A stretch of DNA of 64,000 nt from Sporosarcina sp. Te-1. GTDB lineage: Bacteria; Bacillota; Bacilli; Bacillales_A; Planococcaceae. Position 1 is the stretch's first letter; every line of letters begins with the position of its first letter. The position numbers were made by a program, and so were the translations under genes. Where the stretch lies: assembly GCF_017498505.1 (NCBI RefSeq), contig NZ_CP071798.1, forward strand, positions 2,129,501 to 2,193,500, in the 5' to 3' direction. Under the pieces are notes generated by a model, which saw only the letters and a list, made by a program, of their open reading frames with translations, was not told where the DNA came from and did no database searches. Below, one piece after another: positions 1 to 64,000 of the stretch.

Positions 1-585
1 GGATAACTGGACGCCCGCCACAAGCCCCAACAACGAATCTTTGAATACCAACATGAATACAGCTGATAGGGCCCCGATTCCGCTCAGCAGGATCACCGGG
101 CTTTCGCCCATCAAATTGGCGATGACCAAAATGGTGCCGACGATAATAACAAAAACTTTGGTGATTTGTATATAACCTTTAATTGGCTTTGTCTTCGAGA
201 TCTCATACGTTTGATAAATATCATTAAAAACACTTAACAAACGATTCGTCACACTAAAGGCCACAATCATCATATACGTAAGCGCCAATGTTTCAATTGC
301 CTTCTGTTGGTATGTCGAAAAGGCAGACGCAAAATAATACACAATAAGGGCCGGGACAAAATGAGATAGCTTATGAAACACCTTTCGCTCTAACAGCACA
401 TTATCCCAACGGAATTTATTTTTCCTTACAAAATGGGTGATCATTCGGATGACCACCTGCTTTGAAATCAAATTCGCGATAATGCAAAGAAGCGTGACAA
501 CCAAAATGAGGATAACCGCCGCAAGCGGGCCGACCCAATTCTCATCCACACCGTAACCAAGGAGCCGGTTACGAATAAAAATCAT
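1..585 (-). CDS. Mechanosensitive ion channel (MscS family), C-terminus outside window
   Basis: Reading the minus strand from an ATG at 585 (preceded by a GGAGG) gives 195 codons open to the window edge. Visible are about five hydrophobic segments (roughly residues 15-38, 70-90, 100-122, 130-152 and 160-190). The last is rich in Gly and Ala (GIGALSAVFMLVFKDSLLG), the pattern of the MscS pore-lining helix TM3. The family forms membrane channels that open under tension and release solutes during hypo-osmotic shock. The cytoplasmic beta domain lies beyond base 1, so length and completeness cannot be judged. The extra N-terminal helices suggest a YbdG/YnaI-like long MscS rather than the three-helix form (inference). 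Confidence 0.85.
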   Translation of the reverse strand, partial: MIFIRNRLLGYGVDENWVGPLAAVILILVVTLLCIIANLISKQVVIRMITHFVRKNKFRWDNVLLERKVFHKLSHFVPALIVYYFASAFSTYQQKAIETLALTYMMIVAFSVTNRLLSVFNDIYQTYEISKTKPIKGYIQITKVFVIIVGTILVIANLMGESPVILLSGIGALSAVFMLVFKDSLLGLVAGVQLS

Positions 586-841
586 CTGAATCCCTCCGAA
601 TAATGCAAAGTACTGATTAGCTCATGAATCGGAATCATTATAACAGAAACATGGTCTGCTCTCTTTTATCAGCTATCATTGTGTCATTATACTTTATTGT
701 TGATTCCTTATATGCCCCTTGCTGAAATAAGGAATATGATATTGAAGCGCTCACCGCAGTACGTTAGGATAGCAGTAAGAAGGGGGCCCACAGTGTAGGT
801 CCGTCTAATAAGAGACCGTTATGAGCGATAGGGGATACAAA

Positions 842-1538
842 ATGAAAAAAGAGAGATCTGAAAAGAGACAGTGGTGGATGTTCTTCTTGTCGTTCGGAAC
901 ATTTTCGACTATGTGGTTTTTCGTGTTCTATTTGTTGAACCGTTGGGTGAACGATGCTAAAGAGGCCATCTATTTCGGCACGCCTGCCAGTGCGTATTGG
1001 GTGTATTTCATATGTGCCCTTATTTTTGGGATTACCACATGGGGACTATATGTTTTTATCAAGGAAGCCTTCCGAAATAAATCTTTTCATGAATGTAAAG
1101 TGAATATACTCGGTGTGTTTCGTCTTGCGTGGCTTCCCTTATTAGGTACGTTGCCGTTTCTCTATTTAGCAACCACAAATGCACTTCTGATCAAGGAAGA
1201 GAACATCACATTCAATCCCTTTTGGGAGCTTCCAAACACACGAATATTCATGGGAAGATGGAGTAGAAGCTATTGAAATCAGCTATTCAATCACTCGGGA
1301 CTCTAATCATCAAAGTAATTTTAACGGTAAATACATCCTTCATTTAAAGGACGGGAAGAAAATCGACCTTTGGCAGGGTACGTTAGAAGGCGACATTTTG
1401 ACAATCCAAGAAATTGATAGCTTCCTTCAAAAGAAAAATATCCCGTTCCAGGTGACAAGAGCGCCTTCTGAAGAAACGATTACCCGCTATTTCTCCGAGA
1501 ATGCCGAATTGATTCGAGAGTTGTATTCCAGTAGATAA
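842..1538 (+). pseudogene. Three-TM membrane protein of unknown function, broken by a +1 frameshift
   Basis: The ATG at 842 follows AGGGG at a normal distance; an upstream in-frame ATG at 821 has no clear ribosome site. The frame encodes three hydrophobic segments (about residues 13-35, 52-75 and 90-115) and ends early at 1276. The continuation is intact in another frame, where residues HEYSWEDGVEAIEIS follow on and run to a stop at 1536-1538. Removing one base from the ACACAC run near 1231-1239 restores one reading frame of about 230 residues. The C-terminal part is a soluble domain with no family I recognise. Either a recent pseudogene or a sequencing error in the short repeat. Confidence 0.7.
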
Positions 1539-1540
1539 AA

Positions 1541-1567
1541 AACCCGCAACGGAACACGTTGCGGGTG
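1541..1567. terminator. Hairpin terminator between convergent genes
   Basis: Perfect 9-bp stem 1542-1550 / 1558-1566 (ACCCGCAAC with GTTGCGGGT). The A-run at 1535-1542 gives a U-tract on the minus-strand transcript, so it best serves the small minus-strand gene and may act both ways. Confidence 0.75.
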
Positions 1568-1574
1568 GCTTGGT

Positions 1575-1697
1575 TTACTTTGTGTAGGACAAGATGGCAT
1601 TTTTGCCGAAATGCTTTAGGGCATTGATCGCTTCTACTTTTTGTGCATATTCATAGATCCGTACGCTTTTCTGCTCGAACAATGTGATAACCCACAT
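1575..1697 (-). CDS. Conserved-looking 40-residue small protein
   Basis: ATG at 1697 with AGGAG eight bases upstream, stop at 1575, followed directly by the hairpin at 1542-1566. The product begins MWVITLFEQKSVRIYEY and ends ILSYTK. Short proteins starting MWVIT with alternating hydrophobic residues and a central acidic/helical part (EAINALKHFG) are, to my recollection, scattered through Bacillus-group genomes as uncharacterised proteins. The pattern suggests two beta strands and a helix. The good ribosome site, own terminator and protein-like composition support a real gene; function unknown. Confidence 0.6.
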   Translation of the reverse strand: MWVITLFEQKSVRIYEYAQKVEAINALKHFGKNAILSYTK

Positions 1698-1992
1698 GAT
1701 AGTTCGCTCCTTTTAGAGTATAGTTATTTGCGTTTCTTGGATACCTGTTGTCAATGTCTCTTGCTACCTTCATCATACACCCTTTATTTCGAAAATAAAT
1801 GCTCTTGTGAAGGAATTCACAATTCATTCAAACTCAAACGCTTACATTTGAAAAGTTTGTGAATTTTAATCTTTTCCTCTTTTCAAATGGTTATTTTCTT
1901 CAGTCTCGCAAATACCAAACTAGCCATCCGAAGAATTAATTTGAAAATACTGATATAATATGACTATCTAAAAATGTCTTAGGAGGAATCCA

Positions 1993-3717
1993 ATGTCTAA
2001 ACGTCAAGCTCGCGGTTGGCTTGTCTCACTTCTTTTTTTACTGTTAGTAGGGGCATGCACGAAGGAGTCTGCACCTCCCGAAAAGGATACGCAACCAACA
2101 GACGAGCAACAGAACGAGCAGAAGAAAGAGAAGGTGAATGATTTTGAGGCTGCTGTGACAAAGAAAAATACAGAACTTGAATCCTCACCTTTGGATTTGA
2201 CAAGTTATGCCGAAGAAGTGGGGGCAACGTTAGCAGAGCCCACCCATACAAACTTTGCAGTCAGCGAATATGTCACGATTGAAGGAACAGTTGAACAGCA
2301 TGAGCAATTACAAGAACACTATGTATGGATCAAAATTCAGTTTTTGGGAGATTCCATCACAGACACCTACCAAGAATTCTTTGCGCCAATAAAAGATGGG
2401 AAATTCAAACAAGAGGCGGTGCTCTTTAATGGAGAAGGAGAATATCGCGTAACTGTACTCCTTCCAAGTACAACTCGATCTAATTATTACTATGACCTAG
2501 CGAAATTCAAAGTTTTTAATGTAAATCCAACAGTACAGCGAGACATGACGTTTACTCCCTTTGCTCAAGAAGCAGGGTTGAAGATTCATGATCCGGATAG
2601 TGGATATGTGAAAGCGAATAAGGTTTTCACGCTTACAGGAACAATTGATCCAATGAACGAGGAAAAAAATCTGCTTATGCTAGAACTCACAAAGGACGAT
2701 CAGACTTGGAAACACATGCTCCCCATTAAAAATGGTGAATTCTCATATGATGTTCCCTTATTTTATGGAAAAGGCATACACAAATTAAAAGTCTATGTTC
2801 CGGACAAAGAGAAAAATAACTATTACCAAGACGGTACCATCCTTTATATCGATAACGAGTCAGACCTTGTGACGGAGCCCATTATTTATACGACTACATA
2901 TGACGAACGAGGGGTCCAACTCATATCTCCTGCTTACGGTGGTGAAGAAACCGATTTGACATATCGTATAAAGGGATCCATCGACAAAGAAGCGCCGTTG
3001 GCCAAAGAAACAACACATCTTTACATTACAACGAAAAAAGAAGGCGAAGAGGCACTAGCTGTGATTCCTGTCATTAATTATCAATTTGATGACAAATTTT
3101 ATTTGCGTTTTGGTCCAGGAACCTATGAGGTAACCGTAAGTGTGCCCAAAATAAAAGAAAAGAATAGTGCCAAGTTTTATTATTATAATGTAGCTCAATT
3201 CTCAGTAACAAATACCGCGAAGGATCAACGTGATATATTGCCATCTCGCGGGGTTCAATCTGATTCTCCGAAAATCATTTCGATTGCCAATGAGCTGATG
3301 ACGGATACAATGACAGAGCGCGAAAAAGCCAAAGCAGTTTATGAATATACCGCAAAATCAATATCCTATGATGTTGATAAGATGAAAAATAGCGAATTTG
3401 AGTGGGACGATAGTGCATTGAAAGTGCTCGAATTACAAACAGGGATTTGCCAAGATTACACGTATCTTGCTATTGCCCTGCTTCGAGCAGGCGGCATGGA
3501 AGCACGATATGTTGCGGGGACTGCAGGAGCCGGTTTTAATTATTCGCGCCACGCTTGGGTAGAAGTAAAGGTAGATGGGGAATGGCTAACCATGGATCCC
3601 ACATGGGGCGCGGGTTACATTGAAAAAGATAAATTTGTCGCACACTATACCGAGGATTATTTTGAACCGAATGAAGAAGCATTTAACACTCACACTCGGC
3701 ACGGTGTAGAGTACTAA
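1993..3717 (+). CDS. Secreted lipoprotein with C-terminal transglutaminase-like domain
   Basis: Start ATG 1993 follows TTAGGAGG. The N-terminus is a lipoprotein signal (lipobox LVGAC, Cys about residue 22) followed by a charged Glu/Gln/Lys linker, so the protein should be anchored to the outer face of the membrane. Residues about 70-420 hold three repeats of a beta-rich module ending in similar YYYDLAKF / YYQDGTI / YYYNVAQF strands. Residues about 440-560 form a transglutaminase-like/cysteine-protease fold with the triad visible as Cys in TGICQDY, His in RHAWVEV and Asp in MDPTWG. Family members hydrolyse or cross-link peptides; the substrate here is unknown. Cell-wall or surface protein processing is a reasonable guess. 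Confidence 0.85.
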   Translation: MSKRQARGWLVSLLFLLLVGACTKESAPPEKDTQPTDEQQNEQKKEKVNDFEAAVTKKNTELESSPLDLTSYAEEVGATLAEPTHTNFAVSEYVTIEGTVEQHEQLQEHYVWIKIQFLGDSITDTYQEFFAPIKDGKFKQEAVLFNGEGEYRVTVLLPSTTRSNYYYDLAKFKVFNVNPTVQRDMTFTPFAQEAGLKIHDPDSGYVKANKVFTLTGTIDPMNEEKNLLMLELTKDDQTWKHMLPIKNGEFSYDVPLFYGKGIHKLKVYVPDKEKNNYYQDGTILYIDNESDLVTEPIIYTTTYDERGVQLISPAYGGEETDLTYRIKGSIDKEAPLAKETTHLYITTKKEGEEALAVIPVINYQFDDKFYLRFGPGTYEVTVSVPKIKEKNSAKFYYYNVAQFSVTNTAKDQRDILPSRGVQSDSPKIISIANELMTDTMTEREKAKAVYEYTAKSISYDVDKMKNSEFEWDDSALKVLELQTGICQDYTYLAIALLRAGGMEARYVAGTAGAGFNYSRHAWVEVKVDGEWLTMDPTWGAGYIEKDKFVAHYTEDYFEPNEEAFNTHTRHGVEY

Positions 3718-3769
3718 CTTTCTCAGCTGAAAAAGGGATGATCTCTGCAGCCTGAACAGTTAGACAGGT

Positions 3770-3802
3770 AAAAACGTCAACTCAAATGAAGTTGACGTTT
3801 TT
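3770..3802 (+). terminator. Rho-independent terminator of the transglutaminase-like lipoprotein gene
   Basis: 12-bp perfect stem (AAAAACGTCAAC / GTTGACGTTTTT) with a 9-base loop, T-rich 3' arm, 50 bases after the stop at 3717. Symmetry lets it serve the convergent SET gene as well. Confidence 0.85.
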
Positions 3803-3862
3803 GCGTTTAGAAACTGATTTACATTGGAGCCTATCATCAGCGCTGTGTCTGAACACCAAATC

Positions 3863-4240
3863 CTATTCCTGATCAAACCATAGCTTCTCTTGATCTTCCT
3901 CGTCACCGTTGTAATTAATCAAAATTTCCTCGCCCGCTTTGATATCTGTATACGCATAGAAGTCAAACGTATGCTTGTCAAACCGGATTTCATACGTGGC
4001 GTTGGGCTGATAAGAATGATTAAATAACATTCCATACCCGAGTAGCATCGCGGAATGATTAATGCCATACTCAAATGCATAATCAGCAAGGAGCGTTTGT
4101 TCAATGTGTTGATGTTGGTCGTTCGGATAGGCAATTACAGGAGCTTCGTGCAGAAGTGTACCTTTTTTGATATCACAGGTTGCAAAAACCCCTCTATTAA
4201 ATTCTCCCTCACTTAGGGAAGATGTTTTCACTTCAATCAT
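3863..4240 (-). CDS. SET-domain protein, putative lysine methyltransferase
   Basis: 125 residues. A GTG nine bases upstream (4249) would add three residues, but AGGTG is placed correctly only for the ATG at 4240. The sequence shows SET-domain hallmarks: GVFATCDIKKGTLL near the N-terminus, the FNHSYQPNATY motif (the NHS-x-x-PN signature that binds S-adenosylmethionine) and YTDIKAGEEILINYN, the catalytic Tyr-containing end. It is a minimal SET domain without accessory modules, as in several bacterial proteins of unknown target. Protein-lysine methylation is the family activity; the substrate cannot be read from context. Confidence 0.85.
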   Translation of the reverse strand: MIEVKTSSLSEGEFNRGVFATCDIKKGTLLHEAPVIAYPNDQHQHIEQTLLADYAFEYGINHSAMLLGYGMLFNHSYQPNATYEIRFDKHTFDFYAYTDIKAGEEILINYNGDEEDQEKLWFDQE

Positions 4241-4406
4241 GCTGTTCACCTGCCTGCTTTAAAATTCACTTGCTTACTATAACATTAATTCAGACGTAGT
4301 GCCCTTTATTTACTTTATTTTTCGTCATAAGTGATTTCTTTCATGGGGAAATGAACCTTTCTGGATGCTGGCACGTATTACAGCTATAACGAGACCGGAG
4401 GAATGC

Positions 4407-5198
4407 ATGGTGACTGAATCACGAGAATGGTTAACGAATGAGCTGAAACAAATTGAGGACTGGGAAAAGGACCAGAATGATTTATGGTTTTGGGAGAAGA
4501 TCGGCCGCTTGCCATTTAAATTGTTGGATAAATGGACACCCGCTTTCATTCAAACGAAAATCGGGACTCTGTTGGACGAACTGGGGCAATATATTCAAAC
4601 GGGCGGCAGCTATTTAAGCTCCGTTTCCAAAATCCCTTCTTATTATCCGGGTCTGTCCGTGGATACCTTGGAGGAGGTAAACCATTTACCAATCGCGACG
4701 ATGGATACGGCGGTTGATAAAATTACGGAAAACAGAAAAAAAATCGCCACACTTCAAGGAGCAAGCACGGGGATTGGCGGCATTTTCACATTATCCATCG
4801 ATATCCCTCTATTGCTTGGACTGCAAATCAAAACCTTACAAGACATTGCCATCTGTTACGGTTTTGATCCAAACGAGAAAGAAGAACGTGTATTTGTCGT
4901 GAAGTGCATGCAGTTCATTGCTGCCGATATTGTAGGAAAAGAGGCCATCTTGGCTCAACTCTCTCGATTTGATTCACAGGATGAGATCAAGCGGGAAGTC
5001 CTTTCCGAATTGCAAGGCTGGCGGGAAGTTGTCTTTTCCTACCGGGATCAATTTGGATGGAAGAAATTATTTCAAATGATCCCGATTGCGGGACTTATTT
5101 TTGGGGCATTCACCAATCGATCTGCCGTTCAGGATCTAGCAGAAACCGGAAAGATGCTGTATCGTAAGAGAATAATTTTGGAAAGATTGAATCAGTGA
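4407..5198 (+). CDS. EcsC family protein
   Basis: The open frame reaches back to 4365, but GGAGG at 4397-4401 is ideally spaced for the ATG at 4407, giving 263 residues. The sequence matches the EcsC family: a helical N-terminus rich in Trp/Lys (WFWEKIGRLPFKLLDKW), the conserved glycine-rich stretch GASTGIGGIFTLSIDIPLL, and LQDIAICYGFDPN. In Bacillus subtilis EcsC is encoded with the EcsAB ABC transporter and its role is unclear; here it stands alone between SET and YibE/F genes. A glycine-rich amphipathic core suggests peripheral membrane association (inference). Confidence 0.85.
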   Translation: MVTESREWLTNELKQIEDWEKDQNDLWFWEKIGRLPFKLLDKWTPAFIQTKIGTLLDELGQYIQTGGSYLSSVSKIPSYYPGLSVDTLEEVNHLPIATMDTAVDKITENRKKIATLQGASTGIGGIFTLSIDIPLLLGLQIKTLQDIAICYGFDPNEKEERVFVVKCMQFIAADIVGKEAILAQLSRFDSQDEIKREVLSELQGWREVVFSYRDQFGWKKLFQMIPIAGLIFGAFTNRSAVQDLAETGKMLYRKRIILERLNQ

Positions 5199-5311
5199 GC
5201 ACTCTACCTCCCCTTTCAAACGTTTGACGGACGAAAACCATTTGGTCTATCCTTTTAATCGGCGCCCGTCATTTTAAAAATGTCGAGGCACCAACTAGGA
5301 GGTGTCCGATT

Positions 5312-6451
5312 TTGAGGAGTATCACCCATGTGTACAGCAAAATGACGAGAAAACAGGTTATATTTTATGGCGCTCTGGTCGCTTGCTTTATTGCTTCAAT
5401 GCTATTCGTCAATCACAACTATTCCTTTTACGACCGTCCTATTGCCAAAGTTGTCCGAGCGACATTGACGGAAAAGACGAACGTAACTGATATGCATCAC
5501 AACAAGGATATCATCTATAAGCAGCAACTTGATGCGGTGCTGCAAAACGGGGAGGAAAAGGGCCAATCGATCCAACTGACGAACGAGTATTCCGCTTCAG
5601 GTGCATTCGATCAAGAATACAAGGTTGGCAATGCGTTGTTTGTGGTATTGGAAAAAGATACAGCGGGGAAGTTACATTCACCCGCCGTCATCGCGGACGT
5701 TAAACGGGATAAGTATGTCGTCCTCCTCGCATGGATTTTCATTTTTGCCTTATTGGTCGTTGGCAAACGGCAGGGAATGTTCGCGATTATCAGTTTTGTG
5801 ATCAATGTGCTGCTTTTATCCTTGGCGCTGGATGTCTACGTCAAATACTCCGATATCCATTTACTAGTCGTTTGCGGGGTATGTATTTTATTATTTACTG
5901 TCATTTCATTGTTATTTGTCAGTGGGTTCACTAACAAAACATACGCAGCGATCGTTGCAACACTGCTCGGAACGTTCACTTCACTGGCGATTACTTATTT
6001 GGTCATTTGGCTCGCGTCTGGCAACGGTTTACGGTATGAGGAAATGCAATTCTTGACCCGCCCCTACCGTCTCGTGTTCATAGGCGGCCTCTTTATTGGC
6101 TCATTAGGCGCCATCATGGACGTCGCCATCACAATGTCGTCCTCCCTGTTCGCCTTGTATGAGCGCAATCCGGCCATGTCCGTTCAAGCGCTCAAAACAT
6201 CCGGACGGGATTTTGGACGGGATATCATGGGAACAATTACGAACATCTTGTTTTTCGCCTATATTAGCGGTTCAATTCCGATGCTCATTTTATTTTTACG
6301 AAACGCCTCCTCGCTTGGCTATACTCTGTCGATGAATCTGTCGTTGGAGATGGCTCGGGCGTTAGCGGGCGGAATCGGCATTGTTCTCACGATCCCGATC
6401 GGCTTGTACACTACCTTATTTTTCATTAAACGAAAGAAGGCGAGCGTATGA
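5312..6451 (+). CDS. YibE/YibF family membrane protein, first of a pair
   Basis: Starts with TTG at 5312: the site AGGAGGTG at 5297-5304 is a near-perfect anti-16S match seven bases upstream, which decides this unusual codon. 379 residues: an N-terminal membrane anchor (about residues 16-36), an extracytoplasmic domain of about 100 residues (VVRATLTEKTNV to VVLEKD), then about seven transmembrane segments including the family signature GAIMDVAITMSSSLFAL and GRDIMGTITNILFFAYI. The family is of unknown function, often proposed as transporters. Its stop overlaps the start of a second family member (ATGA), so the two are translationally coupled and probably form a hetero-complex. Confidence 0.85.
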   Translation: MRSITHVYSKMTRKQVIFYGALVACFIASMLFVNHNYSFYDRPIAKVVRATLTEKTNVTDMHHNKDIIYKQQLDAVLQNGEEKGQSIQLTNEYSASGAFDQEYKVGNALFVVLEKDTAGKLHSPAVIADVKRDKYVVLLAWIFIFALLVVGKRQGMFAIISFVINVLLLSLALDVYVKYSDIHLLVVCGVCILLFTVISLLFVSGFTNKTYAAIVATLLGTFTSLAITYLVIWLASGNGLRYEEMQFLTRPYRLVFIGGLFIGSLGAIMDVAITMSSSLFALYERNPAMSVQALKTSGRDFGRDIMGTITNILFFAYISGSIPMLILFLRNASSLGYTLSMNLSLEMARALAGGIGIVLTIPIGLYTTLFFIKRKKASV

Positions 6452-7221
6452 ACGTTATCACATGGCTCGCCGCTATTTTACTGCTCCTGATGGTGCTGAT
6501 CGGCGGAAAAAAAGGAGTCCGCTCGTTTTTTTCACTTTTCTTGAATTTCGGGGTGCTGTTCATCACCATGTTTTTTATGTTGAGTCCAACGGTCAATCCC
6601 ATCCTCATCACTTTCATCGCGAGTATCCTGATCGGCTGCATCAATCTTTTTTTCATCAATCAAGTGAACCGGAAAACGGTGACAGCCTTCATTTCAACAA
6701 TGGTCACCATTATCATCTTGCTGTTTTTCATTGTCATCGTTTCAGAAGCTTTGATGATCCAAGGATTCGGCGAAGAGGAAACGGAGGCAATCAGTGGATT
6801 TTCCCTTTATATCGGGATCGACTTCATGAAAATCGGCGTATCGGTCATCATCATGAGCACGATTGGCGCTGTCATGGATGTCGCTATTTCCATTGCATCC
6901 TCCATGCATGAAATGATCAGGCATAATCCATCCATTACAAAAAAAGAACTGTTCGCGTCCGGCGTCCGTATCGGCCGGGATATTTTAGGAACCGATACAA
7001 ATACGTTATTCTTCGCCTTCTTTGGCGGTTATTTGGCGTTGCTCATCTGGTTTAAAGACTTGTCCTATTCTTTCAGCGACATCGTCAATTCCAAAATATT
7101 CAGCTCCGAATTGGTGCTGATTCTATGTGCAGGTATAGGAATCGCACTTGTCATCCCGATTACTGCTTGGATCAATGTATACGATTTGTTTCGTAAAAGA
7201 AAGACAAAGGAGCAGAAGTAA
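6448..7221 (+). CDS. YibE/YibF family membrane protein, second of a pair
   Basis: 257 residues, start ATG overlapping the preceding stop by four bases. It lacks the extracytoplasmic N-terminal domain of its neighbour but repeats the core signature (GAVMDVAISIASSMHEM, then GRDILGTDTNTLFFAFFGG) and about seven membrane segments. The paired arrangement, one protein with and one without the outer domain, suggests duplication followed by specialisation within one membrane complex. Substrate unknown. Confidence 0.85.
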   Translation: MNVITWLAAILLLLMVLIGGKKGVRSFFSLFLNFGVLFITMFFMLSPTVNPILITFIASILIGCINLFFINQVNRKTVTAFISTMVTIIILLFFIVIVSEALMIQGFGEEETEAISGFSLYIGIDFMKIGVSVIIMSTIGAVMDVAISIASSMHEMIRHNPSITKKELFASGVRIGRDILGTDTNTLFFAFFGGYLALLIWFKDLSYSFSDIVNSKIFSSELVLILCAGIGIALVIPITAWINVYDLFRKRKTKEQK

Positions 7222-7299
7222 ATCGAGGAACATCTGTCAAAGCTTCAAATTGATCTGGGGTTTCTGACGTTCACGGAGTTATCATAGGAGTTACTAATA

Positions 7300-7342
7300 A
7301 ATCCATCCAATTCGAGTTCCTTCTCGAGGATGGATTATTTTT
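7300..7342 (+). terminator. Rho-independent terminator of the yibE/F operon
   Basis: Stem AATCCATCC (7300-7308) / GGATGGATT (7328-7336) extended inside by TCGAG/CTCGA, followed by ATTTTTTG. Confidence 0.85.
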
Positions 7343-7762
7343 TGCCTTCGGATTGTAATATGTTGTAACACAAACTGATAGATCATTCTGACCACTTTCT
7401 CGTACTAACAAAAAGTAATACGCCATATGTGCTGCTTACGTTTTTGGATTGGAATAAATTAGTATTTGATAGACAAATTGATTATATTCCATCCTTTTTC
7501 TGTCTTCTTTTTTTATTACGAAGGTTAATATTTCCTCCGTTACTTGTTAATTGCCTGTTACACCGTTGTCACTTTCATTTGGTAAGGTTATGTACAAGCA
7601 GATGGGTCGCTGCTGCGCGAGTTGGTTAGCTAAAAACGACCTCAGATTCTCAGAATGTATGTGAAGGAGGCGGATGTACATAACGAAATAAGAGATTGCG
7701 TGTAATTCATTTGATGATAGCGTCTGGATCAAAAAAATGTGAAAAAAGGAGTTTGATTATTC
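7343..7762 (+). other. 420-bp upstream region of the acidic repeat protein, no clear gene
   Basis: AT-rich, no protein-like frame. An AAGGAGG at 7664-7670 precedes a five-codon ATG ORF (7674-7691) ending in TAA; this could be a tiny leader but nothing else supports it. The region presumably carries the promoter of the gene at 7763. Confidence 0.4.
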
Positions 7763-9211
7763 TTGGTTAAAGAAACGAACCCAAAAGAAAAACGCACAAA
7801 AAAGATCTTGCCATTTGTTATGTCCACTTCCATGCTGACTGCAGCTGTTTTTGGTGCAGGCGGCTCAGCGTTTGCAGCTGAAAAGCAGGAAAATCAGGAG
7901 TTTAAGAATCACGGATCGGAAGTCTCCTATTATGCAACAAGCATTCCAGGCTCACCTGAAAAGGGAAAATTCATGCGCACGATCGCAAACAAGAATATAG
8001 CAGCCGCAACACCGGATGAAGAGAAGCCCGATCAACCAGAAGATGAGGAAGACGCTTCCGGTACACCGACTGATGACGACGTAACGGCGGATACACCGGC
8101 GGATGAAGAGGGTACAGCGGATACGACTGCGGATGAAGAAGCAGCGACGGACGCACCGGCAAATGAAGAGGGAACAGCGGATACGCCTGCGGATGAAGAA
8201 GAAGCGACGGATGCACCAGCGGATGAAGAGGGAACAGCGGATACGCCGGCAGATGAAGAAGAAGCTACGGACGCACCGGCGGATGAAGAGGGAACAGCGG
8301 ATACGCCGGCAGATGAAGAAGAAGCTACGGATGCACCGGTGGATGAAGAGGTAACGTCTGATACGCCGGCAGATGAAGAAGCTACGGATGCACCGGCGGA
8401 TGAAGAGGTAACAGCGGATACGCCTGCGGATGAGGAAGAGGCTACAGACGCACCGACGGACGAAGAGGGAACAGCGGATACGCCTGCGGATGAGGAAGCA
8501 GCTACAGAAACGCCGGCTGAAGAAGACGTTACTGCGGATAAAACAGAAAAGCCAGCTGACGAAAATATCAATGATGATACTTCGTCAACTGACTCTCCAA
8601 CCAATTCTATTTTATCAGATGAGCATGTAAATGAATATAGAACAATCTTACAAAATTATGTAAGTTTAATTGATTACTACAACCTACTCATCCAAGATCA
8701 TCTAGGTATTTTGTCGCCAACAGAAGAGGAAGAGACAGTTCCGGCTGACGACGAAGCTGCTGCTGAAAAGCCAGCTACTGAGGACAGCGTTGCTGAAACA
8801 CCTGCTAACGATGAAGCTACTGCTGAAAAGCCAGATGCTGATGACAGCATTGCTGAAACACCTGCTGATGATGAAGCTACTGCTGAGAAGCCAACTACTG
8901 AGGATAGCGTTGCTGAGACACCTGCAGACGATGAAGCTACTGCTGAGAAGCCCGATGCTGAGGATAGCGTTGCTGAAACGCCTGCGGACGATGAAGCTAC
9001 TGCTGAGAAGCCAGATGCTGAGGATAGCGTTGCTGAGACACCTGTAGACGATGAAGCAACTGCCGAAAAGCCAGATGCTGAAGATAGCATTACTGAAACG
9101 CCTGTTGATGATCAAGCTGCTGTCCAAACAACCGTGTGGGACAAATTAGTCGGTTATTACCAACAAGTTGTCTCAGCCTACAGCTCCCTGTTTGGTTCAC
9201 TAAAAAAGTAA
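7763..9211 (+). CDS. Secreted, highly acidic 20-residue-repeat protein
   Basis: TTG start at 7763, with AAAGGAG eleven bases upstream. 482 residues. Residues 1-40 are a signal peptide (Lys-rich, then hydrophobic, ending SAFAAE). The mature protein is almost entirely Asp, Glu, Ala, Thr and Pro in two arrays: residues about 100-260 with units of the type DEEGTADTPADEEEATDAPA, and residues about 335-450 with units of the type DDEATAEKPDAEDSVAETPA. Each unit is about 20 residues (60 bp). Between them is a helical island (EYRTILQNYVSLIDYYNLL) and at the C-terminus a second amphipathic helix (WDKLVGYYQQVVSAYSSLF). No LPxTG, SLH or LysM anchor is seen. A disordered, polyanionic extracellular or cation-binding protein is the best inference; function unknown. 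Confidence 0.85.
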   Translation: MVKETNPKEKRTKKILPFVMSTSMLTAAVFGAGGSAFAAEKQENQEFKNHGSEVSYYATSIPGSPEKGKFMRTIANKNIAAATPDEEKPDQPEDEEDASGTPTDDDVTADTPADEEGTADTTADEEAATDAPANEEGTADTPADEEEATDAPADEEGTADTPADEEEATDAPADEEGTADTPADEEEATDAPVDEEVTSDTPADEEATDAPADEEVTADTPADEEEATDAPTDEEGTADTPADEEAATETPAEEDVTADKTEKPADENINDDTSSTDSPTNSILSDEHVNEYRTILQNYVSLIDYYNLLIQDHLGILSPTEEEETVPADDEAAAEKPATEDSVAETPANDEATAEKPDADDSIAETPADDEATAEKPTTEDSVAETPADDEATAEKPDAEDSVAETPADDEATAEKPDAEDSVAETPVDDEATAEKPDAEDSITETPVDDQAAVQTTVWDKLVGYYQQVVSAYSSLFGSLKK

Positions 9212-9329
9212 TACTGCCTACCGAATACAATTGAATAGAACGCATCCAACAGGGATTGTGTTGTTAAATTCCTGCCTGAGCCGGATGACTTCCGGTTATT
9301 AAAATAACTACTAACGATTGACTATCGAA

Positions 9330-9376
9330 CAAGCCCTTGGAAACTTCGCAGAGAAGTTTTCCAAGGGCTTGTTGCT
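9330..9376 (+). terminator. Terminator after the acidic repeat gene
   Basis: Long stem CAAGCCCTTGG (9330-9340) / CCAAGGGCTTG (9361-9371), continued inward by AAACTTC/GAAGTTT, in the gap between convergent genes. Confidence 0.8.
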
Positions 9377-9399
9377 TAAAACAAATTCTTTCTCTACTA

Positions 9400-9840
9400 T
9401 TACCAGGGAATCAACTGAAAGATCAAACCCATAGAAGTCATGAAAAACAACATAATAGATCCGCCTATGATCAGCAAATACTTAAGACGCAAATAAAAGA
9501 GTCCTTTGTGGTCCCGTACGGAATTGGTCTGTCTGAACCATCGCTTCTTCCCGCATTCTTCGCAATAAAACCTGTAGCGTGTTCTATGAACTGAGGCAGA
9601 AGCCGGCCCTGCGTTGACGGTCACTTTAACTTCTTTTTTCATTGTAAAATGGAACTTCCAATTCGTATCCGATAATTTAATTGCCTTCTTGTGCGGACAA
9701 TCGACTGACTGGAATTCATATTGAAATTCATTATACCAATCTTTACTTCTCAGTTCCTTTTGATAGCGCTTGGAGAAGAAAATAATCATGACGATGAATA
9801 GAATTATAAGAAGTCCGATGACGATAAATAGCAATTGCAA
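9400..9840 (-). CDS. Two-TM membrane protein with cysteine pairs, unknown function
   Basis: The open frame extends to 9921, but AAAGGAGG is correctly placed only for the TTG at 9840, giving 146 residues starting MQLLFIVIGLL. One transmembrane segment sits at the N-terminus and another near the C-terminus (YLLIIGGSIMLFFMTSMGL). The region between faces one side of the membrane and carries CPHKKAIKL and FYCEECGKKRWF, three cysteines that could form a small metal or disulfide site. No family recognised. Confidence 0.65.
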   Translation of the reverse strand: MQLLFIVIGLLIILFIVMIIFFSKRYQKELRSKDWYNEFQYEFQSVDCPHKKAIKLSDTNWKFHFTMKKEVKVTVNAGPASASVHRTRYRFYCEECGKKRWFRQTNSVRDHKGLFYLRLKYLLIIGGSIMLFFMTSMGLIFQLIPW

Positions 9841-10009
9841 ACAGGCGCCCTCCTTTTTCTTGATTGAAAATAGGCAGTGTAAGATAATCTCTAGGCTATC
9901 ATACACGCTATTTCGCTTCAAGTAACCTCATAGGCTTGCTTTGGTTTATAATCCGCGCCCACACCGTCTAGATTTAATGATCATTTAACAGGTTTTGAAT
10001 TATGCATGA

Positions 10010-10530
10010 TTTTATCGGTCATTTCGAGATCGATATCGTTCAGTTTCACGATCTTATTGTTCACTTTCCCCCGATTATCGATCAACCTTAATCATATCGA
10101 TCACTTGCATAGTTTTATCTATCACTTTGAGATGAATTTCGATCAGTTTTCACGATGTTATCAGTCACTTTCCCCCGGTTATCGATCAACCTAGATCATA
10201 TCATTCACTTGTGTAGTTTTATCGATCACTTTGAGATGGGTATCGATCAGTTTCGCAGTTTTATCGATCACTTTCCCTAGGTTTATCGGTCAACCTCAAT
10301 CATATCGATCACTTGTGTAGTTTTATCGATCACTTTGAGATGGATTTCGATCAGTTTCACAGTTTTATCGATCACTTTCCTCGGTTTATCGGTCAACTTC
10401 AATCATATCGATCACTTGTGTAGTTTTATCGATCACTTTGAGATGGATTTCGATCAGTTTCACAGTTTTATCGATCACTTTCCCTGGTTGATCGGTCAAC
10501 CTCCACCATATCGGTCACTTTTTCTAGATT
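10010..10530. repeat. Tandem repeat array: five copies of a 103-104 bp unit
   Basis: The word TTTTATCNNTCA(C/T)TT followed by CGAGAT or GAGATG recurs at 10010, 10113, 10217, 10321 and 10424, so the period is 103-104 bp. Each unit is itself made of about five degenerate sub-units of 18-23 bp built around TATCGATCACTTT, TTTCGATCAGTTTC or ATCGGTCAACCT. The last copies (from 10217) are nearly identical, the first two more diverged. The array lies between a membrane gene and the FusB-like terminator and is not coding on either strand; apparent short frames merely read the repeat. Confidence 0.9.
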
Positions 10531-10563
10531 AAAATAAAAAGCTAGGTTTCCTCCCCAACAAAC

Positions 10564-10602
10564 AAAAAAGGCCCCCCAACACTGGACATGTTGAGGGGAG
10601 CC
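10564..10602 (-). terminator. Terminator of the FusB-like gene
   Basis: On the minus strand, a GC-rich stem (GGCTCCCCTCAACA with TGTTGGGGGGCC) is followed by TTTTTTG, nine bases after the stop codon region. Confidence 0.85.
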
Positions 10603-10610
10603 CGCTTACG

Positions 10611-11249
10611 TTATTTCATGTTCTCTACAAACTTTTCGATTTTATCCAAGGACAGTACATGCTGATTACAATCTTCAGCATCTTGGCAAATGTAATTCCC
10701 TTTTTTCGTATAGGTGCCGATACTCTCACCTTTTGTTTTCGTCATAAACATGCAAACAGGTGTCAGGCGGTTACAAATGGAACAAATTTGCTTCGTCTTC
10801 GTTTCTTCGTACGTACCCGTCAGACCAACCAGGCCCTTCTGAGTTGGTACGATCATATATCTCTTTTTCGTTCCGATATCATCAAAACTTAAAAAGGTCA
10901 TTCGCTGGAAGTTCAGGTTTTCTTTCGGCAGCTTCATTTTTTTCACTTTTGGAAAAAGTTTTTTCAACTTTTGCTCCGAAGGCTCCTGAAACGGAATAAT
11001 GTATTTTTCCAATTCCATAAGGTATTGTTCGGCGGTCTCTTTATCCACAACTTGTACCATCTGGTTGAGCAGGTCTCGTTGCGTATCCGTTAATAACGGA
11101 AACGATTCGATCGCTTTTTCGACCGAAAGTGATTCCATCGCACCGATGACATGTTGATCATTCACCGTTGCATGGCCATTCACCAAGTGGAGTACTTGCC
11201 GTTTAATTAAGTTAAATTGATCGTTTCGAATAAAGGGTTCTCTTTTCAT
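10611..11249 (-). CDS. FusB/FusC-type EF-G-binding protein
   Basis: 212 residues from the ATG at 11249 (AGAGGAGC upstream); the TTG at 11282 that extends the frame has no ribosome site. Length equals that of staphylococcal FusB/FusC. The N-terminal half is helical; the C-terminal half holds the four-cysteine treble-clef zinc site: CSICNRLTPVC, then ICQDAEDC. FusB-type proteins bind elongation factor G on the ribosome and release it from stalled complexes, giving fusidic acid resistance in staphylococci; chromosomal homologues in Bacillales are of less certain role. Upstream lie a strong promoter, a short leader ORF and a hairpin covering this start codon, suggesting induction by ribosome stalling. 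Confidence 0.85.
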   Translation of the reverse strand: MKREPFIRNDQFNLIKRQVLHLVNGHATVNDQHVIGAMESLSVEKAIESFPLLTDTQRDLLNQMVQVVDKETAEQYLMELEKYIIPFQEPSEQKLKKLFPKVKKMKLPKENLNFQRMTFLSFDDIGTKKRYMIVPTQKGLVGLTGTYEETKTKQICSICNRLTPVCMFMTKTKGESIGTYTKKGNYICQDAEDCNQHVLSLDKIEKFVENMK

Positions 11250-11312
11250 TTCTGTCAGCTCCTCTGTTTTGGTTGTACTCAAACAAAGCGCAAAGCCGTC
11301 CGTTCAGAAATG
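11247..11312 (-). promoter_or_regulatory. Candidate start-codon-sequestering hairpin (translational attenuator)
   Basis: In the minus-strand RNA, CAUUUCUG (plus 11305-11312, just after the leader ORF) is perfectly complementary to CAGAAAUG (plus 11247-11254), which contains the AUG of the FusB-like gene. The ribosome site would lie in the loop just before the 3' arm. Pairing is seen in sequence; the regulatory role is inferred. Confidence 0.5.
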
Positions 11313-11332
11313 GAGAAACTACATTCAAGCGA

Positions 11333-11428
11333 TTATACTATCATTCGCCCCATGCAAAGTATCGCCTTTTCATCTTCCGGCTTTGCATGAGTCTTTGTTG
11401 AAGCTGGCAATGCCATTTGTCTTGCCAT
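11333..11428 (-). CDS. Putative 31-residue leader peptide of the FusB-like gene
   Basis: ATG at 11428 preceded by GGGAGGTGAT, one of the best ribosome sites in the window; stop TAA at 11333, 83 bases before the FusB-like ATG. The peptide is MARQMALPASTK... ending GRMIV. Its coding sequence contains a perfect 9-bp inverted repeat (CATGCAAAG ... CTTTGCATG). It sits between a consensus promoter and the EF-G-binding protein gene, the layout described for translational attenuation of staphylococcal fusB. No homologue recognised for the peptide itself. Confidence 0.6.
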   Translation of the reverse strand: MARQMALPASTKTHAKPEDEKAILCMGRMIV

Positions 11429-11481
11429 CTTCACATCACCTCCCGATGAATCGCCCTACGACTTGCCGGGCTACGTTTTCT

Positions 11482-11510
11482 ATCATACCGCTATCTTTTT
11501 TTCATGGCAA
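11482..11510 (-). promoter_or_regulatory. Sigma-A promoter of leader ORF and FusB-like gene
   Basis: On the minus strand TTGCCA (plus 11505-11510), a 17-bp spacer and TATGAT (plus 11482-11487). Predicted 5' UTR before the leader ATG is about 45 bases. Confidence 0.75.
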
Positions 11511-11593
11511 GAATTGAATTGGCCTAGAGGGGGAAAGAAGATAGTATTTAAACACGTACTTGGAAGGATTATTCCTCTTGACCAATGAATGTC

Positions 11594-11628
11594 AAAAAGC
11601 CGAAGACTGAATTCGTCATCAGCTTTTT
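11594..11628 (-). terminator. Bidirectional-looking terminator
   Basis: 14-bp stem with one mismatch (AAAAAGCTGATGAC / GTCTTCGGCTTTTT on the minus strand) downstream of the lipoprotein gene ending at 11651. Confidence 0.8.
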
Positions 11629-11650
11629 ATACTCGAACGCTTACCGCCGT

Positions 11651-12091
11651 TTAATGCTCATGGTCCATCTCTTGCTCTTTTAAGATGTTTAGCAAAGTAA
11701 AGCTGGGATCGGGCTTGCAACCTTCCAGTGTATAACTGAACAATTGCTGCCCTTCCTCGCGCGAGAGCTCTGTACAGGACAAGCTCTCTTTGGAGGGCTT
11801 GTCCCCCCGCTCCTTATTCTTCGAACGATCAATTTCCAAATTAAACACAGTGCCATCAAACGTGACATTGTACAAAGTCGGGTTTCCCTCCAAGGTGAAA
11901 TTCGTTATCCGTACGAAGGCAGAGTCTTCTGCTTCTACCCGCTCCATGAACTCTTCAAAATAAACAAAATTGTAAATAGGCCCATGCATATTGATGACGT
12001 CTCCATTTTTCAACGCCTTCTCACTGTCATAAGAACATGCACTCAATAGGCAGACTCCGAGAAGCAGAAGCCAATAGAATGTTGTCTTCAT
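11651..12091 (-). CDS. Small lipoprotein, DUF4362-like
   Basis: 146 residues. The signal peptide ends in lipobox LLSAC (Cys 19). The mature part begins SEKALKNGDVINMHGPIYNFVYFEEFM, which resembles the Bacillus DUF4362 family (NGDV-x-x-x-HGP-x-x-N). Two further cysteines (SCTELS and EGCKPD) could form a disulfide. Such proteins are surface-anchored and uncharacterised. Family assignment is from memory of the motif, not a search. Confidence 0.65.
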   Translation of the reverse strand: MKTTFYWLLLLGVCLLSACSYDSEKALKNGDVINMHGPIYNFVYFEEFMERVEAEDSAFVRITNFTLEGNPTLYNVTFDGTVFNLEIDRSKNKERGDKPSKESLSCTELSREEGQQLFSYTLEGCKPDPSFTLLNILKEQEMDHEH

Positions 12092-12200
12092 GTTATTCCC
12101 TCCAGTCGTATACGTGTCGCTTGTCCTTCACTGTATGCGGGAGCTGGGTGGGTTATTTCTTCTGTTTGTTTCATTCACACTTGCAGCACTACATATCCCC

Positions 12201-12800
12201 TTACAAAAGCAAATGGTCTTGTTTATTCAGGAAGCGGACAAATCGAGTGTCTTCTCGTTGTTCCAGCAAATGAATTCCTGTATCGCCCGTGGAAAATGCA
12301 AACTTGCCATTCGGTTGATGAAGAAACGCTTTGATCAGATTGGAAATCAGCCCTCCATGAGACACGATCGCCACACGTCGAACGTCCTGAAATTCAAATA
12401 AGATGTGATGGAGCATCCATTCCGCCCGATAGCGTAACTCCAGCTCCGATTCCCCGTCTGGGATCGGAATATGGACGGGCCTGCCCCCTTTTGGCAGGGG
12501 ATGTGTGATTGCCGTCTCTTTTTTCGGCAATCCCGCCAATACTCCATTGTTATACTCCATTAAATCAGCATGAAACTGCAGGTCACAGCCTATTTCCTCT
12601 TGCAAAATATGGGATGTGCGGCTTGCCCGTTTCAACGGGCTTGACAAGATCAAGTCAGGAGGAAAATGTTCTGCGACATATGCTGCCATCTTTCTCGCTT
12701 GCCCCTCTCCTACTTCTGTTAACGAAAAGTCAGCTCTTCCTTCATGAACCTCTAATAAATCCCCCTCTGATTGTCCATGTCTAATTACTAACAATTCCAT
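12201..12800 (-). CDS. Histidine phosphatase family protein (phosphoglycerate mutase-like)
   Basis: 199 residues from the ATG at 12800, which has GGTGGGG in place; an ATG at 12815 lacks a ribosome site. The catalytic RHG motif is at the start (LLVIRHGQSEGD), the second Arg in SSPLKRASRTSHIL, the acid in DGESELELRYR and the second catalytic His in VAIVSHGGLISNLI. This is the branch-1 histidine phosphatase fold; the substrate could be a sugar phosphate, nucleotide or protein and is not evident. Monocistronic. Confidence 0.85.
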   Translation of the reverse strand: MELLVIRHGQSEGDLLEVHEGRADFSLTEVGEGQARKMAAYVAEHFPPDLILSSPLKRASRTSHILQEEIGCDLQFHADLMEYNNGVLAGLPKKETAITHPLPKGGRPVHIPIPDGESELELRYRAEWMLHHILFEFQDVRRVAIVSHGGLISNLIKAFLHQPNGKFAFSTGDTGIHLLEQREDTRFVRFLNKQDHLLL

Positions 12801-12944
12801 TTTAATCCCCACCATTTTTTATCATGATTATTTTTAATATTACTACTCACTTAATTATATACATTAAGCTATAGCCACTGACAGAGTTTCATTTTATGGC
12901 TTAGCTTATCAAAGAGAATGACCATAAATTCGCTAATAAAGTAG

Positions 12945-12981
12945 AAACGACCCAGCCAGTACATAGCTGTGGGTCGTTTTT
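12945..12981. terminator. Hairpin terminator
   Basis: Stem AAACGACCCA / TGGGTCGTTT with T-run on the plus side. It lies 160 bases downstream of the LURP-like gene on the minus strand. The 150 bases between (12982-13138) show no gene. Confidence 0.65.
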
Positions 12982-13138
12982 AGCCTCAGTGCTTATTAGT
13001 AATGATTCAAAAAATATATTGCTCGTACGTCTATTGGATAATGGGCTAAACTGCTGGAGTTTGACCATACTCGCTTAATAGCTGGTACTATTAATCCAGC
13101 TACTCTCAGCAAGGTGTAAGATGCACTCTTTTAACGCA

Positions 13139-13633
13139 CTACACGGAAGCAGATGAAGCGGCCGCTTGACTCGCCTTTACATAATCAATTGCAACAACCA
13201 ATGCGACGAGAAGTGCTTCTGCTTCTTCATTCATTATCTGCAGCCGGTAGCTGTCTCCCCAGCTGAACCATTTCTTATCGACCGTCCCGACGACAGTTCC
13301 GTGCTGTAGCACGTCAAATGTCATATCCCACATATTTCCTTGCACTTCAATCTCAGCCGCATCGATTGTATAATTCGATTTCAAGAACGTAAATTGCTTC
13401 TTAATTGTAACAGTTTCCCGCCCTTTTACATCTACGAAGAACGTCGGCAGAAAACTAAAAGGTTTCTTCGTAATGAGTGCCACTTCATCTTGGGTTGTAT
13501 CCCAGATGGTAAATGTCTTGGGCACTTGCAAGAAACTCCCCTCAACGTAGTAGATATCCTGTTCGGCAGCATCCCGCACAGTAAATTTTCCACCTATATT
13601 TAACATCTTTTGTTTGATGTATAGTTCTTTCAT
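13139..13633 (-). CDS. LURP-one-related / YxjI-like protein
   Basis: 164 residues, ATG with GAGGAGG upstream. The sequence shows the LURP-one (tubby-like) beta-barrel pattern: YIKQKMLNIGGKFTVRDA at the start, then EGSFLQVPKTFTIWD, and WFSWGDSYRLQI. The fold is a closed beta barrel with a central C-terminal hydrophobic helix, here ALLVALVVAIDYVKA, which can bind membranes or hydrophobic ligands. Bacterial members such as YxjI are uncharacterised. No operon partners. Confidence 0.8.
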   Translation of the reverse strand: MKELYIKQKMLNIGGKFTVRDAAEQDIYYVEGSFLQVPKTFTIWDTTQDEVALITKKPFSFLPTFFVDVKGRETVTIKKQFTFLKSNYTIDAAEIEVQGNMWDMTFDVLQHGTVVGTVDKKWFSWGDSYRLQIMNEEAEALLVALVVAIDYVKASQAAASSASV

Positions 13634-14171
13634 TCGTACCCCTCCTCAATGCAGCACTTCTATCTACCATATACGATTGGTGCTGGAAAAGGTTTCAAGT
13701 GTTCAGCAGTGTTCAGGGATTCGCAGCCATGTGAATACGCAAGGCATCGGCAGCCGAGTTATGGTGTTATGGTGTTATGGCAATCCTTTGTAAGCTGCTA
13801 TGGCCTAAATTTTCGTCACAGCCTCCTCCTCAACAGCTCCCTCCATTTTTTTCTTCCACGAATGTTTGCGAAGCAAGCAGGCAGGGTACATTTATTTCGT
13901 GACTCTAAAATACTGAAACTGAAGTAATTACATTTATAGGAATTTAAAATGTTGACCCAGTCCTTATTTGCAGATTACATGCATCTATTAAGTATTTTAG
14001 ATAACCCATACATATTTCGTACAAATTGAATAGTCGCATAGGGATAGGTTCCTTCCGATAACTGGAGGGGCTCCCTTCGTGCGGGCAAGTAGTTAGGAAA
14101 AAGGTCAATACTGTCAGTCAGATAAAATAGTACTAATGATTCGAAAAGTGGTAATATATCGAATCGGCTTG
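13634..14171. other. 540-bp intergenic region without a recognisable gene
   Basis: No coding frame with a ribosome site on either strand; includes a short GTTATG triplicate near 13760-13780. Nothing else supported. Confidence 0.4.
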
Positions 14172-14200
14172 TTGACCATGAAAAATCGCTTTGCTAGTAT
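14172..14200 (+). promoter_or_regulatory. Promoter of the Tat/GMC dehydrogenase operon
   Basis: TTGACC (14172-14177), 17-bp spacer, TAGTAT (14195-14200), about 120 bases before the first gene. Confidence 0.6.
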
Positions 14201-14322
14201 GTTATTTACTCATTCTATCAACTTCCATTTTAAAGGATTTTGATAGGGTGTTTAGATAAAGTTTATCTTTTCGCCTATTACGGAGAGGTAGACTACCAAT
14301 CAATTCGTTAGGAGGAAGAGAA

Positions 14323-15072
14323 TTGGCAGAAACGAAAAAAGGAGTGTCAAGACGGGATTTCTTAAAAACGACCGGAATTGCTGCCGGTACACTCGTCGGA
14401 GGAGGCTTGATCGGCGGATTGGTCGGCTATAACGCCAACAAGGGAAATTCAGGCGTTGCGACCGCACCTGCTGAAGATCAGCATAATGCCGATATCAACC
14501 GGGGACTGATGTTCTTCAAGAAGCGGCACGACTTTGAAGTGCTCGCCCAGGCAACGGAGCGGATATTCCCTGAAGATGAATTGGGGCCGGGAGCGATCGG
14601 GTTAGGCGTGCCGTATTTTATTGACAATCAGCTGGCTGGCAATTACGGAAGCAATGCGAGGGAGTATATGCAAGGCCCTTTCTATGAAGGGGGGCCGACG
14701 CAAGGCTACCAGACACGTCTGACACGAGCAGAGCTGTTCATGAACGGTATCCAGACATTGGATCAGGAAGCCAATAAACGCTTTGGCAAAAGCTTTGCCG
14801 ATATCGAAGGCGAGCAGATGGACGAAATTTTGACGGACTTGCAAAAAGATAGCGTTAAGATGAAAGGCGTCTCTTCTGCGTTCTTCTTCAAACTGCTTCG
14901 CAGCGCAACATTAGAAGGTGCCTATGCGGATCCGATCTATAACGGAAATGTGAATATGGAAGGCTGGAAGATGAAAGGGTTCCCTGGACACCAAATGTCC
15001 TATATCAATCAAATCGAGGATGAGAAATTCCAGAAGATTGATCCAAAATCTATCAGCAGCATGCAGCATTAA
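14323..15072 (+). CDS. Gluconate 2-dehydrogenase subunit 3 family protein, Tat-exported
   Basis: TTG start at 14323 decided by TTAGGAGG. 249 residues. The twin-arginine signal SRRDFLK is at residues 8-14, followed by a Gly/Ala-rich hydrophobic stretch. The mature part (FEVLAQATERIFPEDELGPGAIGLGVPYFID) matches the small gamma subunit that accompanies GMC-type membrane dehydrogenases. The Tat signal would carry the folded small subunit, with the signal-less large subunit bound to it, across the membrane. It is first of four tightly spaced genes ending with tatA-tatC. Confidence 0.9.
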   Translation: MAETKKGVSRRDFLKTTGIAAGTLVGGGLIGGLVGYNANKGNSGVATAPAEDQHNADINRGLMFFKKRHDFEVLAQATERIFPEDELGPGAIGLGVPYFIDNQLAGNYGSNAREYMQGPFYEGGPTQGYQTRLTRAELFMNGIQTLDQEANKRFGKSFADIEGEQMDEILTDLQKDSVKMKGVSSAFFFKLLRSATLEGAYADPIYNGNVNMEGWKMKGFPGHQMSYINQIEDEKFQKIDPKSISSMQH

Positions 15073-15092
15073 CGACAACAGGGGGCATTCGA

Positions 15093-16805
15093 ATGGCTAA
15101 AACACTTGATAAAGTAGACGTAGTAACAGTAGGAGTCGGATGGACAGGCGGCATTATCGCAGCGGAATGTGCAAAAGCCGGCATGAAAGTCCGGGGCTTG
15201 GAGCGCGGCCAAAATCGTGGGACAGAAGACTATTCCTTGGTTCATGATGAGTATCGATATGCGATTCGTTATGAACTCATGCAAGACCTCTCAAAAGAAA
15301 CCATTACCTTCCGCAATAACATGAAACAACGGGCACTGCCGATGCGGCAATTAGGTTCATTCCTCCTCGGTGAAGGCCTCGGCGGAGCCGGGACGCATTG
15401 GAACGGCATGACCTACCGTTTCTTCCCTTATGACTTTCAAATTAAAACAGAAACCGAAAAAAAATATGGCAAGAACAAAGTATCCAGTGATTATTTAATA
15501 CAAGACTGGGGCATTACATATGACGAATTGGAACCGTATTACGATCGGTTCGAAAAAACGATGGGACTTTCCGGTGAAGATACCAACCCATTCTGGGGCA
15601 AACGGTCTTCCGATTTCCCGACACCTCCCATGAAGAAAACGCCGTTGCTCAAGAAGTTTGAGACAGCGACGAAAGACCTTGGGTATCATCCATACATGGT
15701 CCCTTCCGCTAACCTTTCGGAGCCATATGAAAATCCGGACGGTTCCCAAATCAACGCTTGCCAATATTGCGGATTCTGCGAACGGTTCGGCTGTGAGTAT
15801 GGGGCGAAGGCAAGCCCGGAAGTGACGGTTATCCCGGCTGCCAAAAAGACCGGCAACTACGATATCATCTTCAATGCGAATGTCGTTGAGATTTTGACAA
15901 AAGGCAATAAAACGACAGGTGTCCGCTATATCGACACGCAAACCGGCGAAGAGGTCATACAGCCCGCTGATGTCGTCGTGTTGACGAGCTACATGATGAA
16001 TAACGCGAAACTATTGATGGTCTCCAATATCGGAGATCAATACGATCCGGAAACCGGAAAAGGGACACTTGGCAGAAATTATTGCTACCAGATTGAACCG
16101 GGAGCAACCGGCTTCTTCGATGAACAGATGAATACGTTCATGGGTGCGGGCGCGCTCGGCATGACGATCGACGATTTCAATGCCGACAATTTCGATCATA
16201 GTGATTTGGATTTTATTCACGGAGCCAGCATTTCCTTCGTCCAATCCGGAAGCCGCCCGATCGGGACGAATCCGGTTCCGTCCGACGTGCCGCTTTGGGG
16301 AGCTGAATTCAAAAAGGCTTCCATCGAGAACTTCACGCGGACGCTGGATGTATTCGGACAAGGCGCTTCCATCCCGCATAAGCATAATTATTTGTCCCTT
16401 GATCCAACATACAAGGACAAGTACGGCGTGCCACTTTTGCGGATGACGTATAACTTCACTGAACAGGACCGCAACTTGCACAAATTCATTACGAAAAAGA
16501 CGGTGGAAGTGATGGAAAAGATGGGTGCAAAGAAGACCGAAGGCGGCGGCCCATTGGCGGAATATGATATCGTGCCGTACCAGTCCACTCACAATACAGG
16601 CGGAACCAGCATGGGGAATGACCCGAATACAAGCGTTGTAAATACTTATTTACAGCATTGGGACGTGGAAAATCTGTTTGTCGTCGGAGCAGGAAACTTC
16701 AACCACAACAGCGGCTACAATCCGACAGCGACGGTTGGCGCGCTGGCATACCGGACGGCTGAGGGCATTCAAAAATACCGTAAAAAAGGCGGCTCACTCG
16801 TGTAA
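15093..16805 (+). CDS. GMC-type FAD oxidoreductase, dehydrogenase large subunit
   Basis: 570 residues, 20 bases after the small subunit. The N-terminus has the FAD-binding VGVGWTGGIIAAECAKAG and ERG motifs; GEGLGGAGTHWNG and NTGGTSMGNDP are GMC hallmarks; the C-terminal HNSGYNPTATVGALAYRTAEGI closes the flavin domain and supplies the catalytic His/Asn pair. A cysteine cluster (CQYCGFCERFGC, about residues 226-237) resembles the [3Fe-4S]-binding loop of glucose and fructose dehydrogenase large subunits. It lacks its own signal peptide and should hitchhike with the Tat-exported small subunit. Probably oxidises a sugar or polyol outside the membrane; the exact substrate is unknown and no cytochrome subunit is encoded nearby. 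Confidence 0.9.
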   Translation: MAKTLDKVDVVTVGVGWTGGIIAAECAKAGMKVRGLERGQNRGTEDYSLVHDEYRYAIRYELMQDLSKETITFRNNMKQRALPMRQLGSFLLGEGLGGAGTHWNGMTYRFFPYDFQIKTETEKKYGKNKVSSDYLIQDWGITYDELEPYYDRFEKTMGLSGEDTNPFWGKRSSDFPTPPMKKTPLLKKFETATKDLGYHPYMVPSANLSEPYENPDGSQINACQYCGFCERFGCEYGAKASPEVTVIPAAKKTGNYDIIFNANVVEILTKGNKTTGVRYIDTQTGEEVIQPADVVVLTSYMMNNAKLLMVSNIGDQYDPETGKGTLGRNYCYQIEPGATGFFDEQMNTFMGAGALGMTIDDFNADNFDHSDLDFIHGASISFVQSGSRPIGTNPVPSDVPLWGAEFKKASIENFTRTLDVFGQGASIPHKHNYLSLDPTYKDKYGVPLLRMTYNFTEQDRNLHKFITKKTVEVMEKMGAKKTEGGGPLAEYDIVPYQSTHNTGGTSMGNDPNTSVVNTYLQHWDVENLFVVGAGNFNHNSGYNPTATVGALAYRTAEGIQKYRKKGGSLV

Positions 16806-16856
16806 AAAGCACCGCATTCAGCCACACAAATAAGGAAATAAGAAAGGTTGATCTCA

Positions 16857-17063
16857 ATGAATCTTGCAGCAATCGGAGTACCAGGTCTTATTGTCATCCT
16901 CGTTATCGTCTTAATCCTCTTTGGACCACGGAAATTACCAGAAGTGGGATCTGCAGTCGGCAAGACATTGGCGGAATTCAAAAAATCCGCGAAAGAAGTC
17001 ATGGACGACGAAGAGAAAACTGATAATGGGGAAGTCAAGAAAATTTCCAGTACTGAAAAGTAG
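16857..17063 (+). CDS. tatA: Sec-independent translocase protein TatA
   Basis: 68 residues from the ATG at 16857 (GAAAGG nine bases upstream; the TTG at 16848 abuts that site). Pattern: one transmembrane helix ([13 protein letters not shown]), the FGPRKLPE hinge, then the amphipathic helix [16 protein letters not shown] and a charged tail. TatA oligomers form the variable pore through which folded Tat substrates pass. It directly follows the dehydrogenase genes and precedes tatC. Confidence 0.95.
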
Positions 17064-17071
17064 GTGATAGC

Positions 17072-17965
17072 ATGGATCCATACCGCGATCACAACAGACA
17101 AGTTCTCAGCCCATTGGATAAAAAACGGAAGGAAGACTCGGCAACCGCCGAGCCTTCCGCTCCGATCAATGAGCAGACAGCAACTTCGCCTGCCAACAAG
17201 AAAGAGCAGCCTAAAGCACAGCCTGAAACAGAAAAAGAACCATTCACCGCATTCTTTGAAGAACCGACATTTATTGAACACTTAGGTGATTTGCGCAAGC
17301 AGCTCATCAAGAGCATAGCTGTGTTCCTCCTGTTTTTCATTGTCGCCTTCAGCACAATCAATATGTGGTTCCCGTATATCACGAGAGGCTACAAATTGAT
17401 CGTGCTAAGTCCAATGGAGGTCATTTCATTTTATACGACGATTTCCGCTGCATTGGCATTTGGCCTTGCAATTCCGTTCCTCTGCCATTTTCTATGGCAG
17501 TTTGTGAAACCCGGTTTAACGGAGAAGGAAGGGCGCTTTCTCAGCCTGTACTCCCCCTTCATCCTTTTGCTTTTCGTTGCCGGTCTCGCGTTCGGATATT
17601 ATATCGTCAACCCGTTGAGCTATAATTTCTTGGTGAAGCTCGGGAAGATGAATTTTGAAGTGATGATTTCAGCAAAAGAATACGCCCGTTTTCTCATGCT
17701 GACAACCATGCCGATCGGTTTGCTCTTTGAACTGCCGATTGTTGCACTCTTCTTATCATCCATTGGCATCCTGACTTCCGATACGCTGAAAAAAGTCAGA
17801 AAGTGGTCCTATGTGATCTTGGCGGTCGTCTCCGCCCTCATCACCCCGCCAGACTTCTTCAGCCAACTCATCATTCTAATTCCGATGATCGGCTTGTACG
17901 AAGCGAGCATCTTCCTCGTCACCCGGACCGAAACGCGGTTGGCGTCAGCAAATCTGGCATCATAA
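17072..17965 (+). CDS. tatC: Sec-independent translocase protein TatC with extended N-terminus
   Basis: 297 residues starting 8 bases after tatA. About 60 charged, Gln/Glu/Lys/Pro-rich residues precede the canonical TatC start (FIEHLGDLRKQLIKSI); typical TatC proteins are about 240-250 residues and lack such a tail. Six transmembrane helices follow, with the conserved LSPMEVISFY and FVKPGLTEKEGR segments. TatC recognises the twin-arginine signal. Linked to a Tat substrate, this pair is probably a dedicated translocon, as PhoD-TatAdCd is in B. subtilis. Confidence 0.95.
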   Translation: MDPYRDHNRQVLSPLDKKRKEDSATAEPSAPINEQTATSPANKKEQPKAQPETEKEPFTAFFEEPTFIEHLGDLRKQLIKSIAVFLLFFIVAFSTINMWFPYITRGYKLIVLSPMEVISFYTTISAALAFGLAIPFLCHFLWQFVKPGLTEKEGRFLSLYSPFILLLFVAGLAFGYYIVNPLSYNFLVKLGKMNFEVMISAKEYARFLMLTTMPIGLLFELPIVALFLSSIGILTSDTLKKVRKWSYVILAVVSALITPPDFFSQLIILIPMIGLYEASIFLVTRTETRLASANLAS

Positions 17966-17971
17966 AAAGGA

Positions 17972-18006
17972 AAAGCGTTCAATGGCAATGAGCCGTTGAA
18001 CGCTTT
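17972..18006 (+). terminator. Terminator of the dehydrogenase-tatAC operon
   Basis: Stem AAAGCGTTCAA(T)GG / CC(G)TTGAACGCTTT immediately after tatC, followed by ATTATTGG. Confidence 0.8.
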
Positions 18007-18034
18007 ATTATTGGTGCAACTGGTTTGTAGCCAG

Positions 18035-18170
18035 TTACCACCGATTCTACAACGTTTACCACCGGCTCTCCTGACTTTACCACCGACTCTAGAACGTTTA
18101 CCACCGACTCTTGACTTTACCACCGACTCTCGGCCTCTTACCACCGAATCGCCCGCAACTCCCACCGTCT
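18035..18170. repeat. 21-bp tandem repeat array (seven units)
   Basis: TTACCACCG begins at 18035, 18056, 18077, 18098, 18117 and 18138, with a degenerate copy (CTCCCACCG) at 18159: spacing 21, 21, 21, 19, 21, 21. The other half of each unit alternates between forms such as ACTCTAGAACGT and ACTCTTGACT. The array fills the gap between the tatC terminator and the end of the convergent gene at 18190. Confidence 0.9.
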
Positions 18171-18189
18171 TTTCAATAATCTACTATCC

Positions 18190-18558
18190 TTACTTCAAAA
18201 TGGTACTCTGCAGCAAATACTCTACTTCATACTTGACGGCGAGTTGATTCAAATAAGCCAGCAATTCTTCACTGCCCACTTTATCGTCTATGAAGGCATC
18301 CAACATTGAGATGTATACCTCCCTCTCTTCCTCGGACGCATATTTCTTGAAGTAGCCCCACATATGCTGATAAGCATTACAGATCGAGCCCTTTGTCGGC
18401 TCGGCTTTTCCAGCTTCTTCAATGAGTTGATCGACCCGCTCTAAATCAGTTCCCCGCTTCAATACTTCTCTAATTTCGTTATAATGCTTTTGGCTATGAA
18501 ACATGACCCGATATTTTTCCCGACTCCAACGCTGCTGTTTCTTTGTAAGGTCGTTCAT
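18190..18558 (-). CDS. YbgA-type DUF1722 protein
   Basis: 122 residues. Sequence RWSREKYRVMFHSQKHYNEIREVLK and CNAYQHMWGYFKKYAS match the DUF1722 domain (N-terminal REKY-x-VM-x-HSQKHY and the QH-x-x-GYFKK core). In many bacteria the domain is fused C-terminally to DUF523; here it is free-standing. All-helical, function unproven; a possible link to photolyase/DNA-repair operons exists in other genomes but not here. Confidence 0.8.
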   Translation of the reverse strand: MNDLTKKQQRWSREKYRVMFHSQKHYNEIREVLKRGTDLERVDQLIEEAGKAEPTKGSICNAYQHMWGYFKKYASEEEREVYISMLDAFIDDKVGSEELLAYLNQLAVKYEVEYLLQSTILK

Positions 18559-18608
18559 CAGATCACTCCCGAATCAATGAAAGTGGAAGCATCCTAACTG
18601 CCATCTAT

Positions 18609-19145
18609 TCATTTTGGATAATAGGATTCTAAATACGCGATTACATCATCAGATCCTAGGCTTCCACGATTTGTACTTACTGCATGAGCAACTAATAAAA
18701 TTTGATTGTTAACCGAAAAATAATCAACAGTCAAATCGAAATCGGCTGGACTGCCTACATCCAACTTCTTATCATTCGCCAAATAATACGCGACGATTAT
18801 ATGTTTTTCTAAACGGCCAAACTCTTCTGTTTCTCTTGCAAACCCTACCGTAATGATTTGTTCAGCGGACGGCAGGTCTGCTACTGAACTGACAACGCCT
18901 TTTTCCCGTATTCCCCATTTGTTTGATTTGGAATAAATGAGCCCGATCCTTTCTGAATTTGCCAGCAGGAAAAGCGTTCCGGTTTCACCTTCCAGTACGG
19001 AGTGCTCTTGTTTTAACAGAATATCTTTCTCCGAGAATTTCTCATCCTTCAAGACAAAAGAAACGCTAACATATCTGTAATATAGAAAACTCGAGAACCC
19101 CAATATGATCAAGAAGATACCTACTAGAAATAGCGCCCTTTTCAC
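18609..19145 (-). CDS. Membrane-anchored protein of unknown function
   Basis: 178 residues, GTG start at 19145 with AAGGGGG well placed. One N-terminal transmembrane helix (LFLVGIFLIILGFSSFLYY) anchors an extracytoplasmic domain with alternating strands (TLFLLANSERIGLIY, HIIVAYYLANDKKLDVG). No cysteines or catalytic motif stand out. I do not recognise the family. Confidence 0.65.
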   Translation of the reverse strand: MKRALFLVGIFLIILGFSSFLYYRYVSVSFVLKDEKFSEKDILLKQEHSVLEGETGTLFLLANSERIGLIYSKSNKWGIREKGVVSSVADLPSAEQIITVGFARETEEFGRLEKHIIVAYYLANDKKLDVGSPADFDLTVDYFSVNNQILLVAHAVSTNRGSLGSDDVIAYLESYYPK

Positions 19146-19177
19146 GAATTTCCCCCTTTAAGATGCCGTGAGCTGCT

Positions 19178-19735
19178 TCATACCCGCAATGAGCCACGGA
19201 ACCCCCTTGCAGCATAATAGGAATCCGCACCATTATGATAGACAAACACTGTGTCATAACGACGGTCGCAAAAAAGCGCTCCGCCCAGTTTTCGTATAGC
19301 CGGCGGCGTTTGCACCCAGCTTGATGTTTTCAAGTCAAATGCCCCAAGTTCCTGCAGTTTTCGATACTCAGCTTCCGTTAACATCTCGATGCCCATGGCA
19401 GCTGCCAGATCCATTGCGCTGTTCTCCGGTTTATGTTTTTTCCTCGATTCCAAAGCCTCTCTATCAAAACAAACACTTCTGCGTCCCGCAGGGCTTTCCG
19501 CTGAACAATCGTAAAATATGATTTCGCCTGTCTCTGGGTCATGGCCCACTACATCCGGCTCCCCGCCGGTCCTTTCCATTTCAAAAAGCAACCCTACTTT
19601 TTCAGGACTTGCTTCCAGCTTTGCTTGGACTGCCCCCCACTCCAGATCCTGATGGCGATTCTTGTTTTTTTCAAAGCGTGCTTGCAATGTTTGAAGCAGT
19701 TCCTCATGTTCTTCTGATGACAATTTTAAATTCAT
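19178..19735 (-). CDS. DUF4256 family protein
   Basis: 185 residues from the ATG at 19735, chosen because AAGGAGG lies eight bases upstream; the frame stays open to 19822 without a ribosome site. The text ARFEKNKNRHQDLEWGAVQAKL, MERTGGEPDVVGHD and ETGEIIFYDCSAESPAGRRSVCFDREALESRK is typical of DUF4256 proteins, about 185 residues in Bacillota and Bacteroidota. Function unknown. Ends GADSYYAARGFRGSLRV as in relatives, so apparently intact. Confidence 0.8.
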   Translation of the reverse strand: MNLKLSSEEHEELLQTLQARFEKNKNRHQDLEWGAVQAKLEASPEKVGLLFEMERTGGEPDVVGHDPETGEIIFYDCSAESPAGRRSVCFDREALESRKKHKPENSAMDLAAAMGIEMLTEAEYRKLQELGAFDLKTSSWVQTPPAIRKLGGALFCDRRYDTVFVYHNGADSYYAARGFRGSLRV

Positions 19736-19873
19736 ACTCGTGCCCTCCTTCATCCATAACGACTTACCATTATTATGATTGACGGGTACGAATTTTGCCA
19801 TTCCTAATGTAAGATAATACATATCTAGTTAGGGTAAACTTAGAAGTGCTTATGAGAAAAGGAGTGTCAAACA

Positions 19874-20581
19874 TTGGATTTTGAAACTGTGATGCAGGAA
19901 CTGGAAGCCCTCGGCAAGGAACGAACGAAAAAAATATACATGTCCAACGGGGCACACGAGCCTGTTTTTGGCGTTGCGACCGGTGCGATGAAACCAATGG
20001 CAAAGAAAATAAAAATAAATCAACCGTTGGCGGAAGAACTTTATGCGACCGGAAACTACGATGCCATGTACTTTGCAGGCATTATTGCAGACCCACATGC
20101 CATGACGAATTTGGATTATGATCGCTGGATGGATGGCGCGTATTTTTATATGCTCTCCGACTATGTCGTAGCCGTCACATTATCTGAATCAGCTATTGCG
20201 CAAGAGGTGGCAGATCTATGGATAGCCAGCGGGGATGAACTCAGAATGTCGGCCGGCTGGAGCTGTTACTGCTGGCTGTTAGGGAATCGGAAGGACCATG
20301 AATTTTCCGAGAGTAAAATTTCGGATATGCTGGAGATTGTCAAAAATACGATTCATGATTCGCCTGAACGAACAAAAGCATCCATGAATAACTTTCTCTA
20401 TACCGTAGGGATTTCCTATATTCCACTGCATGAAAAAGCCCTTGAAACAGCGAAGGAAATCGGAATCGTAGAAATCAATCGGGAGAACAAAAAAACTAGC
20501 CTTTTGAATCCTTATGAGAGTATACAAAAAGATTTGGATAAAGGAAGGCTCGGTTTTAAGCGGAAGTATGTTCGATGCTAG
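19874..20581 (+). CDS. DNA alkylation repair protein (AlkD-like HEAT fold)
   Basis: TTG start at 19874 after AAAAGGAG. 235 residues, all-helical. The pattern resembles AlkC/AlkD-type glycosylases built of HEAT-like repeats: PLAEELYATGNYDAMYFAGIIADP, then WMDGAYFYMLSDYVVAVTL, where AlkD relatives carry the conserved Trp/Asp positions. Members of this superfamily excise positively charged alkylated bases, but some lack activity. The catalytic Asp cannot be assigned with certainty by eye. Confidence 0.75.
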   Translation: MDFETVMQELEALGKERTKKIYMSNGAHEPVFGVATGAMKPMAKKIKINQPLAEELYATGNYDAMYFAGIIADPHAMTNLDYDRWMDGAYFYMLSDYVVAVTLSESAIAQEVADLWIASGDELRMSAGWSCYCWLLGNRKDHEFSESKISDMLEIVKNTIHDSPERTKASMNNFLYTVGISYIPLHEKALETAKEIGIVEINRENKKTSLLNPYESIQKDLDKGRLGFKRKYVRC

Positions 20582-20597
20582 GTACGTGAATGTAAAA

Positions 20598-20634
20598 AGA
20601 CAGAACATAGAGTCCTTTGAACTATGTTCTGTCT
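20598..20634. terminator. Terminator between convergent genes
   Basis: 13-bp perfect stem AAGACAGAACATAG type / CTATGTTCTGTCTT with a 10-base loop. Confidence 0.85.
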
Positions 20635-20697
20635 TCTATTCATAAGGTTTTACTGTCCCAAGCACTAAGCAACCCGGTTCTTTCTAGAATGAATCCT

Positions 20698-21468
20698 CTA
20701 GTTAACAACAGGCAAAATAAAGTCCCCTTTTTCTGGCATAGGCTTTCCGTTAATTCCTTCAAAATATAACGGCAATCCTTCCGCTAAAATAGGATGGAGC
20801 ACTTTTGTGGGATCTTGCCTTTGATGATGAATATGCAAATGAGGCTGTGATGTTGTTCCGCTGTTTCCTATACGTCCGAGGACAGTGCCAGGACTAACAC
20901 GATCCCCTTCTTTTACAGCAACACTCCCCTCTTTAAAGTGATTGAGCAAAAGATATGTATCGGTTTCGTCTATTTTGATGTAAACATGATTACCTTCTAG
21001 TGAAATAAACTCTTCTGTTCCAGGCTCTATATCCTTTTCTCCGTCATAAGCAGCAATCACACTACCCGAAACCGGGGAATACACCTCTTTATTCCAAATC
21101 CCATAATCCTCATTATTTTTACTTCCCGTATCATATGGTTCCATCACTAAATCGTAAGCCCATCTTTCCGATGGCCATGTAACATGTATTAAGTTATTTT
21201 CGATTGTATCTCCACCCCATGCGACAACAGTTTCTTCAGCGAATGGACATTTTACAGTAATGGCGGGGTTAGCATGTTCTATATCAATCGGATAGTTGAA
21301 CTTTATAATATTTGAGGTCATAAGAATAGGAAAAATGAGTGCCATATTCACAAAGAAACTCAACAATAATTTACGATTTCTTTTCTTTTTGACGATCCCA
21401 ATTATAAACAGAATAGCGGTAATGATTATACCAACGAATCCTATGATAGGAAGTATGAATTTAAGCAA
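20698..21468 (-). CDS. M23-family peptidase-like membrane protein
   Basis: 256 residues; TTG start inside the end of the upstream 38-residue gene (28-bp overlap), implying translational coupling. Two transmembrane helices at the N-terminus, then an extracytoplasmic LytM/M23 domain: NHVYIKI, LLNHFKEGSVAVKEGDRVSPGTVLGRIGNSGTTSQPHLHIHH. The second zinc motif HxH (HLHIHH) is intact. In the first motif, normally HxxxD, the sequence reads RWAYD, with Arg where the metal-binding His is expected. The protein may therefore bind but not cut peptidoglycan, or use a different ligand. Confidence 0.8.
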   Translation of the reverse strand: MLKFILPIIGFVGIIITAILFIIGIVKKKRNRKLLLSFFVNMALIFPILMTSNIIKFNYPIDIEHANPAITVKCPFAEETVVAWGGDTIENNLIHVTWPSERWAYDLVMEPYDTGSKNNEDYGIWNKEVYSPVSGSVIAAYDGEKDIEPGTEEFISLEGNHVYIKIDETDTYLLLNHFKEGSVAVKEGDRVSPGTVLGRIGNSGTTSQPHLHIHHQRQDPTKVLHPILAEGLPLYFEGINGKPMPEKGDFILPVVN

Positions 21469-21557
21469 AGCCCAAGCATAAACACAATTAAGCTATTCGA
21501 AAAGAAAAGTACGCCACTCCACAGAAATAAAATGATTGCAATTAAAATTTTGACCAA
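21441..21557 (-). CDS. 38-residue hydrophobic peptide coupled to the M23-like gene
   Basis: TTG at 21557 with the perfect site TTAGGAGGAG seven bases upstream. The product is MVKILIAIILFLWSGVL... with a single membrane-spanning region. Its stop at 21441 lies inside the next gene, so it may serve mainly to drive that gene's translation or act as a small membrane partner. A longer frame to 21653 has no better start. Confidence 0.55.
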   Translation of the reverse strand: MVKILIAIILFLWSGVLFFSNSLIVFMLGLCLNSYFLS

Positions 21558-21838
21558 AATCTTTCTCCTCCTAATTCGCAACACTCCTACAGTGTCAAAC
21601 GGCATGAATCGCTTACCCACTAGGTAGAAGAAGTTCATATAATGCCTTGTCAATTCCCCTTACCAATCTGGCAAGTTCGTTGATTCCATCGTACCTTATT
21701 GAAGAATTCCAAATAACGGACCTGGGGAATAGTTCAATCTAAGTCCTGAGCCGCATTGTATCTTTTCATTTCTGCGCAACAGTCCTTTTCTTTCCCTATT
21801 AAACACCTGTAAGAATAGCTCACTATTTTTAAGTAAGT

Positions 21839-21867
21839 TTGACAACGCATACATGTCTATGTATTAT
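21839..21867 (+). promoter_or_regulatory. Promoter of the XRE-regulator operon
   Basis: TTGACA (21839-21844), 17-bp spacer, TATTAT (21862-21867): near consensus. Confidence 0.8.
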
Positions 21868-21871
21868 ATAC

Positions 21872-21922
21872 CTAACATAATGTTAATGATAGTTAACATA
21901 TAGTTAATAATACATAACATAA
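21872..21922 (+). promoter_or_regulatory. Candidate operator: phased GTTAAY / TAACAT repeats
   Basis: Just after the -10 box, GTTAAT (21882), GTTAAC (21892) and GTTAAT (21903) follow each other at 10-11 bp, flanked by CTAACAT and ATAACAT. Helical phasing and position over the start region suggest an autoregulatory operator for the XRE protein encoded at 21957. Confidence 0.5.
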
Positions 21923-21956
21923 AAACATGCCCTAGTGTTGTTAGAGGAGGGAAAAC

Positions 21957-22169
21957 ATGTTACATAACCGTGTGAAAGAATTACGGGCTCGCTTCGATTA
22001 TTCCCAATCTGACCTTGGGGATCTGATCGGGGTTACACGACAAACAATTGGATTAATTGAAAAATCAAACTACCAACCATCTGTAACTTTAGCTTTAAAA
22101 ATAGCAAATGTTTTCCATTTACCGTTAGAAGAGGTGTTTTGGTTGGAGGGGGAGGAAGGTGATAAATAA
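21957..22169 (+). CDS. XRE-family helix-turn-helix transcriptional regulator
   Basis: 70 residues, ATG after GAGGAGGG. A single Cro/CI-type HTH covers nearly the whole protein: VKELRARFDYSQSDLGDLIGVTRQTIGLIEKSNYQPSVTLALKIA, recognition helix VTRQTIGLIE. The size and C-terminus (LEEVFWLEGEE) are those of small regulators that control a neighbouring membrane gene. Stop overlaps the next start (TAATG), so it is co-translated with the membrane protein at 22169. Confidence 0.9.
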   Translation: MLHNRVKELRARFDYSQSDLGDLIGVTRQTIGLIEKSNYQPSVTLALKIANVFHLPLEEVFWLEGEEGDK

Positions 22170-22498
22170 TGATAAAAACCATAATGCGATCTCCGCTTAT
22201 TATTGCGTTCATACCACTGTCTCTGGGTGTAGTGTATATTGGCGTCCAAGAAGGATGGCGGTATACCATGATCATTCCATTCTTATATATTTTGTTTTTA
22301 ATATTGTCGATCATATTAGTGATTGTTCACAATAAACGTTATCCCGAAGATAAAATGCAGCTTTGGACTTTGGTCCCTTACGAATTAAGAGAAGAAGACG
22401 AGGGTCTGCAATATTACACGTATCGTGCTACTAGAAAAGTGTATATCTTTTTTGCGCACGCATTACCTTTTAGTATTTTGTTGTATCTTTTAATTTGA
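22169..22498 (+). CDS. Small membrane protein co-encoded with the XRE regulator
   Basis: 109 residues, start overlapping the regulator's stop by one base. Three transmembrane segments are apparent: SPLIIAFIPLSLGVVYIGV, TMIIPFLYILFLILSIILV and IFFAHALPFSILLYLL. The XRE plus small membrane protein pair is common in Bacillales; the membrane partner's role is unknown. I do not recognise a specific family. Confidence 0.75.
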   Translation: MIKTIMRSPLIIAFIPLSLGVVYIGVQEGWRYTMIIPFLYILFLILSIILVIVHNKRYPEDKMQLWTLVPYELREEDEGLQYYTYRATRKVYIFFAHALPFSILLYLLI

Positions 22499-22615
22499 GG
22501 ATTTTATAAAATATTTCGTAGTAATCTTGCTATGCTTATTATACACAGCACAACTACTCATATTTTGGTTTGAAATACGAAAAGCGTATGCGGAATGATC
22601 ATGGAGGAATAAATA

Positions 22616-23101
22616 ATGATTTGGTCGTATGTGATTATCTTTCTATTAGCAGCAATCCCTTTTTTTGAAGTCGCAATGATCGTGCCGATTGCGATTCTCG
22701 GCGGTCTTCCCGCCATTCCAGTTATCATCATTGCCTTTTTAGGAAATTTCGTTACCATCGTTTTACTCATTGTATTTATAGACTCCATTCGCAATTGGCG
22801 TAAAAAGAAAAAGGCTTATGAGGGTGAAAATAATAAGAAGAGCCATCAGCGAGCCAAAAAGATTTGGGCAAAATATGGTTTGCCTGGTTTAGCTTTCATT
22901 GGTCCATTTTTTGTAGGCAGCCATGTAACGGCTTTGCTAGCTATCACATTTGGTGGCACACGTACAAAAACGCTGGTATTAATGACGGCAAGTATCGCGT
23001 TTTGGGCCATTTTGCTTGGCGGGGCAGCAAATTACGGTTTTGATTTTCTAGTAAAGGATGAAGATGATTTTGGCTTTATCACGAGACTTTTACAACGATA
23101 A
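22616..23101 (+). CDS. Small multidrug export protein family (PF06695-type)
   Basis: 161 residues, ATG after GGAGG. The family pattern is clear: FEVAMIVPIAILGGLPAIPVIIIAFLGNFVTIVLL, a basic cytoplasmic linker (RKKKKAYEG), then YGLPGLAFIGPFFVGSHVTALLAITFGG. Members are annotated as small multidrug exporters with DedA-like topology, but drug export is poorly documented. It follows the XRE/membrane pair and probably shares their transcript, which would place it under the XRE regulator. Confidence 0.8.
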   Translation: MIWSYVIIFLLAAIPFFEVAMIVPIAILGGLPAIPVIIIAFLGNFVTIVLLIVFIDSIRNWRKKKKAYEGENNKKSHQRAKKIWAKYGLPGLAFIGPFFVGSHVTALLAITFGGTRTKTLVLMTASIAFWAILLGGAANYGFDFLVKDEDDFGFITRLLQR

Positions 23102-23200
23102 ATAACGAAATACGTGATATGAACGAATAAGAAAACCGCTCAATGCGTGATAACATCAAGCGGTCTACAAACTGCTTTAAGGCAGGCAGTTAGTTTCAGG

Positions 23201-23249
23201 AATAATCCATCCACAATGAGCGACCACCCAGGGATGGATTATTTTTTTT
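23201..23249 (+). terminator. Rho-independent terminator
   Basis: 12-bp stem AATAATCCATCC / GGATGGATTATT followed by TTTTTTT. Confidence 0.9.
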
Positions 23250-23257
23250 GTGTTTAC

Positions 23258-24466
23258 TCAAGCAACTGCCTCGGTCATCTTCCCAGCACTTGCTCTCTTC
23301 ACTGTCAGCATCACCAAGAAGGACAGGCAATACAAGCCCGCTAGGTAAAGCATTGCGACTTTCATATCGTAGCTTTGCAAAATATAGCCGACCAGAATCG
23401 GGGAAAATCCACCCACTGCCCGTCCGATGTTGAAAATCGTATTTGTTGCCGTGCTTCGGATTTCGACTGGATACAAGCTGCCGATCAACGCGCCATAACC
23501 AGCAAACATCCCGTTAGAGAAGAAACCGACAATGGCACCGCCTACGAGCACCATGACAGCACCCGTTGCATTGGCATACAAAAACACCGCGCAAGCCGAT
23601 GCGATCAAGAATGCGCCATACGCACGCTTCGCTCCGAACCTATCCATGATTCGGCCGAACGTCAGCATTCCGATAATCATGCCGACCGCCGTACTGATCG
23701 TCCAAAGCGCAGAACCGGAAACCGATAGGCCTTGCGACTTCTGCAACATAGACGGCAGCCAAATCATCAAGCCGTTGTAACCTGCGATTTGAACCGTTGC
23801 CATGAGAATTAACGCTAGCGTTGTACACGTAGTTCTTGGCGAATCAAACAACTGAAGCAGCTTGCCTTTGTCCGCTTTTGCCGTCTTCTTCTGCTTCTGT
23901 GCAGCCAGCCACTCCGGCGATTCATCCAAATTCTTGCGGACAATAAAGGCGAAAATAACAGGCAATACGCCGACAAAGAACAATGCTCTCCAGCCGAAAG
24001 CCGGCAAAATCATAGCACTGAGCAACGCGGCTAAAATGACTCCGTATTGTGCACCGACACTAACATAAGAAGAAGCGCGCCCTTGTTTATTCTTCGGCCA
24101 AGCTTCCGCTACTAGCGCCATTCCGATTCCGTACTCCCCACCAGCACCGATTCCAGCGATAAACCGGAATACATACACTTGCTCAATGCTAGTCGCAAGA
24201 CCCGTCAATGCCGTCCCGACCGCAAACAAAATAATTGTATACGTAAACACCTTCACGCGGCCATACTTATCCGCCAGCACGCCAAACACGATGCCGCCAA
24301 GAAGCATTCCGATATTGGTAATTGATGAAATCAACCCGCCCGTCGCTAGGTCGATATGAAATTCTGCAATGATCAATGACATGGCAAACGAGATAAACAT
24401 AATATCCATGCCTTCCAGCGTCAATCCTGTAACCGACGCCACTACCGTTTTCTTCCGATAATCCAT
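23258..24466 (-). CDS. MFS transporter, aromatic-acid/sialate-type, under PyrR-type control
   Basis: 402 residues, twelve transmembrane segments. The MFS signature GVLADKYGRVKVF follows helix 2, and RFIAGIGAGGEYGIGMALVAEAWP is typical of the AAHS/sugar-acid symporter branch. Mid-loop NLDESPEWLAAQKQKK is also typical of that branch. These transport organic anions with protons. The leader carries two perfect PyrR-binding loops and an attenuator (24538-24737), so expression should respond to UMP. This points to a pyrimidine-related substrate such as orotate, dihydroorotate or carbamoyl-aspartate (inference). Start ATG 24466 follows GGAGG and lies inside a possible hairpin. Confidence 0.85.
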   Translation of the reverse strand: MDYRKKTVVASVTGLTLEGMDIMFISFAMSLIIAEFHIDLATGGLISSITNIGMLLGGIVFGVLADKYGRVKVFTYTIILFAVGTALTGLATSIEQVYVFRFIAGIGAGGEYGIGMALVAEAWPKNKQGRASSYVSVGAQYGVILAALLSAMILPAFGWRALFFVGVLPVIFAFIVRKNLDESPEWLAAQKQKKTAKADKGKLLQLFDSPRTTCTTLALILMATVQIAGYNGLMIWLPSMLQKSQGLSVSGSALWTISTAVGMIIGMLTFGRIMDRFGAKRAYGAFLIASACAVFLYANATGAVMVLVGGAIVGFFSNGMFAGYGALIGSLYPVEIRSTATNTIFNIGRAVGGFSPILVGYILQSYDMKVAMLYLAGLYCLSFLVMLTVKRASAGKMTEAVA

Positions 24467-24523
24467 CCTTCATTCCTCCAGTATCTTCAAGATGTACTGC
24501 GTCTCTTTTTGAAAGAATGGATT
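24460..24523 (-). promoter_or_regulatory. Hairpin masking the MFS start codon
   Basis: In the minus-strand RNA AAUCCAUUCUUU (plus 24512-24523) can pair with GAAGGAUGGAUU (plus 24460-24471): 12 consecutive pairs with two G-U, covering the AUG. A competing hairpin GAAU(U)GG / CCAUUC starts next to the second PyrR loop and would free the start. Complementarity is visible; the switch is inferred. Confidence 0.45.
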
Positions 24524-24537
24524 GAACCAATTCCCCT

Positions 24538-24559
24538 TATCGGCCTCACCGGACCGATT
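24538..24559 (-). promoter_or_regulatory. PyrR-binding loop 2
   Basis: Minus strand AATCGG-TCCGGTGAGG-CCGAT: the loop matches the PyrR consensus UCCNGNGAGG exactly and is closed by a 5-bp AUCGG/CCGAU stem. About 70 bases upstream of the MFS start. Confidence 0.75.
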
Positions 24560-24582
24560 TAAAAAGAGCTGCCTGCGTTAGG

Positions 24583-24620
24583 CAAAATAAAATACCCTTC
24601 CGTCTGTAAGGACGAAAGGG
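24583..24620 (-). terminator. Attenuator terminator in the MFS leader
   Basis: Minus strand CCCTTTCGTC (24611-24620) / GACGGAAGGG (24595-24604) stem followed by TATTTTATTTT. It lies between the two PyrR loops, as expected for PyrR-mediated attenuation. Confidence 0.85.
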
Positions 24621-24713
24621 CATGAATAAACAAGAGTTCAAAATTCGAATTCAGCAGACGATCTTCCATCCACCATCCCGAATTCAAATCAACACGGCTA
24701 TTCAGCTACTCTT

Positions 24714-24737
24714 TTCGGCCTCACAGGACCGGTTTAA
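24714..24737 (-). promoter_or_regulatory. PyrR-binding loop 1 (anti-antiterminator)
   Basis: Minus strand AAACCGG-TCCTGTGAGG-CCGAA: exact match to UCCNGNGAGG with a CGG/CCG-closed stem, located about 95 bases before the attenuator terminator. Confidence 0.8.
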
Positions 24738-24924
24738 AGTATTATTTTTACTAGTGTAGCAGATGGAATGGTGGTATTTCTACTGGAAATTTGGCGAATT
24801 GAAATGTTCCATTTATCAACAAATAACAGAAATTCAAACTTTATTGACAACATCTCTGCATGGCGTTGAAGTCCTGCCGCTCTTGGCCAGTCTAAATCAT
24901 AAAGCCATCGATTTTTGACGAAAA

Positions 24925-25149
24925 CAAACTGCTGCCTCTTTCCCGCCTACAATCATTTTTTCAGACGGACAAGGACCAGATGAATACCTTTCTGAAGCAG
25001 ATGCAATGCAAAAGTATGCGAAAGAGAAAGGAATTCCTTTCGAACATACATTAACAGAAACTCGTTCTGTTAATACATTCCAGAATATGCTTTATTCAAA
25101 GCAAATCATGAAGGGTACTCACTATGTCATTACTGCTTCCATGGAATAA
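24925..25149 (+). pseudogene. Truncated YdcF/DUF218-type fragment
   Basis: The plus strand reads PPTIIFSDGQGPDEYLSEAD, then MQKYAKEKGIPFEHTLTETRS and NTFQNMLYSKQIM, characteristic of the central part of YdcF/SanA-like DUF218 proteins (SGGQGPDE ... EKGIP ... NTYEN). No start codon, signal or N-terminal half is present upstream, and the frame stops at 25149 after running into the tail of the convergent VanZ-RDD gene. A gene remnant, presumably left by a deletion or rearrangement at this junction. Confidence 0.7.
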
Positions 25150-26275
25150 GATCTGCAACATCATCAAAGTAAAACGTACGTTTCCCCTTCTTCATCATAA
25201 TGATCAGGGTATGGATCAGTAACGCCGCCCACATAACGACGACAAACAGGAAGGCAGCCATCGTGACCCACACATGAATGGCGTAAAAGTGAGATTCTAT
25301 ATCCAATTTAATCTGAGCAAAACGGTTAGCCAACAGGGATAACAGTATAGGTAAATAAATGGAGACGGTTCGTTTTAGCATGGCTTGCCATAAAGGGGCA
25401 TCTCCCTCCAAGTTCACAAGTTTAAATCGCATAATATTGGTTCCGACTGTTTTTCCTCCCCATATAAGCGGTAAAACAAAATACATTCCCACAAAGCCTA
25501 TTGTTATATGCATCAATTCTACAATTCCACTTGATGACAGCAGCCCAACTGTCAGAAGATACGTACACTTAATAAGAATATAATCTATTCCTATGGCAAG
25601 TAATTGCGACAGCGGCGCCACCCGATGACTCTCCTGCATTTTTTCCGCCTTAAGTAAAAGTTTTTCCTTTGAAGGAAAGAAAGCGAGTACGACTGGTGCA
25701 ATCAGAAAACCGAAGAGCGCGCCCGTACTGTTTAACATCAGATCGTCAACATCAAATATACGATAGGGGCAATTGTATATTCCGTAAATTCCAGTAATCT
25801 GTGTTACTTCGTAAAAGAGAGACAGGATAAATCCTAACGCTAATGCCCTTGTCCAATATCGTTTTTCATTGAACCAATATCTTAAATAGACGCCAAGCGG
25901 AAGTAATAACAGAAAATTGAATACAGCCTGCCAAAAGGCACTTTGGTTAAGGATCTGCGTATATGAACTTGGCTGTGACCAAATCACTGAACTGCTCTTG
26001 ATAATGTCTTGAATAAAGCTGAATGGCACTAATGAATAATAAACGGTGTCCTGTGAATGAAAAGCACAAGTATTCCGAGTGGACGGAAGTGGCAAGAGAA
26101 CTAGGAACAGTGCTGATAACATATAGAAACTAAACGAATACACAACAATGGAAGCCCAAAGACTAAAATATCCATATTTCCGATAGCTATATATGAGCCA
26201 AGGGATGGTTAGAAGAAAACCGATTACAATAAAAATAAGCAAAGCGGTCTGGATTGGCATGATATATATAGACAT
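25130..26275 (-). CDS. VanZ domain-RDD domain fusion membrane protein
   Basis: 381 residues, ATG with AGGTGAGG upstream. Residues about 1-210 are a VanZ-like domain: several helices, NFLLLLPLGVYLRYWF, SLFYEVTQ and the DVDDLMLNSTGALFG signature. Residues about 215-370 form an RDD domain (RVAPLSQLLAIGIDYILIK; GGKTVGTNIMRFKLVN), usually three helices with Arg/Asp residues. VanZ proteins are linked to teicoplanin resistance and lipid or wall processes; RDD proteins to ion or solute transport. The fusion occurs in Bacillales and its role is unknown. The last bases overlap the YdcF fragment. Confidence 0.8.
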   Translation of the reverse strand: MSIYIMPIQTALLIFIVIGFLLTIPWLIYSYRKYGYFSLWASIVVYSFSFYMLSALFLVLLPLPSTRNTCAFHSQDTVYYSLVPFSFIQDIIKSSSVIWSQPSSYTQILNQSAFWQAVFNFLLLLPLGVYLRYWFNEKRYWTRALALGFILSLFYEVTQITGIYGIYNCPYRIFDVDDLMLNSTGALFGFLIAPVVLAFFPSKEKLLLKAEKMQESHRVAPLSQLLAIGIDYILIKCTYLLTVGLLSSSGIVELMHITIGFVGMYFVLPLIWGGKTVGTNIMRFKLVNLEGDAPLWQAMLKRTVSIYLPILLSLLANRFAQIKLDIESHFYAIHVWVTMAAFLFVVVMWAALLIHTLIIMMKKGKRTFYFDDVADLIPWKQ

Positions 26276-26312
26276 ACATACACCTCACCTATGTGATAAT
26301 TTGTGTTTCAAT

Positions 26313-26358
26313 GCAAAAAGCAGACAAAGTACGTTGGTTTTCGCATCTTGTCTGCTTA
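26313..26358 (-). terminator. Terminator of the first DUF418 gene
   Basis: Minus-strand stem AAGCAGACAAG / CTTTGTCTGCTT followed by TTTGC, 40 bases after the stop at 26397. Confidence 0.75.
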
Positions 26359-26396
26359 TGATGGTCCCACTTTACAACAGGCCATTCATCGTAGTA

Positions 26397-27446
26397 TTAC
26401 TTCTTAACGGATGGTGTATTCCTGCCATACGTCATAAAGCGCCATACTCTTTCAAATGGTCCCATCTTAAAAAACTTAAACCAAATCGCACTATAAATGA
26501 TTTGAATAACAAAAATGGTGATGGAAATGATGACAATGTTGATCGGCGATATAGCTTCAAGACCCATTAGCCCGATGATGAACAATCCAATAAAACTTTG
26601 TGCTAAATAATTTGTAAATGCCATTTGTCCAACATTTGCAATCGGTTGTAGTAGTTTCACGATCCGTTTGTTTTCTAAGATTACAAACAGGCTCGATAAG
26701 TAAAAATAGGTTGTCGGTATGGTGCCTAAAGCAATGATCTCATTAAGATATGGATCTTCTCCAATGGATGCATACCAGATCCAAATAGAAAAACCGATAA
26801 ACAATAGAAATGTAACGATTTGGAGCCATCTTATTTGAATGGATAACTCTCTTATTTTTCGAATCCAATTCGCTTTAGCTGCTAAAAATCCAGATAAAAA
26901 CATGATGAAGATTGTAATGAGATCATTCCCAAGAAAGGTAAATACATTGGAGAATATCCCCATATTAGGAGCAGAGATCACCAAACCTAGCGATATGATA
27001 TGCACCGTAAGTATCCCGCAAAGCCACTTGCTAATCGTTGAAACCTTCGCTCGGTAAAAAGGAATCAGGAAAAAACCAACAACGGCATATGCTGCTAAAA
27101 TGGAACCCCAAAAAAAGATAAAATGAATAATGCCAATTAGTAAAAGGGCTAATACGCGTCTTGCAAAACGCCAACGAGGTTTATCCCCGCGGCTTTCAGC
27201 ACGCGATGAGAAAATATAAAATCCCACACCAAATAGAAATGAAAAAATAGAAAAGAATTTTTTCTCTACCAGAATATCAGTTGCCACCTCAATGATTCTA
27301 TTTATACCCGTATATTCTGGAATTACCATGACATCAGTAAGGATTTTAAAGGCCCCTACATTGATTAACAAGATCCCAAATAAAGCAAAACCGCGGATAA
27401 TATCTAAGGAACGGATTCTTTCCTTTTGTGTAATGGATGGATTCAT
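26397..27446 (-). CDS. DUF418 family membrane protein (YeiB-like), copy 1
   Basis: 349 residues, ATG after AAAGGGAG. The N-terminus RIRSLDIIRGFALFGILLINVG and the C-terminal DUF418 domain (ANVGQMAFTNYLAQSFIGLFI ... IWFKFFKMGPFERVWRFMTYGR) are diagnostic. About ten transmembrane segments; related to acyltransferase/HGSNAT-like membrane proteins. Proposed as transporters or acyl transferases without proof. A paralogue lies at 39430-40443. Confidence 0.9.
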   Translation of the reverse strand: MNPSITQKERIRSLDIIRGFALFGILLINVGAFKILTDVMVIPEYTGINRIIEVATDILVEKKFFSIFSFLFGVGFYIFSSRAESRGDKPRWRFARRVLALLLIGIIHFIFFWGSILAAYAVVGFFLIPFYRAKVSTISKWLCGILTVHIISLGLVISAPNMGIFSNVFTFLGNDLITIFIMFLSGFLAAKANWIRKIRELSIQIRWLQIVTFLLFIGFSIWIWYASIGEDPYLNEIIALGTIPTTYFYLSSLFVILENKRIVKLLQPIANVGQMAFTNYLAQSFIGLFIIGLMGLEAISPINIVIISITIFVIQIIYSAIWFKFFKMGPFERVWRFMTYGRNTPSVKK

Positions 27447-27720
27447 ACTTTACTACTCCCTTTAAAAATCATCTTTATAAAGTTAGTATAGTGATCCAAC
27501 CTTACATAAAATTGATATAAACCTTACATTAATCTTAAAACAATAAATCTCTTTTTAATGAAGTTACTGCGCCATACGGTGACTTACAACCCACGGGATA
27601 ATTGGCTTGAGAAAAAGATAAGCTACCACATATTGATTGAGCGCAGGACAGCTCCGCTTGGAAATAGATTACTATGTTATAATACAAGATAATTTTGAAA
27701 CTTAGAGAGAGGGACGTTAC

Positions 27721-28398
27721 TTGAACAGAAGCGTTTTATATATTGAAGATAATGAGAAAATAGGCAGTTGGGTTAAAGAAGAATTGGAACAGCGAGGATA
27801 TTCAGTTCAGTGGCTGCTTTCTGGTGAAGGAGCCGAAGAAGAAGTAAATCAGCATGAAATCGTTATTTTGGATATTATGTTACCCGGCTTAGACGGCTTT
27901 ACTGTTGGAAAACGATTAAAAAAGGCAGCTCCTGCTGTTCCTATATTGCTGTTATCTGCTCGAACATCGATACATGATAAGGTAGATGGTTTACAATTTG
28001 CTGATGACTACTTAACGAAACCATTCCATACAGATGAATTAGTGGCAAGATTAGAAGTGTTAATCCGTCGAAGTGGCGGGAACCATTCTGAACGCATTTC
28101 ATTAGGAAATCATATCGAAGTCGATCCAGAGCTCCAAATGGTCTATGACAAACATACAGGAGATGAAATACTATTGACAGGGAAACAACATCAAATCTTA
28201 ATGTATTTCCTACGCCATCCGAATCAAGTGTTACCGAAGGAACAAATTTACGAAGCAATTTGGAACGAACCCTACATTACTGGCGATAAAACAGTAATGG
28301 TACATATCAGCCGATTGCGTCAAAAGCTGGAACGGTATCCCAATTCACCGGAAATTATTGAAACGCTAAAGGGAATAGGCTATCGGGTGAAACTATGA
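27721..28398 (+). CDS. OmpR-family response regulator
   Basis: 225 residues, TTG start after GAGAGGG. Receiver domain with acidic pair ED near residues 9-10, phospho-acceptor Asp 51 (VILDIMLPG) and Lys 100 (DDYLTKPF); winged-helix DNA-binding domain from about residue 130 (LLTGKQHQILMYFL ... VMVHISRLRQKLE ... IGYRVKL). Its stop overlaps the histidine kinase start (ATGA). Followed by an ABC exporter, so the likely target is the promoter region at about 29400-29490. Confidence 0.95.
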   Translation: MNRSVLYIEDNEKIGSWVKEELEQRGYSVQWLLSGEGAEEEVNQHEIVILDIMLPGLDGFTVGKRLKKAAPAVPILLLSARTSIHDKVDGLQFADDYLTKPFHTDELVARLEVLIRRSGGNHSERISLGNHIEVDPELQMVYDKHTGDEILLTGKQHQILMYFLRHPNQVLPKEQIYEAIWNEPYITGDKTVMVHISRLRQKLERYPNSPEIIETLKGIGYRVKL

Positions 28399-29402
28399 AA
28401 CAGTCCGGATCATTATTTCACCGTTTTCTACTAGGACATTTTTTGTTTATCTTTCTTCCTCCCATTGTGCTTATTTTACTCCTTATGCCCATTGGGTTTA
28501 CTGTCAATGATGAGGATCTGCATACGGTAAACCAATTTTACTTTATACTACTTCTGCTTGGTTTTATTATTGTTGCGTTTGTTGTCATGTCTTGGCTTTT
28601 CTTTTTAAGACTTCGCAAGCGTCTCACCCGCTTGCAGGAAGTCATGTCCTTTTCAGCAGCTACTAACTCATTTCCTCCCCCCCTATCTGTTCCGACAGAT
28701 CGGATGGATGAAATCGATCAATTAGGAAGTTCCTTTAATTGGATGATTCAGCAGCTCGAAGACAGCCGCAAGCGGGAATATGAAGAAGAAGAATTACGAC
28801 ATCGACTCATTGCGAATTTATCTCACGACTTACGTACGCCGCTTACTATTTTGAGAGGACATGTCACCAGATTACATAAAGAATCAATGAGTTCAGAAGG
28901 ACAACATTCATTAACAGAGATGAACCATACGATTACAAGAGTCGGAGATCTAATGGATGATTTACTTTCCTATACATTGCTTACATCTGGTAAACATCCT
29001 TTTAACCCAACTTCAACAGATATTGGACGTTTAGTACGGGCCTCTGTTGCTGCTTGGTATCCAGTATTTGAAGAAAAAGAAATGCAGCTCGATGTTGAGT
29101 TACCGACAGAGGAGACGTTTTATTGGGAAGTAGATCCTGCCTGGATGACACGAGTTTTGGATAATTTATTTCAGAACGTTCTTCGTCATGCAGCAGAGGG
29201 AAAGTATGCAAACATTATCGTTGATGTAGAAAAGGAACAGTTTATTATTGCAGACAGGGGCCCAGGGATGGATCACGCATCCGATGAGCATGGGGCAGGA
29301 ATTGGTTTATCGGCTTCCCAATATATGTTGAAAAATATGAAGCTGAAAGCCGACTTTACATCAAATGAAAATGGCACAAGAGTCACTATTGGCAGAGCTT
29401 AA
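28395..29402 (+). CDS. Sensor histidine kinase with short extracytoplasmic loop
   Basis: 335 residues. Two transmembrane helices (about 12-34 and 49-71) separated by only about 14 residues, then a HAMP-like linker, the H-box SHDLRTPLT with His 144, N-box DNLFQNVLRHA and G-boxes DRGPGMD and GAGIGLS. The tiny loop is typical of intramembrane-sensing kinases that detect envelope stress or cooperate with an ABC transporter. Paired with the regulator at 27721 and upstream of the exporter genes. Confidence 0.92.
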   Translation: MKQSGSLFHRFLLGHFLFIFLPPIVLILLLMPIGFTVNDEDLHTVNQFYFILLLLGFIIVAFVVMSWLFFLRLRKRLTRLQEVMSFSAATNSFPPPLSVPTDRMDEIDQLGSSFNWMIQQLEDSRKREYEEEELRHRLIANLSHDLRTPLTILRGHVTRLHKESMSSEGQHSLTEMNHTITRVGDLMDDLLSYTLLTSGKHPFNPTSTDIGRLVRASVAAWYPVFEEKEMQLDVELPTEETFYWEVDPAWMTRVLDNLFQNVLRHAAEGKYANIIVDVEKEQFIIADRGPGMDHASDEHGAGIGLSASQYMLKNMKLKADFTSNENGTRVTIGRA

Positions 29403-29494
29403 CCTAAAGTTAACCCAGAAGTAAACAACATGATAACCGAGATGTAACTTTGCTTCTTTATAATGAGAGCCATAACAGAAAGGACGTGTTATGG

Positions 29495-30208
29495 TTGCTT
29501 ACAATAAATAACGTAGTCAAACATCGCGGAAATCAAGAAATCTTATCAGGTATCAGTTTTACAGCCAGGCCCGGCAGAGTAACTGGGTTTTTAGGTCCAA
29601 ATGGGGCAGGGAAAAGTTCTACACTTCGTATCCTGCTGGGATTAGATCGTGCCACCTCGGGGAGCGCACTCATTGATGGAGTGCCATTCGCAGAACTGCA
29701 AAATCCTCTCGCAACAGTAGGTGCTGCACTTGATGGTTTTGGAGCGCATCGTATGCGAACAGGACGGGCACACTTGCGTTGGATTGCACGTGCCGCTGGA
29801 TTGCCACGCTCGCGTGTCGAGGAAGTTCTGGAAATGGTAGGCCTGATGAATGCTGCTGGAAAACGGGTCGGCACGTATTCCCTTGGCATGGGGAGAAGAC
29901 TTGGAATGGCAGCGGCACTTCTTGGGGATCCGGAAATATTGGTTTTGGACGAACCTGTAAACGGACTGGACCCAGAAGGAATTCGCTGGATTCGGACATT
30001 TTTACGCGAACGTGCGGCGTCTGGAAAAACCGTATTGCTATCCAGTCATCTAATGGGAGAGCTCGCGGAGACTGTTGACGATGTGATAATCATTCATCGT
30101 GGAAAAGTCGTGGCAGATGGAACATTGGAAGAAGTAACCGGTACCCATTCCACGTTGGAGGAAGCCTTTTTTGCCCTGACAACGGAACATGCAGGTGCTG
30201 TTGTATGA
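29495..30208 (+). CDS. ABC transporter ATP-binding protein
   Basis: About 237 residues from the TTG at 29495, which sits nearest to a usable AAAGGA; a GTG at 29486 touches it and the ATT-proximal frame to 29450 has none, so the start is uncertain. Walker A GPNGAGKSS, signature YSLGMGRRLGMAAAL, Walker B ILVLDEPVNGLDP and the H-loop LLSSHLM are intact. The wording RERAASGKTVLLSSHLMGELAETVDDVIII and a visibly higher GC content than the kinase gene resemble actinobacterial exporters, hinting at transfer. Stop overlaps the first permease (ATGA). Confidence 0.92.
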   Translation: MLTINNVVKHRGNQEILSGISFTARPGRVTGFLGPNGAGKSSTLRILLGLDRATSGSALIDGVPFAELQNPLATVGAALDGFGAHRMRTGRAHLRWIARAAGLPRSRVEEVLEMVGLMNAAGKRVGTYSLGMGRRLGMAAALLGDPEILVLDEPVNGLDPEGIRWIRTFLRERAASGKTVLLSSHLMGELAETVDDVIIIHRGKVVADGTLEEVTGTHSTLEEAFFALTTEHAGAVV

Positions 30209-30954
30209 GAGCATTCAACGCAGAACTATCCAAATTGTTTTCCTTGCCGGGCATGTGGCTTGCCTATCTTATTGGCGCATTTGCCCCACCACTCTTTGCT
30301 GCCCTGGACAGCTTCGCAGAAAAAGAGGATATAATAGCTGGAGTCAGCACGCGGCTATCGGAAGTTGGCTATATAGGATTAGGTGGTGGTGTGCAAGGCA
30401 TCATTATTCTTGGTGTACTTGCTGTCAGCAGTGAGTATTTGACAGAGAGCAGTGAATCTGGCGGAGGAAATCAGATTACAACGAGTTTAACCGCTGTTTC
30501 ATCCCGACTCCATTTTTTGCTGGCAAAAGCAGGTGCGGTGACAGTGGTCAGCGTACTTCTTGCTATTGTGGCTGTTGTCACAACTGTGTCAGCAACAAAT
30601 CTGATTCTTGGTGACTACGCCCCTGCATTTGAAGCATCTAGACTGATCGGTGCGGTTTGCTACTGGACATTCACTGCTCTTTTAGCATTTGGAATTACGG
30701 TACTAACGAAGAATGGCATTATTCCGCTTGCTGTTCTCATGATTAATTCATCTGTTGTGACAATCTCTTTCCTCCTTACGAAGGTTACAAAGTTGGCGTT
30801 TTACTTACCAGATATGGCGGGCCTTGATATGTTTATGTCTCCGAGCGGGGGATTTCACACCCCTTTAACAGGTGGTTTCATCATGTTTGCTTGGGTAACC
30901 GTTCTCTTCCTAGTAGCAGCAGTTGTATTTCATAGGAGGGACATTGCATCATGA
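30205..30954 (+). CDS. ABC-2 type permease, first
   Basis: 249 residues, overlapping the ATPase gene by four bases. Six predicted transmembrane helices, with an extracytoplasmic or cytoplasmic segment after helix 1 (DSFAEKEDIIAGVSTRL) and EYLTESSESGGGNQITTSLTAVSSR, the typical coupling region where ATPase contacts occur. With the next gene it would form the heterodimeric membrane part of an exporter. Substrate unknown; the adjacent stress-type kinase suggests antimicrobial peptides or similar. Confidence 0.85.
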   Translation: MRAFNAELSKLFSLPGMWLAYLIGAFAPPLFAALDSFAEKEDIIAGVSTRLSEVGYIGLGGGVQGIIILGVLAVSSEYLTESSESGGGNQITTSLTAVSSRLHFLLAKAGAVTVVSVLLAIVAVVTTVSATNLILGDYAPAFEASRLIGAVCYWTFTALLAFGITVLTKNGIIPLAVLMINSSVVTISFLLTKVTKLAFYLPDMAGLDMFMSPSGGFHTPLTGGFIMFAWVTVLFLVAAVVFHRRDIAS

Positions 30955-31709
30955 TGGTCTCTTCTAGTAGAAAGATAACACTAATCCTTGGCGCTGAACT
31001 GGATAAATTAGTTACACTGCCATTGATATGGCGCGCTTTTGCGGCTACATTCATTGTGAATTTAGTATTAACCGCAGCTTTTACTTCTGCTGGTCTACAA
31101 GGGACAGCAGGTACGCAAAGCATCCTGGGTACAGGACTTGCTTCTATGGGATATCTTCAAGCAGGGTTCATTATTCTTGGCATCTTAGCGACTTGTTCGG
31201 AGTATACGGGAGGACAAATCCGAACTACGTTAACTACGGTACCTTGGCGTGGATTTCAATTATCCACTAAGCATTTGGCCTTGGCAGTTGTAACCATACC
31301 TATGGCATTTATCATTGTTGCATCAGGCGTACTATATTCTTTCATAATGATGCGTGACACAGCAGCGGGTTTTGAATTAGACACTATGATAAAAACATTA
31401 TTAGGTGCGACTGGCTATATAACATTAACGACACTTCTCAGTGCAGCTATAGGTGCTGTACTCAGACGAACCACTCCTGCTTTAGTGGCTCTTCTTGGTT
31501 ATTATTTCATTGTCAGTCCACTATCGAGAGATTATCTGCCAAGCATTAAAAATTATTTTCCAGATACGGCGGGATCTTATATGTATATGCCGCTTTCCTC
31601 TGAAGGAATAAATGTTCTTACCCCAATGCAGGGGACAGGTATTTTACTGTTATGGACACTGCTCTTTATTACAGTAGCTATCGTATTTTACCGTGAACGA
31701 GATGCCTAA
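30951..31709 (+). CDS. ABC-2 type permease, second
   Basis: 252 residues, overlapping the first permease by four bases. Six helices and the counterpart coupling motif CSEYTGGQIRTTLTTVPWRG, clearly paralogous to EYLTESSESGGGNQITTSL in its partner. GRTTP-like segment LRRTTPALVALLGYYFIVSPL precedes the last helices. Forms a three-gene exporter with the preceding two; terminated by the hairpin at 31742. Confidence 0.85.
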   Translation: MMVSSSRKITLILGAELDKLVTLPLIWRAFAATFIVNLVLTAAFTSAGLQGTAGTQSILGTGLASMGYLQAGFIILGILATCSEYTGGQIRTTLTTVPWRGFQLSTKHLALAVVTIPMAFIIVASGVLYSFIMMRDTAAGFELDTMIKTLLGATGYITLTTLLSAAIGAVLRRTTPALVALLGYYFIVSPLSRDYLPSIKNYFPDTAGSYMYMPLSSEGINVLTPMQGTGILLLWTLLFITVAIVFYRERDA

Positions 31710-31741
31710 GTTCAGGTAGCTTGTTATGTCCAAAAACGAAA

Positions 31742-31790
31742 GAAGCATCAAGATTTCCGCCTTCATTGGCTAAAATCTTGATGCTTTTTC
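31742..31790 (+). terminator. Terminator of the ABC exporter operon
   Basis: Stem GAAGCATCAAGATT / AATCTTGATGCTTTTTC with a 19-base loop. Confidence 0.85.
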
Positions 31791-31828
31791 ATCTTATAAA
31801 CACATGAGCTGTTACAAACGAATGCCTG

Positions 31829-33097
31829 TTATGCCTTACGAGGCGTTCCTTCAGCATTTGATACAGTCGCATCGATTTGGATCAACGCATCATGCGGCAA
31901 GTTGGAAACGCCAACGACTCTGCGTGCAGGCGTACCTTGCGGGAAGAATGCTTTGTAAGCTTCGTCTACAGCGTCAAGATCAGCAATGTTCTTAACGTAG
32001 ATATTCACTTTCACCACGTCTTCCAAAGAATGGTTAATGCTTTCTACAATTGCCTTGATATTCTTCAAGCTCTGTTCAGCCTGCTCTTTTACGCCGCCTG
32101 ATACAACTTTGCCAGACTTCGGATCGATTGGCAATTGTGCCGAAAGGTGGTTGTAGTGAGAGAATGCTACAGTTTGTGTAGAAAGCTCATCGATCGGAGC
32201 GTTTTCAGTGTTGTTCGCCCAGATCACGATACCATGTCTGTCTTCAATAGCTTGCGGAGGTGTTCCGTCTCCGTGCGATACGACTGCTTCGATTTGAACA
32301 GAAGCACCCAAAGGCAATGCAGCAGCTTCTACGACTGTACGGGCAGGAACGTAAGCTACCGCTCTTGCGATTGATGAATCCGGGAAGAATCTAGAGTACA
32401 CTTCATTTACAGCTTCCGTATCAGCCAAGTCTGTAAGGAAGATATTGATCTTCACGATATCGTCAAACGGAACGTCGATGCTTTCCAAAATTGCCTTGAT
32501 GTTTTTCAAAGCCTGTGCAGTTTGCTCTTTAACATCGCCCACGACCAAACGGCCAGTCTTTGGATCGATTGGCAATTGAGCTGACAGGTTGTTGTAGTGA
32601 GAGAACGCTACAGTCTGTGTAGAAAGCGGGCTTGTTGGTGCATTCGCCGTGTTGTTTGTAAGTTTAATCAAATCACCTGCTTGTGGCGCGTTTGGAATTG
32701 TCCCTTCTCCGTGGGAAACAAGTGCTTCAATCTGAACAGACGCACCCTTAGGAAGGTCTGCAACTGCAACAGTTGTACGTGCAGGAACATAAGTTGGGAA
32801 GTATGTTTTATACACTTCGTCAACAGCGTCAACGTCCTGGATGTTCTTAACGAATACAGTGATTCTAACAATGTCGCTCATCACATGATCGATGCTTTCA
32901 ACGATTGCTTTGATGTTCTCAAAGCACTGTTCAGCCTGCGCTTTAATACCGCCAGCTACCAGTTCGCCCGTCTGTGGATTGATTGGCAATTGAGCTGAAA
33001 GATTGTTGTAATGTGAGAAAGCTGCAGATTGTGAAGATAAACCGTTACTTGGAGCATTCTCCGTATTTTTTGCTGCTACTGCGTTATAACCGCTCAT
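31829..33097 (-). CDS. Triple RidA (YjgF/YER057c/UK114) domain fusion
   Basis: 422 residues made of three tandem RidA domains (about 1-135, 142-285, 290-422), each starting with the same phrase (AAFSHYNNLSAQLPIN, VAFSHYNNLSAQLPID, VAFSHYNHLSAQLPID) and containing NIKAI(V/L)ESI. Free RidA is about 125 residues and works as a trimer hydrolysing reactive enamine/imine intermediates. The Arg that binds the substrate carboxylate is kept in all (PARTTVAV, PARTVVEA, PARRVVGV); the catalytic-site Glu is kept in domains 1 and 2 (VQIEA) and is Asp in domain 3 (IQIDA). One chain may form a complete pseudo-trimer. Domain 2 has a short insertion (SSIARAVAY). ATG follows GGGGAATAGG. Confidence 0.9.
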   Translation of the reverse strand: MSGYNAVAAKNTENAPSNGLSSQSAAFSHYNNLSAQLPINPQTGELVAGGIKAQAEQCFENIKAIVESIDHVMSDIVRITVFVKNIQDVDAVDEVYKTYFPTYVPARTTVAVADLPKGASVQIEALVSHGEGTIPNAPQAGDLIKLTNNTANAPTSPLSTQTVAFSHYNNLSAQLPIDPKTGRLVVGDVKEQTAQALKNIKAILESIDVPFDDIVKINIFLTDLADTEAVNEVYSRFFPDSSIARAVAYVPARTVVEAAALPLGASVQIEAVVSHGDGTPPQAIEDRHGIVIWANNTENAPIDELSTQTVAFSHYNHLSAQLPIDPKSGKVVSGGVKEQAEQSLKNIKAIVESINHSLEDVVKVNIYVKNIADLDAVDEAYKAFFPQGTPARRVVGVSNLPHDALIQIDATVSNAEGTPRKA

Positions 33098-33268
33098 AAT
33101 CCTATTCCCCTTTTAGATAGTTTTTTCAAAAGATATATGTACTAACTCATGTTTCGCACCAAAAAAGCCGATCTAAACCAGTCCCCTTGATTGCAAAGAC
33201 GAAAAACGAATTCGCCGTGGGCATCATGAACTTCAGTTAGTAACCCCTCTTGTCGTTGCCCGTTAGCA

Positions 33269-33297
33269 ATTATAGCAGTCTTTTGTTGTTATTACTA
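33269..33297 (-). promoter_or_regulatory. Probable promoter of the triple RidA gene
   Basis: Minus strand TATAAT (plus 33269-33274) with a weak TAGTAA 17 bp upstream. The resulting leader would be about 165 bases and contains a GGGCA/TGCCC pairing; no known riboswitch recognised. Confidence 0.4.
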
Positions 33298-33398
33298 ATA
33301 TTACTAGACTAGTAGAATGTATTACCACACACGGTGTTAGATAAAATCCTTATCAATTTGGAATGTCATTTACAGCAGGTACTCACGGGAACCTCACT

Positions 33399-33737
33399 TC
33401 ATATCATAGTTCTGTCAATCCCAGCTTCAATTAACAGCATAAAAGGTGTTAGGTATGAGTCTTTACCGACATAGATACTATCGATTTCCATGTTGTCATC
33501 GCTCCCTACTCTCAATGTGCGTGAAAAGTGCGTGAATAAAACATGCAGTAGCACACAAAGTCTTTTTATTTCTTGATAGTCAAACTCTCTTCGAACTATA
33601 ATTGGATCAATCTTTTGAATGGGGTGAAATGGATGTCTTTCCGTATCGTTCGAGGTATTTAGTTTTCGGGCTGGAAAAAACGCGTACCAGCCATCAAGGG
33701 GGTAGTCTGCCCTTTTGGTCTTATGAAGCGAAAACAT
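33399..33737 (-). CDS. Doubtful hypothetical ORF
   Basis: 112 codons open, no clear ribosome site at the listed start. The C-terminal part MEIDSIYVGKDSYLTPFMLLIEAGIDRTMI reads like protein and may be a remnant or a real small protein beginning at an internal ATG. The rest has no recognisable composition bias. Kept only because the interval otherwise has no gene. Confidence 0.25.
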   Translation of the reverse strand: MFSLHKTKRADYPLDGWYAFFPARKLNTSNDTERHPFHPIQKIDPIIVRREFDYQEIKRLCVLLHVLFTHFSRTLRVGSDDNMEIDSIYVGKDSYLTPFMLLIEAGIDRTMI

Positions 33738-33785
33738 TAAATGATATCGGTCAACATTTTATCCTCATTGGAAGGTGGAAAAAAA

Positions 33786-34532
33786 ATGAATCCATTGGAA
33801 TACAAAGAGTTTTATGATAAAGTCGGCAAAATCAATGGTTGGGATTTCAGCAATGTGAAATGCGTTTCGGAAGGAACACGATGGGATTTGTATCGTGAAG
33901 TAACGAAGGTCTGCAGGAAATCGGATATATTGCTGGACATTGGTACTGGCGGTGGGGAATCGATATTATCAATAGCAAAATCTGCACTACTTCTAGTTGG
34001 GATTGACCAATCCACTGGAATGATTGAAACAGCAACTAGAAATTCTGCTACATTAGGCACACCTAATGTACGGTTTCTAAAGATGGAAGCTGAAAGATTG
34101 GATTTTCCTAACAACTTTTTTAATGTAGTTTCGTGCAGACACTCGGAATTTTCCGCTAAGGAAGTCGCAAAAGTTTTAATGAAGGGCGGTACATTCCTCA
34201 CTCAGCAAATAAGCGAAAACGATAAATCAAATATTAAAGAAGCGTTTGGAAGAGGACAGGCATTTGGAATAAAGGCAGGTACATTAAAGCATCAATATAT
34301 TACTGCATTGAGCGAAGCGGGCTTTAACGACATTCAGGCATTTGAATTTAATGTTATTGAATATTACCAAACGGCTGAAGACCTGATTTTTTTACTAAAA
34401 CACACTCCCATTATTCCCGACTTTGGACGGACTGATATAGACTTCCAAATACTCCAACAGTTCATTAAGGAAAATCAAACTCAGAAGGGTATTAGAACAA
34501 ATTCTGAACGTTTTATAATAGTTGCTAAGTAA
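33786..34532 (+). CDS. Class I SAM-dependent methyltransferase
   Basis: 248 residues from the ATG at 33786 (GGAAGGTGG upstream); the frame extends to 33741 without a site. Motif I is LLDIGTGGGESIL, motif II the acidic VGIDQST, post-motif region FNVVSCRHSEFSAKEVAKVLMKGGTFLTQQ. This is the UbiE/methyltransf_11 type. C-terminal half (FEFNVIEYYQTAEDLIFLLKHTPIIPDF) resembles small-molecule methyltransferases. Substrate unknown; monocistronic with its own terminator. Confidence 0.85.
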   Translation: MNPLEYKEFYDKVGKINGWDFSNVKCVSEGTRWDLYREVTKVCRKSDILLDIGTGGGESILSIAKSALLLVGIDQSTGMIETATRNSATLGTPNVRFLKMEAERLDFPNNFFNVVSCRHSEFSAKEVAKVLMKGGTFLTQQISENDKSNIKEAFGRGQAFGIKAGTLKHQYITALSEAGFNDIQAFEFNVIEYYQTAEDLIFLLKHTPIIPDFGRTDIDFQILQQFIKENQTQKGIRTNSERFIIVAK

Positions 34533-34550
34533 GTACTAAATATAGAATAC

Positions 34551-34583
34551 AAAAAGGATACTCGTTAAACGGGTATCCTTTTT
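34551..34583. terminator. Bidirectional terminator between methyltransferase and rlmD
   Basis: 11-bp perfect stem AAAAAGGATAC / GTATCCTTTTT. Confidence 0.9.
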
Positions 34584-34623
34584 GCTTATAACGCTAGATA
34601 AAATACAGACTATATCTCAACTA

Positions 34624-36018
34624 TTAGTCTTTCCTGACCAACAGTGAGCAACATTCAACATGTACCGTATGCGGAAACAGATCCACCGGCTGCACGGTCT
34701 CTAGCGTATACCCAAACGGCAACAATTCTGCAACGTCAGTCGCGAATGTATCCGGGTTGCATGATACGTAGACAATTCGTTTCGGCTGGGCACGTCCGAT
34801 CCGGCGCATCACTTTGCCGCCCGCTCCGCAACGCGGCGGGTCGATGAGCAACAGATCCGCAAGGCCCCAGCTTTCATGCACTTCGTCAATGCCCCGGCGA
34901 GCGTCGCGAGCGAGGAATGTCGTGTTATGCAAATCGTTATCGAGCGCATTCCGTTTTGCGGATTCGATTGATGTCTCGACAATTTCAATGCCCGCCAGTT
35001 CCTTGACGCGTGCGGCAAATGGCAAGGAGAAGGTGCCGACGCCGCAAAACAGATCGATCATCTTTTCATCATCCTGCGGCTTGCCCATTTCGAGCGCCAG
35101 ATCTACCAGCTTTTGTGCTTGAACGGGGTTCGTCTGGAAGAATGTATCGAACCAGAGACGGTAACGATAGCCGCCCAGTTCGTCGTAAATGTAGTCGCGT
35201 CCCGCAAGCACGAAGGTTTCTTCCGATTGCGTGCGGTCCGCCCAATCCGTGTTCACAAGCCAAAGAAGACTTTTCACGTTCGGAAACTTTGCTGTGATTC
35301 TGTTAATCAAATCTTCCGCTGTATTCGCCAAATCACCAGCCGGCGCTTCCGTCGCAAATACCGCCAACATGACCTCGCCTGTTGCGAATGATTCACGGAC
35401 CATTAGATGGCGAAGGAGCCCCTGATGTGTATCTTTATTGTATCCGCTCAGCTGATGCTCTTTCACCCACTCGCTTACTTCCATCGTGGCATCCACCATG
35501 TTCCGTCCAGCGATCAAGCATGTCTCGAGCGGAATGATTTTGCGAAAATTCCCTTGCTCATGGAGGCCAAGATCCCCTTCCGGTGAAAAGGTGAACTCCA
35601 TTTTATTGCGGTAATGCCATGGATTCTCCATCCCGATCGTGTCCTGAACGAGAGACGGATCCAATCCGACACTCTCCAGCGCCTCTTTCACATGACTTGT
35701 CTTATGTTTAAGCTGGCCTTCATACGACCAGTGCTGCCAAACGCAGCCCCCGCAAAGCTCGAAGTGCGGACAAGGCGCCTCCACCCGCTCGGGATGTGCG
35801 TTCAGAATCTCCTCCGGCAACGCCTTCCGTCTCCTTTTTTCCGGCTGATCCACAACTACTTGCACCGTTTCTCCCGGCAGCGTCTGCGGAATGGTCAGCT
35901 TGAGCTTTTTCGGATTGCTGCCCTTCTCGCTCTCCCGCCAAATAACTGCCTGCCCATTCCCTTTTGTATCCAAACGATGGACATTTGCGACCAATGTTTC
36001 TCCAATTGTAACGGTCAT
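34624..36018 (-). CDS. rlmD: 23S rRNA (uracil-C5)-methyltransferase, RlmD/RlmCD type
   Basis: 464 residues. N-terminal TRAM domain (about 1-60, GETLVANVHRLDTKGNGQAVI), the iron-sulfur cysteines CPHFELCGGCVWQH with a later fourth Cys, central RNA-binding part and SAM-binding core (MIDLFCGVGTFSLPFA). Motif DPPRCG and the catalytic cysteine in VYVSCNPDTFATD are present. The enzyme makes m5U in 23S rRNA (position 1939 and, in Gram-positives, often 747). Stands alone. Confidence 0.92.
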   Translation of the reverse strand: MTVTIGETLVANVHRLDTKGNGQAVIWRESEKGSNPKKLKLTIPQTLPGETVQVVVDQPEKRRRKALPEEILNAHPERVEAPCPHFELCGGCVWQHWSYEGQLKHKTSHVKEALESVGLDPSLVQDTIGMENPWHYRNKMEFTFSPEGDLGLHEQGNFRKIIPLETCLIAGRNMVDATMEVSEWVKEHQLSGYNKDTHQGLLRHLMVRESFATGEVMLAVFATEAPAGDLANTAEDLINRITAKFPNVKSLLWLVNTDWADRTQSEETFVLAGRDYIYDELGGYRYRLWFDTFFQTNPVQAQKLVDLALEMGKPQDDEKMIDLFCGVGTFSLPFAARVKELAGIEIVETSIESAKRNALDNDLHNTTFLARDARRGIDEVHESWGLADLLLIDPPRCGAGGKVMRRIGRAQPKRIVYVSCNPDTFATDVAELLPFGYTLETVQPVDLFPHTVHVECCSLLVRKD

Positions 36019-36201
36019 GATGACTGCCTCCTTTACACCTTATAACTCTCTATTCAACGGCTACGCCTGTTTTTGTGAATTGATGCACTGACCTATTATA
36101 ACGGAGTTCGGGTGGGTTCACCAGACCGAAATGCGAGGTAGAGAGGCGGGCTATTCTGTTGCTGAGGAGAAAACCATCTTTACAGCTATCCAGAATTGGG
36201 C

Positions 36202-37083
36202 TCACCGAAAAAATCGAATCGTTTCTTCAATAAAAGCCTCAATGGCCGGTGCCATATAACGGTCCTTCAAGTACGTTAAATAGACGGTACGTTCCAAAGA
36301 AGGCGAAGCGATTGTTTTATGGACTAGTCTCGCATTGTGACGATCCGCCAAGTAATTTTCGGGGATAAGCGACACCCCTAGATTTTCAAGGATGAGACTT
36401 AAAGCTGTTTCAAACCGTTCGACTTCATATTGAATATACGGATGAATTCCCTCTTCCGTGAACGTCTCTAGTACATCCTCTCTCGTTTGAAACCCCTCAC
36501 TTGTTATAATGAACGGTTCATCCCGCAAGTCACTTAATAAAACTACGTCCCTCTTAGCAAGAGGATGGGTTTCATGCAGTACAAGAACGAGTTTTTCCTT
36601 GTATAAGGGAACCGTTCGGATATCTGCTTCATCGATTAATTGATTAGTTATCACCGCATGGGATTTATATTGCCGTAATGAACGCTTTACATCTTCCCCG
36701 CTTAGTTCTTCCGTCAGGAACAGATTCATATCTGCGAATTTCTCCTCGTATCTTCGGATGACTTTCGGGATCCAATGTTTCACCGACTCAATCATCCCCA
36801 ATCGCAGCTCGCCTTTTCCGACAAGTCGTGCTTCCTGCATTTCTTTCTCCAATATACTCATGTCCAACAAAATGTGAAGTGCTCTTTCATAGAGCAATTG
36901 CCCAGATTCTGTCAACCCAATATTTCTTGTATTGCGTTCAAGCAGTTTAAATCCTACCTCATCTTCCATATTTTTGATCGCATTGCTGAGAGAAGGTTGG
37001 GAAATGTGAAGGACACTGGCAGCTTTCGAAAAGCTTTTCTGCTCGACTACTGTGACAAAATACGTTAACTGTTTTAAATCCAT
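36202..37083 (-). CDS. LysR-type transcriptional regulator
   Basis: 293 residues from the ATG at 37083 (AGGTGAG upstream; the GTG at 37095 has no site). N-terminal winged HTH: LTYFVTVVEQKSFSKAASVLHISQPSLSNAIKNMEDEVGFKLLERNTRNIGLTESG; C-terminal periplasmic-binding-like effector domain. Divergent from hutG-gltS with a 15-bp palindrome between, so it most likely controls those genes in response to a histidine-degradation intermediate or glutamate (inference). Confidence 0.92.
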   Translation of the reverse strand: MDLKQLTYFVTVVEQKSFSKAASVLHISQPSLSNAIKNMEDEVGFKLLERNTRNIGLTESGQLLYERALHILLDMSILEKEMQEARLVGKGELRLGMIESVKHWIPKVIRRYEEKFADMNLFLTEELSGEDVKRSLRQYKSHAVITNQLIDEADIRTVPLYKEKLVLVLHETHPLAKRDVVLLSDLRDEPFIITSEGFQTREDVLETFTEEGIHPYIQYEVERFETALSLILENLGVSLIPENYLADRHNARLVHKTIASPSLERTVYLTYLKDRYMAPAIEAFIEETIRFFR

Positions 37084-37105
37084 GTTGAATCTCACCTGTC
37101 CATTT

Positions 37106-37120
37106 ATAGCTTAAAGCTAT
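37106..37120. promoter_or_regulatory. LysR-type operator
   Basis: Perfect palindrome ATAGCTTAAAGCTAT (T-N11-A type) 22 bp upstream of the LysR start and about 100 bp before hutG. Confidence 0.6.
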
Positions 37121-37216
37121 CGTTTTATAGAAATTATATATTAGTATTTATAAGTATTCCATTTATAATTGACTCTAGAAGGAATTTTCAGCCTTTGAAA
37201 GGGATGTGTTTACACT

Positions 37217-38164
37217 ATGCGAAGTAAAGTGGACAAAACGATCTGGACAGGGCGGACGGATCATGAATTCAATAGAGCGAGTTTCCGGTACCACCAAATC
37301 ATCGAACTCGAGGAGTCTACGCAAGCAGACACGGCATGCGCTCTCATCGGTTTTGTATGTGAAGAAGGAGTGCGGCGGAACAAAGGCCGCTTAGGAGCAG
37401 CTGCAGGACCGGATGCATTACGCGCCGAGCTTGCGAAACTGCCTTGGCGGATGAACGAAGGAAAACGCCTGCTGGATCTCGGGAATGTCATTTGTGATGG
37501 CGAACGCTTGGAAGAAGCACAGCGCAATCTAGGCGATGCAGTAGCAGACGCGTTATCGAACAATTCGATTCCGATTGTTCTCGGCGGCGGACACGAAACG
37601 GCGTATGGCCACTATCTAGGCGTTCGTAAGTTCATCGGCAGCGAAGCGACACTTGGCATCATTAATATCGACGCGCATTTCGACCTGCGTTCTTATGATG
37701 AACAGCCATCTTCTGGAACGATGTTTAAACAAATTTTGGAGCATGATGACAAGAGCGACTATTTAGTGCTCGGCATCCAGCGTTTCGGCAACACACAAGA
37801 ACTTTTTGATACAGCCGATCAATTAGGTGTGACTTATGTGCAAGAAGAGGATATGACGAACAAATCCATGGAAGATACGTTACTTACAATCAAGACTTTC
37901 ATAGCGGACCATGATTATGTCATGCTGACATTATGCACGGACGTGTTAAACGCTGCGTTTGCACCTGGCGTCAGTGCCCCTTCGCCATTCGGATTGGATC
38001 CTTTTATGGTTCGTACAATCATTCGTGCCGTTACCTCTAAAAAGAATGCGCTTTCATTCGACATCTCAGAAGTCAACCCGCTTGTTGACGAAAACAACCG
38101 CACCGTCAAGCTCGGTGCTTATGTAGTAAATGAGGCTATCACGACCTTTTTAGGGAGGAAATAA
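37217..38164 (+). CDS. hutG: Formimidoylglutamase
   Basis: 315 residues of the arginase/ureohydrolase superfamily: GRLGAAAGPDALRAEL, GGGHETAYGHY (metal His), NIDAHFDLR (Asp, His, Asp ligands), and APGVSAPSPFGLDP, a formimidoylglutamase hallmark. It hydrolyses N-formimidoyl-L-glutamate to glutamate and formamide in histidine degradation. The last metal motif, usually SxDxD, reads TLCTDVLN, with Cys at the first Asp position; this may be a subfamily trait. The ribosome site is weak; a GTG four codons downstream is the alternative. Four bases ahead of gltS. Confidence 0.88.
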   Translation: MRSKVDKTIWTGRTDHEFNRASFRYHQIIELEESTQADTACALIGFVCEEGVRRNKGRLGAAAGPDALRAELAKLPWRMNEGKRLLDLGNVICDGERLEEAQRNLGDAVADALSNNSIPIVLGGGHETAYGHYLGVRKFIGSEATLGIINIDAHFDLRSYDEQPSSGTMFKQILEHDDKSDYLVLGIQRFGNTQELFDTADQLGVTYVQEEDMTNKSMEDTLLTIKTFIADHDYVMLTLCTDVLNAAFAPGVSAPSPFGLDPFMVRTIIRAVTSKKNALSFDISEVNPLVDENNRTVKLGAYVVNEAITTFLGRK

Positions 38165-38167
38165 TAT

Positions 38168-39361
38168 ATGACAATTGAATTAAATCAAGTAACAACCATC
38201 TTCTTAGCGATTGCCTTACTCGTATTAGGCCGCTTACTGGTCAATAAAGTCGGCGTGCTGCAGAAGTTCTGCATACCGGCTCCCGTTGTCGGGGGTCTGC
38301 TCTTTGCCATTCTCGCAACCGTTTTCAAAGCGGCAGGGCTCGTTACTTTTTCATTAGATACGTCACTGCAAAGTCTTTTCATGCTGACGTTCTTCACGAC
38401 AGTCGGACTCGGTGCGAGCTTCAAACTCGTCAAGCTGGGCGGGAAGCTGCTCATCATTTACTGGCTCGCATGCGGCTTTTTGGCACTCATGCAAAACGTG
38501 ATTGGTGTGTCCATGGCTTCTCTCTTTAACATTCACCCACTCATCGGGATGATGGCCGGTGCCGTCTCCATGGAAGGTGGACATGGCGCAGCCACCGCGT
38601 TTGGCCAAACAGTAGAAGACCTTGGTATCGATTCCGCTCTTTCTATCGGTGTAGCTGCCGCAACATTCGGGCTTGTTGCAGGCGGACTCGTCGGCGGTCC
38701 TGTCGTGAAATTTCTTATCTCTAAATACAATTTAAAACCGACAGAAACAGAAGACGTCGAGGGAGAATTCTCCGTTGAAAAAAATGAAGCTGAAATCCAA
38801 ACGAATACGTTCTTTACACAAATCCTCCTCATCACGTTCTGTATGGCTCTCGGTACGTATTTAGGAGAACTCTTCTCTTCCGCTACCGGATTTGTCCTTC
38901 CGGGTTATGTCGGTGCGATGTTTGTAGCCGTCATCGTGCGGAATATCGTCGATAAGATCAATCCAAAGGCCATTCATATGAAGAGCATCGGCTTGATTGG
39001 TGATATCACACTTGGCGTCTTCCTTTCCATGGCACTTATGAGCATCAAGCTTTGGGAAGTTGCTGGGCTCGCTCTACCACTGCTCGTCATCGTCTTTGTA
39101 CAAGTCGTCTTTATTGTCTTGTTTGGCATCTTTGTTTTATTCCGCCTGCTTGGCAAAAATTACGACGCCGCTGTCATGGTGGCCGGCTTTACGGGACACG
39201 GGCTTGGCGCAACACCGAACGCCATGGCCAATATGGCAGCTGTCACGGAACGGTTTGGACCATCGCGTAAAGCATATCTTGTTGTTCCAATCGTTGGCGC
39301 GTTTCTCATTGACGTATTCGCGATGCCGATTATCATTACGACCATTAATCTGTTCCAATAA
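38168..39361 (+). CDS. gltS: Sodium/glutamate symporter
   Basis: 397 residues, starting 4 bases after hutG with AGGGAGGAAA upstream. About ten to twelve transmembrane helices; the family motifs IPAPVVGGLLFAIL near the N-terminus, MEGGHGAATAFGQ mid-protein and MVAGFTGHGLGATPNAMANM in the second half form the two inverted reentrant loops of GltS. Imports (or exports) glutamate with sodium. The pairing with hutG fits glutamate as the shared product. Confidence 0.93.
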   Translation: MTIELNQVTTIFLAIALLVLGRLLVNKVGVLQKFCIPAPVVGGLLFAILATVFKAAGLVTFSLDTSLQSLFMLTFFTTVGLGASFKLVKLGGKLLIIYWLACGFLALMQNVIGVSMASLFNIHPLIGMMAGAVSMEGGHGAATAFGQTVEDLGIDSALSIGVAAATFGLVAGGLVGGPVVKFLISKYNLKPTETEDVEGEFSVEKNEAEIQTNTFFTQILLITFCMALGTYLGELFSSATGFVLPGYVGAMFVAVIVRNIVDKINPKAIHMKSIGLIGDITLGVFLSMALMSIKLWEVAGLALPLLVIVFVQVVFIVLFGIFVLFRLLGKNYDAAVMVAGFTGHGLGATPNAMANMAAVTERFGPSRKAYLVVPIVGAFLIDVFAMPIIITTINLFQ

Positions 39362-39378
39362 AATCTCCTGAACTAAAT

Positions 39379-39428
39379 AAGGAAGGGTGTGAAATCAATA
39401 ATGATTCCGCACCCTTCCTTCTATTTTT
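39379..39428. terminator. Bidirectional terminator
   Basis: AAGGAAGGGTG (39379-39389) / CACCCTTCCTT (39410-39420) plus CTATTTTT; serves gltS and the convergent DUF418 gene. Confidence 0.9.
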
Positions 39429-39429
39429 G

Positions 39430-40443
39430 TTACTTCCGCTCCTTCCTCAAAGGAAGCATTCTCCAGTAAGTTATGATCCGCCATATCCATTCCAGCGGCC
39501 CCATTTTGAAATACCGTAACCAAACTACACTGAATGCGATTTGAACAACAAAAATGGAGACGCATATAAAAAATGTGTCCATATAAGATAGATGATTGAA
39601 GAATGTCCCGATCAGCAAAATCAGGACTGTCTGCCCTATATAATTGGTCAACGCCATTCGGCCATAATAAGTTAGAGGCGTTAAGATATTGTGTCCCGCT
39701 TTTATTTGCAATAAAAGCAGCATCAATCCAATGTAACACGCTGAAAGGATTGGGCCAATGGTGATCCCAACCTTCAGGAATTCACTGGCAGCATCAATCG
39801 GTCCGTTTTCATCTACTACTACCATATTAAAAAAGGGCTCTGCAGGCACCAGTTTGTATTGCATATAAAGTGCCGCTGCACTGAGCAGAGCCATGATGGC
39901 GGTAAATAAAGCGATGCGTCTTTTATGATGAAGGTTCTCAAACACCCGGTACTGGCCACATGCGAGTCCCAATAAAATAAGCGGCAACGGTAAGAGTATC
40001 TTCGCTCCCATCAGCGCAAACATTGTAAGAAACACCAACGCAATGACCAGATTCACATGCCGGTTCATCTTATAAAACGGAAGGACAAGCAAACCGCACA
40101 CAGCGTAGATCGCTAGCGCTTCACCCGGATGAAACAGTTGATGGATTAAACCAAAACCAAATAGAACGGCCATCCTCCGCAAGAATAACATAGTGCCCTT
40201 TTGTTCTTTTGTCTTCGCCTTTGTTAAAAAGATATAAAACCCAACGCCAAATAAAAACGAAAAAATAGCATAAAATCGGCCTTCCACAAACAAATACAAA
40301 AACCGTTGATAACTTGCATCCACTGTATTCGGTTCAGGAATCTCAATGTGCAGCAACGCAAGTATATTGACGAGCATGATGCCTAGTAAAGCAAATCCCC
40401 GTATGACATCCAGTTCCTCGATTCGTTTTTCCAAATAATCCAC
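39430..40443 (-). CDS. DUF418 family membrane protein (YeiB-like), copy 2
   Basis: 337 residues, paralogous to the protein at 26397: RIEELDVIRGFALLGIMLVNILA, FLFGVGFYIFLTKAKTKEQKG and the C-terminal YYGRMALTNYIGQTVLILLIG ... WLRYFKMGPLEWIWRIITYWR. About ten transmembrane helices. Not linked to the same neighbours as copy 1, so probably functionally separate. Confidence 0.9.
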   Translation of the reverse strand: MDYLEKRIEELDVIRGFALLGIMLVNILALLHIEIPEPNTVDASYQRFLYLFVEGRFYAIFSFLFGVGFYIFLTKAKTKEQKGTMLFLRRMAVLFGFGLIHQLFHPGEALAIYAVCGLLVLPFYKMNRHVNLVIALVFLTMFALMGAKILLPLPLILLGLACGQYRVFENLHHKRRIALFTAIMALLSAAALYMQYKLVPAEPFFNMVVVDENGPIDAASEFLKVGITIGPILSACYIGLMLLLLQIKAGHNILTPLTYYGRMALTNYIGQTVLILLIGTFFNHLSYMDTFFICVSIFVVQIAFSVVWLRYFKMGPLEWIWRIITYWRMLPLRKERK

Positions 40444-40608
40444 TCCTATGTATGTCGATCCCTCTTCTTGATTACCATCCGCTTGATCTCATTGTAAAAG
40501 AGAAGACAATTCCCATCCTTCGGTCTACGTTACAACGACCTTACAGTTTTGAAATGTCTAGCAGAAGAGCAGCGCATTAAAGACAGATAAAGCTTAAAGT
40601 AAATTTAA

Positions 40609-40669
40609 TTACTCTTTAGAGTAATTAGTTATTGCTTTCAAATGCAAAATAATTTACTATATAGAGTAA
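40609..40669 (+). promoter_or_regulatory. Two operator palindromes in front of the HTH-F1beta gene
   Basis: TTACTCTTTAGAGTAA (40609-40624) and TTACTATATAGAGTAA (40654-40669) share 14 of 16 positions, each an inverted repeat of TTACT/AGTAA, 45 bp start to start. The second abuts the ribosome site of the gene at 40685, so binding there would block transcription; the natural ligand is the protein's own HTH. Confidence 0.7.
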
Positions 40670-40684
40670 TAGGGGGTGAGTAAA

Positions 40685-41734
40685 TTGGAAAATAAAAATT
40701 TGAGATTGAATGCTTCATTGCTAAGAAGACGTGTACCTAATTTGACGAGTGCCGCAAAAGCTGTCGGTTTGCGGCCGGCAACGGTATCAAACTTATGCAC
40801 AGGGAAAATTTCTGTTGGCAAATCGGAAGTGCGTACGCTTGTGGCATTGGCGGATTTGGCGGGCTGCAGTTTGGATGAATTGATTATCAGAGGGGAGAAA
40901 ATCGAAATGATCGAAACGAAAATCAAGACGTTGGATCTGTTTGCACCACTTGCAAAAGGCGGTACCGTCGGGTTGGTTGCCCGAAGAAACATGGGGCAGC
41001 TTGTCGTGCTGAGTGAAATCTTCTATCGGTTGAAATCAGAAGGATTTGCGACGATCCTGCTTATGCCACAAGGGGATTTCCCTGAGCTGGCAGATGTTTT
41101 GGAAAACGTGGAGTGGGTAACTCATTCGATCGAGGAAACGTACGAGAAAATCGCAGCTTTAGGAACGGAAAAAGAAATCGCGTTTGCCGCGGATCGAAGC
41201 CATGTCGTGTCGGGAGACATCTATGACATGCAGGAGCGGCTGCAGCAAATTGGCGTTGATTCCGTTACTACGTTCTTATTGGATTTGACAGGCAATGCTG
41301 TGGACGAAGACCTGCCGTATGGACCACTCGAAACCTTATGGCAGTTCGATGCCGATCTTTCCGCGCGCCATTGCTACCCGGCTGTTGATCCGATCAGCTC
41401 CACATCATCCGTGCTGGAAGGCGCCCATTTGGATCAAAACCATTTTTTCATTCAACAAAGAGCGCAGAAACTGCTTCGTCGCTACCGGGAATTGCGTTCC
41501 TTAGTGAATGTGAATGGATTGGAAAAACTGCCGGCGTCAGAGCGATCCACCTTTAAACGGGGAGAGCGCTTGGAAGCCTATTTGACCCAGCCATTTTACG
41601 TAGCAGAAGAATTCACGAAGAAACAAGGGGAGTCCGTCTCGTTACAGGAAACATTGAAAGACGTGCAAGCCATTTTAGACGGATCATTCGATCAGGATGA
41701 CATCGAGCAGCTCCGTTTCATCGGGAAGATATAA
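40685..41734 (+). CDS. HTH domain fused to a degenerate F1-ATPase beta-subunit-like body
   Basis: 349 residues from the TTG at 40685, six bases after AGGGGGTG; a GTG at 40676 lies inside that site. Residues 6-68 are an XRE/Cro-type HTH (LTSAAKAVGLRPATVSNLCTG, recognition helix about 30-40). Residues 72-349 align with the ATP synthase beta subunit: EKIEMIETKIKTLDLFAPLAK resembles beta's ILETGIKVVDLLAPYIKGG, and YPAVDPISSTSSVL resembles YPAVDPLVSTSRAL. The QKLLRRYREL, LTQPFYVAEEFT and VSLQETLKDVQAILDG stretches complete the C-terminal helical domain. The HTH replaces beta's N-terminal barrel. The P-loop GGAGVGKT reads ARRNMGQL, so Lys and Thr are lost, and the catalytic Glu region and DELSEED loop are absent. 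Not an ATPase; probably a regulator that senses a ligand or partner (inference). Confidence 0.88.
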   Translation: MENKNLRLNASLLRRRVPNLTSAAKAVGLRPATVSNLCTGKISVGKSEVRTLVALADLAGCSLDELIIRGEKIEMIETKIKTLDLFAPLAKGGTVGLVARRNMGQLVVLSEIFYRLKSEGFATILLMPQGDFPELADVLENVEWVTHSIEETYEKIAALGTEKEIAFAADRSHVVSGDIYDMQERLQQIGVDSVTTFLLDLTGNAVDEDLPYGPLETLWQFDADLSARHCYPAVDPISSTSSVLEGAHLDQNHFFIQQRAQKLLRRYRELRSLVNVNGLEKLPASERSTFKRGERLEAYLTQPFYVAEEFTKKQGESVSLQETLKDVQAILDGSFDQDDIEQLRFIGKI

Positions 41735-41741
41735 ATAAACG

Positions 41742-41784
41742 ATGCCAGGCACCTGCATCATTAGGTGTCTGGCATTCTGTTTTG
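41742..41784 (+). terminator. Terminator of the HTH-F1beta gene
   Basis: ATGCCAGGCACCT (41742-41754) / AGGTGTCTGGCAT (41763-41775), then TCTGTTTTG. One G-T pair. Confidence 0.85.
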
Positions 41785-41801
41785 TATGATTACCAACAAT
41801 G

Positions 41802-42392
41802 CTATTCTGTCGTCATTTCCACGTTAATAATCGTCTTTGTAGCCTCCAGATATGTAAAACGGTATGACTGCCCTTCCTGTATTCGAAACCTCTCCCAATG
41901 GAGGACCATTTCGCCCTCTGCTGTTTCAATGAAAATTATTTTGTACGAAGGAGATCCTCGATTCACATCCGTCACAACCAAGTCCTTGACTTGCCATTCG
42001 GCATTCGAATAATCTTTCAAATCCTTTATCGACTTGATCGCTTCAGTGGTACCGAAAAAGAAGAGAAAGATGGCAATGAGGAACGTGAAGATCCCACCAA
42101 CCGCAAACTTGGCGACAGAAGACCTTTTAATACGTTGTGGATTTTTAAAGACGATTATAGTGATGAGATAAAGGAAAAATACACAAAATCCTAAACCTGC
42201 CGCAATTAAAAAGGACATTCCGATGAAGTTAATGACAAACGCTGTATATAGATCCTTAACAACAAACCAATTCCATGAAATTAACCCCCCTGCTATCAAA
42301 ACTAGAGCCATTGTGACCAGCATAATTACATATGAAATTCGCTGCCGTTTTTTGTTCTCCGCTTCTGACGCCCTTGTGCCTTTCTTCCTCAT
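41802..42392 (-). CDS. Membrane protein of unknown function
   Basis: 196 residues from the ATG at 42392, chosen by AAAGGAGG; the frame is open to 42539 through terminator-like sequence. A basic N-terminus (MRKKGTRASEAENKKRQR) is followed by three transmembrane segments (about 22-45, 55-85, 100-125) and a C-terminal soluble beta domain (KDLVVTDVNRGSPSYKIIFIETAEGEMVL). No family recognised. Confidence 0.65.
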   Translation of the reverse strand: MRKKGTRASEAENKKRQRISYVIMLVTMALVLIAGGLISWNWFVVKDLYTAFVINFIGMSFLIAAGLGFCVFFLYLITIIVFKNPQRIKRSSVAKFAVGGIFTFLIAIFLFFFGTTEAIKSIKDLKDYSNAEWQVKDLVVTDVNRGSPSYKIIFIETAEGEMVLHWERFRIQEGQSYRFTYLEATKTIINVEMTTE

Positions 42393-42481
42393 CTCATCGC
42401 CCCCTCCTTTGTTATGGATACGGACGGAGGGGTTGCAAAGTTTCAAGGAGAACGCTAAGTCACGGTGGAGTTTGACAAAAA

Positions 42482-42522
42482 CACCAGGCGCCCATGCGTT
42501 TGCGTTCATGGAGTGCCTGGTG
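42482..42522 (-). terminator. Terminator-like palindrome downstream of the GIY-YIG gene
   Basis: Minus strand CACCAGGC (42515-42522) / GCCTGGTG (42482-42489) with an inner CATG pairing, then TTTTTGTC. Confidence 0.7.
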
Positions 42523-42684
42523 CCCTTTATAATCACCATTCAATTTTACTAATTTTAGCAGAAGTGATTTTGAATATAAGTTAGAACCTAAACTGAAGTC
42601 AGTTTGGTTCTTAATTATGGGCCAGATTCTAATTTCTCAACTACTACCCGTTTTCGTAAATTATTCGCCCTCTAATGTCTTAGA

Positions 42685-43539
42685 TTATTTCTGAGCTCGA
42701 CGTTTATCATCTAGTCCTTCCCAAAAGAGCCAACCGTTTTGTGAGTTCCCTGAACAAAGCTCTGCAGGCATACTCGGTTTGTTAAACTCTATGTTTTCCA
42801 ATAACTTTGCTGTTGACTGTGTAATAAGGACGGCTTTATCCGCTTCGATAAGTTGATCAAATTTATGACGATACCTACGATAAAAGGCTCCATTATCTGA
42901 CCAGTCAAGTGTAGTTTCGGCAGGAGCCTGAATAATGGATCCTGCTTGGAGAATGAATCTTCCGTCCGTCAAGTGAATTGTTGCTTCAAATGGCTTCTTT
43001 GCGTGGAAGATATCTTCTTGGTCCATCTTTTCCCCAACAACAGTTGGTTGGTTGCTTGTTGAGATACCAAGTGCCTCTAGTAGAAACGCAATATGATTGG
43101 CAAAGGACAGTAGAGCTGCCTCCGTGAACATATTTACATTTGGTTTAACAACACGCAAGTCTCTATTTTCCAGGCTATATTGTGTCTTTGAAAAAACGTG
43201 AATAAAATGTTGTTCCAAATAATCAATGCTAAGCGTATCAAAACTATTGTTGTCAGTGACAAACAAAACTGCGAACTGCCAAAAATCTTTTTCACGCAAG
43301 TGATCTTTCAATCGTACAATACCGTTAATGGACTTTCCTATGTAAAGGCTAGCATCGTCTTCTGAAAACAGAAAATATACTGCATGATGATTTGTAAAAG
43401 GCAGTTCTTCTACCTTTTTTATTTGACTTTTTGTAAAATATATCCCACGAATTTGACTTGTTGGATCTTGGACTATCCGAAGATTATTCGGATGATTACT
43501 ATCTGGAAAGTAAAACATAACAGTCTTAGCCTGATTCAT
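42685..43539 (-). CDS. GIY-YIG nuclease-domain protein with C-terminal DUF4357
   Basis: 284 residues. Residues about 50-125 are the GIY-YIG fold: AVYFLFSEDDASLYIGKSINGIVRLKDHL, with AVY for GIY, YIG intact, an Arg nearby and YLEQHFI supplying the usual C-terminal Glu. Residues about 190-284 match DUF4357, which commonly follows GIY-YIG domains (GRFILQAGS ... GWLFWEG). Nuclease activity is plausible because YIG, Arg and Glu are kept. Such proteins appear near restriction or stress genes, but here the neighbours are unrelated. Confidence 0.8.
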   Translation of the reverse strand: MNQAKTVMFYFPDSNHPNNLRIVQDPTSQIRGIYFTKSQIKKVEELPFTNHHAVYFLFSEDDASLYIGKSINGIVRLKDHLREKDFWQFAVLFVTDNNSFDTLSIDYLEQHFIHVFSKTQYSLENRDLRVVKPNVNMFTEAALLSFANHIAFLLEALGISTSNQPTVVGEKMDQEDIFHAKKPFEATIHLTDGRFILQAGSIIQAPAETTLDWSDNGAFYRRYRHKFDQLIEADKAVLITQSTAKLLENIEFNKPSMPAELCSGNSQNGWLFWEGLDDKRRAQK

Positions 43540-43596
43540 TACCTATCAATCCTTTTTAACATAATACCAGCAATTATCACCAAGAAAACAAAATAG

Positions 43597-43647
43597 TAGG
43601 TGCCGTGTTCTAGAGCAATTTGAGAATTGTCCAGAACCTGACACCTA
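43597..43647. repeat. Imperfect palindrome (REP-like)
   Basis: TAGGTGCCGTGTTCT faces AGAACCTGACACCTA with an inner AATT/AATT; 11 of 14 positions pair. Related in wording to the hairpins at 41742 and 42482. Confidence 0.5.
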
Positions 43648-43755
43648 TAATAAAATCATTGGCGACTAGTAGTCTTTTCATGATATCTTTTTAAGCAATT
43701 ATGCAACATGCATAAGACGTACAGTACGAATGTTTGGATGATTTTATGACTTTTT

Positions 43756-44733
43756 CTAAGCTAGATCCATTTGCGTCTCAAACTCCCGCAGCAAAGCCCG
43801 TACGTCATCAGTCGACTCCGTATTCATCAATTGATTTCTCAACTCACTCGCTCCCCGGAATCCTTTGACGTAAATCTTGAAAAAGCGTCGAAGCGGTTTG
43901 AACGCCCGCGGCTCGAGTTCGTTGGAATATTTATCGAACAAATCGAGATGCAGCCGCAAAAGATTCAACAATTCCTCGGGACTGTGCTCCCGCTTCTCCA
44001 CTTCAAAGGCAAACGGATTTTTGAAAATTCCCCGCCCGATCATGACGCCATCCACACCATATTTCAGGGCGAGCTCCATGCCTTTTTCCCGATCCGGGAT
44101 ATCTCCATTGATTGTCAACATTGTTTGCGGTGCAACCTCATCCCGCAATTTCTTAATCTCAGGAATCAATTCCCAATGCGCATCCACATTACTCATTTCT
44201 TTTCGTGTACGCAGATGGATCGACAGATTGGCAATGTCCTGCTGCAACACATGTGTCAGCCAATCACGCCACTCGTCCACCTCCGTATATCCAAGCCGAG
44301 TCTTGACGCTGACCGGCAATCCGCCTGCTTTCGCCGCCTGAATGATTGCAGCAGCTGTGTCGGGGTGATTAATCAAACCGCTGCCCTTCCCTTTCGAAGC
44401 GACATTCGGCACAGGGCAACCCATATTAATGTCAACGCCTTTAAAACCCATCTTCGCCATTCCGATACTCATATCCCGGAAATGATCGGGCTTGTCTCCC
44501 CAAATATGTGCCACAATCGGCTGTTCATCCTCCGTGAACGTCAAACGTCCGCGCACACTGAAGATTCCTTCCGGGTGACAAAAACTTTCCGTATTCGTAA
44601 ACTCCGTGAAAAATACATCCGGCCGTGCGGCTTCACTTACGACATGGCGAAACACTACATCCGTTACATCTTCCATGGGTGCTAATATAAAAAACGGCTT
44701 CGGTAAATCGAGCCAGAAATTATCGTTTGTCAT
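43756..44733 (-). CDS. tRNA-dihydrouridine synthase
   Basis: 325 residues from the ATG at 44733 (AGGAGAGG upstream). FMN-binding TIM barrel: [36 protein letters not shown] with the catalytic Cys, VSVKTRLGY, and [18 protein letters not shown]. Reduces uridines in the tRNA D-loop with NADPH. Bacillales carry two or three paralogues; by eye I cannot assign DusA/B/C. Confidence 0.92.
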
Positions 44734-44811
44734 GATTGATAAACCCTCTCCTAGTTGACTTGTCCTTGTACCGTATCGTTCGTTGTACAAGTGCCAGCCT
44801 CCCTATTATAC

Positions 44812-44858
44812 AAAAATCCCGCCGGCATGTTCCAGTATCTTTGAACATTGCCGGCGGG
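44812..44858 (-). terminator. Terminator of the ECF sigma/anti-sigma operon
   Basis: On the minus strand CCCGCCGGCAATGTTC / GAACATGCCGGCGGG (one bulge) followed by ATTTTTG. About 260 bases downstream of the anti-sigma stop. Confidence 0.8.
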
Positions 44859-44979
44859 CTATTGTGTTTTCAAGCATAAAAGAGTTTTTATCAATTCTTC
44901 ACCGTGAGCAGGCTACGTTCTTTCCTTTGTTTTCATAATGACTTTCGATGGCAATCAAATGAGGACAAATCCAAGTTGA

Positions 44980-45054
44980 AAACCAGGTTGGCATGCCCAT
45001 ATCATGAGCGGTTGGTTGACGGCTTGTTCTACTGGACAGCTGCCAACCTGGTTT
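44980..45054. repeat. Perfect 14-bp inverted repeat in a non-coding interval
   Basis: AAACCAGGTTGGCA (44980-44993) and TGCCAACCTGGTTT (45041-45054) enclose 47 bases. The interval 44859-45115 has no convincing gene. Could be a small RNA, a REP-like element or an early terminator. Confidence 0.7.
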
Positions 45055-45115
45055 ACAAAATAGAGGATGCCCTACGGAATCTGCTACGCCTATCACCCCC
45101 TTTCCGGTCTCTGTC

Positions 45116-46189
45116 TTACTCTTCAATCATCCAATGGCCAGCGCTCTCTTGCTTCAAAGAAAATACGCGGTCCGCCACGCCAGCTCTCCCATATCGATAG
45201 CGGATTTCCGTTTCATTATCAGAAATCGGCGCGACATTCCGATAAGATGCTTCCACAAACAGCTCACCTAATCGCGACGTGTTCGCAAACCCTGGTGACT
45301 GCGGCATTCTTTTTTCACCCAGCAGCGCATCATACAAAACCAAATCAAAATATTGCTCTGATGTGTAAGAATCCTTTAGCTGGCCGGAAAGGTAATCGAC
45401 ATATTCCGATATTGTCTGCTCCTCCGTTGCAATGCCAGCCACTTGTCCATAGATTTTATGTACAGGTGTAATCGTCGCTCCCTGCACGGTGTCCGATGCC
45501 GGAAAATGATTCAACAATAGAAATTCCCTTGCATTCAACAACTGATCATAGCCCCCAGCAATTCGGACACCCTGTTCTTTATAGCGTTCCATCAATTTGG
45601 ATTGCAGTGGTTTCCCGTTAATTGTGAGAGTTCCTTCTTTCAGTACAACGCGATCTCCCGGTACAGCGATCACTTCATAATAAGCATCATCATACGTGGG
45701 CAAATGACTTGTCGTATCGGTCATGGTCCGCACGACATCACCCGCCTGATAGGCTACTTTCTCATAGATATCCGCTTTTCGCTCAATGACGGTATGGAAT
45801 GTTTCAGAATTCCCAATGATTGAAAAAGGTTCCGGATCAACGTAATAAAGGCCGTCCACTTCATCAAAACTAGGCAGTTCTGCAAATTCTTCATAGTCAA
45901 TGGCTGAAAGCTGCTGCTTCTTTTGCAAGGCGGAAATCTGAGCCAAATCATCGAGTGGATCATATGGCGTTCCCGGTCCCTGTTGAGAAGAAAACAATTG
46001 ATCCGTCGGATTGATGGAGAAGAATAGAAATAGGGCGACGACCGGAAGTGCCGCAGAGACGATGGCTACTTTCCATGAAAACTTTTTAGCGGCCGGCCGC
46101 AGCTTCTCATACACTCCTTGCTTAATACGACGCTCCTGGTCGGATGTATCGCCCATCATTTGATCCAATTTTCGTTTCATATCACTCAT
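45116..46189 (-). CDS. Anti-sigma factor with degenerate signal peptidase I-like domain
   Basis: 357 residues, ATG overlapping the sigma gene's stop by eight bases. Residues 1-40 are cytoplasmic and charged (sigma-binding side), 40-58 one transmembrane helix, the rest extracytoplasmic. Residues about 119-200 resemble type I signal peptidase (S26): FSIIGNSETFHTVI in place of the Ser-Met-x-Pro box, AYQAGDVV in place of the box-C GDIVV, and YYEVIAVPGDRVVLKEGTLTINGKPL in place of the KRVIGLPGD region. The catalytic Lys is replaced (YEVI for KRVI). C-terminal 120 residues have no known match. Likely senses an envelope signal and releases the sigma factor. Confidence 0.75.
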   Translation of the reverse strand: MSDMKRKLDQMMGDTSDQERRIKQGVYEKLRPAAKKFSWKVAIVSAALPVVALFLFFSINPTDQLFSSQQGPGTPYDPLDDLAQISALQKKQQLSAIDYEEFAELPSFDEVDGLYYVDPEPFSIIGNSETFHTVIERKADIYEKVAYQAGDVVRTMTDTTSHLPTYDDAYYEVIAVPGDRVVLKEGTLTINGKPLQSKLMERYKEQGVRIAGGYDQLLNAREFLLLNHFPASDTVQGATITPVHKIYGQVAGIATEEQTISEYVDYLSGQLKDSYTSEQYFDLVLYDALLGEKRMPQSPGFANTSRLGELFVEASYRNVAPISDNETEIRYRYGRAGVADRVFSLKQESAGHWMIEE

Positions 46190-46688
46190 TGTTCGTCACC
46201 TCCTCCTCTTCTTCCTCGAAAAACTCCTTGAGCTGCTGCTTCGCTCTCCGCAGCCTCGTTTTCACAGTATTTTCGTTCAGCTCCAAATAACTGGCTATTT
46301 CCGCGATGGACTGTTCGTCATAATAATATAAAATTAACGGCTCCCGGTACTTGAGCGGCAGCTGGAAGAGGTTTTTCCGCAATGATACTAGTTGTTCCTG
46401 TTCGAGCAAGACATCCTCTGCCCCTTTGGTTGAGGAGTAAGCAGCTCCTAACAGAACATCCTTCTTATGCTTCCAAGAGCGCAAATAATCCTTTGACCGA
46501 TTGGCGGTCATCCTCGTCAAATACGTCCGGAGAGACGCCTCTTGGCGAAACTGGCCGCTCTTTTGAAAATAGGCCACAAACACCTCTTGCACAATGTCCT
46601 CGGCAGTCGACCAATTCTTCACATATAAATAAGCGATCCGCACTAAGTAACGCGAATGCTCATCCATGATTTGCTCCATTTCATGCAT
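46182..46688 (-). CDS. ECF-type RNA polymerase sigma factor
   Basis: 168 residues. Region 2: YLVRIAYLYVKNWSTAEDIVQEVFVAYFQ; region 4: LPLKYREPLILYYYDEQSIAEIASYLELNENTVKTRLRRAKQQLKE. The start is uncertain: ATGs at 46688, 46679 and 46667 all fit and the GGAGC favours the last. An ECF-type promoter matching TGAAAC-N16-CGTC lies at 46786-46816, so it is probably autoregulated. Co-encoded with the anti-sigma factor by overlap. Confidence 0.92.
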   Translation of the reverse strand: MHEMEQIMDEHSRYLVRIAYLYVKNWSTAEDIVQEVFVAYFQKSGQFRQEASLRTYLTRMTANRSKDYLRSWKHKKDVLLGAAYSSTKGAEDVLLEQEQLVSLRKNLFQLPLKYREPLILYYYDEQSIAEIASYLELNENTVKTRLRRAKQQLKEFFEEEEEEVTNNE

Positions 46689-46785
46689 GTCCGATACTCA
46701 CTCTTTTCTATGGCCATGGCAGGTCCCTATTTTTCTGTCACGCCATACCGACGTATTTCTTCAGTCAACACCTAACAAGTTCACC

Positions 46786-46816
46786 CTACAGACGGAGTTT
46801 TTACGAAAAAGTTTCA
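46786..46816 (-). promoter_or_regulatory. ECF sigma promoter of the sigma/anti-sigma operon
   Basis: Minus strand TGAAAC (plus 46811-46816), 16-bp spacer containing AAAAAC, then CGTC within CCGTCTGTAG (plus 46786-46795). Almost identical to the element at 48527. Confidence 0.8.
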
Positions 46817-46858
46817 AATCTTTTTTAGAAATTTTGAGAGGGGAGTGAATTACTAGCT

Positions 46859-46902
46859 AAAAAGCATTCTACCACTCACTTACAAGTGACAGAATGCCTT
46901 TT
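46859..46902 (-). terminator. Terminator of the SLH gene
   Basis: Minus strand AAAAGGCATTCT / AGAATGCTTTTT with an inner CACTT/AAGTG pairing. Confidence 0.85.
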
Positions 46903-46985
46903 GAGCTGTGACGAAATCAAGTCAAGATAAATGATTTACCATCCTAATTAGAAGCGAATGTTCCTGCATCGGCATTCATAGGCAA

Positions 46986-48467
46986 TCACATATGGAGATC
47001 AATCGATTCATATATCGTTGTATTAATAATAGGACCCATCACCTCAACATGCACGACAAGTTCGATAAGGTCCGGCTTTTTATGGTACGGCAGTTGAATG
47101 GAGAAGGTACCATTCTTCTTTCCGACCGCATGGAATACGTTCGTCCCCTTATCTCTTGTAATCGTCGCGATCCGCTCAGAGTCTTTAGGCAGAACATGTC
47201 TTCCAATGTCATGAGTTGTACCCAAATCTACAGACGCAGCCGGCTTCTCTTCCAGCGTACGGATGCTGTAATAAAACGACGGTGTGAGGCTTACAGCTTC
47301 GAGACCGTACCGGATTTCTTCTCCACCCTCGAAACGGACCGTAGCAATATAGCGGCCCGGCTTTTCAATCCCGACACGAACAGTATTGTACTTGCCCTCA
47401 TAATCTGTTTCATCCGCTTCCCGGCAATCGGAGGGGCTATAGGAACCGCATTTCCTGAACTCCACACTGTCAGACAGCAGCTTGCCGTCCATCGTGGAGA
47501 GGGATACGCCTTCAACTTGCTTTTTACCCTTCACGTCTAGAATGGCTGGCGTGTTGAGAAAATCTTGCGTCTCCTCCAGCGTAAGCTTTAGCTTGCCGTC
47601 CACTTCTTTAATGTGTACATAATATTTTCTATAATACTTTTTATCCGGATTTCCCGAGTATACCAACGCGACTCGGAAGGTACCCTCCCCTTCTTTCAAA
47701 GGGACTAATTGGATTTTATCCGTAATGCCGCCAGATGGGTGATCACTTCCTTGAACAGCATTATACAAAGCAGACTCAGAATGGTTAGAATCGAACATCT
47801 TAAACTCGCTCCAGCCGTAATCGCTCGCACGGACCGTTACAATGGAGGACTTCGCTTCCTCTGTCGCCAGCAGCATTTTGGCCGCCTGTCCTCTTGTAAT
47901 AGAAGTATTCGGGCTAAACCGGTCTGGAGACGTGCCAGTCGTTATACCAAGTCGATAAATGCTCATTATGCTTGGATCATGGCCAACTCCCCTTTTCACA
48001 TCAACGAAAGGGTTTGTCGTCGATCCAAAATCATAGCGCGGAAGATCAAACGCTTTCACAAGGATCGATGCCATCTGTCCCCGCGTAATTGGATCATTCG
48101 GGCCAAAGCGTCCATCCCCATAGCCACTAATAATTTGCTTCTCCGCCAACGCTGCAATCGCCTTATAATAGCCGTTTGCTGTAGTAACATCTTTGAACTT
48201 CGGATTCTTTACGTTCTTCGTATCCAAGTCAATCATCTTCACTATGATGGCCGCTGCCTGTCCTCTCGTAATGGAATTACCCGGTCTGAATGTGCCGTCT
48301 GGATAGCCTCCGATAATCTCGCGTTCTGCCAACATGTTAACGGCCTCTGCAAAATGCTTGGATGGCGGCACATCGATAAATTGTTTCGGGCTTGCCGCTA
48401 ATGTGCTAGTTACAGGCAAGCTACAAGCGAGCAGCATTGTACTAAGCACAAGCAACAGTCTATTCAT
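46986..48467 (-). CDS. SLH-domain surface protein
   Basis: 493 residues. Signal peptide (residues 1-25, ending STLAAS), then three S-layer homology domains: FIDVPPSKHFAEAVNMLAEREIIGGYPDGTFRPGNSITRGQAAAII, a second with GYGDGRFGPNDPITRGQMA, and a third with GTSPDRFSPNTSITRGQAAKML. SLH domains bind pyruvylated secondary cell-wall polymer. The remaining 280 residues are beta-rich (LTLEETQDFLNTPAIL, PGRYIATVRFEGGEE) with one Cys pair (CGSYSPSDC). Preceded by an ECF promoter matching that of the neighbouring sigma operon, so it is a likely target of that sigma factor. Confidence 0.9.
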   Translation of the reverse strand: MNRLLLVLSTMLLACSLPVTSTLAASPKQFIDVPPSKHFAEAVNMLAEREIIGGYPDGTFRPGNSITRGQAAAIIVKMIDLDTKNVKNPKFKDVTTANGYYKAIAALAEKQIISGYGDGRFGPNDPITRGQMASILVKAFDLPRYDFGSTTNPFVDVKRGVGHDPSIMSIYRLGITTGTSPDRFSPNTSITRGQAAKMLLATEEAKSSIVTVRASDYGWSEFKMFDSNHSESALYNAVQGSDHPSGGITDKIQLVPLKEGEGTFRVALVYSGNPDKKYYRKYYVHIKEVDGKLKLTLEETQDFLNTPAILDVKGKKQVEGVSLSTMDGKLLSDSVEFRKCGSYSPSDCREADETDYEGKYNTVRVGIEKPGRYIATVRFEGGEEIRYGLEAVSLTPSFYYSIRTLEEKPAASVDLGTTHDIGRHVLPKDSERIATITRDKGTNVFHAVGKKNGTFSIQLPYHKKPDLIELVVHVEVMGPIINTTIYESIDLHM

Positions 48468-48526
48468 TTCTCATCTTCCTTTCCCTTCCATTTCTCTTCC
48501 TTTACCTTTACTAACAAGAAAGCAAA

Positions 48527-48557
48527 CTACAGACGGCGTTTTTCAGAGAAAGTTTCA
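48527..48557 (-). promoter_or_regulatory. ECF sigma promoter of the SLH gene
   Basis: TGAAAC (plus 48552-48557), 16-bp spacer with AAAAAC, CCGTCTGTAG (plus 48527-48536). Same length and 85-90 percent identical to the sigma operon's promoter. Confidence 0.8.
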
Positions 48558-48873
48558 AATAGTTGGGGGAAGAATTTCTATCGGGAGGATTAGTACCAAG
48601 AATGGCACGGGAGAATTTTTTTCAACGTGTTTTATATCGATGAATGACGCAAGCTATCCATCTCGCTTCTGGTATGTACAGACCAGTAGGTAAAGATCTA
48701 ACGTTTCCTTTAGAGAAAACCTCTTTTTATAGTTTTGCACAAAAAGAGATTTTCCAATTTTTTACTGATATAATAAGTTTGTTACTTGTAACAAACAAGA
48801 AAAACGGAAGTATTTTCCGAGTGACTTAGAAACAGGCGTACTATTTTCTGTATTCTTACAGGGAGGTAATTGT

Positions 48874-49149
48874 ATTTCTTTATTATATCTTAACGCTTTC
48901 TATTTAATCGTGTTTTCGGTCGGTTGCAGTGGTGGAATAGCCTTGTTACTTTATAAAGTAATCAATAACATAAAAACAGTTTCAAGAACGCTTAGTTATA
49001 TATTGGGGGACGTAGTATCTTTAATTCTAAGCTACTTAATGGCTTTGCTGCTGTTTAGTGGAGTTTGGACCTTTACTTTACCTACTGTTGTTCTGGCGTT
49101 AGTGTTTTATGTGATAGCCCTTGTTTTGTCAAATAAGTATGCTAGATAA
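48874..49149 (+). CDS. Small membrane protein, possibly starting at ATT
   Basis: The only good ribosome site, GGGAGGT at 48861-48867, is six bases before an in-frame ATT at 48874 (product about 91 residues); the first ordinary codon in frame is a GTG at 48910 without a site (79 residues). Three hydrophobic segments: LLYLNAFYLIVFSVGCSGGIALLL, YILGDVVSLILSYLMALLLF and TLPTVVLALVFYVIALVLS. ATT starts are rare (infC is the classic case). Function unknown. Confidence 0.55.
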   Translation: MSLLYLNAFYLIVFSVGCSGGIALLLYKVINNIKTVSRTLSYILGDVVSLILSYLMALLLFSGVWTFTLPTVVLALVFYVIALVLSNKYAR

Positions 49150-49174
49150 ATATTCATTCCGCTTAACTCTTTTA

Positions 49175-49211
49175 AAAAGGAGGAACAGTTATTTCTTCTC
49201 TTCCTTTTTCA
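49175..49211 (+). terminator. Weak terminator-like hairpin
   Basis: AAAAAGGAGGA faces TTCTCTTCCTTTTT after the small membrane gene. Confidence 0.5.
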
Positions 49212-49303
49212 TTACATTGTCCAAAATTTCTTAGACCTTGTTCTAGGTCCTCTATAATATTTTCGTAGTTGGCGATAAAAAAATATCGTAGGCTACCATA
49301 ACA

Positions 49304-50095
49304 TTACTTACAATACATTGATACGCTGCCCAACCCATCAAATTCTGCAATAACGGAGTCACCCGGTCCAAACGCAATAGCTTCAGACATGGCTCCGCTT
49401 AGTACGATCTCACCATTTTTCAATCCTTTTCCTTGTAAGGCCAATTGCTTCACTGCCCAAGCGATCGCTTCAGCGGGATGTCCCAATACAGCTGCACTTG
49501 AACCTGTTTGCGCCACTTCCCCATTTTTGGACATCACCATTCCAATGTTCGCCAAATCAATAGCATGGGGTGAAACCCATTTGCTTCCTACTATGAATTT
49601 CGAGGATGAACAATTATCAGCTACAACGTCCACTAATGTAAAACGGAAATCTTTGAAACGGCTATCGATAACTTCGAGAGCTGGAGCTACATATTTTGTT
49701 GCCTTTAGAACGTCTTCTACAGTTATGTTTTCCCCTTGTAAGTCTTCAGCCAATAAAAATGCAATCTCAGGCTCTACTTTTGGATGAATCAATCCCGAAA
49801 GCTGGATTGGTTCCCATTCCAGTGCTAGCATATCATTATGCAAATATCCGTAAATTGCTTCATTGACACCCATCATTTCCTGTTTTGCTTTACTCGTTAA
49901 ACCTAATTTCACTCCAACTTGCCGCGTGCCAATTTCCTCGCTTCTACGCGCAAGCAGCCCTACTTGAATCTCGTAAGCTTCTTCAATCGTCAGATCAGGG
50001 AATTCATCTGTTACTTTAACAACTTCCCTTGCGTCCTTTTCAGCTTCAAACAAATAATCAATGATTCCTTTTTCCTTCGTTGTCAGTTGAGTCAT
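49304..50095 (-). CDS. dmpH: 4-oxalocrotonate decarboxylase (2-oxo-3-hexenedioate decarboxylase), DmpH-like
   Basis: 263 residues of the hydratase/decarboxylase family. Motifs specific for the decarboxylase branch: GVKLGLTSKAKQEMMGV, LIHPKVEPEIAF, VIDSRFKDFRFTLVDVVADNCSSSKF, GLGSVSM. It decarboxylates 4-oxalocrotonate to 2-oxopent-4-enoate with a divalent metal and acts with the hydratase encoded at 52074. Last gene of the 3-hydroxyanthranilate catabolic unit; order hydratase-dehydrogenase-aldolase-decarboxylase equals that of dmpEFGH. Confidence 0.85.
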   Translation of the reverse strand: MTQLTTKEKGIIDYLFEAEKDAREVVKVTDEFPDLTIEEAYEIQVGLLARRSEEIGTRQVGVKLGLTSKAKQEMMGVNEAIYGYLHNDMLALEWEPIQLSGLIHPKVEPEIAFLLAEDLQGENITVEDVLKATKYVAPALEVIDSRFKDFRFTLVDVVADNCSSSKFIVGSKWVSPHAIDLANIGMVMSKNGEVAQTGSSAAVLGHPAEAIAWAVKQLALQGKGLKNGEIVLSGAMSEAIAFGPGDSVIAEFDGLGSVSMYCK

Positions 50096-50098
50096 CGA

Positions 50099-51121
50099 TC
50101 ACACCCTCATTTCATCTTTTTTGGCCAATTCGGCGGCCACGTCCAGAATCATATCTTCCTGTCCACCTATAGCTTTCCTTTTTCCTAACTCGACTAAAAT
50201 GTCCCGTGGATCTAACCCGAATCTTCTTCCTGCACGCTCTGCATGAAGTAAAAAGCTGGAATAGACTCCTGCATACCCCATCACAAGACTACCTTTCCGG
50301 ATTTCCTGCGAACCAGGAATGATCGGCCCTACAATGTTTTCCGCGACATCCATCATTTTGTATAAATCAATTCCAACATCAATACCCATCCGATCCAGGA
50401 CGGCTACTAGAACTTCGGTTTGCGTATTGCCAGCTCCTGCACCTAAACACCGCACACTTCCATCAATCCGTGTCGCTCCCTCTTCAATTGCGGCAATCGT
50501 ATTAGCTACGGCAACCGACAAGTTATTATGCGCATGGAAACCGACTTCAATATCCAATGACTGACGTAACGCTTTTATCTTTTCACGTACATCATTTGGC
50601 AGCATCGCACCTGCGGAATCTGTTACATAGACGGCTTCCGCCCCGTAACTTTCCATCAATTTAGCTTGTTCCACCAATTTCTCCACCGAAACAGAATGTG
50701 ACATCATTAAAAAGCCCAATGCCTCCATTCCCAGTTCACGGGCCTTCGCGATATGTTGTGCAGAGACATCAGCTTCCGTTGAATGGGTGGCTACCCGGAC
50801 CAACTTTGCCCCTAATCCATGTGCCTGTTTCAACTCATTGATTGTACCGATTCCCGGTATTAGCAGAACTGCCACTTTTGATTTTTTGCATTCATCGACA
50901 GCGGCTTCAATCAAAGTCATTTCATCGACCAATGATTTTCCGTATTGGATCGTGGAACCGCCCAATCCATCCCCGTGACTCACTTCAATATAATGCATGC
51001 CCGCGTCATCCAATCCACGGACTATATTTCGGACTTGATCCTCCGTGAATTGGTGCGCAACGGCATGACTTCCGTCACGCAAGCAAACTTCCGTCAGTTT
51101 TATCAGTTTATTTTCCACCAT
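50099..51121 (-). CDS. dmpG: 4-hydroxy-2-oxovalerate aldolase
   Basis: 340 residues. HMGL-like TIM barrel: LTEVCLRDGSHAVAHQFTEDQV (catalytic Arg/Asp), YVTDSAGAMLP, VGFHAHNNLSVAVAN (metal His pair), and the C-terminal dehydrogenase-communication domain. Cleaves 4-hydroxy-2-oxovalerate to pyruvate and acetaldehyde; acetaldehyde is channelled to the dehydrogenase encoded just upstream at 51143. Starts 22 bases after that gene. Confidence 0.93.
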   Translation of the reverse strand: MVENKLIKLTEVCLRDGSHAVAHQFTEDQVRNIVRGLDDAGMHYIEVSHGDGLGGSTIQYGKSLVDEMTLIEAAVDECKKSKVAVLLIPGIGTINELKQAHGLGAKLVRVATHSTEADVSAQHIAKARELGMEALGFLMMSHSVSVEKLVEQAKLMESYGAEAVYVTDSAGAMLPNDVREKIKALRQSLDIEVGFHAHNNLSVAVANTIAAIEEGATRIDGSVRCLGAGAGNTQTEVLVAVLDRMGIDVGIDLYKMMDVAENIVGPIIPGSQEIRKGSLVMGYAGVYSSFLLHAERAGRRFGLDPRDILVELGKRKAIGGQEDMILDVAAELAKKDEMRV

Positions 51122-51142
51122 TGTTCATTCCTCCCTCTGGGT

Positions 51143-52036
51143 CTATAATGTAGCTCTTTCTGCATTGCGGGAAAGCAGCGGCTGTGCGAAATTCTCCGCC
51201 GCCCGGACAGCAGCGGCTGTCATGATATCCAGATTCCCTGCATAACTAGGAAAGTAATCGCCTGCTCCTTCCACTTCGATGAAGACAGTTACCCGATTCC
51301 CGTCGAATAGCGGATCCTGTTTCAATCGATATCCAGGTACGTAGCTGTTCACTTTATTTACCATATCGACGATGGCGGTATGGATCATTTCTTCATTCAT
51401 GTTCTTCACTTCACAATAGATCGTATCGCGCATCAGGATAGGAGGTTCCGCAGGGTTCATGATAATCAACGCTTTTCCTCGATCGGCACCACCAACTTCT
51501 TCGATTCCACGCCGTGTCGTATGTGTGAACTCATCGATATTCGCTCTAGTGCCAGGTCCTGCGCTACGGCTTGAAATGGTCGCAACGATTTCACCGTATG
51601 AAACATCAGCCACTTGATTAATTGCATGGACGATTGGAATGGTCGCCTGCCCGCCACAAGTGATCATATTAACATTCTCCAAAATAGCGTCTCCGGAATT
51701 AAAACTGACAGCCGGGCAGAAGAAAGGCCCCACAGCAGCAGGCGTTAAGTCAATCGCCAATTTCCCAAGCTCTTTCAATACTTTTGCGTGATGTACATGT
51801 GCCTTTGCAGACGTGGCATCAAAAACGATATCCGCAATATCCGGGTGTCCGATCAATCCATCAATCCCATTTGAAAATACCTGATAACCCTTCTCCTTGG
51901 CACGTTTCAACCCGGCTGAATCCTCGTCAATTCCAATGACTGCTGTAAGCTCAATTAATTCGCTTCGTTCAAGTTTATACATCAAATCAGTACCGATATT
52001 TCCTGAACCGATGATAGCAGCTTTTATTTTCCCCAT
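51143..52036 (-). CDS. dmpF: Acetaldehyde dehydrogenase (acylating)
   Basis: 297 residues from the ATG at 52036 (GGAAGGGG upstream; the 52057 start is not supported). NAD-binding [17 protein letters not shown], catalytic Cys in [42 protein letters not shown]. Oxidises acetaldehyde to acetyl-CoA in complex with the aldolase. Confidence 0.93.
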
Positions 52037-52073
52037 GGCTATACCCCTTCCTTTCATTTATAACTGGAATTCC

Positions 52074-52847
52074 TTATTCATAACGGACCTTTACGGAACC
52101 CAACTTGCCGAACCTCGCCTCAATTTCATCTCCTGCTGTGACTGGGACAGCTCCAGACAAAGCACCGGGAAGGATCAGCTCGCCTTTTTTCAGCCCGATC
52201 CCGAATTCATGCAATTTATTGGCCAGCCAGGCTACTGCGTGTGCAGGATGACCAAGTGCAGCAGATCCGGCACCTGTTGCAAGTAATTCGCCATTTTTCA
52301 AAAGAACCATGCTGTTCGTACGTAAATCGATGGCATCAAGGTCTAATTTTGAATCTCCTATAACAACCCTTGCAGATGACCCGTTATCCGCCACGGTATC
52401 CACCAGCTTGATTTTCCAGTCATTCACACGGCTATCAATAATCTCAAGTGTCGGTATGACATACTCGGTAGCCATCATGACATCGATAAATGTTACATTG
52501 GGACCATCCAAATCCTTCGCCAGCATAAAGCCAATTTCCGCTTCCACTTTAGGAGAAAGCATAGTATCCACTTTCACTGTAGCGTTATTGGCCAACTTCA
52601 TATCATCAAACAGATGTCCGTAATCCGGCTCATCCACATTAAGCATTTTTTGCATGGCAACACTTGTTAAACCGACCTTCTTACCAATCACCCGTTTGCC
52701 GTTAGCAAGCTTTAATTTCACCATCTCCAGTTGGATTTCATAAGCATCCGCTACGGTCAGACTTGGATTCCGTTCTGTCAATGGGGCAACGCCTACACAA
52801 GACGCTTCCGCTTCTAACAATTCTTCTGCGTATTGAACATAGTTCAT
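52074..52847 (-). CDS. dmpE: 2-oxopent-4-enoate hydratase, DmpE-like
   Basis: 257 residues, paralogous to the decarboxylase at 49304 but with hydratase-branch wording: GKKVGLTSVAMQKMLNVDEPDYGHLFDDM, MLSPKVEAEIGF, EIIDSRVNDWKIKLVDTVADNGSSARV. Adds water to 2-oxopent-4-enoate to make 4-hydroxy-2-oxovalerate. About 140 bases separate it from the upstream aldehyde dehydrogenase; no terminator seen there. Confidence 0.85.
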   Translation of the reverse strand: MNYVQYAEELLEAEASCVGVAPLTERNPSLTVADAYEIQLEMVKLKLANGKRVIGKKVGLTSVAMQKMLNVDEPDYGHLFDDMKLANNATVKVDTMLSPKVEAEIGFMLAKDLDGPNVTFIDVMMATEYVIPTLEIIDSRVNDWKIKLVDTVADNGSSARVVIGDSKLDLDAIDLRTNSMVLLKNGELLATGAGSAALGHPAHAVAWLANKLHEFGIGLKKGELILPGALSGAVPVTAGDEIEARFGKLGSVKVRYE

Positions 52848-52990
52848 CGAAACTCGATTCCTCCCTAATTCGTCAATTCTCCTTAAATCAATCGGAAGAT
52901 GTTGCCCTCCTGTCTAAGTTACATCCTGCCAATGCAAGCGGTAATCAAAAACGACAAAAGGTCGGCAGAACGCCCCCCTTCGTCGTATAC

Positions 52991-54460
52991 CTATTTTTTC
53001 ATCGTGATGGTTTTCGCTTCCGTATAAAAATCAAAGCTGTGCCGTCCGCCTTCTCGGCCGATACCGCTTGCTTTGGCACCACCAAAAGGCGTCCGCAAGT
53101 CACGGACATACCAACAATTAACCCACAGCAACCCCGAGTGAATTTGTGATGTGACCCGTTGGCCGCGTCGCAGATCATTCGTCCAGACAACGCCAGCTAA
53201 TCCATAAATCGAATCATTAGCAATTCTGATGGCATCCTCTTCTGTTTTGAAAGGAATGATCACAGGCACTGGGCCAAAAATTTCTTCTTGAGCGATTCGC
53301 ATTTTATTATCCACATCATAGAGAACTGTAGGTTCATAAAAATTGCCGTCTGGGAGATGAGGAACCCTTTTTCCTCCATATGCGAGTTTCGCACCTTCAG
53401 CCAGCCCGATTTGAACGTATTCATCAACAGACTTCAAATGTCCTTTAGACACAAGTGCACCCATATCCGTCTCTTCGTCCATCGGATCACCGACTTTTAT
53501 CTGTTTCACAGCTGCAACGAAGCGGTCGAGAAATTGATCATAAATACTTTCTTGAACGAGTATTCGTGAACCTGCCAGGCAGATTTCACCTTGGTTGCGG
53601 AAAATGGCTTCAATCGAACCGGCCACTGCTTCATCCAATTCGGCATCTTCAAATACGATATTCGCTGATTTTCCGCCCAGTTCCAGCGATACGGGAATCA
53701 AATTTTCTGCAGCATTGCGCATGACCGTCTTCCCGGTATTCGATTCACCGACAAAGGAAATCCGACGTACGGCGGGATGTGTACACATGACAGTCCCAAC
53801 AGTACTTCCAGGCCCTGTCAGGATGTTAAGCACACCCGGAGGAAGACCTGCTTCGTTTGCAATTTCTCCAAGCATCACCGCGCTAAGTGGCGTATAGGAA
53901 GCAGGTTTAACAACAACCGTGTTCCCTGCCGCCAACGCAGCCGATGCTTTCCAGGTCATCTGCATGAATGGCAAATTCCATGGGATAATCAAACTCGTAA
54001 CTCCCGCTGGCGCATACTGGACATAGGACATATAGTTGCTCATGTCATAATGTTCATGCACCATGTACTTCGCCATTTCAGCAAAGAAGCGAAAATTGGA
54101 GGCTGCTCTCGGAATATCGAATCCACGGCTTTCTTTAATCGGCTTACCGACATCCATCGATTCGACGTAGGCAAGCTCATCGACTTTCATCATGATCAAA
54201 TCTGCCATCCGGCAAAGAATTTTGGAACGTTCCTCAACAGGCATCCTGCTCCAAACGCCGCTTTCAAACGTACGCTGAGCAGTTACAATTGCGATTCGCG
54301 TATCGGCTTCCCCGCCATTTGCAACCGTCGCCAACTTCTTATTCGTTGCCGGATTGATGGTATTAAACGTTTCACCGGACAGTGCTTCCAGATATTCTCC
54401 ACCGATGAAAAGCTTTGCGTCCCGGATGACTCTTTGTTCAGCCGTTATCTCTTTGGTCAC
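52991..54460 (-). CDS. nbaE: 2-aminomuconate-6-semialdehyde dehydrogenase
   Basis: 489 residues, GTG start at 54460 after AGGAGGAAGG. ALDH superfamily with LELGGKSANIVFEDAELDEA (general base Glu), NQGEICLAGSR (nucleophile Cys) and EIFGPVPVIIPF. The neighbouring ACMS decarboxylase and deaminase identify the substrate as 2-aminomuconate semialdehyde, oxidised with NAD to 2-aminomuconate. Confidence 0.9.
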   Translation of the reverse strand: MTKEITAEQRVIRDAKLFIGGEYLEALSGETFNTINPATNKKLATVANGGEADTRIAIVTAQRTFESGVWSRMPVEERSKILCRMADLIMMKVDELAYVESMDVGKPIKESRGFDIPRAASNFRFFAEMAKYMVHEHYDMSNYMSYVQYAPAGVTSLIIPWNLPFMQMTWKASAALAAGNTVVVKPASYTPLSAVMLGEIANEAGLPPGVLNILTGPGSTVGTVMCTHPAVRRISFVGESNTGKTVMRNAAENLIPVSLELGGKSANIVFEDAELDEAVAGSIEAIFRNQGEICLAGSRILVQESIYDQFLDRFVAAVKQIKVGDPMDEETDMGALVSKGHLKSVDEYVQIGLAEGAKLAYGGKRVPHLPDGNFYEPTVLYDVDNKMRIAQEEIFGPVPVIIPFKTEEDAIRIANDSIYGLAGVVWTNDLRRGQRVTSQIHSGLLWVNCWYVRDLRTPFGGAKASGIGREGGRHSFDFYTEAKTITMKK

Positions 54461-54471
54461 TGTCCTTCCTC

Positions 54472-54921
54472 CTACTCCTCAATTTCAACGATAACTTCAA
54501 TTTCAATTGCCGTATTATTGGGCAACTGCGCCATTCCTACTGCTGACCGGCCATGTTTTCCTTTTTCCCCGAACACCTTGCCGATTAAATCGGAAGCACC
54601 GTTCATCACTTTTGGCTGATCCGTGAAATCTTCCGTGCTATTCACCATTCCAAGCACTTTGACGAACTGCTTCACACGACTCAGTTCGCCGACTTCGTGT
54701 TTAATGACGCTCAGAAGATTTAGCATCGATTGCTGAGCTGCCAAATAGCCTTCTTCCAATGAGAGTTCCCTGCCTAGCTTACCGTGGTACTCATCTACTC
54801 CTTGGCCGGCGGTGAACAACAAATTCCCTGTTCTCACACAACGCACATAATCACCTAGCATAGGGCGCAGGGGCGGTAGTTCCAGACCTAACTCCGCCAG
54901 TTTCTCTTCTGGTGTTTTCAT
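54472..54921 (-). CDS. nbaF: RidA-family 2-aminomuconate deaminase
   Basis: 149 residues; ATG overlaps the previous stop (ATGA). RidA fold: LPPLRPMLGDYVRCVRTGNLLFTAGQG, AQQSMLNLLSVIKHEVGELSRVKQFVKVLGMVNS, then GRSAVGMAQLPNNTAIEIEVIVEI. In Pseudomonas NbaF/AmnD, 2-aminomuconate deaminase belongs to this family and forms 4-oxalocrotonate and ammonia. Its place in the pathway operon supports the same role here. Confidence 0.88.
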   Translation of the reverse strand: MKTPEEKLAELGLELPPLRPMLGDYVRCVRTGNLLFTAGQGVDEYHGKLGRELSLEEGYLAAQQSMLNLLSVIKHEVGELSRVKQFVKVLGMVNSTEDFTDQPKVMNGASDLIGKVFGEKGKHGRSAVGMAQLPNNTAIEIEVIVEIEE

Positions 54922-55928
54922 TTTTTCATCTCATCCTTTACTTTTACATTCAGGAATGCCAGCGCATTCCCCCCCAATATTGCGTTCTTTTGTTCATCCG
55001 TTAGATTGGTTGTATCATCAACCACTTTACCTGGCGGGATTTCACGTAAAAGAAAGGGATAATCGGAACCCATTACAATTTTTTCATGACCAAAACGGTC
55101 AATTAGGAAATTCAGAGTAAGCGGGTCATAATTTAATGAATCAAAATAGAAATTCTTTGCATAATGGCTGGGTGGTTTACTCGTTTGCCGTAAATGCGGC
55201 CAGACATTCCAACCTTGGTCCAACCTCGGCAGGATATAGGGAAAAGAGCCGCCGCCATGCGCAAAACAAATTTTCAGATTCGGGAATTTCTCCATTACGC
55301 CCCCGTTGACGAGACTGGCAGCCGCGAGTGCCGTTTCGCTAGGCATCCCTACTGTGTACATCAAGTTATGCCGCGGCATCCGTTCTCTGCCAAGTGTTTC
55401 CCATGGATGAATGAACAAAGGAACTTCCCATTTCTCAGCCATTTCGAAAAATAGGGTGAAGGAGGGATCATCCAAGTTCACACCATTGATATTTGTACCG
55501 ATTTCAATCCCTTTCAAACCAAGCTCTTTTATACACCGTTCCATTTCCCGGATAGAAATTTCAACGTTTTGCAACGGGACGGTGCCTAGTCCGATGAAAC
55601 GGTCAGGATATTGTTTCACAGTATTTGCAATGAAATCATTTTGGATGATTGCCATCTGTTCCGCGGCTTCCGGTTCAGCCCAATAGGAGAAAGTCACGGG
55701 AATGGGAGATAGAACTTGAATATCTACACCTTCCGCATCCATGTCTTGTATTCTTTTTTCTGGGCTCCAGACTTGGTCTGTCACTTCACGGAACACTTTT
55801 CCTTCCACCATGATGTTCGCACCGCATGAACATGTCTTTTCCAACGTCGGCCAGCGTCCGCCGCCGAACTTCTCAACGAAATCCGGAATGTCTTCAGGAA
55901 TGATATGCGTATGGAAATCTACCCTCAT
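54918..55928 (-). CDS. nbaD: 2-amino-3-carboxymuconate-6-semialdehyde decarboxylase (ACMSD)
   Basis: 336 residues from the ATG at 55928, which overlaps the dioxygenase stop (AAATGA); the TTG at 55934 is less likely. Amidohydrolase-type barrel with zinc ligands visible: VDFHTHIIPEDIP (HxH), LFIHPWE (His) and MGSDYPF (Asp), plus FAHGGGSFPY. Decarboxylates 2-amino-3-carboxymuconate semialdehyde, diverting it from quinolinate to catabolism. Confidence 0.93.
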   Translation of the reverse strand: MRVDFHTHIIPEDIPDFVEKFGGGRWPTLEKTCSCGANIMVEGKVFREVTDQVWSPEKRIQDMDAEGVDIQVLSPIPVTFSYWAEPEAAEQMAIIQNDFIANTVKQYPDRFIGLGTVPLQNVEISIREMERCIKELGLKGIEIGTNINGVNLDDPSFTLFFEMAEKWEVPLFIHPWETLGRERMPRHNLMYTVGMPSETALAAASLVNGGVMEKFPNLKICFAHGGGSFPYILPRLDQGWNVWPHLRQTSKPPSHYAKNFYFDSLNYDPLTLNFLIDRFGHEKIVMGSDYPFLLREIPPGKVVDDTTNLTDEQKNAILGGNALAFLNVKVKDEMKK

Positions 55929-56470
55929 TTCCAAAGACCCACTTCTTCAGACATGACATAACCACACTTCTTGCATGTCCGGAGTTCTCCACTTCCGTTG
56001 AACTCTTCAATAGCCCCTTTAACTTGCGTCTCGATATCTGTCAATTGCACGCGCTTGCGATGCATTTCCTCATCACACCCCTCACAGAACCAAACAAAAT
56101 CTTCCAGTTCACCCATATCTCGTTTACGTTCAATGACCAAGCCGAATGTATCGGCAATACGGTGTGGAGAATGTGGAATATTTGCGGGCAGCATGAAAAC
56201 TTCACCTTCTTTGACTGTCACAACTTCGCGTTTACCGTTGTTAATGACTTCAACGAAGCAATCCCCTTTGATCTGGTAAAAGAACTCATCTGAAGGGTCA
56301 ACATGGAAATCTCGGCGGCGATTAGGACCACCCAAAATCATGCAAATGAATTCCGAGTCTTCCCAGAGGACCTTGTTATTGACCGGCGGCTTAAGCTCAT
56401 CCTTATGTTCTTCAATCCATTTCATCAAGTTGAATGCTTGCAATTTCATCATTGTCGATTTGGTCATCAT
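55925..56470 (-). CDS. nbaC: 3-hydroxyanthranilate 3,4-dioxygenase
   Basis: 181 residues, ATG after GGTGGAGG. Cupin with iron ligands His 56 and Glu 62 (DFHVDPSDEFFYQIKGD) and His 100 (NIPHSPHR). The C-terminal rubredoxin-like metal site of bacterial enzymes is present: CEGCDEE near residue 129 and CKKCGYV near 164. Opens the ring of 3-hydroxyanthranilate to 2-amino-3-carboxymuconate semialdehyde. First gene of the second transcription unit; a cre box lies just upstream. Confidence 0.95.
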   Translation of the reverse strand: MMTKSTMMKLQAFNLMKWIEEHKDELKPPVNNKVLWEDSEFICMILGGPNRRRDFHVDPSDEFFYQIKGDCFVEVINNGKREVVTVKEGEVFMLPANIPHSPHRIADTFGLVIERKRDMGELEDFVWFCEGCDEEMHRKRVQLTDIETQVKGAIEEFNGSGELRTCKKCGYVMSEEVGLWK

Positions 56471-56501
56471 TGAAATCCTCCACCTTTTTAGTTTTACTTA
56501 C

Positions 56502-56517
56502 TAGAAAGCGTTTACAT
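56502..56517 (-). promoter_or_regulatory. Catabolite-responsive element (CcpA cre)
   Basis: Minus strand ATGTAAACGCTTTCTA matches WTGNNARCGNWWWCAW at 15 of 16 positions, 32 bases before the nbaC start, downstream of a TTGAAA. Predicts repression on preferred sugars. Confidence 0.65.
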
Positions 56518-56540
56518 TTTTCAAGAGAAAGGACCCTGCT

Positions 56541-56589
56541 AACCAGTACGAACATCTGAAGAGTCATTCTTCACAAACAAGTACTGGTT
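56541..56589. promoter_or_regulatory. Inverted repeat upstream of nbaC, candidate operator
   Basis: AACCAGTAC (56541-56549) and GTACTGGTT (56581-56589) are perfect inverted copies, with GAAGA/TCTTC inside. Lies in the upstream region of nbaC, so could bind the IclR regulator or fold as a leader hairpin. Confidence 0.5.
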
Positions 56590-56692
56590 GTGCTCTTACT
56601 ATAAAGCAATACATTTTGACTTCTCCGCTACTTTTTTCACATTATGAAATACCATGAAATAATTCTTAAAATTAATTACAAACGATTAAAGA

Positions 56693-56905
56693 TCAGTCAC
56701 CTGGATAAAAACATACGTTGCATTTCAGGCACTCCTTTCCGCATCCCGTCTTGTTTTCCAGCTTACTGCGGGCAGCTTGGAGTTGCTTTTCATGTTCCAG
56801 AGGAACTGCTAATCTCTTTAGTTTTGTTTCTCTCCCTTGAAAAATGGCCCCAACACTCTTTTCCGGTCGACGGTTTTCATGGGTATTCAGGTTCGCGGTT
56901 TCGAT
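56693..56905 (-). CDS. Possible Cys-rich small protein without an ordinary start codon
   Basis: A minus-strand frame of about 70 codons ends LENKTGCGKECLKCNVCFYPGD (stop at 56693). The only ribosome site, AGAGGTG, is eight bases before an ATC at 56905; no ATG, GTG or TTG lies in frame upstream. The four closely spaced cysteines resemble a metal-binding knuckle. Either translated from a rare AUC, or a decayed gene. Fills the 580-bp gap between iclR and nbaC. Confidence 0.35.
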   Translation of the reverse strand: METANLNTHENRRPEKSVGAIFQGRETKLKRLAVPLEHEKQLQAARSKLENKTGCGKECLKCNVCFYPGD

Positions 56906-57013
56906 AGTACTTTCACCTCTTTTCGTCTTGAGTTATTCACTTAATATAGCAAGTCGGACCTTATCGTTAGTAACGGAACTTTCACATTACGAAATGACAC
57001 TAAATAAAACATT

Positions 57014-57054
57014 AAAAAATACAGCTATGGAGTTTGTTTCGACTCCACAGCTGT
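57014..57054 (-). terminator. Terminator of the kynU-permease-iclR unit
   Basis: Minus strand ACAGCTGTGGAGT / ACTCCATAGCTGT followed by ATTTTTTAA. Confidence 0.85.
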
Positions 57055-57070
57055 GTGCTTTGTGCTTTAT

Positions 57071-57817
57071 TCAAACTTCGATATATCCTAATTCTTTCGA
57101 GATCAACTGTGCCGTGTTCTTCACGCTCTGGATCATCATCTTCCGGTCACTGGCCAACATATAGGAAATCGGTGCAACTAAATTGACAGCTGCAATGATC
57201 TCCTCCGAATAGGAAAAGATCGGTGCCGCAATCCCATACATACCATCCGAATTTTCATTATTGCTGATCGAGTAGCCTTTGATACGTATCTCTTCAAGTT
57301 CCTGTTTTAACCGGCTTATATCGGTGATAGTATTCGGGGCCTCGCCCAACAGGCCACGCTCAAGAGTTTCTTTAAGATAAACTGCATTATGAGAAAGTAA
57401 TACTTTCCCCGAACTGGTCGCGTATGCCGGCTTTCTGGAACCGATATATGTTTGAATGGGCGTGGACTCCTGGGAAGACACCTTTAGTACAAATACGACA
57501 GTCCCTTTATCAAACATAGCAATATGGACCGTTCCCCTGAATCTATGAATTAATTCCTTGACCAGGGGCATGGCTTTGTCATAAACATCTTGTTGGAACA
57601 TGACATGGTTATTCCATTCAAGCAACCTCCACCCCAGGCGATATTTTTTCCTGTCATCCTTCATGAGCACACCCTCGGCACAGAGGGTGCTGACGAGATG
57701 ATGCGCCGTACTGATATTCATATCCAGCCTTTCAGCTATCTCTCCAATGCCGAGCGCAGGGTCTTCATTGGAAAAACAGCTAATGATCTGACAAGCTTTC
57801 CTTACAGAACCTATCAC
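57071..57817 (-). CDS. IclR-family transcriptional regulator
   Basis: 248 residues from the GTG at 57817 (GGGGGG six bases upstream); the frame extends to 57895 without a site. N-terminal HTH: SVRKACQIISCFSNEDPALGIGEIAERLDMNISTAHHLVSTLCAEGVL; C-terminal effector domain with YIGSRKPAYATSSGKVLLSH and GIAAPIFSYSEEIIAAVNL. Encoded between the permease and the dioxygenase operon; expected to sense a pathway intermediate and control nbaC onward (inference). Confidence 0.9.
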   Translation of the reverse strand: MIGSVRKACQIISCFSNEDPALGIGEIAERLDMNISTAHHLVSTLCAEGVLMKDDRKKYRLGWRLLEWNNHVMFQQDVYDKAMPLVKELIHRFRGTVHIAMFDKGTVVFVLKVSSQESTPIQTYIGSRKPAYATSSGKVLLSHNAVYLKETLERGLLGEAPNTITDISRLKQELEEIRIKGYSISNNENSDGMYGIAAPIFSYSEEIIAAVNLVAPISYMLASDRKMMIQSVKNTAQLISKELGYIEV

Positions 57818-57910
57818 CAAAATCCCCCCAATGTTCAATTCATCGGCTCCCCTGTGCAAAAAAAGCATCGTCGGCTGGCTGCGCCAACTCGACAATGCCT
57901 TGTACCGCTT

Positions 57911-59383
57911 TTACCCCTTCACTTCTTCCAGGGGTTCATCTGAAGCTACCACTATAGTATCTTCTGGACCGTTCATTCCAGGCTCATCTGGAGTTACCCC
58001 TTTTGAACCCTGTTTCTTTTTCCAGATGAGGTAGCAAACCGTGATGAAAATCAGCCACGGGAAACCTAGAGTTAAGGTGGCGCGGAAATCAGGCGAGAAC
58101 CATGTTGACAATACAACCGAAGCGAGTAAAACAGCCCCTGTAATTGTCAAGTAAGGATAACCAATCATTTTAACCGGAAGCTTTCGACCATTGTTCGCAT
58201 TCCACTTTTTCCGGAAAAACAGATGTGTGATAAAGATCATGAACCAAGCAAACATTGCACCGAAACTCGACAGTGAAATCATTGTTACGAATGCAGTCTC
58301 AGGTTTAACGACTGTAAAAATTGTTGCAAATACAATACCGATCACAGATGCATATAGGGCAATGGAAGGAACCTTCCTTTTGTTTAACTTTCCGAGAACT
58401 TTTGGTGCATAGCCACCACGAGAAAGTGAAAACATCATTCGAGTGGAAATATAAAGCTGACTATTCATGGCGGAAAGTGCCGCAATTAGAACGACAAAGT
58501 TCATGATGCCCGCCGCACCAGGAATATTGACAATCTCCATTACTTTAACAAATGGACTTTTATCGGCTCCAGCCGAAGACCAAGGAACAATCATTAACAT
58601 TAGTGACAATGTAAGGAGGTAGAAAAGAACAAGACGTAAAACCGCTGATTTCAGAGCTATGGGAACAGCTTTTTCAGGATCTTTCGCTTCGCCGGCACTG
58701 ACTGCTATCATTTCAATACTCAGGTAACTGAAGAGAGAGATGAACACAGCAATCCACATACCCCAAAGTCCATTAGGAAAAAATCCGCCGTCGTTTGTGT
58801 AATTTTGTGGGCCGATTGCTGATGTACTATCTGCGCCTACAACTACATACACAGCCAAAATGATAAATCCTGTGATGGCAATGACTTTGATAAGGGAGAA
58901 CCAGTATTCTACGACGCCGAACATTTTAACAGTCGTAGCATTCACGTACATAAGAATTGCAGCAAACAGTAAGATCCATACAATAGCCGGAACTGTAGGG
59001 AACCAATATTTCATGTAAACGGCAACAGCTGTAACTTCTGTCCCGATGGCACACACGAGACTGAACCAATATGAATAACGGACGGAGAAACCTGCCCAAG
59101 GATTAATATACCGTTCTGCATACGCACCGAATGATCCTGTAACCGGATGCGCCACAGTCATTTCGGCCAGGCACCCCATCAACAGTAGCGCAATCAATGC
59201 CCCGATCGCATAACTGACAATGACACTTGGCCCCGCACTCCCGATCGCCAAACCACTGCCTAGAAATAGACCCGTACCAATTGCTCCCCCAATTGCAATC
59301 ATAGTGAGTTGCCCAGTCTTGAGACTGCGATTTAACCCTTTCTCCCTCTCGATAATGTCCTGAAAATCGTTTGCTTTTTTCAT
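57911..59383 (-). CDS. Amino acid permease (APC superfamily, AAT family)
   Basis: 490 residues from the ATG at 59383 (GAGAAGGA upstream). Twelve transmembrane helices; LNRSLKTGQLTMIAIGGAIGTGLFLGSG at the first helix and SAMNSQLYISTRMMFSLSRGGYAP are AAT-family signatures. It begins 30 bases after kynU, so it likely imports tryptophan, kynurenine or another aromatic amino acid for the pathway. Confidence 0.9.
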   Translation of the reverse strand: MKKANDFQDIIEREKGLNRSLKTGQLTMIAIGGAIGTGLFLGSGLAIGSAGPSVIVSYAIGALIALLLMGCLAEMTVAHPVTGSFGAYAERYINPWAGFSVRYSYWFSLVCAIGTEVTAVAVYMKYWFPTVPAIVWILLFAAILMYVNATTVKMFGVVEYWFSLIKVIAITGFIILAVYVVVGADSTSAIGPQNYTNDGGFFPNGLWGMWIAVFISLFSYLSIEMIAVSAGEAKDPEKAVPIALKSAVLRLVLFYLLTLSLMLMIVPWSSAGADKSPFVKVMEIVNIPGAAGIMNFVVLIAALSAMNSQLYISTRMMFSLSRGGYAPKVLGKLNKRKVPSIALYASVIGIVFATIFTVVKPETAFVTMISLSSFGAMFAWFMIFITHLFFRKKWNANNGRKLPVKMIGYPYLTITGAVLLASVVLSTWFSPDFRATLTLGFPWLIFITVCYLIWKKKQGSKGVTPDEPGMNGPEDTIVVASDEPLEEVKG

Positions 59384-59412
59384 AACGTCCTTCTCCCCCA
59401 ATTAGCTTTAAT

Positions 59413-60699
59413 TTATGCCACTACATTCCGTTCTTTGCTATGTGCTTCATACTCTTTCTCTACTACTATCCTCTTTAGAATCTGAACAGTATCCCAGATT
59501 TCCTCATAGGACGTGTAAAAAGCAATTGGTGCTAGACGTATAATGTTTGGCGGTCTGAAGTCCGGGATGATTCTGTTCTCCACGAGCGATTTACAAATTC
59601 GGACTGCCTCATCATGCTCCAAACAAATATGGCCGCCTCGGCGTTCATCTTCTTTCGGATTCCCAATAGAAAAGCCTAAGCCTGTCAATTCCTGTTCAAT
59701 CAAATCAGCCATAAACTGTGTGAGATGAAGTGATTTACGGCGTACATTCTCGATGCCCGCTTCTGCAAACATCTCCAAAGAACCGATAATCGGTGCCAAA
59801 CTAAGAACATGCGGCGTGCCGATTTGGAAAGCGCCTGCGGATTCCTCTACAGACAGTGTGTGTTCCATATCAAATTGCTTATCTTTTTTTGAGCTGTACC
59901 ATCCTATCAAACCGGGCAAAGTACCAAAGTGTTTTTTATTTACATATAAGCCTGCAACAGATCCAGGTCCACCGTTCAAATATTTGTAATTACACCACAC
60001 GCCAAAATCTACTTCCCAATCAGTGAAATAATGGGGTACGGCCCCAATGGAATGGCATGCGTCAAACCCAATGCAAATACCTCGCGCATGCGCCTCAGCA
60101 GTCAAGCGCTCTATATCAAGCAATTGCCCGCTTCTATAAAGGACAGTCGGCAAGAAGATCAATGCCACTTCCTCCGTCATTGCTTTGATAATGTCATCCT
60201 CTTCAATCATTCGTCCATCCTTGCTCTTTACTTGGATAAGCTGTTCTTCTGGGTCATAGCCTTTCAACCTGATTTGACTTTGGAGTGCATAAATATCAGA
60301 TGGGAATGTTAGTTCATCCGCCAATATCTTCGTCCTTTTTTTTTCGGGTTTATAGAAAGTGGAAATCACCTGATGAATATTCGTTGTCGTGGAACCGCTT
60401 ACAATTACTTCTTCACTACTTGCACCCACAAGCGGTGCACACATCGCACCTAACTTTTCCGACAAGAAGAACCAAGGATATTTCCCTTTCGTCCACCCTT
60501 CGATCCCCAACTCCCTCCAAGAATCCATGAGTTCTGCGACATTCGTCTCGGCACGCTTTGACATTAATCCAAGTGAGTTTCCATCTAGATAAATAACTCC
60601 CGGCTGTAAATAAAATTCCTCCCGGTATTGACGAAAGTCATTCTCCCGATCTTCTTGCAATGCATGATTTTTTGTAATTACTCCGCTCTCTTGATACAT
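59413..60699 (-). CDS. kynU: Kynureninase
   Basis: 428 residues from the ATG at 60699, nine bases after AAGGGG; the frame runs to 61023 across the promoter, so the longer start is wrong. PLP fold-type [41 protein letters not shown] (PLP Asp) and [17 protein letters not shown] with the Schiff-base Lys. Cleaves kynurenine or 3-hydroxykynurenine to (3-hydroxy)anthranilate and alanine. With nbaC it makes the 3-hydroxy branch likely; no kynurenine monooxygenase is in the window. Confidence 0.95.
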
Positions 60700-60742
60700 A
60701 GAAACCATCCCCTTACTTTTAAACTTTTCTGAATTCACAAAC

Positions 60743-60771
60743 AGCATAATATTAATATGACATCGTGTCAA
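60743..60771 (-). promoter_or_regulatory. kynU promoter with overlapping TGACA-N3-TGTCA operator
   Basis: Minus strand TTGACA (plus 60766-60771), 17-bp spacer, TATGCT (plus 60743-60748). The palindrome TGACACGATGTCA (plus 60758-60770) covers the -35 box. A near copy sits at the promoter at 61945. Confidence 0.75.
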
Positions 60772-60855
60772 TATTATTTTAAAAAAATCAAACGTGAAGT
60801 GTGCAGATAGTTTTTCACGTCTTTCCTCCAACCTATGAACCTTCCCTATGTTTCT

Positions 60856-60883
60856 TTGTTTATTACGAATAGTGCGGTAAAAT
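60856..60883 (+). promoter_or_regulatory. Probable tetR promoter
   Basis: TTGTTT, 16-bp spacer, TAAAAT, about 95 bases before the TetR start. Confidence 0.5.
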
Positions 60884-60976
60884 GAGAAAAAGACTACTAT
60901 ACAGAAAGTATTACTTATGATTGGTATGCACACTTTGCGAATACCATTCCTAAAATAAGTCGGGAGGATAAAACAC

Positions 60977-61600
60977 ATGGCACACAACGATAAAAATATA
61001 GACGGCCGAAACATGCGCTCCATTTTGACACGCCAGAAATTACTGGATGCCTCTCTTGAATTATTTTATGAGATCGGCTTCGAAAAGACGACAATCACCC
61101 AGATTATCAAGAGAGCCAAAACAGGATATGGAACGGCTTATGTACATTTCAAGGGAAAAGATGATATTTTGATTATGTTAATGGAAACAGTCATGCGGGA
61201 GTTTTTAGAGATGGCCGATACACCATTTCATCCTTCTTCCAAAGAAGAGGCAAAACATCTTGTATTAAACCAAGTCACAGCCTTTCTAAAAATGGCCGAA
61301 TCAAATAAAAAAATCATGAAAGTTTTTTCTGAAGCGATTGGTCTCTCGCCTATCGTCAATGAAAAGTGGGATGAGATCCGGGAGACCAATATCTACTACA
61401 TCACAAGAGATATCACGTTTTCACAGAAAAACGGATTAGCCCGAAACGATTTGAAAGCTGAACTGGTTGCCCGCTTTTGGTTCTTCGCTAATGAAAACTA
61501 TCAATGGGAAATCGTCCATGGAAAAAACAAAGAGTCCCTGGAGGAAATTTCCAATACACTAACAACGATGTACATAGATGGTTTATATAGCACTAACTAA
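60977..61600 (+). CDS. TetR-family transcriptional regulator
   Basis: 207 residues, ATG after GGGAGG. HTH at residues about 15-60: [50 protein letters not shown]; helical ligand domain after. Divergent from kynU and upstream of the propeller-like gene. The operator shared by both flanking promoters makes it the best candidate for the repressor of the pathway (inference). Confidence 0.92.
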
Positions 61601-61629
61601 AAAAGAGCCTAGTAGTGGGCTCTTTTTTT
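61599..61629 (+). terminator. Terminator of the tetR gene
   Basis: AAAGAGCC / GGGCTCTTT stem with TTTTTTT tail, directly after the stop. Confidence 0.9.
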
Positions 61630-61944
61630 CATATCATAGACTCGATGCTTGAACGTCTAGGCTGCACCTGTTTATTGATTTTCGTCCTAGAATTTCCTTT
61701 AGTTCTTCAGTGTATAAAATGCATTTCTGGCAAAATCATTCTAGCCTTCCCAGGTAAATTGCAGATTTTACTACTGCATGATTTTTTTTGAAAGATTGAA
61801 TCTTGTCCTTGCTCCAAATCTCCGTAACTCTTACTGATAATCCCTCTCAGCCTATAAAACATCCATGTTGCCATCTGCTGAAAAAGCGAATCAAACAGCT
61901 ATCTATTCAAGGTTTAATAATTTAAAATAATTTGATTATTAATA
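61630..61944. other. 315-bp upstream region of the propeller-like gene
   Basis: AT-rich, no gene seen; ends at the promoter at 61945. Confidence 0.4.
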
Positions 61945-61973
61945 TTGACACCTCGTCATATACATTGTAATAT
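61945..61973 (+). promoter_or_regulatory. Consensus promoter with kynU-type operator
   Basis: TTGACA (61945-61950), 17-bp spacer, TAATAT (61968-61973). The sequence AATATTGACACCTCGTCATAT shares the first 11 and last 7 positions with the kynU promoter (AATATTGACAC...GTCATAT). Rules out the frame's upstream GTG at 61974 as the start. Confidence 0.8.
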
Positions 61974-62120
61974 GTGAATCAGTTCCGGAACTGGAAATAT
62001 ACATTGCCATTCAAATTGCGACTAAGACAATTACCCCATACGACCACAACATCTCTGAATAAACAATCTTCAGCATCCCTATTTTATGTTTTTCAATCCT
62101 ATTTCAGAGGGGGAATTTTA

Positions 62121-63905
62121 ATGAAGAAACATGCAAAGCGCAGCCTTGCTATAGGTCTGTCCGCTGCACTACTCGCATCCAGTGCATTGTATTTGTTCGC
62201 ACCCATCAGCTACGGTACTACAGATGTTCCCGAAGACCCAGTGGTATTCACAGCACCAAAAACCGGCCTGAATTTGAATGCTCCAGACGCACCACTTCCT
62301 GAACAAAAAGATGCTATTCAACTTCTACCAGGAGAGCCCGAAGAACCTGCATCCGGCAGTTGGGGATATGATCCGAAGACAGGGATTTTCACTCATCCTA
62401 CGTCAACCCCGGATAATGAAGGGCCACAACCATTTGAAGGAAGTCTTCCCTATCTAGACCAAAACCAATACAGCAAAAATATGAATGTAGAAGCATTCTA
62501 TCCCTATGTGATTGGCTGGGGTCATAGTTGGCAAGCGACATTTGATTTGGAGGGAAGGCGCTATTTATATGATTATGAAACAGATATGTACAACCTCTTT
62601 GATATTACCGACCCTAAAAATTCAGTGCTTATCAAAAACAAGAAATTAGATATAAAAGCTGGTGATAAACAATTTGGTCCCCTAAATGTAAAATACAATA
62701 AAAAGCTAGACAAAACGATTGCCGTACAGTGTTATGAAGTTCCCCGATATGGCGTGCTAACGAACAAATATACGAATCCCGAAGAAGTTAAGAAGATTAA
62801 AGAGCGGGAGATGCTCCGTGGCTTCCGTATGTTCGAAGTGACCAGCCCGGATTTCGAAAATTGGAAATTACTTTCTGAAACACCTCTTGACGACAATTCA
62901 AACGCTAAAGATTTAATACAACAAGGTTCAGGCTGCCAAGATGTCCCAGTGTATGATGGGGATCAATACCTTTTCGTCGCAGGGGCGCCTGACGACAATT
63001 TTTCGAATACGGAGTATAAAAGCTATCTATATTCAGGAGCTCAGTTAGCGTATGATGTTTCAGACCCAACAAAGCCCAAAAAACTATCCACTTGGTGGGT
63101 GCCTGGACAACGTAAAGGCGAAGAAGAAGCCTATAATGCCAATCCACGAGCTGGGAATAAGACCTCTTGGATGGGGTCACGAATGCCGCTATTCATTCCT
63201 AAACCTGTAGAAGAGGGTGGAAAATACGGCTATGCGGCGATGGGGGGATTTGGTTTTTGGGTAATCGACATTTCTGATCCTACAAATATGAAAGCGATTT
63301 CGCATCTTGATATGCCAATGAGTGTCAGTGGCACGGAAGGCGATAACATCGATGTATCCAAAGTTGAGACAACTGGAATGGTTTATTACAGTGGATATCC
63401 GCTTGGTGAAGATTGCCATGAGCCTTACAAAGAAATTTATGCAATTGATGTCAGAGATCCTTTCAATCCCAAAATAGCCACCACATTAGAGCGACCAACA
63501 CCGCCCGAGTCCGCACCTTTTACAGATTACTGCCAAAGACGAGGCAGTTTTGGGCCAAAACGCAGCGGCTACGCAACGATCAATCCAGGGGATCCAAGCC
63601 AGCGTTTCATGCCGTATGCATTCTATAATGCCGGTGTCCAAGTGTTCGATTTAGCCAACCCTGAGAAACCGACAATTGAAGCTTACTTTGTACCAAAGAT
63701 GTCAGGTGACATTCAAAATGAAGATGGAGAAACGACACGACCTAGCGATCACTCCAATCCTGTCCATGGCATTTTTGTCGAATGGGATCGTAACCTAATT
63801 TGGGCCTTTTCCAATCATGGAATATATGTCCTGTCTTCACCATTGCTCGGAGATCCTGTTATTGGATACCCAACAGCAGACGAGGTAGAAGAAGAGAAAG
63901 AATAA
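62121..63905 (+). CDS. Secreted beta-propeller-like (LVIVD-type) protein
   Basis: 594 residues from the ATG at 62121 (AGAGGGGG upstream); the frame opens at 61974 inside the promoter. Signal peptide 1-32 (KKHAKRSLAIGLSAALLASSALYLF). The body repeats blade-like strands such as MYNLFDITDPKNSVLI, LAYDVSDPTKPKKLS, FWVIDISDPTNMKAIS, IYAIDVRDPFNPKIAT and VQVFDLANPEKPTIEA, each V-x-D-(I/V)-(S/T/R)-(D/N)-P-x-x-P, the LVIVD repeat pattern. Four cysteines lie in the body. Extracellular or membrane-tethered, function unknown. Shares an operator with kynU, which ties it to tryptophan/kynurenine use. Confidence 0.8.
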   Translation: MKKHAKRSLAIGLSAALLASSALYLFAPISYGTTDVPEDPVVFTAPKTGLNLNAPDAPLPEQKDAIQLLPGEPEEPASGSWGYDPKTGIFTHPTSTPDNEGPQPFEGSLPYLDQNQYSKNMNVEAFYPYVIGWGHSWQATFDLEGRRYLYDYETDMYNLFDITDPKNSVLIKNKKLDIKAGDKQFGPLNVKYNKKLDKTIAVQCYEVPRYGVLTNKYTNPEEVKKIKEREMLRGFRMFEVTSPDFENWKLLSETPLDDNSNAKDLIQQGSGCQDVPVYDGDQYLFVAGAPDDNFSNTEYKSYLYSGAQLAYDVSDPTKPKKLSTWWVPGQRKGEEEAYNANPRAGNKTSWMGSRMPLFIPKPVEEGGKYGYAAMGGFGFWVIDISDPTNMKAISHLDMPMSVSGTEGDNIDVSKVETTGMVYYSGYPLGEDCHEPYKEIYAIDVRDPFNPKIATTLERPTPPESAPFTDYCQRRGSFGPKRSGYATINPGDPSQRFMPYAFYNAGVQVFDLANPEKPTIEAYFVPKMSGDIQNEDGETTRPSDHSNPVHGIFVEWDRNLIWAFSNHGIYVLSSPLLGDPVIGYPTADEVEEEKE

Positions 63906-64000
63906 CAGCATGGATTACTGGGTCTAGAAACAAACAGCAACTACAAAAACCACGAAAAAAAGTGGCAAGTAGCGCAGTGTAGGGACAGGTTTCTAAACCA

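What the first reader, a model, noticed from the sequence alone, without database searches (positions are those of the whole stretch)
40685..41734. A helix-turn-helix domain fused to a dead ATP synthase beta-subunit body
Residues 6-68 are an XRE-type HTH; residues 72-349 follow the F1 beta subunit from the segment before the P-loop to the C-terminal helical domain. The match is unmistakable at IETKIKTLDLFAPLAKGG, YPAVDPISSTSSVL, LLRRYREL, LTQPFYVAEEFT and VSLQETL. Beta's N-terminal barrel is replaced by the HTH. The P-loop reads ARRNMGQL instead of GGAGVGKT, so nucleotide hydrolysis is lost. I know of no described transcription factor built this way. It could sense nucleotides, F1 subunits or proton-motive-force state, or use the beta fold purely as a scaffold.
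Basis: partly seen in the sequence, partly recalled or inferred. Interest (0 to 1): 0.93.

Follow-up and report, generated by a model that had tools for sequence, protein, structure and literature searches.

The report
Gene regulator built from ATP synthase
In Bacillus relatives, a protein that some databases list as an ATP synthase part is a predicted DNA-binding domain joined to an ATP synthase beta-subunit body whose key ATP-gripping residue has been replaced; it likely acts as a switch that controls its own gene, because mirror-image DNA sites lie just in front of that gene in 75 of 80 relatives examined.

The parts
40685..41734 (+). HTH-F1beta fusion gene, 349 aa, TTG start (alternative GTG 40676, 352 aa)
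   Evidence: the 120 relatives listed have 347-366 aa
40685..40894 (+). predicted XRE/Cro-like HTH domain, residues 1-70; recognition stretch LRPATVSNLCTGK
   Evidence: Pfam HTH_26 0.0011; five helices in 10-66; L29, R30, A32-C38, G40, K41 identical in 120 of 120 relatives
40895..41731 (+). F1-beta body, residues 71-349 (RecA-like domain shortened, C-terminal helical domain kept; N-terminal barrel absent)
40970..41005 (+). altered P-loop, residues 96-107 (GLVARRNMGQLV); Lys->Gln105, Thr->Leu106
   Evidence: Q in 98 of 98 proteins read
41192..41194 (+). D170, aligned by eye with the beta Walker B Asp (FIDNIFRF); tentative
   Evidence: D in 119 of 120; the automatic alignments place this stretch otherwise and with low confidence
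41375..41377 (+). Y231, aligned with the beta adenine-stacking Tyr of YPAVDP (role of that Tyr recalled)
   Evidence: F 64, Y 53, W 3 of 120; alignment
41588..41614 (+). QPFYVAEEF, residues 302-310, aligned with the beta adenine-pocket Phe/Ala/Phe (roles recalled)
   Evidence: F304 120 of 120, A307 115 of 120, F or Y310 118 of 120
40609..40624 (.). operator 1, TTACTCTTTAGAGTAA (10/10)
40632..40647 (.). operator 2, TTGCTTTCAAATGCAA (8/10); TTGCTT is a possible -35
   Evidence: third letter G in 66 of 68 aligned loci; -35 role inferred
40654..40669 (.). operator 3, TTACTATATAGAGTAA (10/10); TACTAT 40655-40660, 17 bp after TTGCTT, is a possible -10
   Evidence: the simple promoter scan did not flag it, so inferred
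40671..40679 (+). ribosome-binding site AGGGGGTGA
   Evidence: sequence
41741..41776 (+). terminator-like hairpin of 15 pairs after the gene, which would make a one-gene unit
   Evidence: 2 terminator-like hits found, 1.8 expected by chance in this stretch

Best explanation
This gene encodes a predicted helix-turn-helix domain joined to the P-loop and C-terminal domains of an F1-ATP synthase beta subunit, without beta's N-terminal barrel and without its P-loop lysine, and the protein likely works as a one-component transcription factor that represses its own promoter through an array of TTACNNTNNANNGTAA palindromes, with the beta-derived body predicted to be its sensor. Shown by sequence: the fusion, the loss of the P-loop Lys, the palindrome array before the gene, its being the best-scoring array in each genome with an uninterrupted gene (at the gene or its formamidase operon), and purifying selection. 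Inferred: that the HTH binds these palindromes, probably as dimers side by side about two helical turns apart; that binding blocks the polymerase, since one site carries the likely -35 and the next the likely -10; that a small adenine-bearing compound sits in the retained adenine side of the old nucleotide site and, by closing the body as nucleotide closes beta, loosens the DNA grip; and that the gene has spread between families. In some lineages a formamidase/acetamidase-family gene is placed in the same operon, so the signal there may have to do with nitrogen or amide supply; where that gene is missing, as here, only self-control is evident and any further targets would be weaker single sites.
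For: Fusion and fold. Family-wide: 819 relatives at E<=1e-3 of 7,997 scored, the 120 listed 69-100% identical over 97-100% of the length; 268 relatives in a two-pattern scan of 84,980 species genomes, the best 80 fetched. Operators: sites of >=9/10 occur 176 times in 9,522 bp upstream (75 of 80 loci) against 82 times in 1,306,244 bp elsewhere in the same loci; 10/10 sites 104 against 11. Of 1,269 other ORF starts in these loci 20 have such a site. Spacing 21-23 bp in 123 of 146 neighbouring pairs. Of the five loci without a near site, three (L051, L058, L064) have one or two in front of an fmdA gene upstream and two (L078, L080) have two further upstream. Genome-wide: with a model of the array (32 of 68 loci, the window among them) the best-scoring hit in 18 of 18 genomes with an uninterrupted gene is at the gene (17) or at the head of its fmdA operon (G720). 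Selection: whole-gene dN/dS 0.03-0.09 in 16 of 17 pairs, one saturated; HTH 0-0.07 and body 0.02-0.09 where computable. FmdA link.
Against: No binding, repression or ligand data. HTH score under Pfam's gathering cut-off in this protein. No second target is convincing: isolated exact sites in the own genome number 3, against 15 for the reversed control pattern, which is odd for a regulator and would fit a protein whose main job lies elsewhere. The array search scored only 150 candidates per genome, two carriers score weakly (G412 2.9e-3, G158 0.056), and one genome without the gene (G650, 6.6e-4) scores better than those two; the other 11 without it have 0.02-0.65. FmdA adjacency is a minority: 5 of 80 named loci plus one remnant, and 2 of the 19 carriers in the class sample. 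Any-type FmdA is not clearly tied to the gene (13 of 18 uninterrupted carriers, 5 of 12 non-carriers). Position 310 of the adenine pocket is Val or Leu in some distant members. The model is of middling confidence (pLDDT 74.4) and poor (<50) over most of 205-248, which holds part of the pocket, and at 100-102 in the P-loop. The conserved -35/-10 fits the consensus only loosely and the scan missed it.
Confidence: 0.68

Rival explanations
1. The beta body is a pure scaffold for oligomerisation along the operator array and senses nothing; the protein is a constant-level autorepressor.
For: P-loop Lys lost in all 98 read; no clear target beyond itself in most genomes; two to four sites in phase in 73 of 80 loci.
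Against: The altered nucleotide site is among the most conserved parts of the body: residues 72-118 have 81% mean identity to the window against 55% for 119-175; pocket aromatics kept; FmdA operons suggest a signal.
Confidence: 0.17
2. The body senses a protein partner, for example a free alpha or gamma subunit of F1 or an assembly factor, and reports F1 assembly.
For: C-terminal domain keeps the beta pattern (LLRRYREL, QPFYVAEEFT).
Against: The barrel that holds the alpha/beta ring (recalled) is absent; the gamma-contacting DELSEED (recalled) is replaced by variable residues; no F1 gene among the window neighbours scanned and no array hit near atpD in the own genome.
Confidence: 0.07
3. The palindromes belong to another regulator and the HTH is vestigial or binds elsewhere.
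For: No direct proof that this HTH binds them; one genome without the gene (G650) has an array-like hit of 6.6e-4 before another XRE gene.
Against: Array and gene occur together in 18 of 18 uninterrupted carriers, and 11 of 12 relatives without the gene have no hit under 0.02; the recognition stretch is nearly identical in 120 relatives; in three Paenibacillus loci and G720 the array is at the head of the longer operon.
Confidence: 0.06
4. It is chiefly the specific regulator of a formamidase/hydrolase module, and solo genes are left-overs on the way to loss.
For: Seven whole fmdA neighbours in two gene orders, one remnant (L039); fmdA of >=70% identity to G720's in 2 of 398 class genomes, both beside this gene; G470, a deep branch in a midpoint-rooted tree, has it; broken copies exist.
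Against: Most loci have no fmdA, yet the gene is under strong selection and keeps the array there.
Confidence: 0.15

Closest known systems
F1-ATP synthase beta subunit (AtpD, TIGR01039)
   Same: RecA-like core and C-terminal helical domain, 18-26% identity over 259-276 residues in the 50 rows shown
   Different: No N-terminal barrel; P-loop GK[ST] replaced by GQ and mostly Leu; HTH in front; stands alone; own atpD elsewhere in the genome at 3.618 Mb
XRE/Cro-type one-component repressors
   Same: N-terminal HTH, palindromic operators over their own promoter (general traits recalled)
   Different: No effector domain of the F1-beta kind that I can recall or that searches showed
Regulators with an enzyme-derived sensor (ROK repressors, MocR/GabR with aminotransferase fold, B. 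subtilis PurR with phosphoribosyltransferase fold; all recalled, one search gave no useful source)
   Same: DNA-binding domain plus a former enzyme body used as sensor
   Different: Body comes from the catalytic subunit of a rotary ATPase
Mycoplasma F1-like ATPases, Types 2 and 3 (PMC3369863, abstract and outline read), and G1-ATPase of gliding (9io5)
   Same: Extra beta-like genes outside the atp operon
   Different: Those are ATPases in seven-gene clusters; this is a gene without F1-like neighbours, with HTH and altered P-loop

Membership tests
F1-ATP synthase beta subunit (AtpD) | Whole-protein score over the curated equivalog cut-off | tested here: not met
   121.1 of 462.85 bits
F1-ATP synthase beta subunit (AtpD) | RecA-like and C-terminal domains of the beta fold | tested here: met
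   (predicted model and sequence profile)
F1-ATP synthase beta subunit (AtpD) | N-terminal beta barrel | tested here: not met
   no barrel family among Pfam hits up to E 10; the aligned part starts at residue 70-72, on beta residue 120-130 of the bacterial chains
F1-ATP synthase beta subunit (AtpD) | P-loop GxxxxGK[ST] | tested here: not met
   Q in place of K in 98 of 98 read and in 120 of 120 aligned
F1-ATP synthase beta subunit (AtpD) | Gene in an atp operon | tested here: not met
   window neighbours are GltS, DUF418, an unassigned protein, a DUF4357/GIY-YIG-like protein and Dus
XRE/Cro-type HTH regulators | HTH domain over the family cut-off | tested here: inconclusive
   HTH_26 19.6 of 22 bits; two of the 120 relatives listed, P0041 and P0075, carry PF13443
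XRE/Cro-type HTH regulators | Palindromic operators over own promoter | tested here: met
   75 of 80 loci; 17 of 18 genomes at the gene, 1 at its operon head; by sequence only
XRE/Cro-type HTH regulators | Sequence-specific DNA binding | not testable with these tools
   needs EMSA or footprint
Mycoplasma F1-like ATPase clusters | alpha-, gamma- and epsilon-like genes alongside | tested here: not met
   none among the Pfam-scanned neighbours in the window

The most novel reading that the evidence does not exclude
A transcription factor whose sensor is a disarmed catalytic subunit of the ATP synthase: the nucleotide site lost its phosphate-gripping lysine but kept its adenine pocket and now reads an adenine compound, so that the open/closed motion that once turned the rotor now sets the DNA grip of an operator-array repressor; an ancestral formamidase module shows its link to nitrogen supply.
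Probability: 0.33. Interest if true: 0.88.

Novelty: new variant of a known kind. Interest (0 to 1): 0.77.

Why it matters
One-component regulators with enzyme-derived sensors are known (recalled), but a rotary ATPase subunit recruited as one appears undescribed. It gives a testable case of how a motor part becomes a switch. It also has a practical side: some public sources name these proteins 'ATP synthase subunit B' or 'F-type H+-transporting ATPase subunit beta', so surveys that count atpD genes or build atpD trees could be misled.

Tried and rejected
Conserved neighbours: the commonest neighbour cluster reaches 22 of 81 loci and looks like a response regulator at many offsets; the other clusters of the 30 printed reach 19 or fewer; none looked specific, and fmdA was found only by reading the loci that lack the near array. 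Regulon by exact pattern in the own genome: five places, two in the own promoter, reversed control 15; the other three (after a purine-permease-like gene, near the start of a PucG-like aminotransferase gene, both names by eye, and at window 48946) are isolated and taken as chance. Twenty weaker sites in 13 genomes were read: about half lie inside genes, the rest before unrelated genes; sites shared by two genomes (L142/L143, L150/L151, L156/L157) fall in or at conserved genes and resemble the array poorly. FmdA genes elsewhere in these genomes have no convincing site; three single 9/10 hits only. Plasmids (E limit 1e-30): one record, 57% identical, 897 kb Paenibacillus. Phages (E limit 1e-5): 19 records of 24-34% identity, ordinary F1-beta-like, perhaps bacterial DNA in those records. 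Families of G720 and G470: 2 of 39 and 2 of 3 carry the gene. A tree against AtpD was not built: at about 25% identity the branch would be too long to place. The second structure job was not used. Papers; searches gave no paper at all, being strict; of the rest I read the abstract and outline of PMC3369863 and passages of PMC10781810, and saw the others only as listings.

Full report

A family, not an accident. A protein search gave 819 relatives at E<=1e-3 among 7,997 scored candidates; the 120 listed, which are the closest, are 69-100% identical over 97-100% of the length, and the other 699 were not seen. A scan of 84,980 species genomes with two peptide patterns found 268 relatives, of which the best 80 were fetched. 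In samples of whole genomes 3 of 398 of the phylum and 19 of 398 of the class (broken copies included) carry it; one same-genus genome besides the own has it and the nine other same-genus genomes listed lack it. Presence is thus patchy. A quick tree of 84 rows puts Caryophanaceae rows in at least two places, Sporosarcina in an 8-row set and Ureibacillus and Bhargavaea in an 11-row set with several other genera, both sets at 100 support; the forks above them have 81-87 and many inner forks are open. This points to transfer between families. Whole-gene dN/dS was 0.03-0.09 in 16 of 17 pairs, one being saturated; several dS exceed 1, so the values are rough. By halves it was 0-0.07 for the HTH and 0.02-0.09 for the body, where it could be computed.

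The altered nucleotide site. Over the 120 closest relatives R100, G104 and Q105 never vary, M103 is 119 of 120 and L106 113 of 120 (Thr in one). The residues aligned with beta's adenine pocket (roles recalled) are largely kept: F/Y/W231 120 of 120, F304 120 of 120, A307 115 of 120, F/Y310 118 of 120; in distant members position 310 can be Val or Leu. The DELSEED motif is gone. The stretch between P-loop and QERL is shortened, and the alignments of beta's Walker B Asp and catalytic Glu and Arg there are of low confidence and differ between programs, so I do not claim the fate of the last two, and the D170 match is by eye. The best reading is a site that was repurposed rather than left to decay; that it binds anything is inference.

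The operator array. Upstream of the gene lie palindromes TTACNNTNNANNGTAA. At >=9 of 10 fixed letters there are 176 in 9,522 bp upstream, in 75 of 80 loci, against 82 in 1,306,244 bp of the rest of the same loci; perfect ones 104 against 11. Of 1,269 other ORF starts 20 have one. Per locus there are 0, 1, 2, 3, 4 sites (>=8/10, 130 bp) in 5, 2, 14, 45, 14 of 80; 123 of 146 spacings are 21-23 bp. The motif was read off these same loci, so the counts describe enrichment and are not an independent test. In the window the sites are at 40609, 40632 and 40654. The middle site has TTG for TTA in 66 of 68 loci and stands 17 bp before TACTAT in the third, so I take these as -35 and -10; the plain promoter scan did not flag them. 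A sequence model of the array built from 32 of the 68 loci, searched in 31 genomes with 150 candidates scored in each, gave its best hit at the gene in 17 and at the head of its fmdA operon in 1 of 18 genomes with an uninterrupted gene; E runs from 4.3e-14 (own, part of the model) to 2.9e-3 (G412) and 0.056 (G158). The nineteenth carrier searched (G695) has lost the 5' part of the gene and shows no array there. Of 12 relatives without the gene 11 had best E of 0.02-0.65; the twelfth, G650, had 6.6e-4 before an unrelated small XRE gene. G721, at a contig edge, was not searched. So self-control is strongly indicated, and no other common target was seen.

The formamidase link. In L051, L058, L064 (Paenibacillus) and in G720 sites stand before a formamidase/acetamidase-family gene (PF03069) upstream of the fusion gene, with an alpha/beta hydrolase between the two in L064 and G720 and a remnant in L051. 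In L027, L028 and G470 the order is array, fusion gene, fmdA; the two genes overlap by eight bases in G470. L039 has a remnant. Seven whole cases in two gene orders make chance unlikely. In the 398-genome class sample fmdA of at least 70% identity to G720's occurs in two genomes (G720 itself and G470), both beside the fusion gene; 30 further genomes have versions of 47-63%, two of them (G395, G637) carriers of the fusion gene. PF03069 of any kind occurs in 13 of 18 uninterrupted carriers and 5 of 12 non-carriers, which says little. The own genome's FmdA is 28% identical to this kind and has no operator. Since G470 branches deep in the midpoint-rooted tree, the link may be old and lost in most lines; that is inference. 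PMC10781810 (passages read) states that formamidase genes answer to formamide, nitrogen, iron or carbon supply in other organisms, with no regulator of this kind in the passages seen.

How it likely works. HTH dimers would sit on neighbouring palindromes about two turns apart and cover -35 and -10, a tight self-repression. The body would act as the sensor; closing around an adenine-bearing ligand, as beta closes on nucleotide (recalled), would change the spacing of the HTH pair. The ligand, the sign of its effect and DNA binding are all untested.

Novelty. Eight paper searches in one open-access library brought no description of such a fusion: five aimed at the fusion, two at the formamidase link and one at enzyme-derived regulators (80). 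Subscription journals are not covered and the terms were few. I file it as a new variant of a known kind: a one-component regulator with an enzyme-derived body, here from a rotary ATPase.

Noticed in passing
49304-61023 (-), with parts at 49304-50095, 55925-56470, 57911-59401 and 59413-61023: Cluster with kynureninase, 3-hydroxyanthranilate dioxygenase, an FAA-hydrolase-family enzyme and an amino acid permease, and an aldehyde-dehydrogenase-like gene by eye: likely tryptophan/kynurenine breakdown by the 3-hydroxyanthranilate route.
   Followed up: partly
37217-39361 (+): Arginase-family gene (possibly a formiminoglutamase, which would make formamide) next to a sodium/glutamate symporter, 1.3 kb before the fusion gene; the link to the formamidase story may be chance.
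   Followed up: partly
31829-33097 (-): 422-aa protein that looks like three RidA-type units in tandem (by eye; not searched).
   Followed up: no
7763-9211 (+): Protein with long acidic repeats (ADTPADEE..., AEKPDAEDS...), perhaps a wall or surface protein (by eye).
   Followed up: no
48946-48961: Lone perfect copy of the operator palindrome (TTACTTTATAAAGTAA) with no clear gene start close by.
   Followed up: partly
L140 2063-2110: In a same-genus genome without the fusion gene (G650), an array-like stretch (E 6.6e-4) directly before a small XRE gene followed by a gene that may be of the ImmA metallopeptidase type (by eye): perhaps a related operator design.
   Followed up: partly
L108 (G662:C23) 1453-1890 (-): Second, broken copy of the fusion gene with an array-like hit still in place (9.9e-5), cut by a stop and a transposase-like fragment.
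   Followed up: partly
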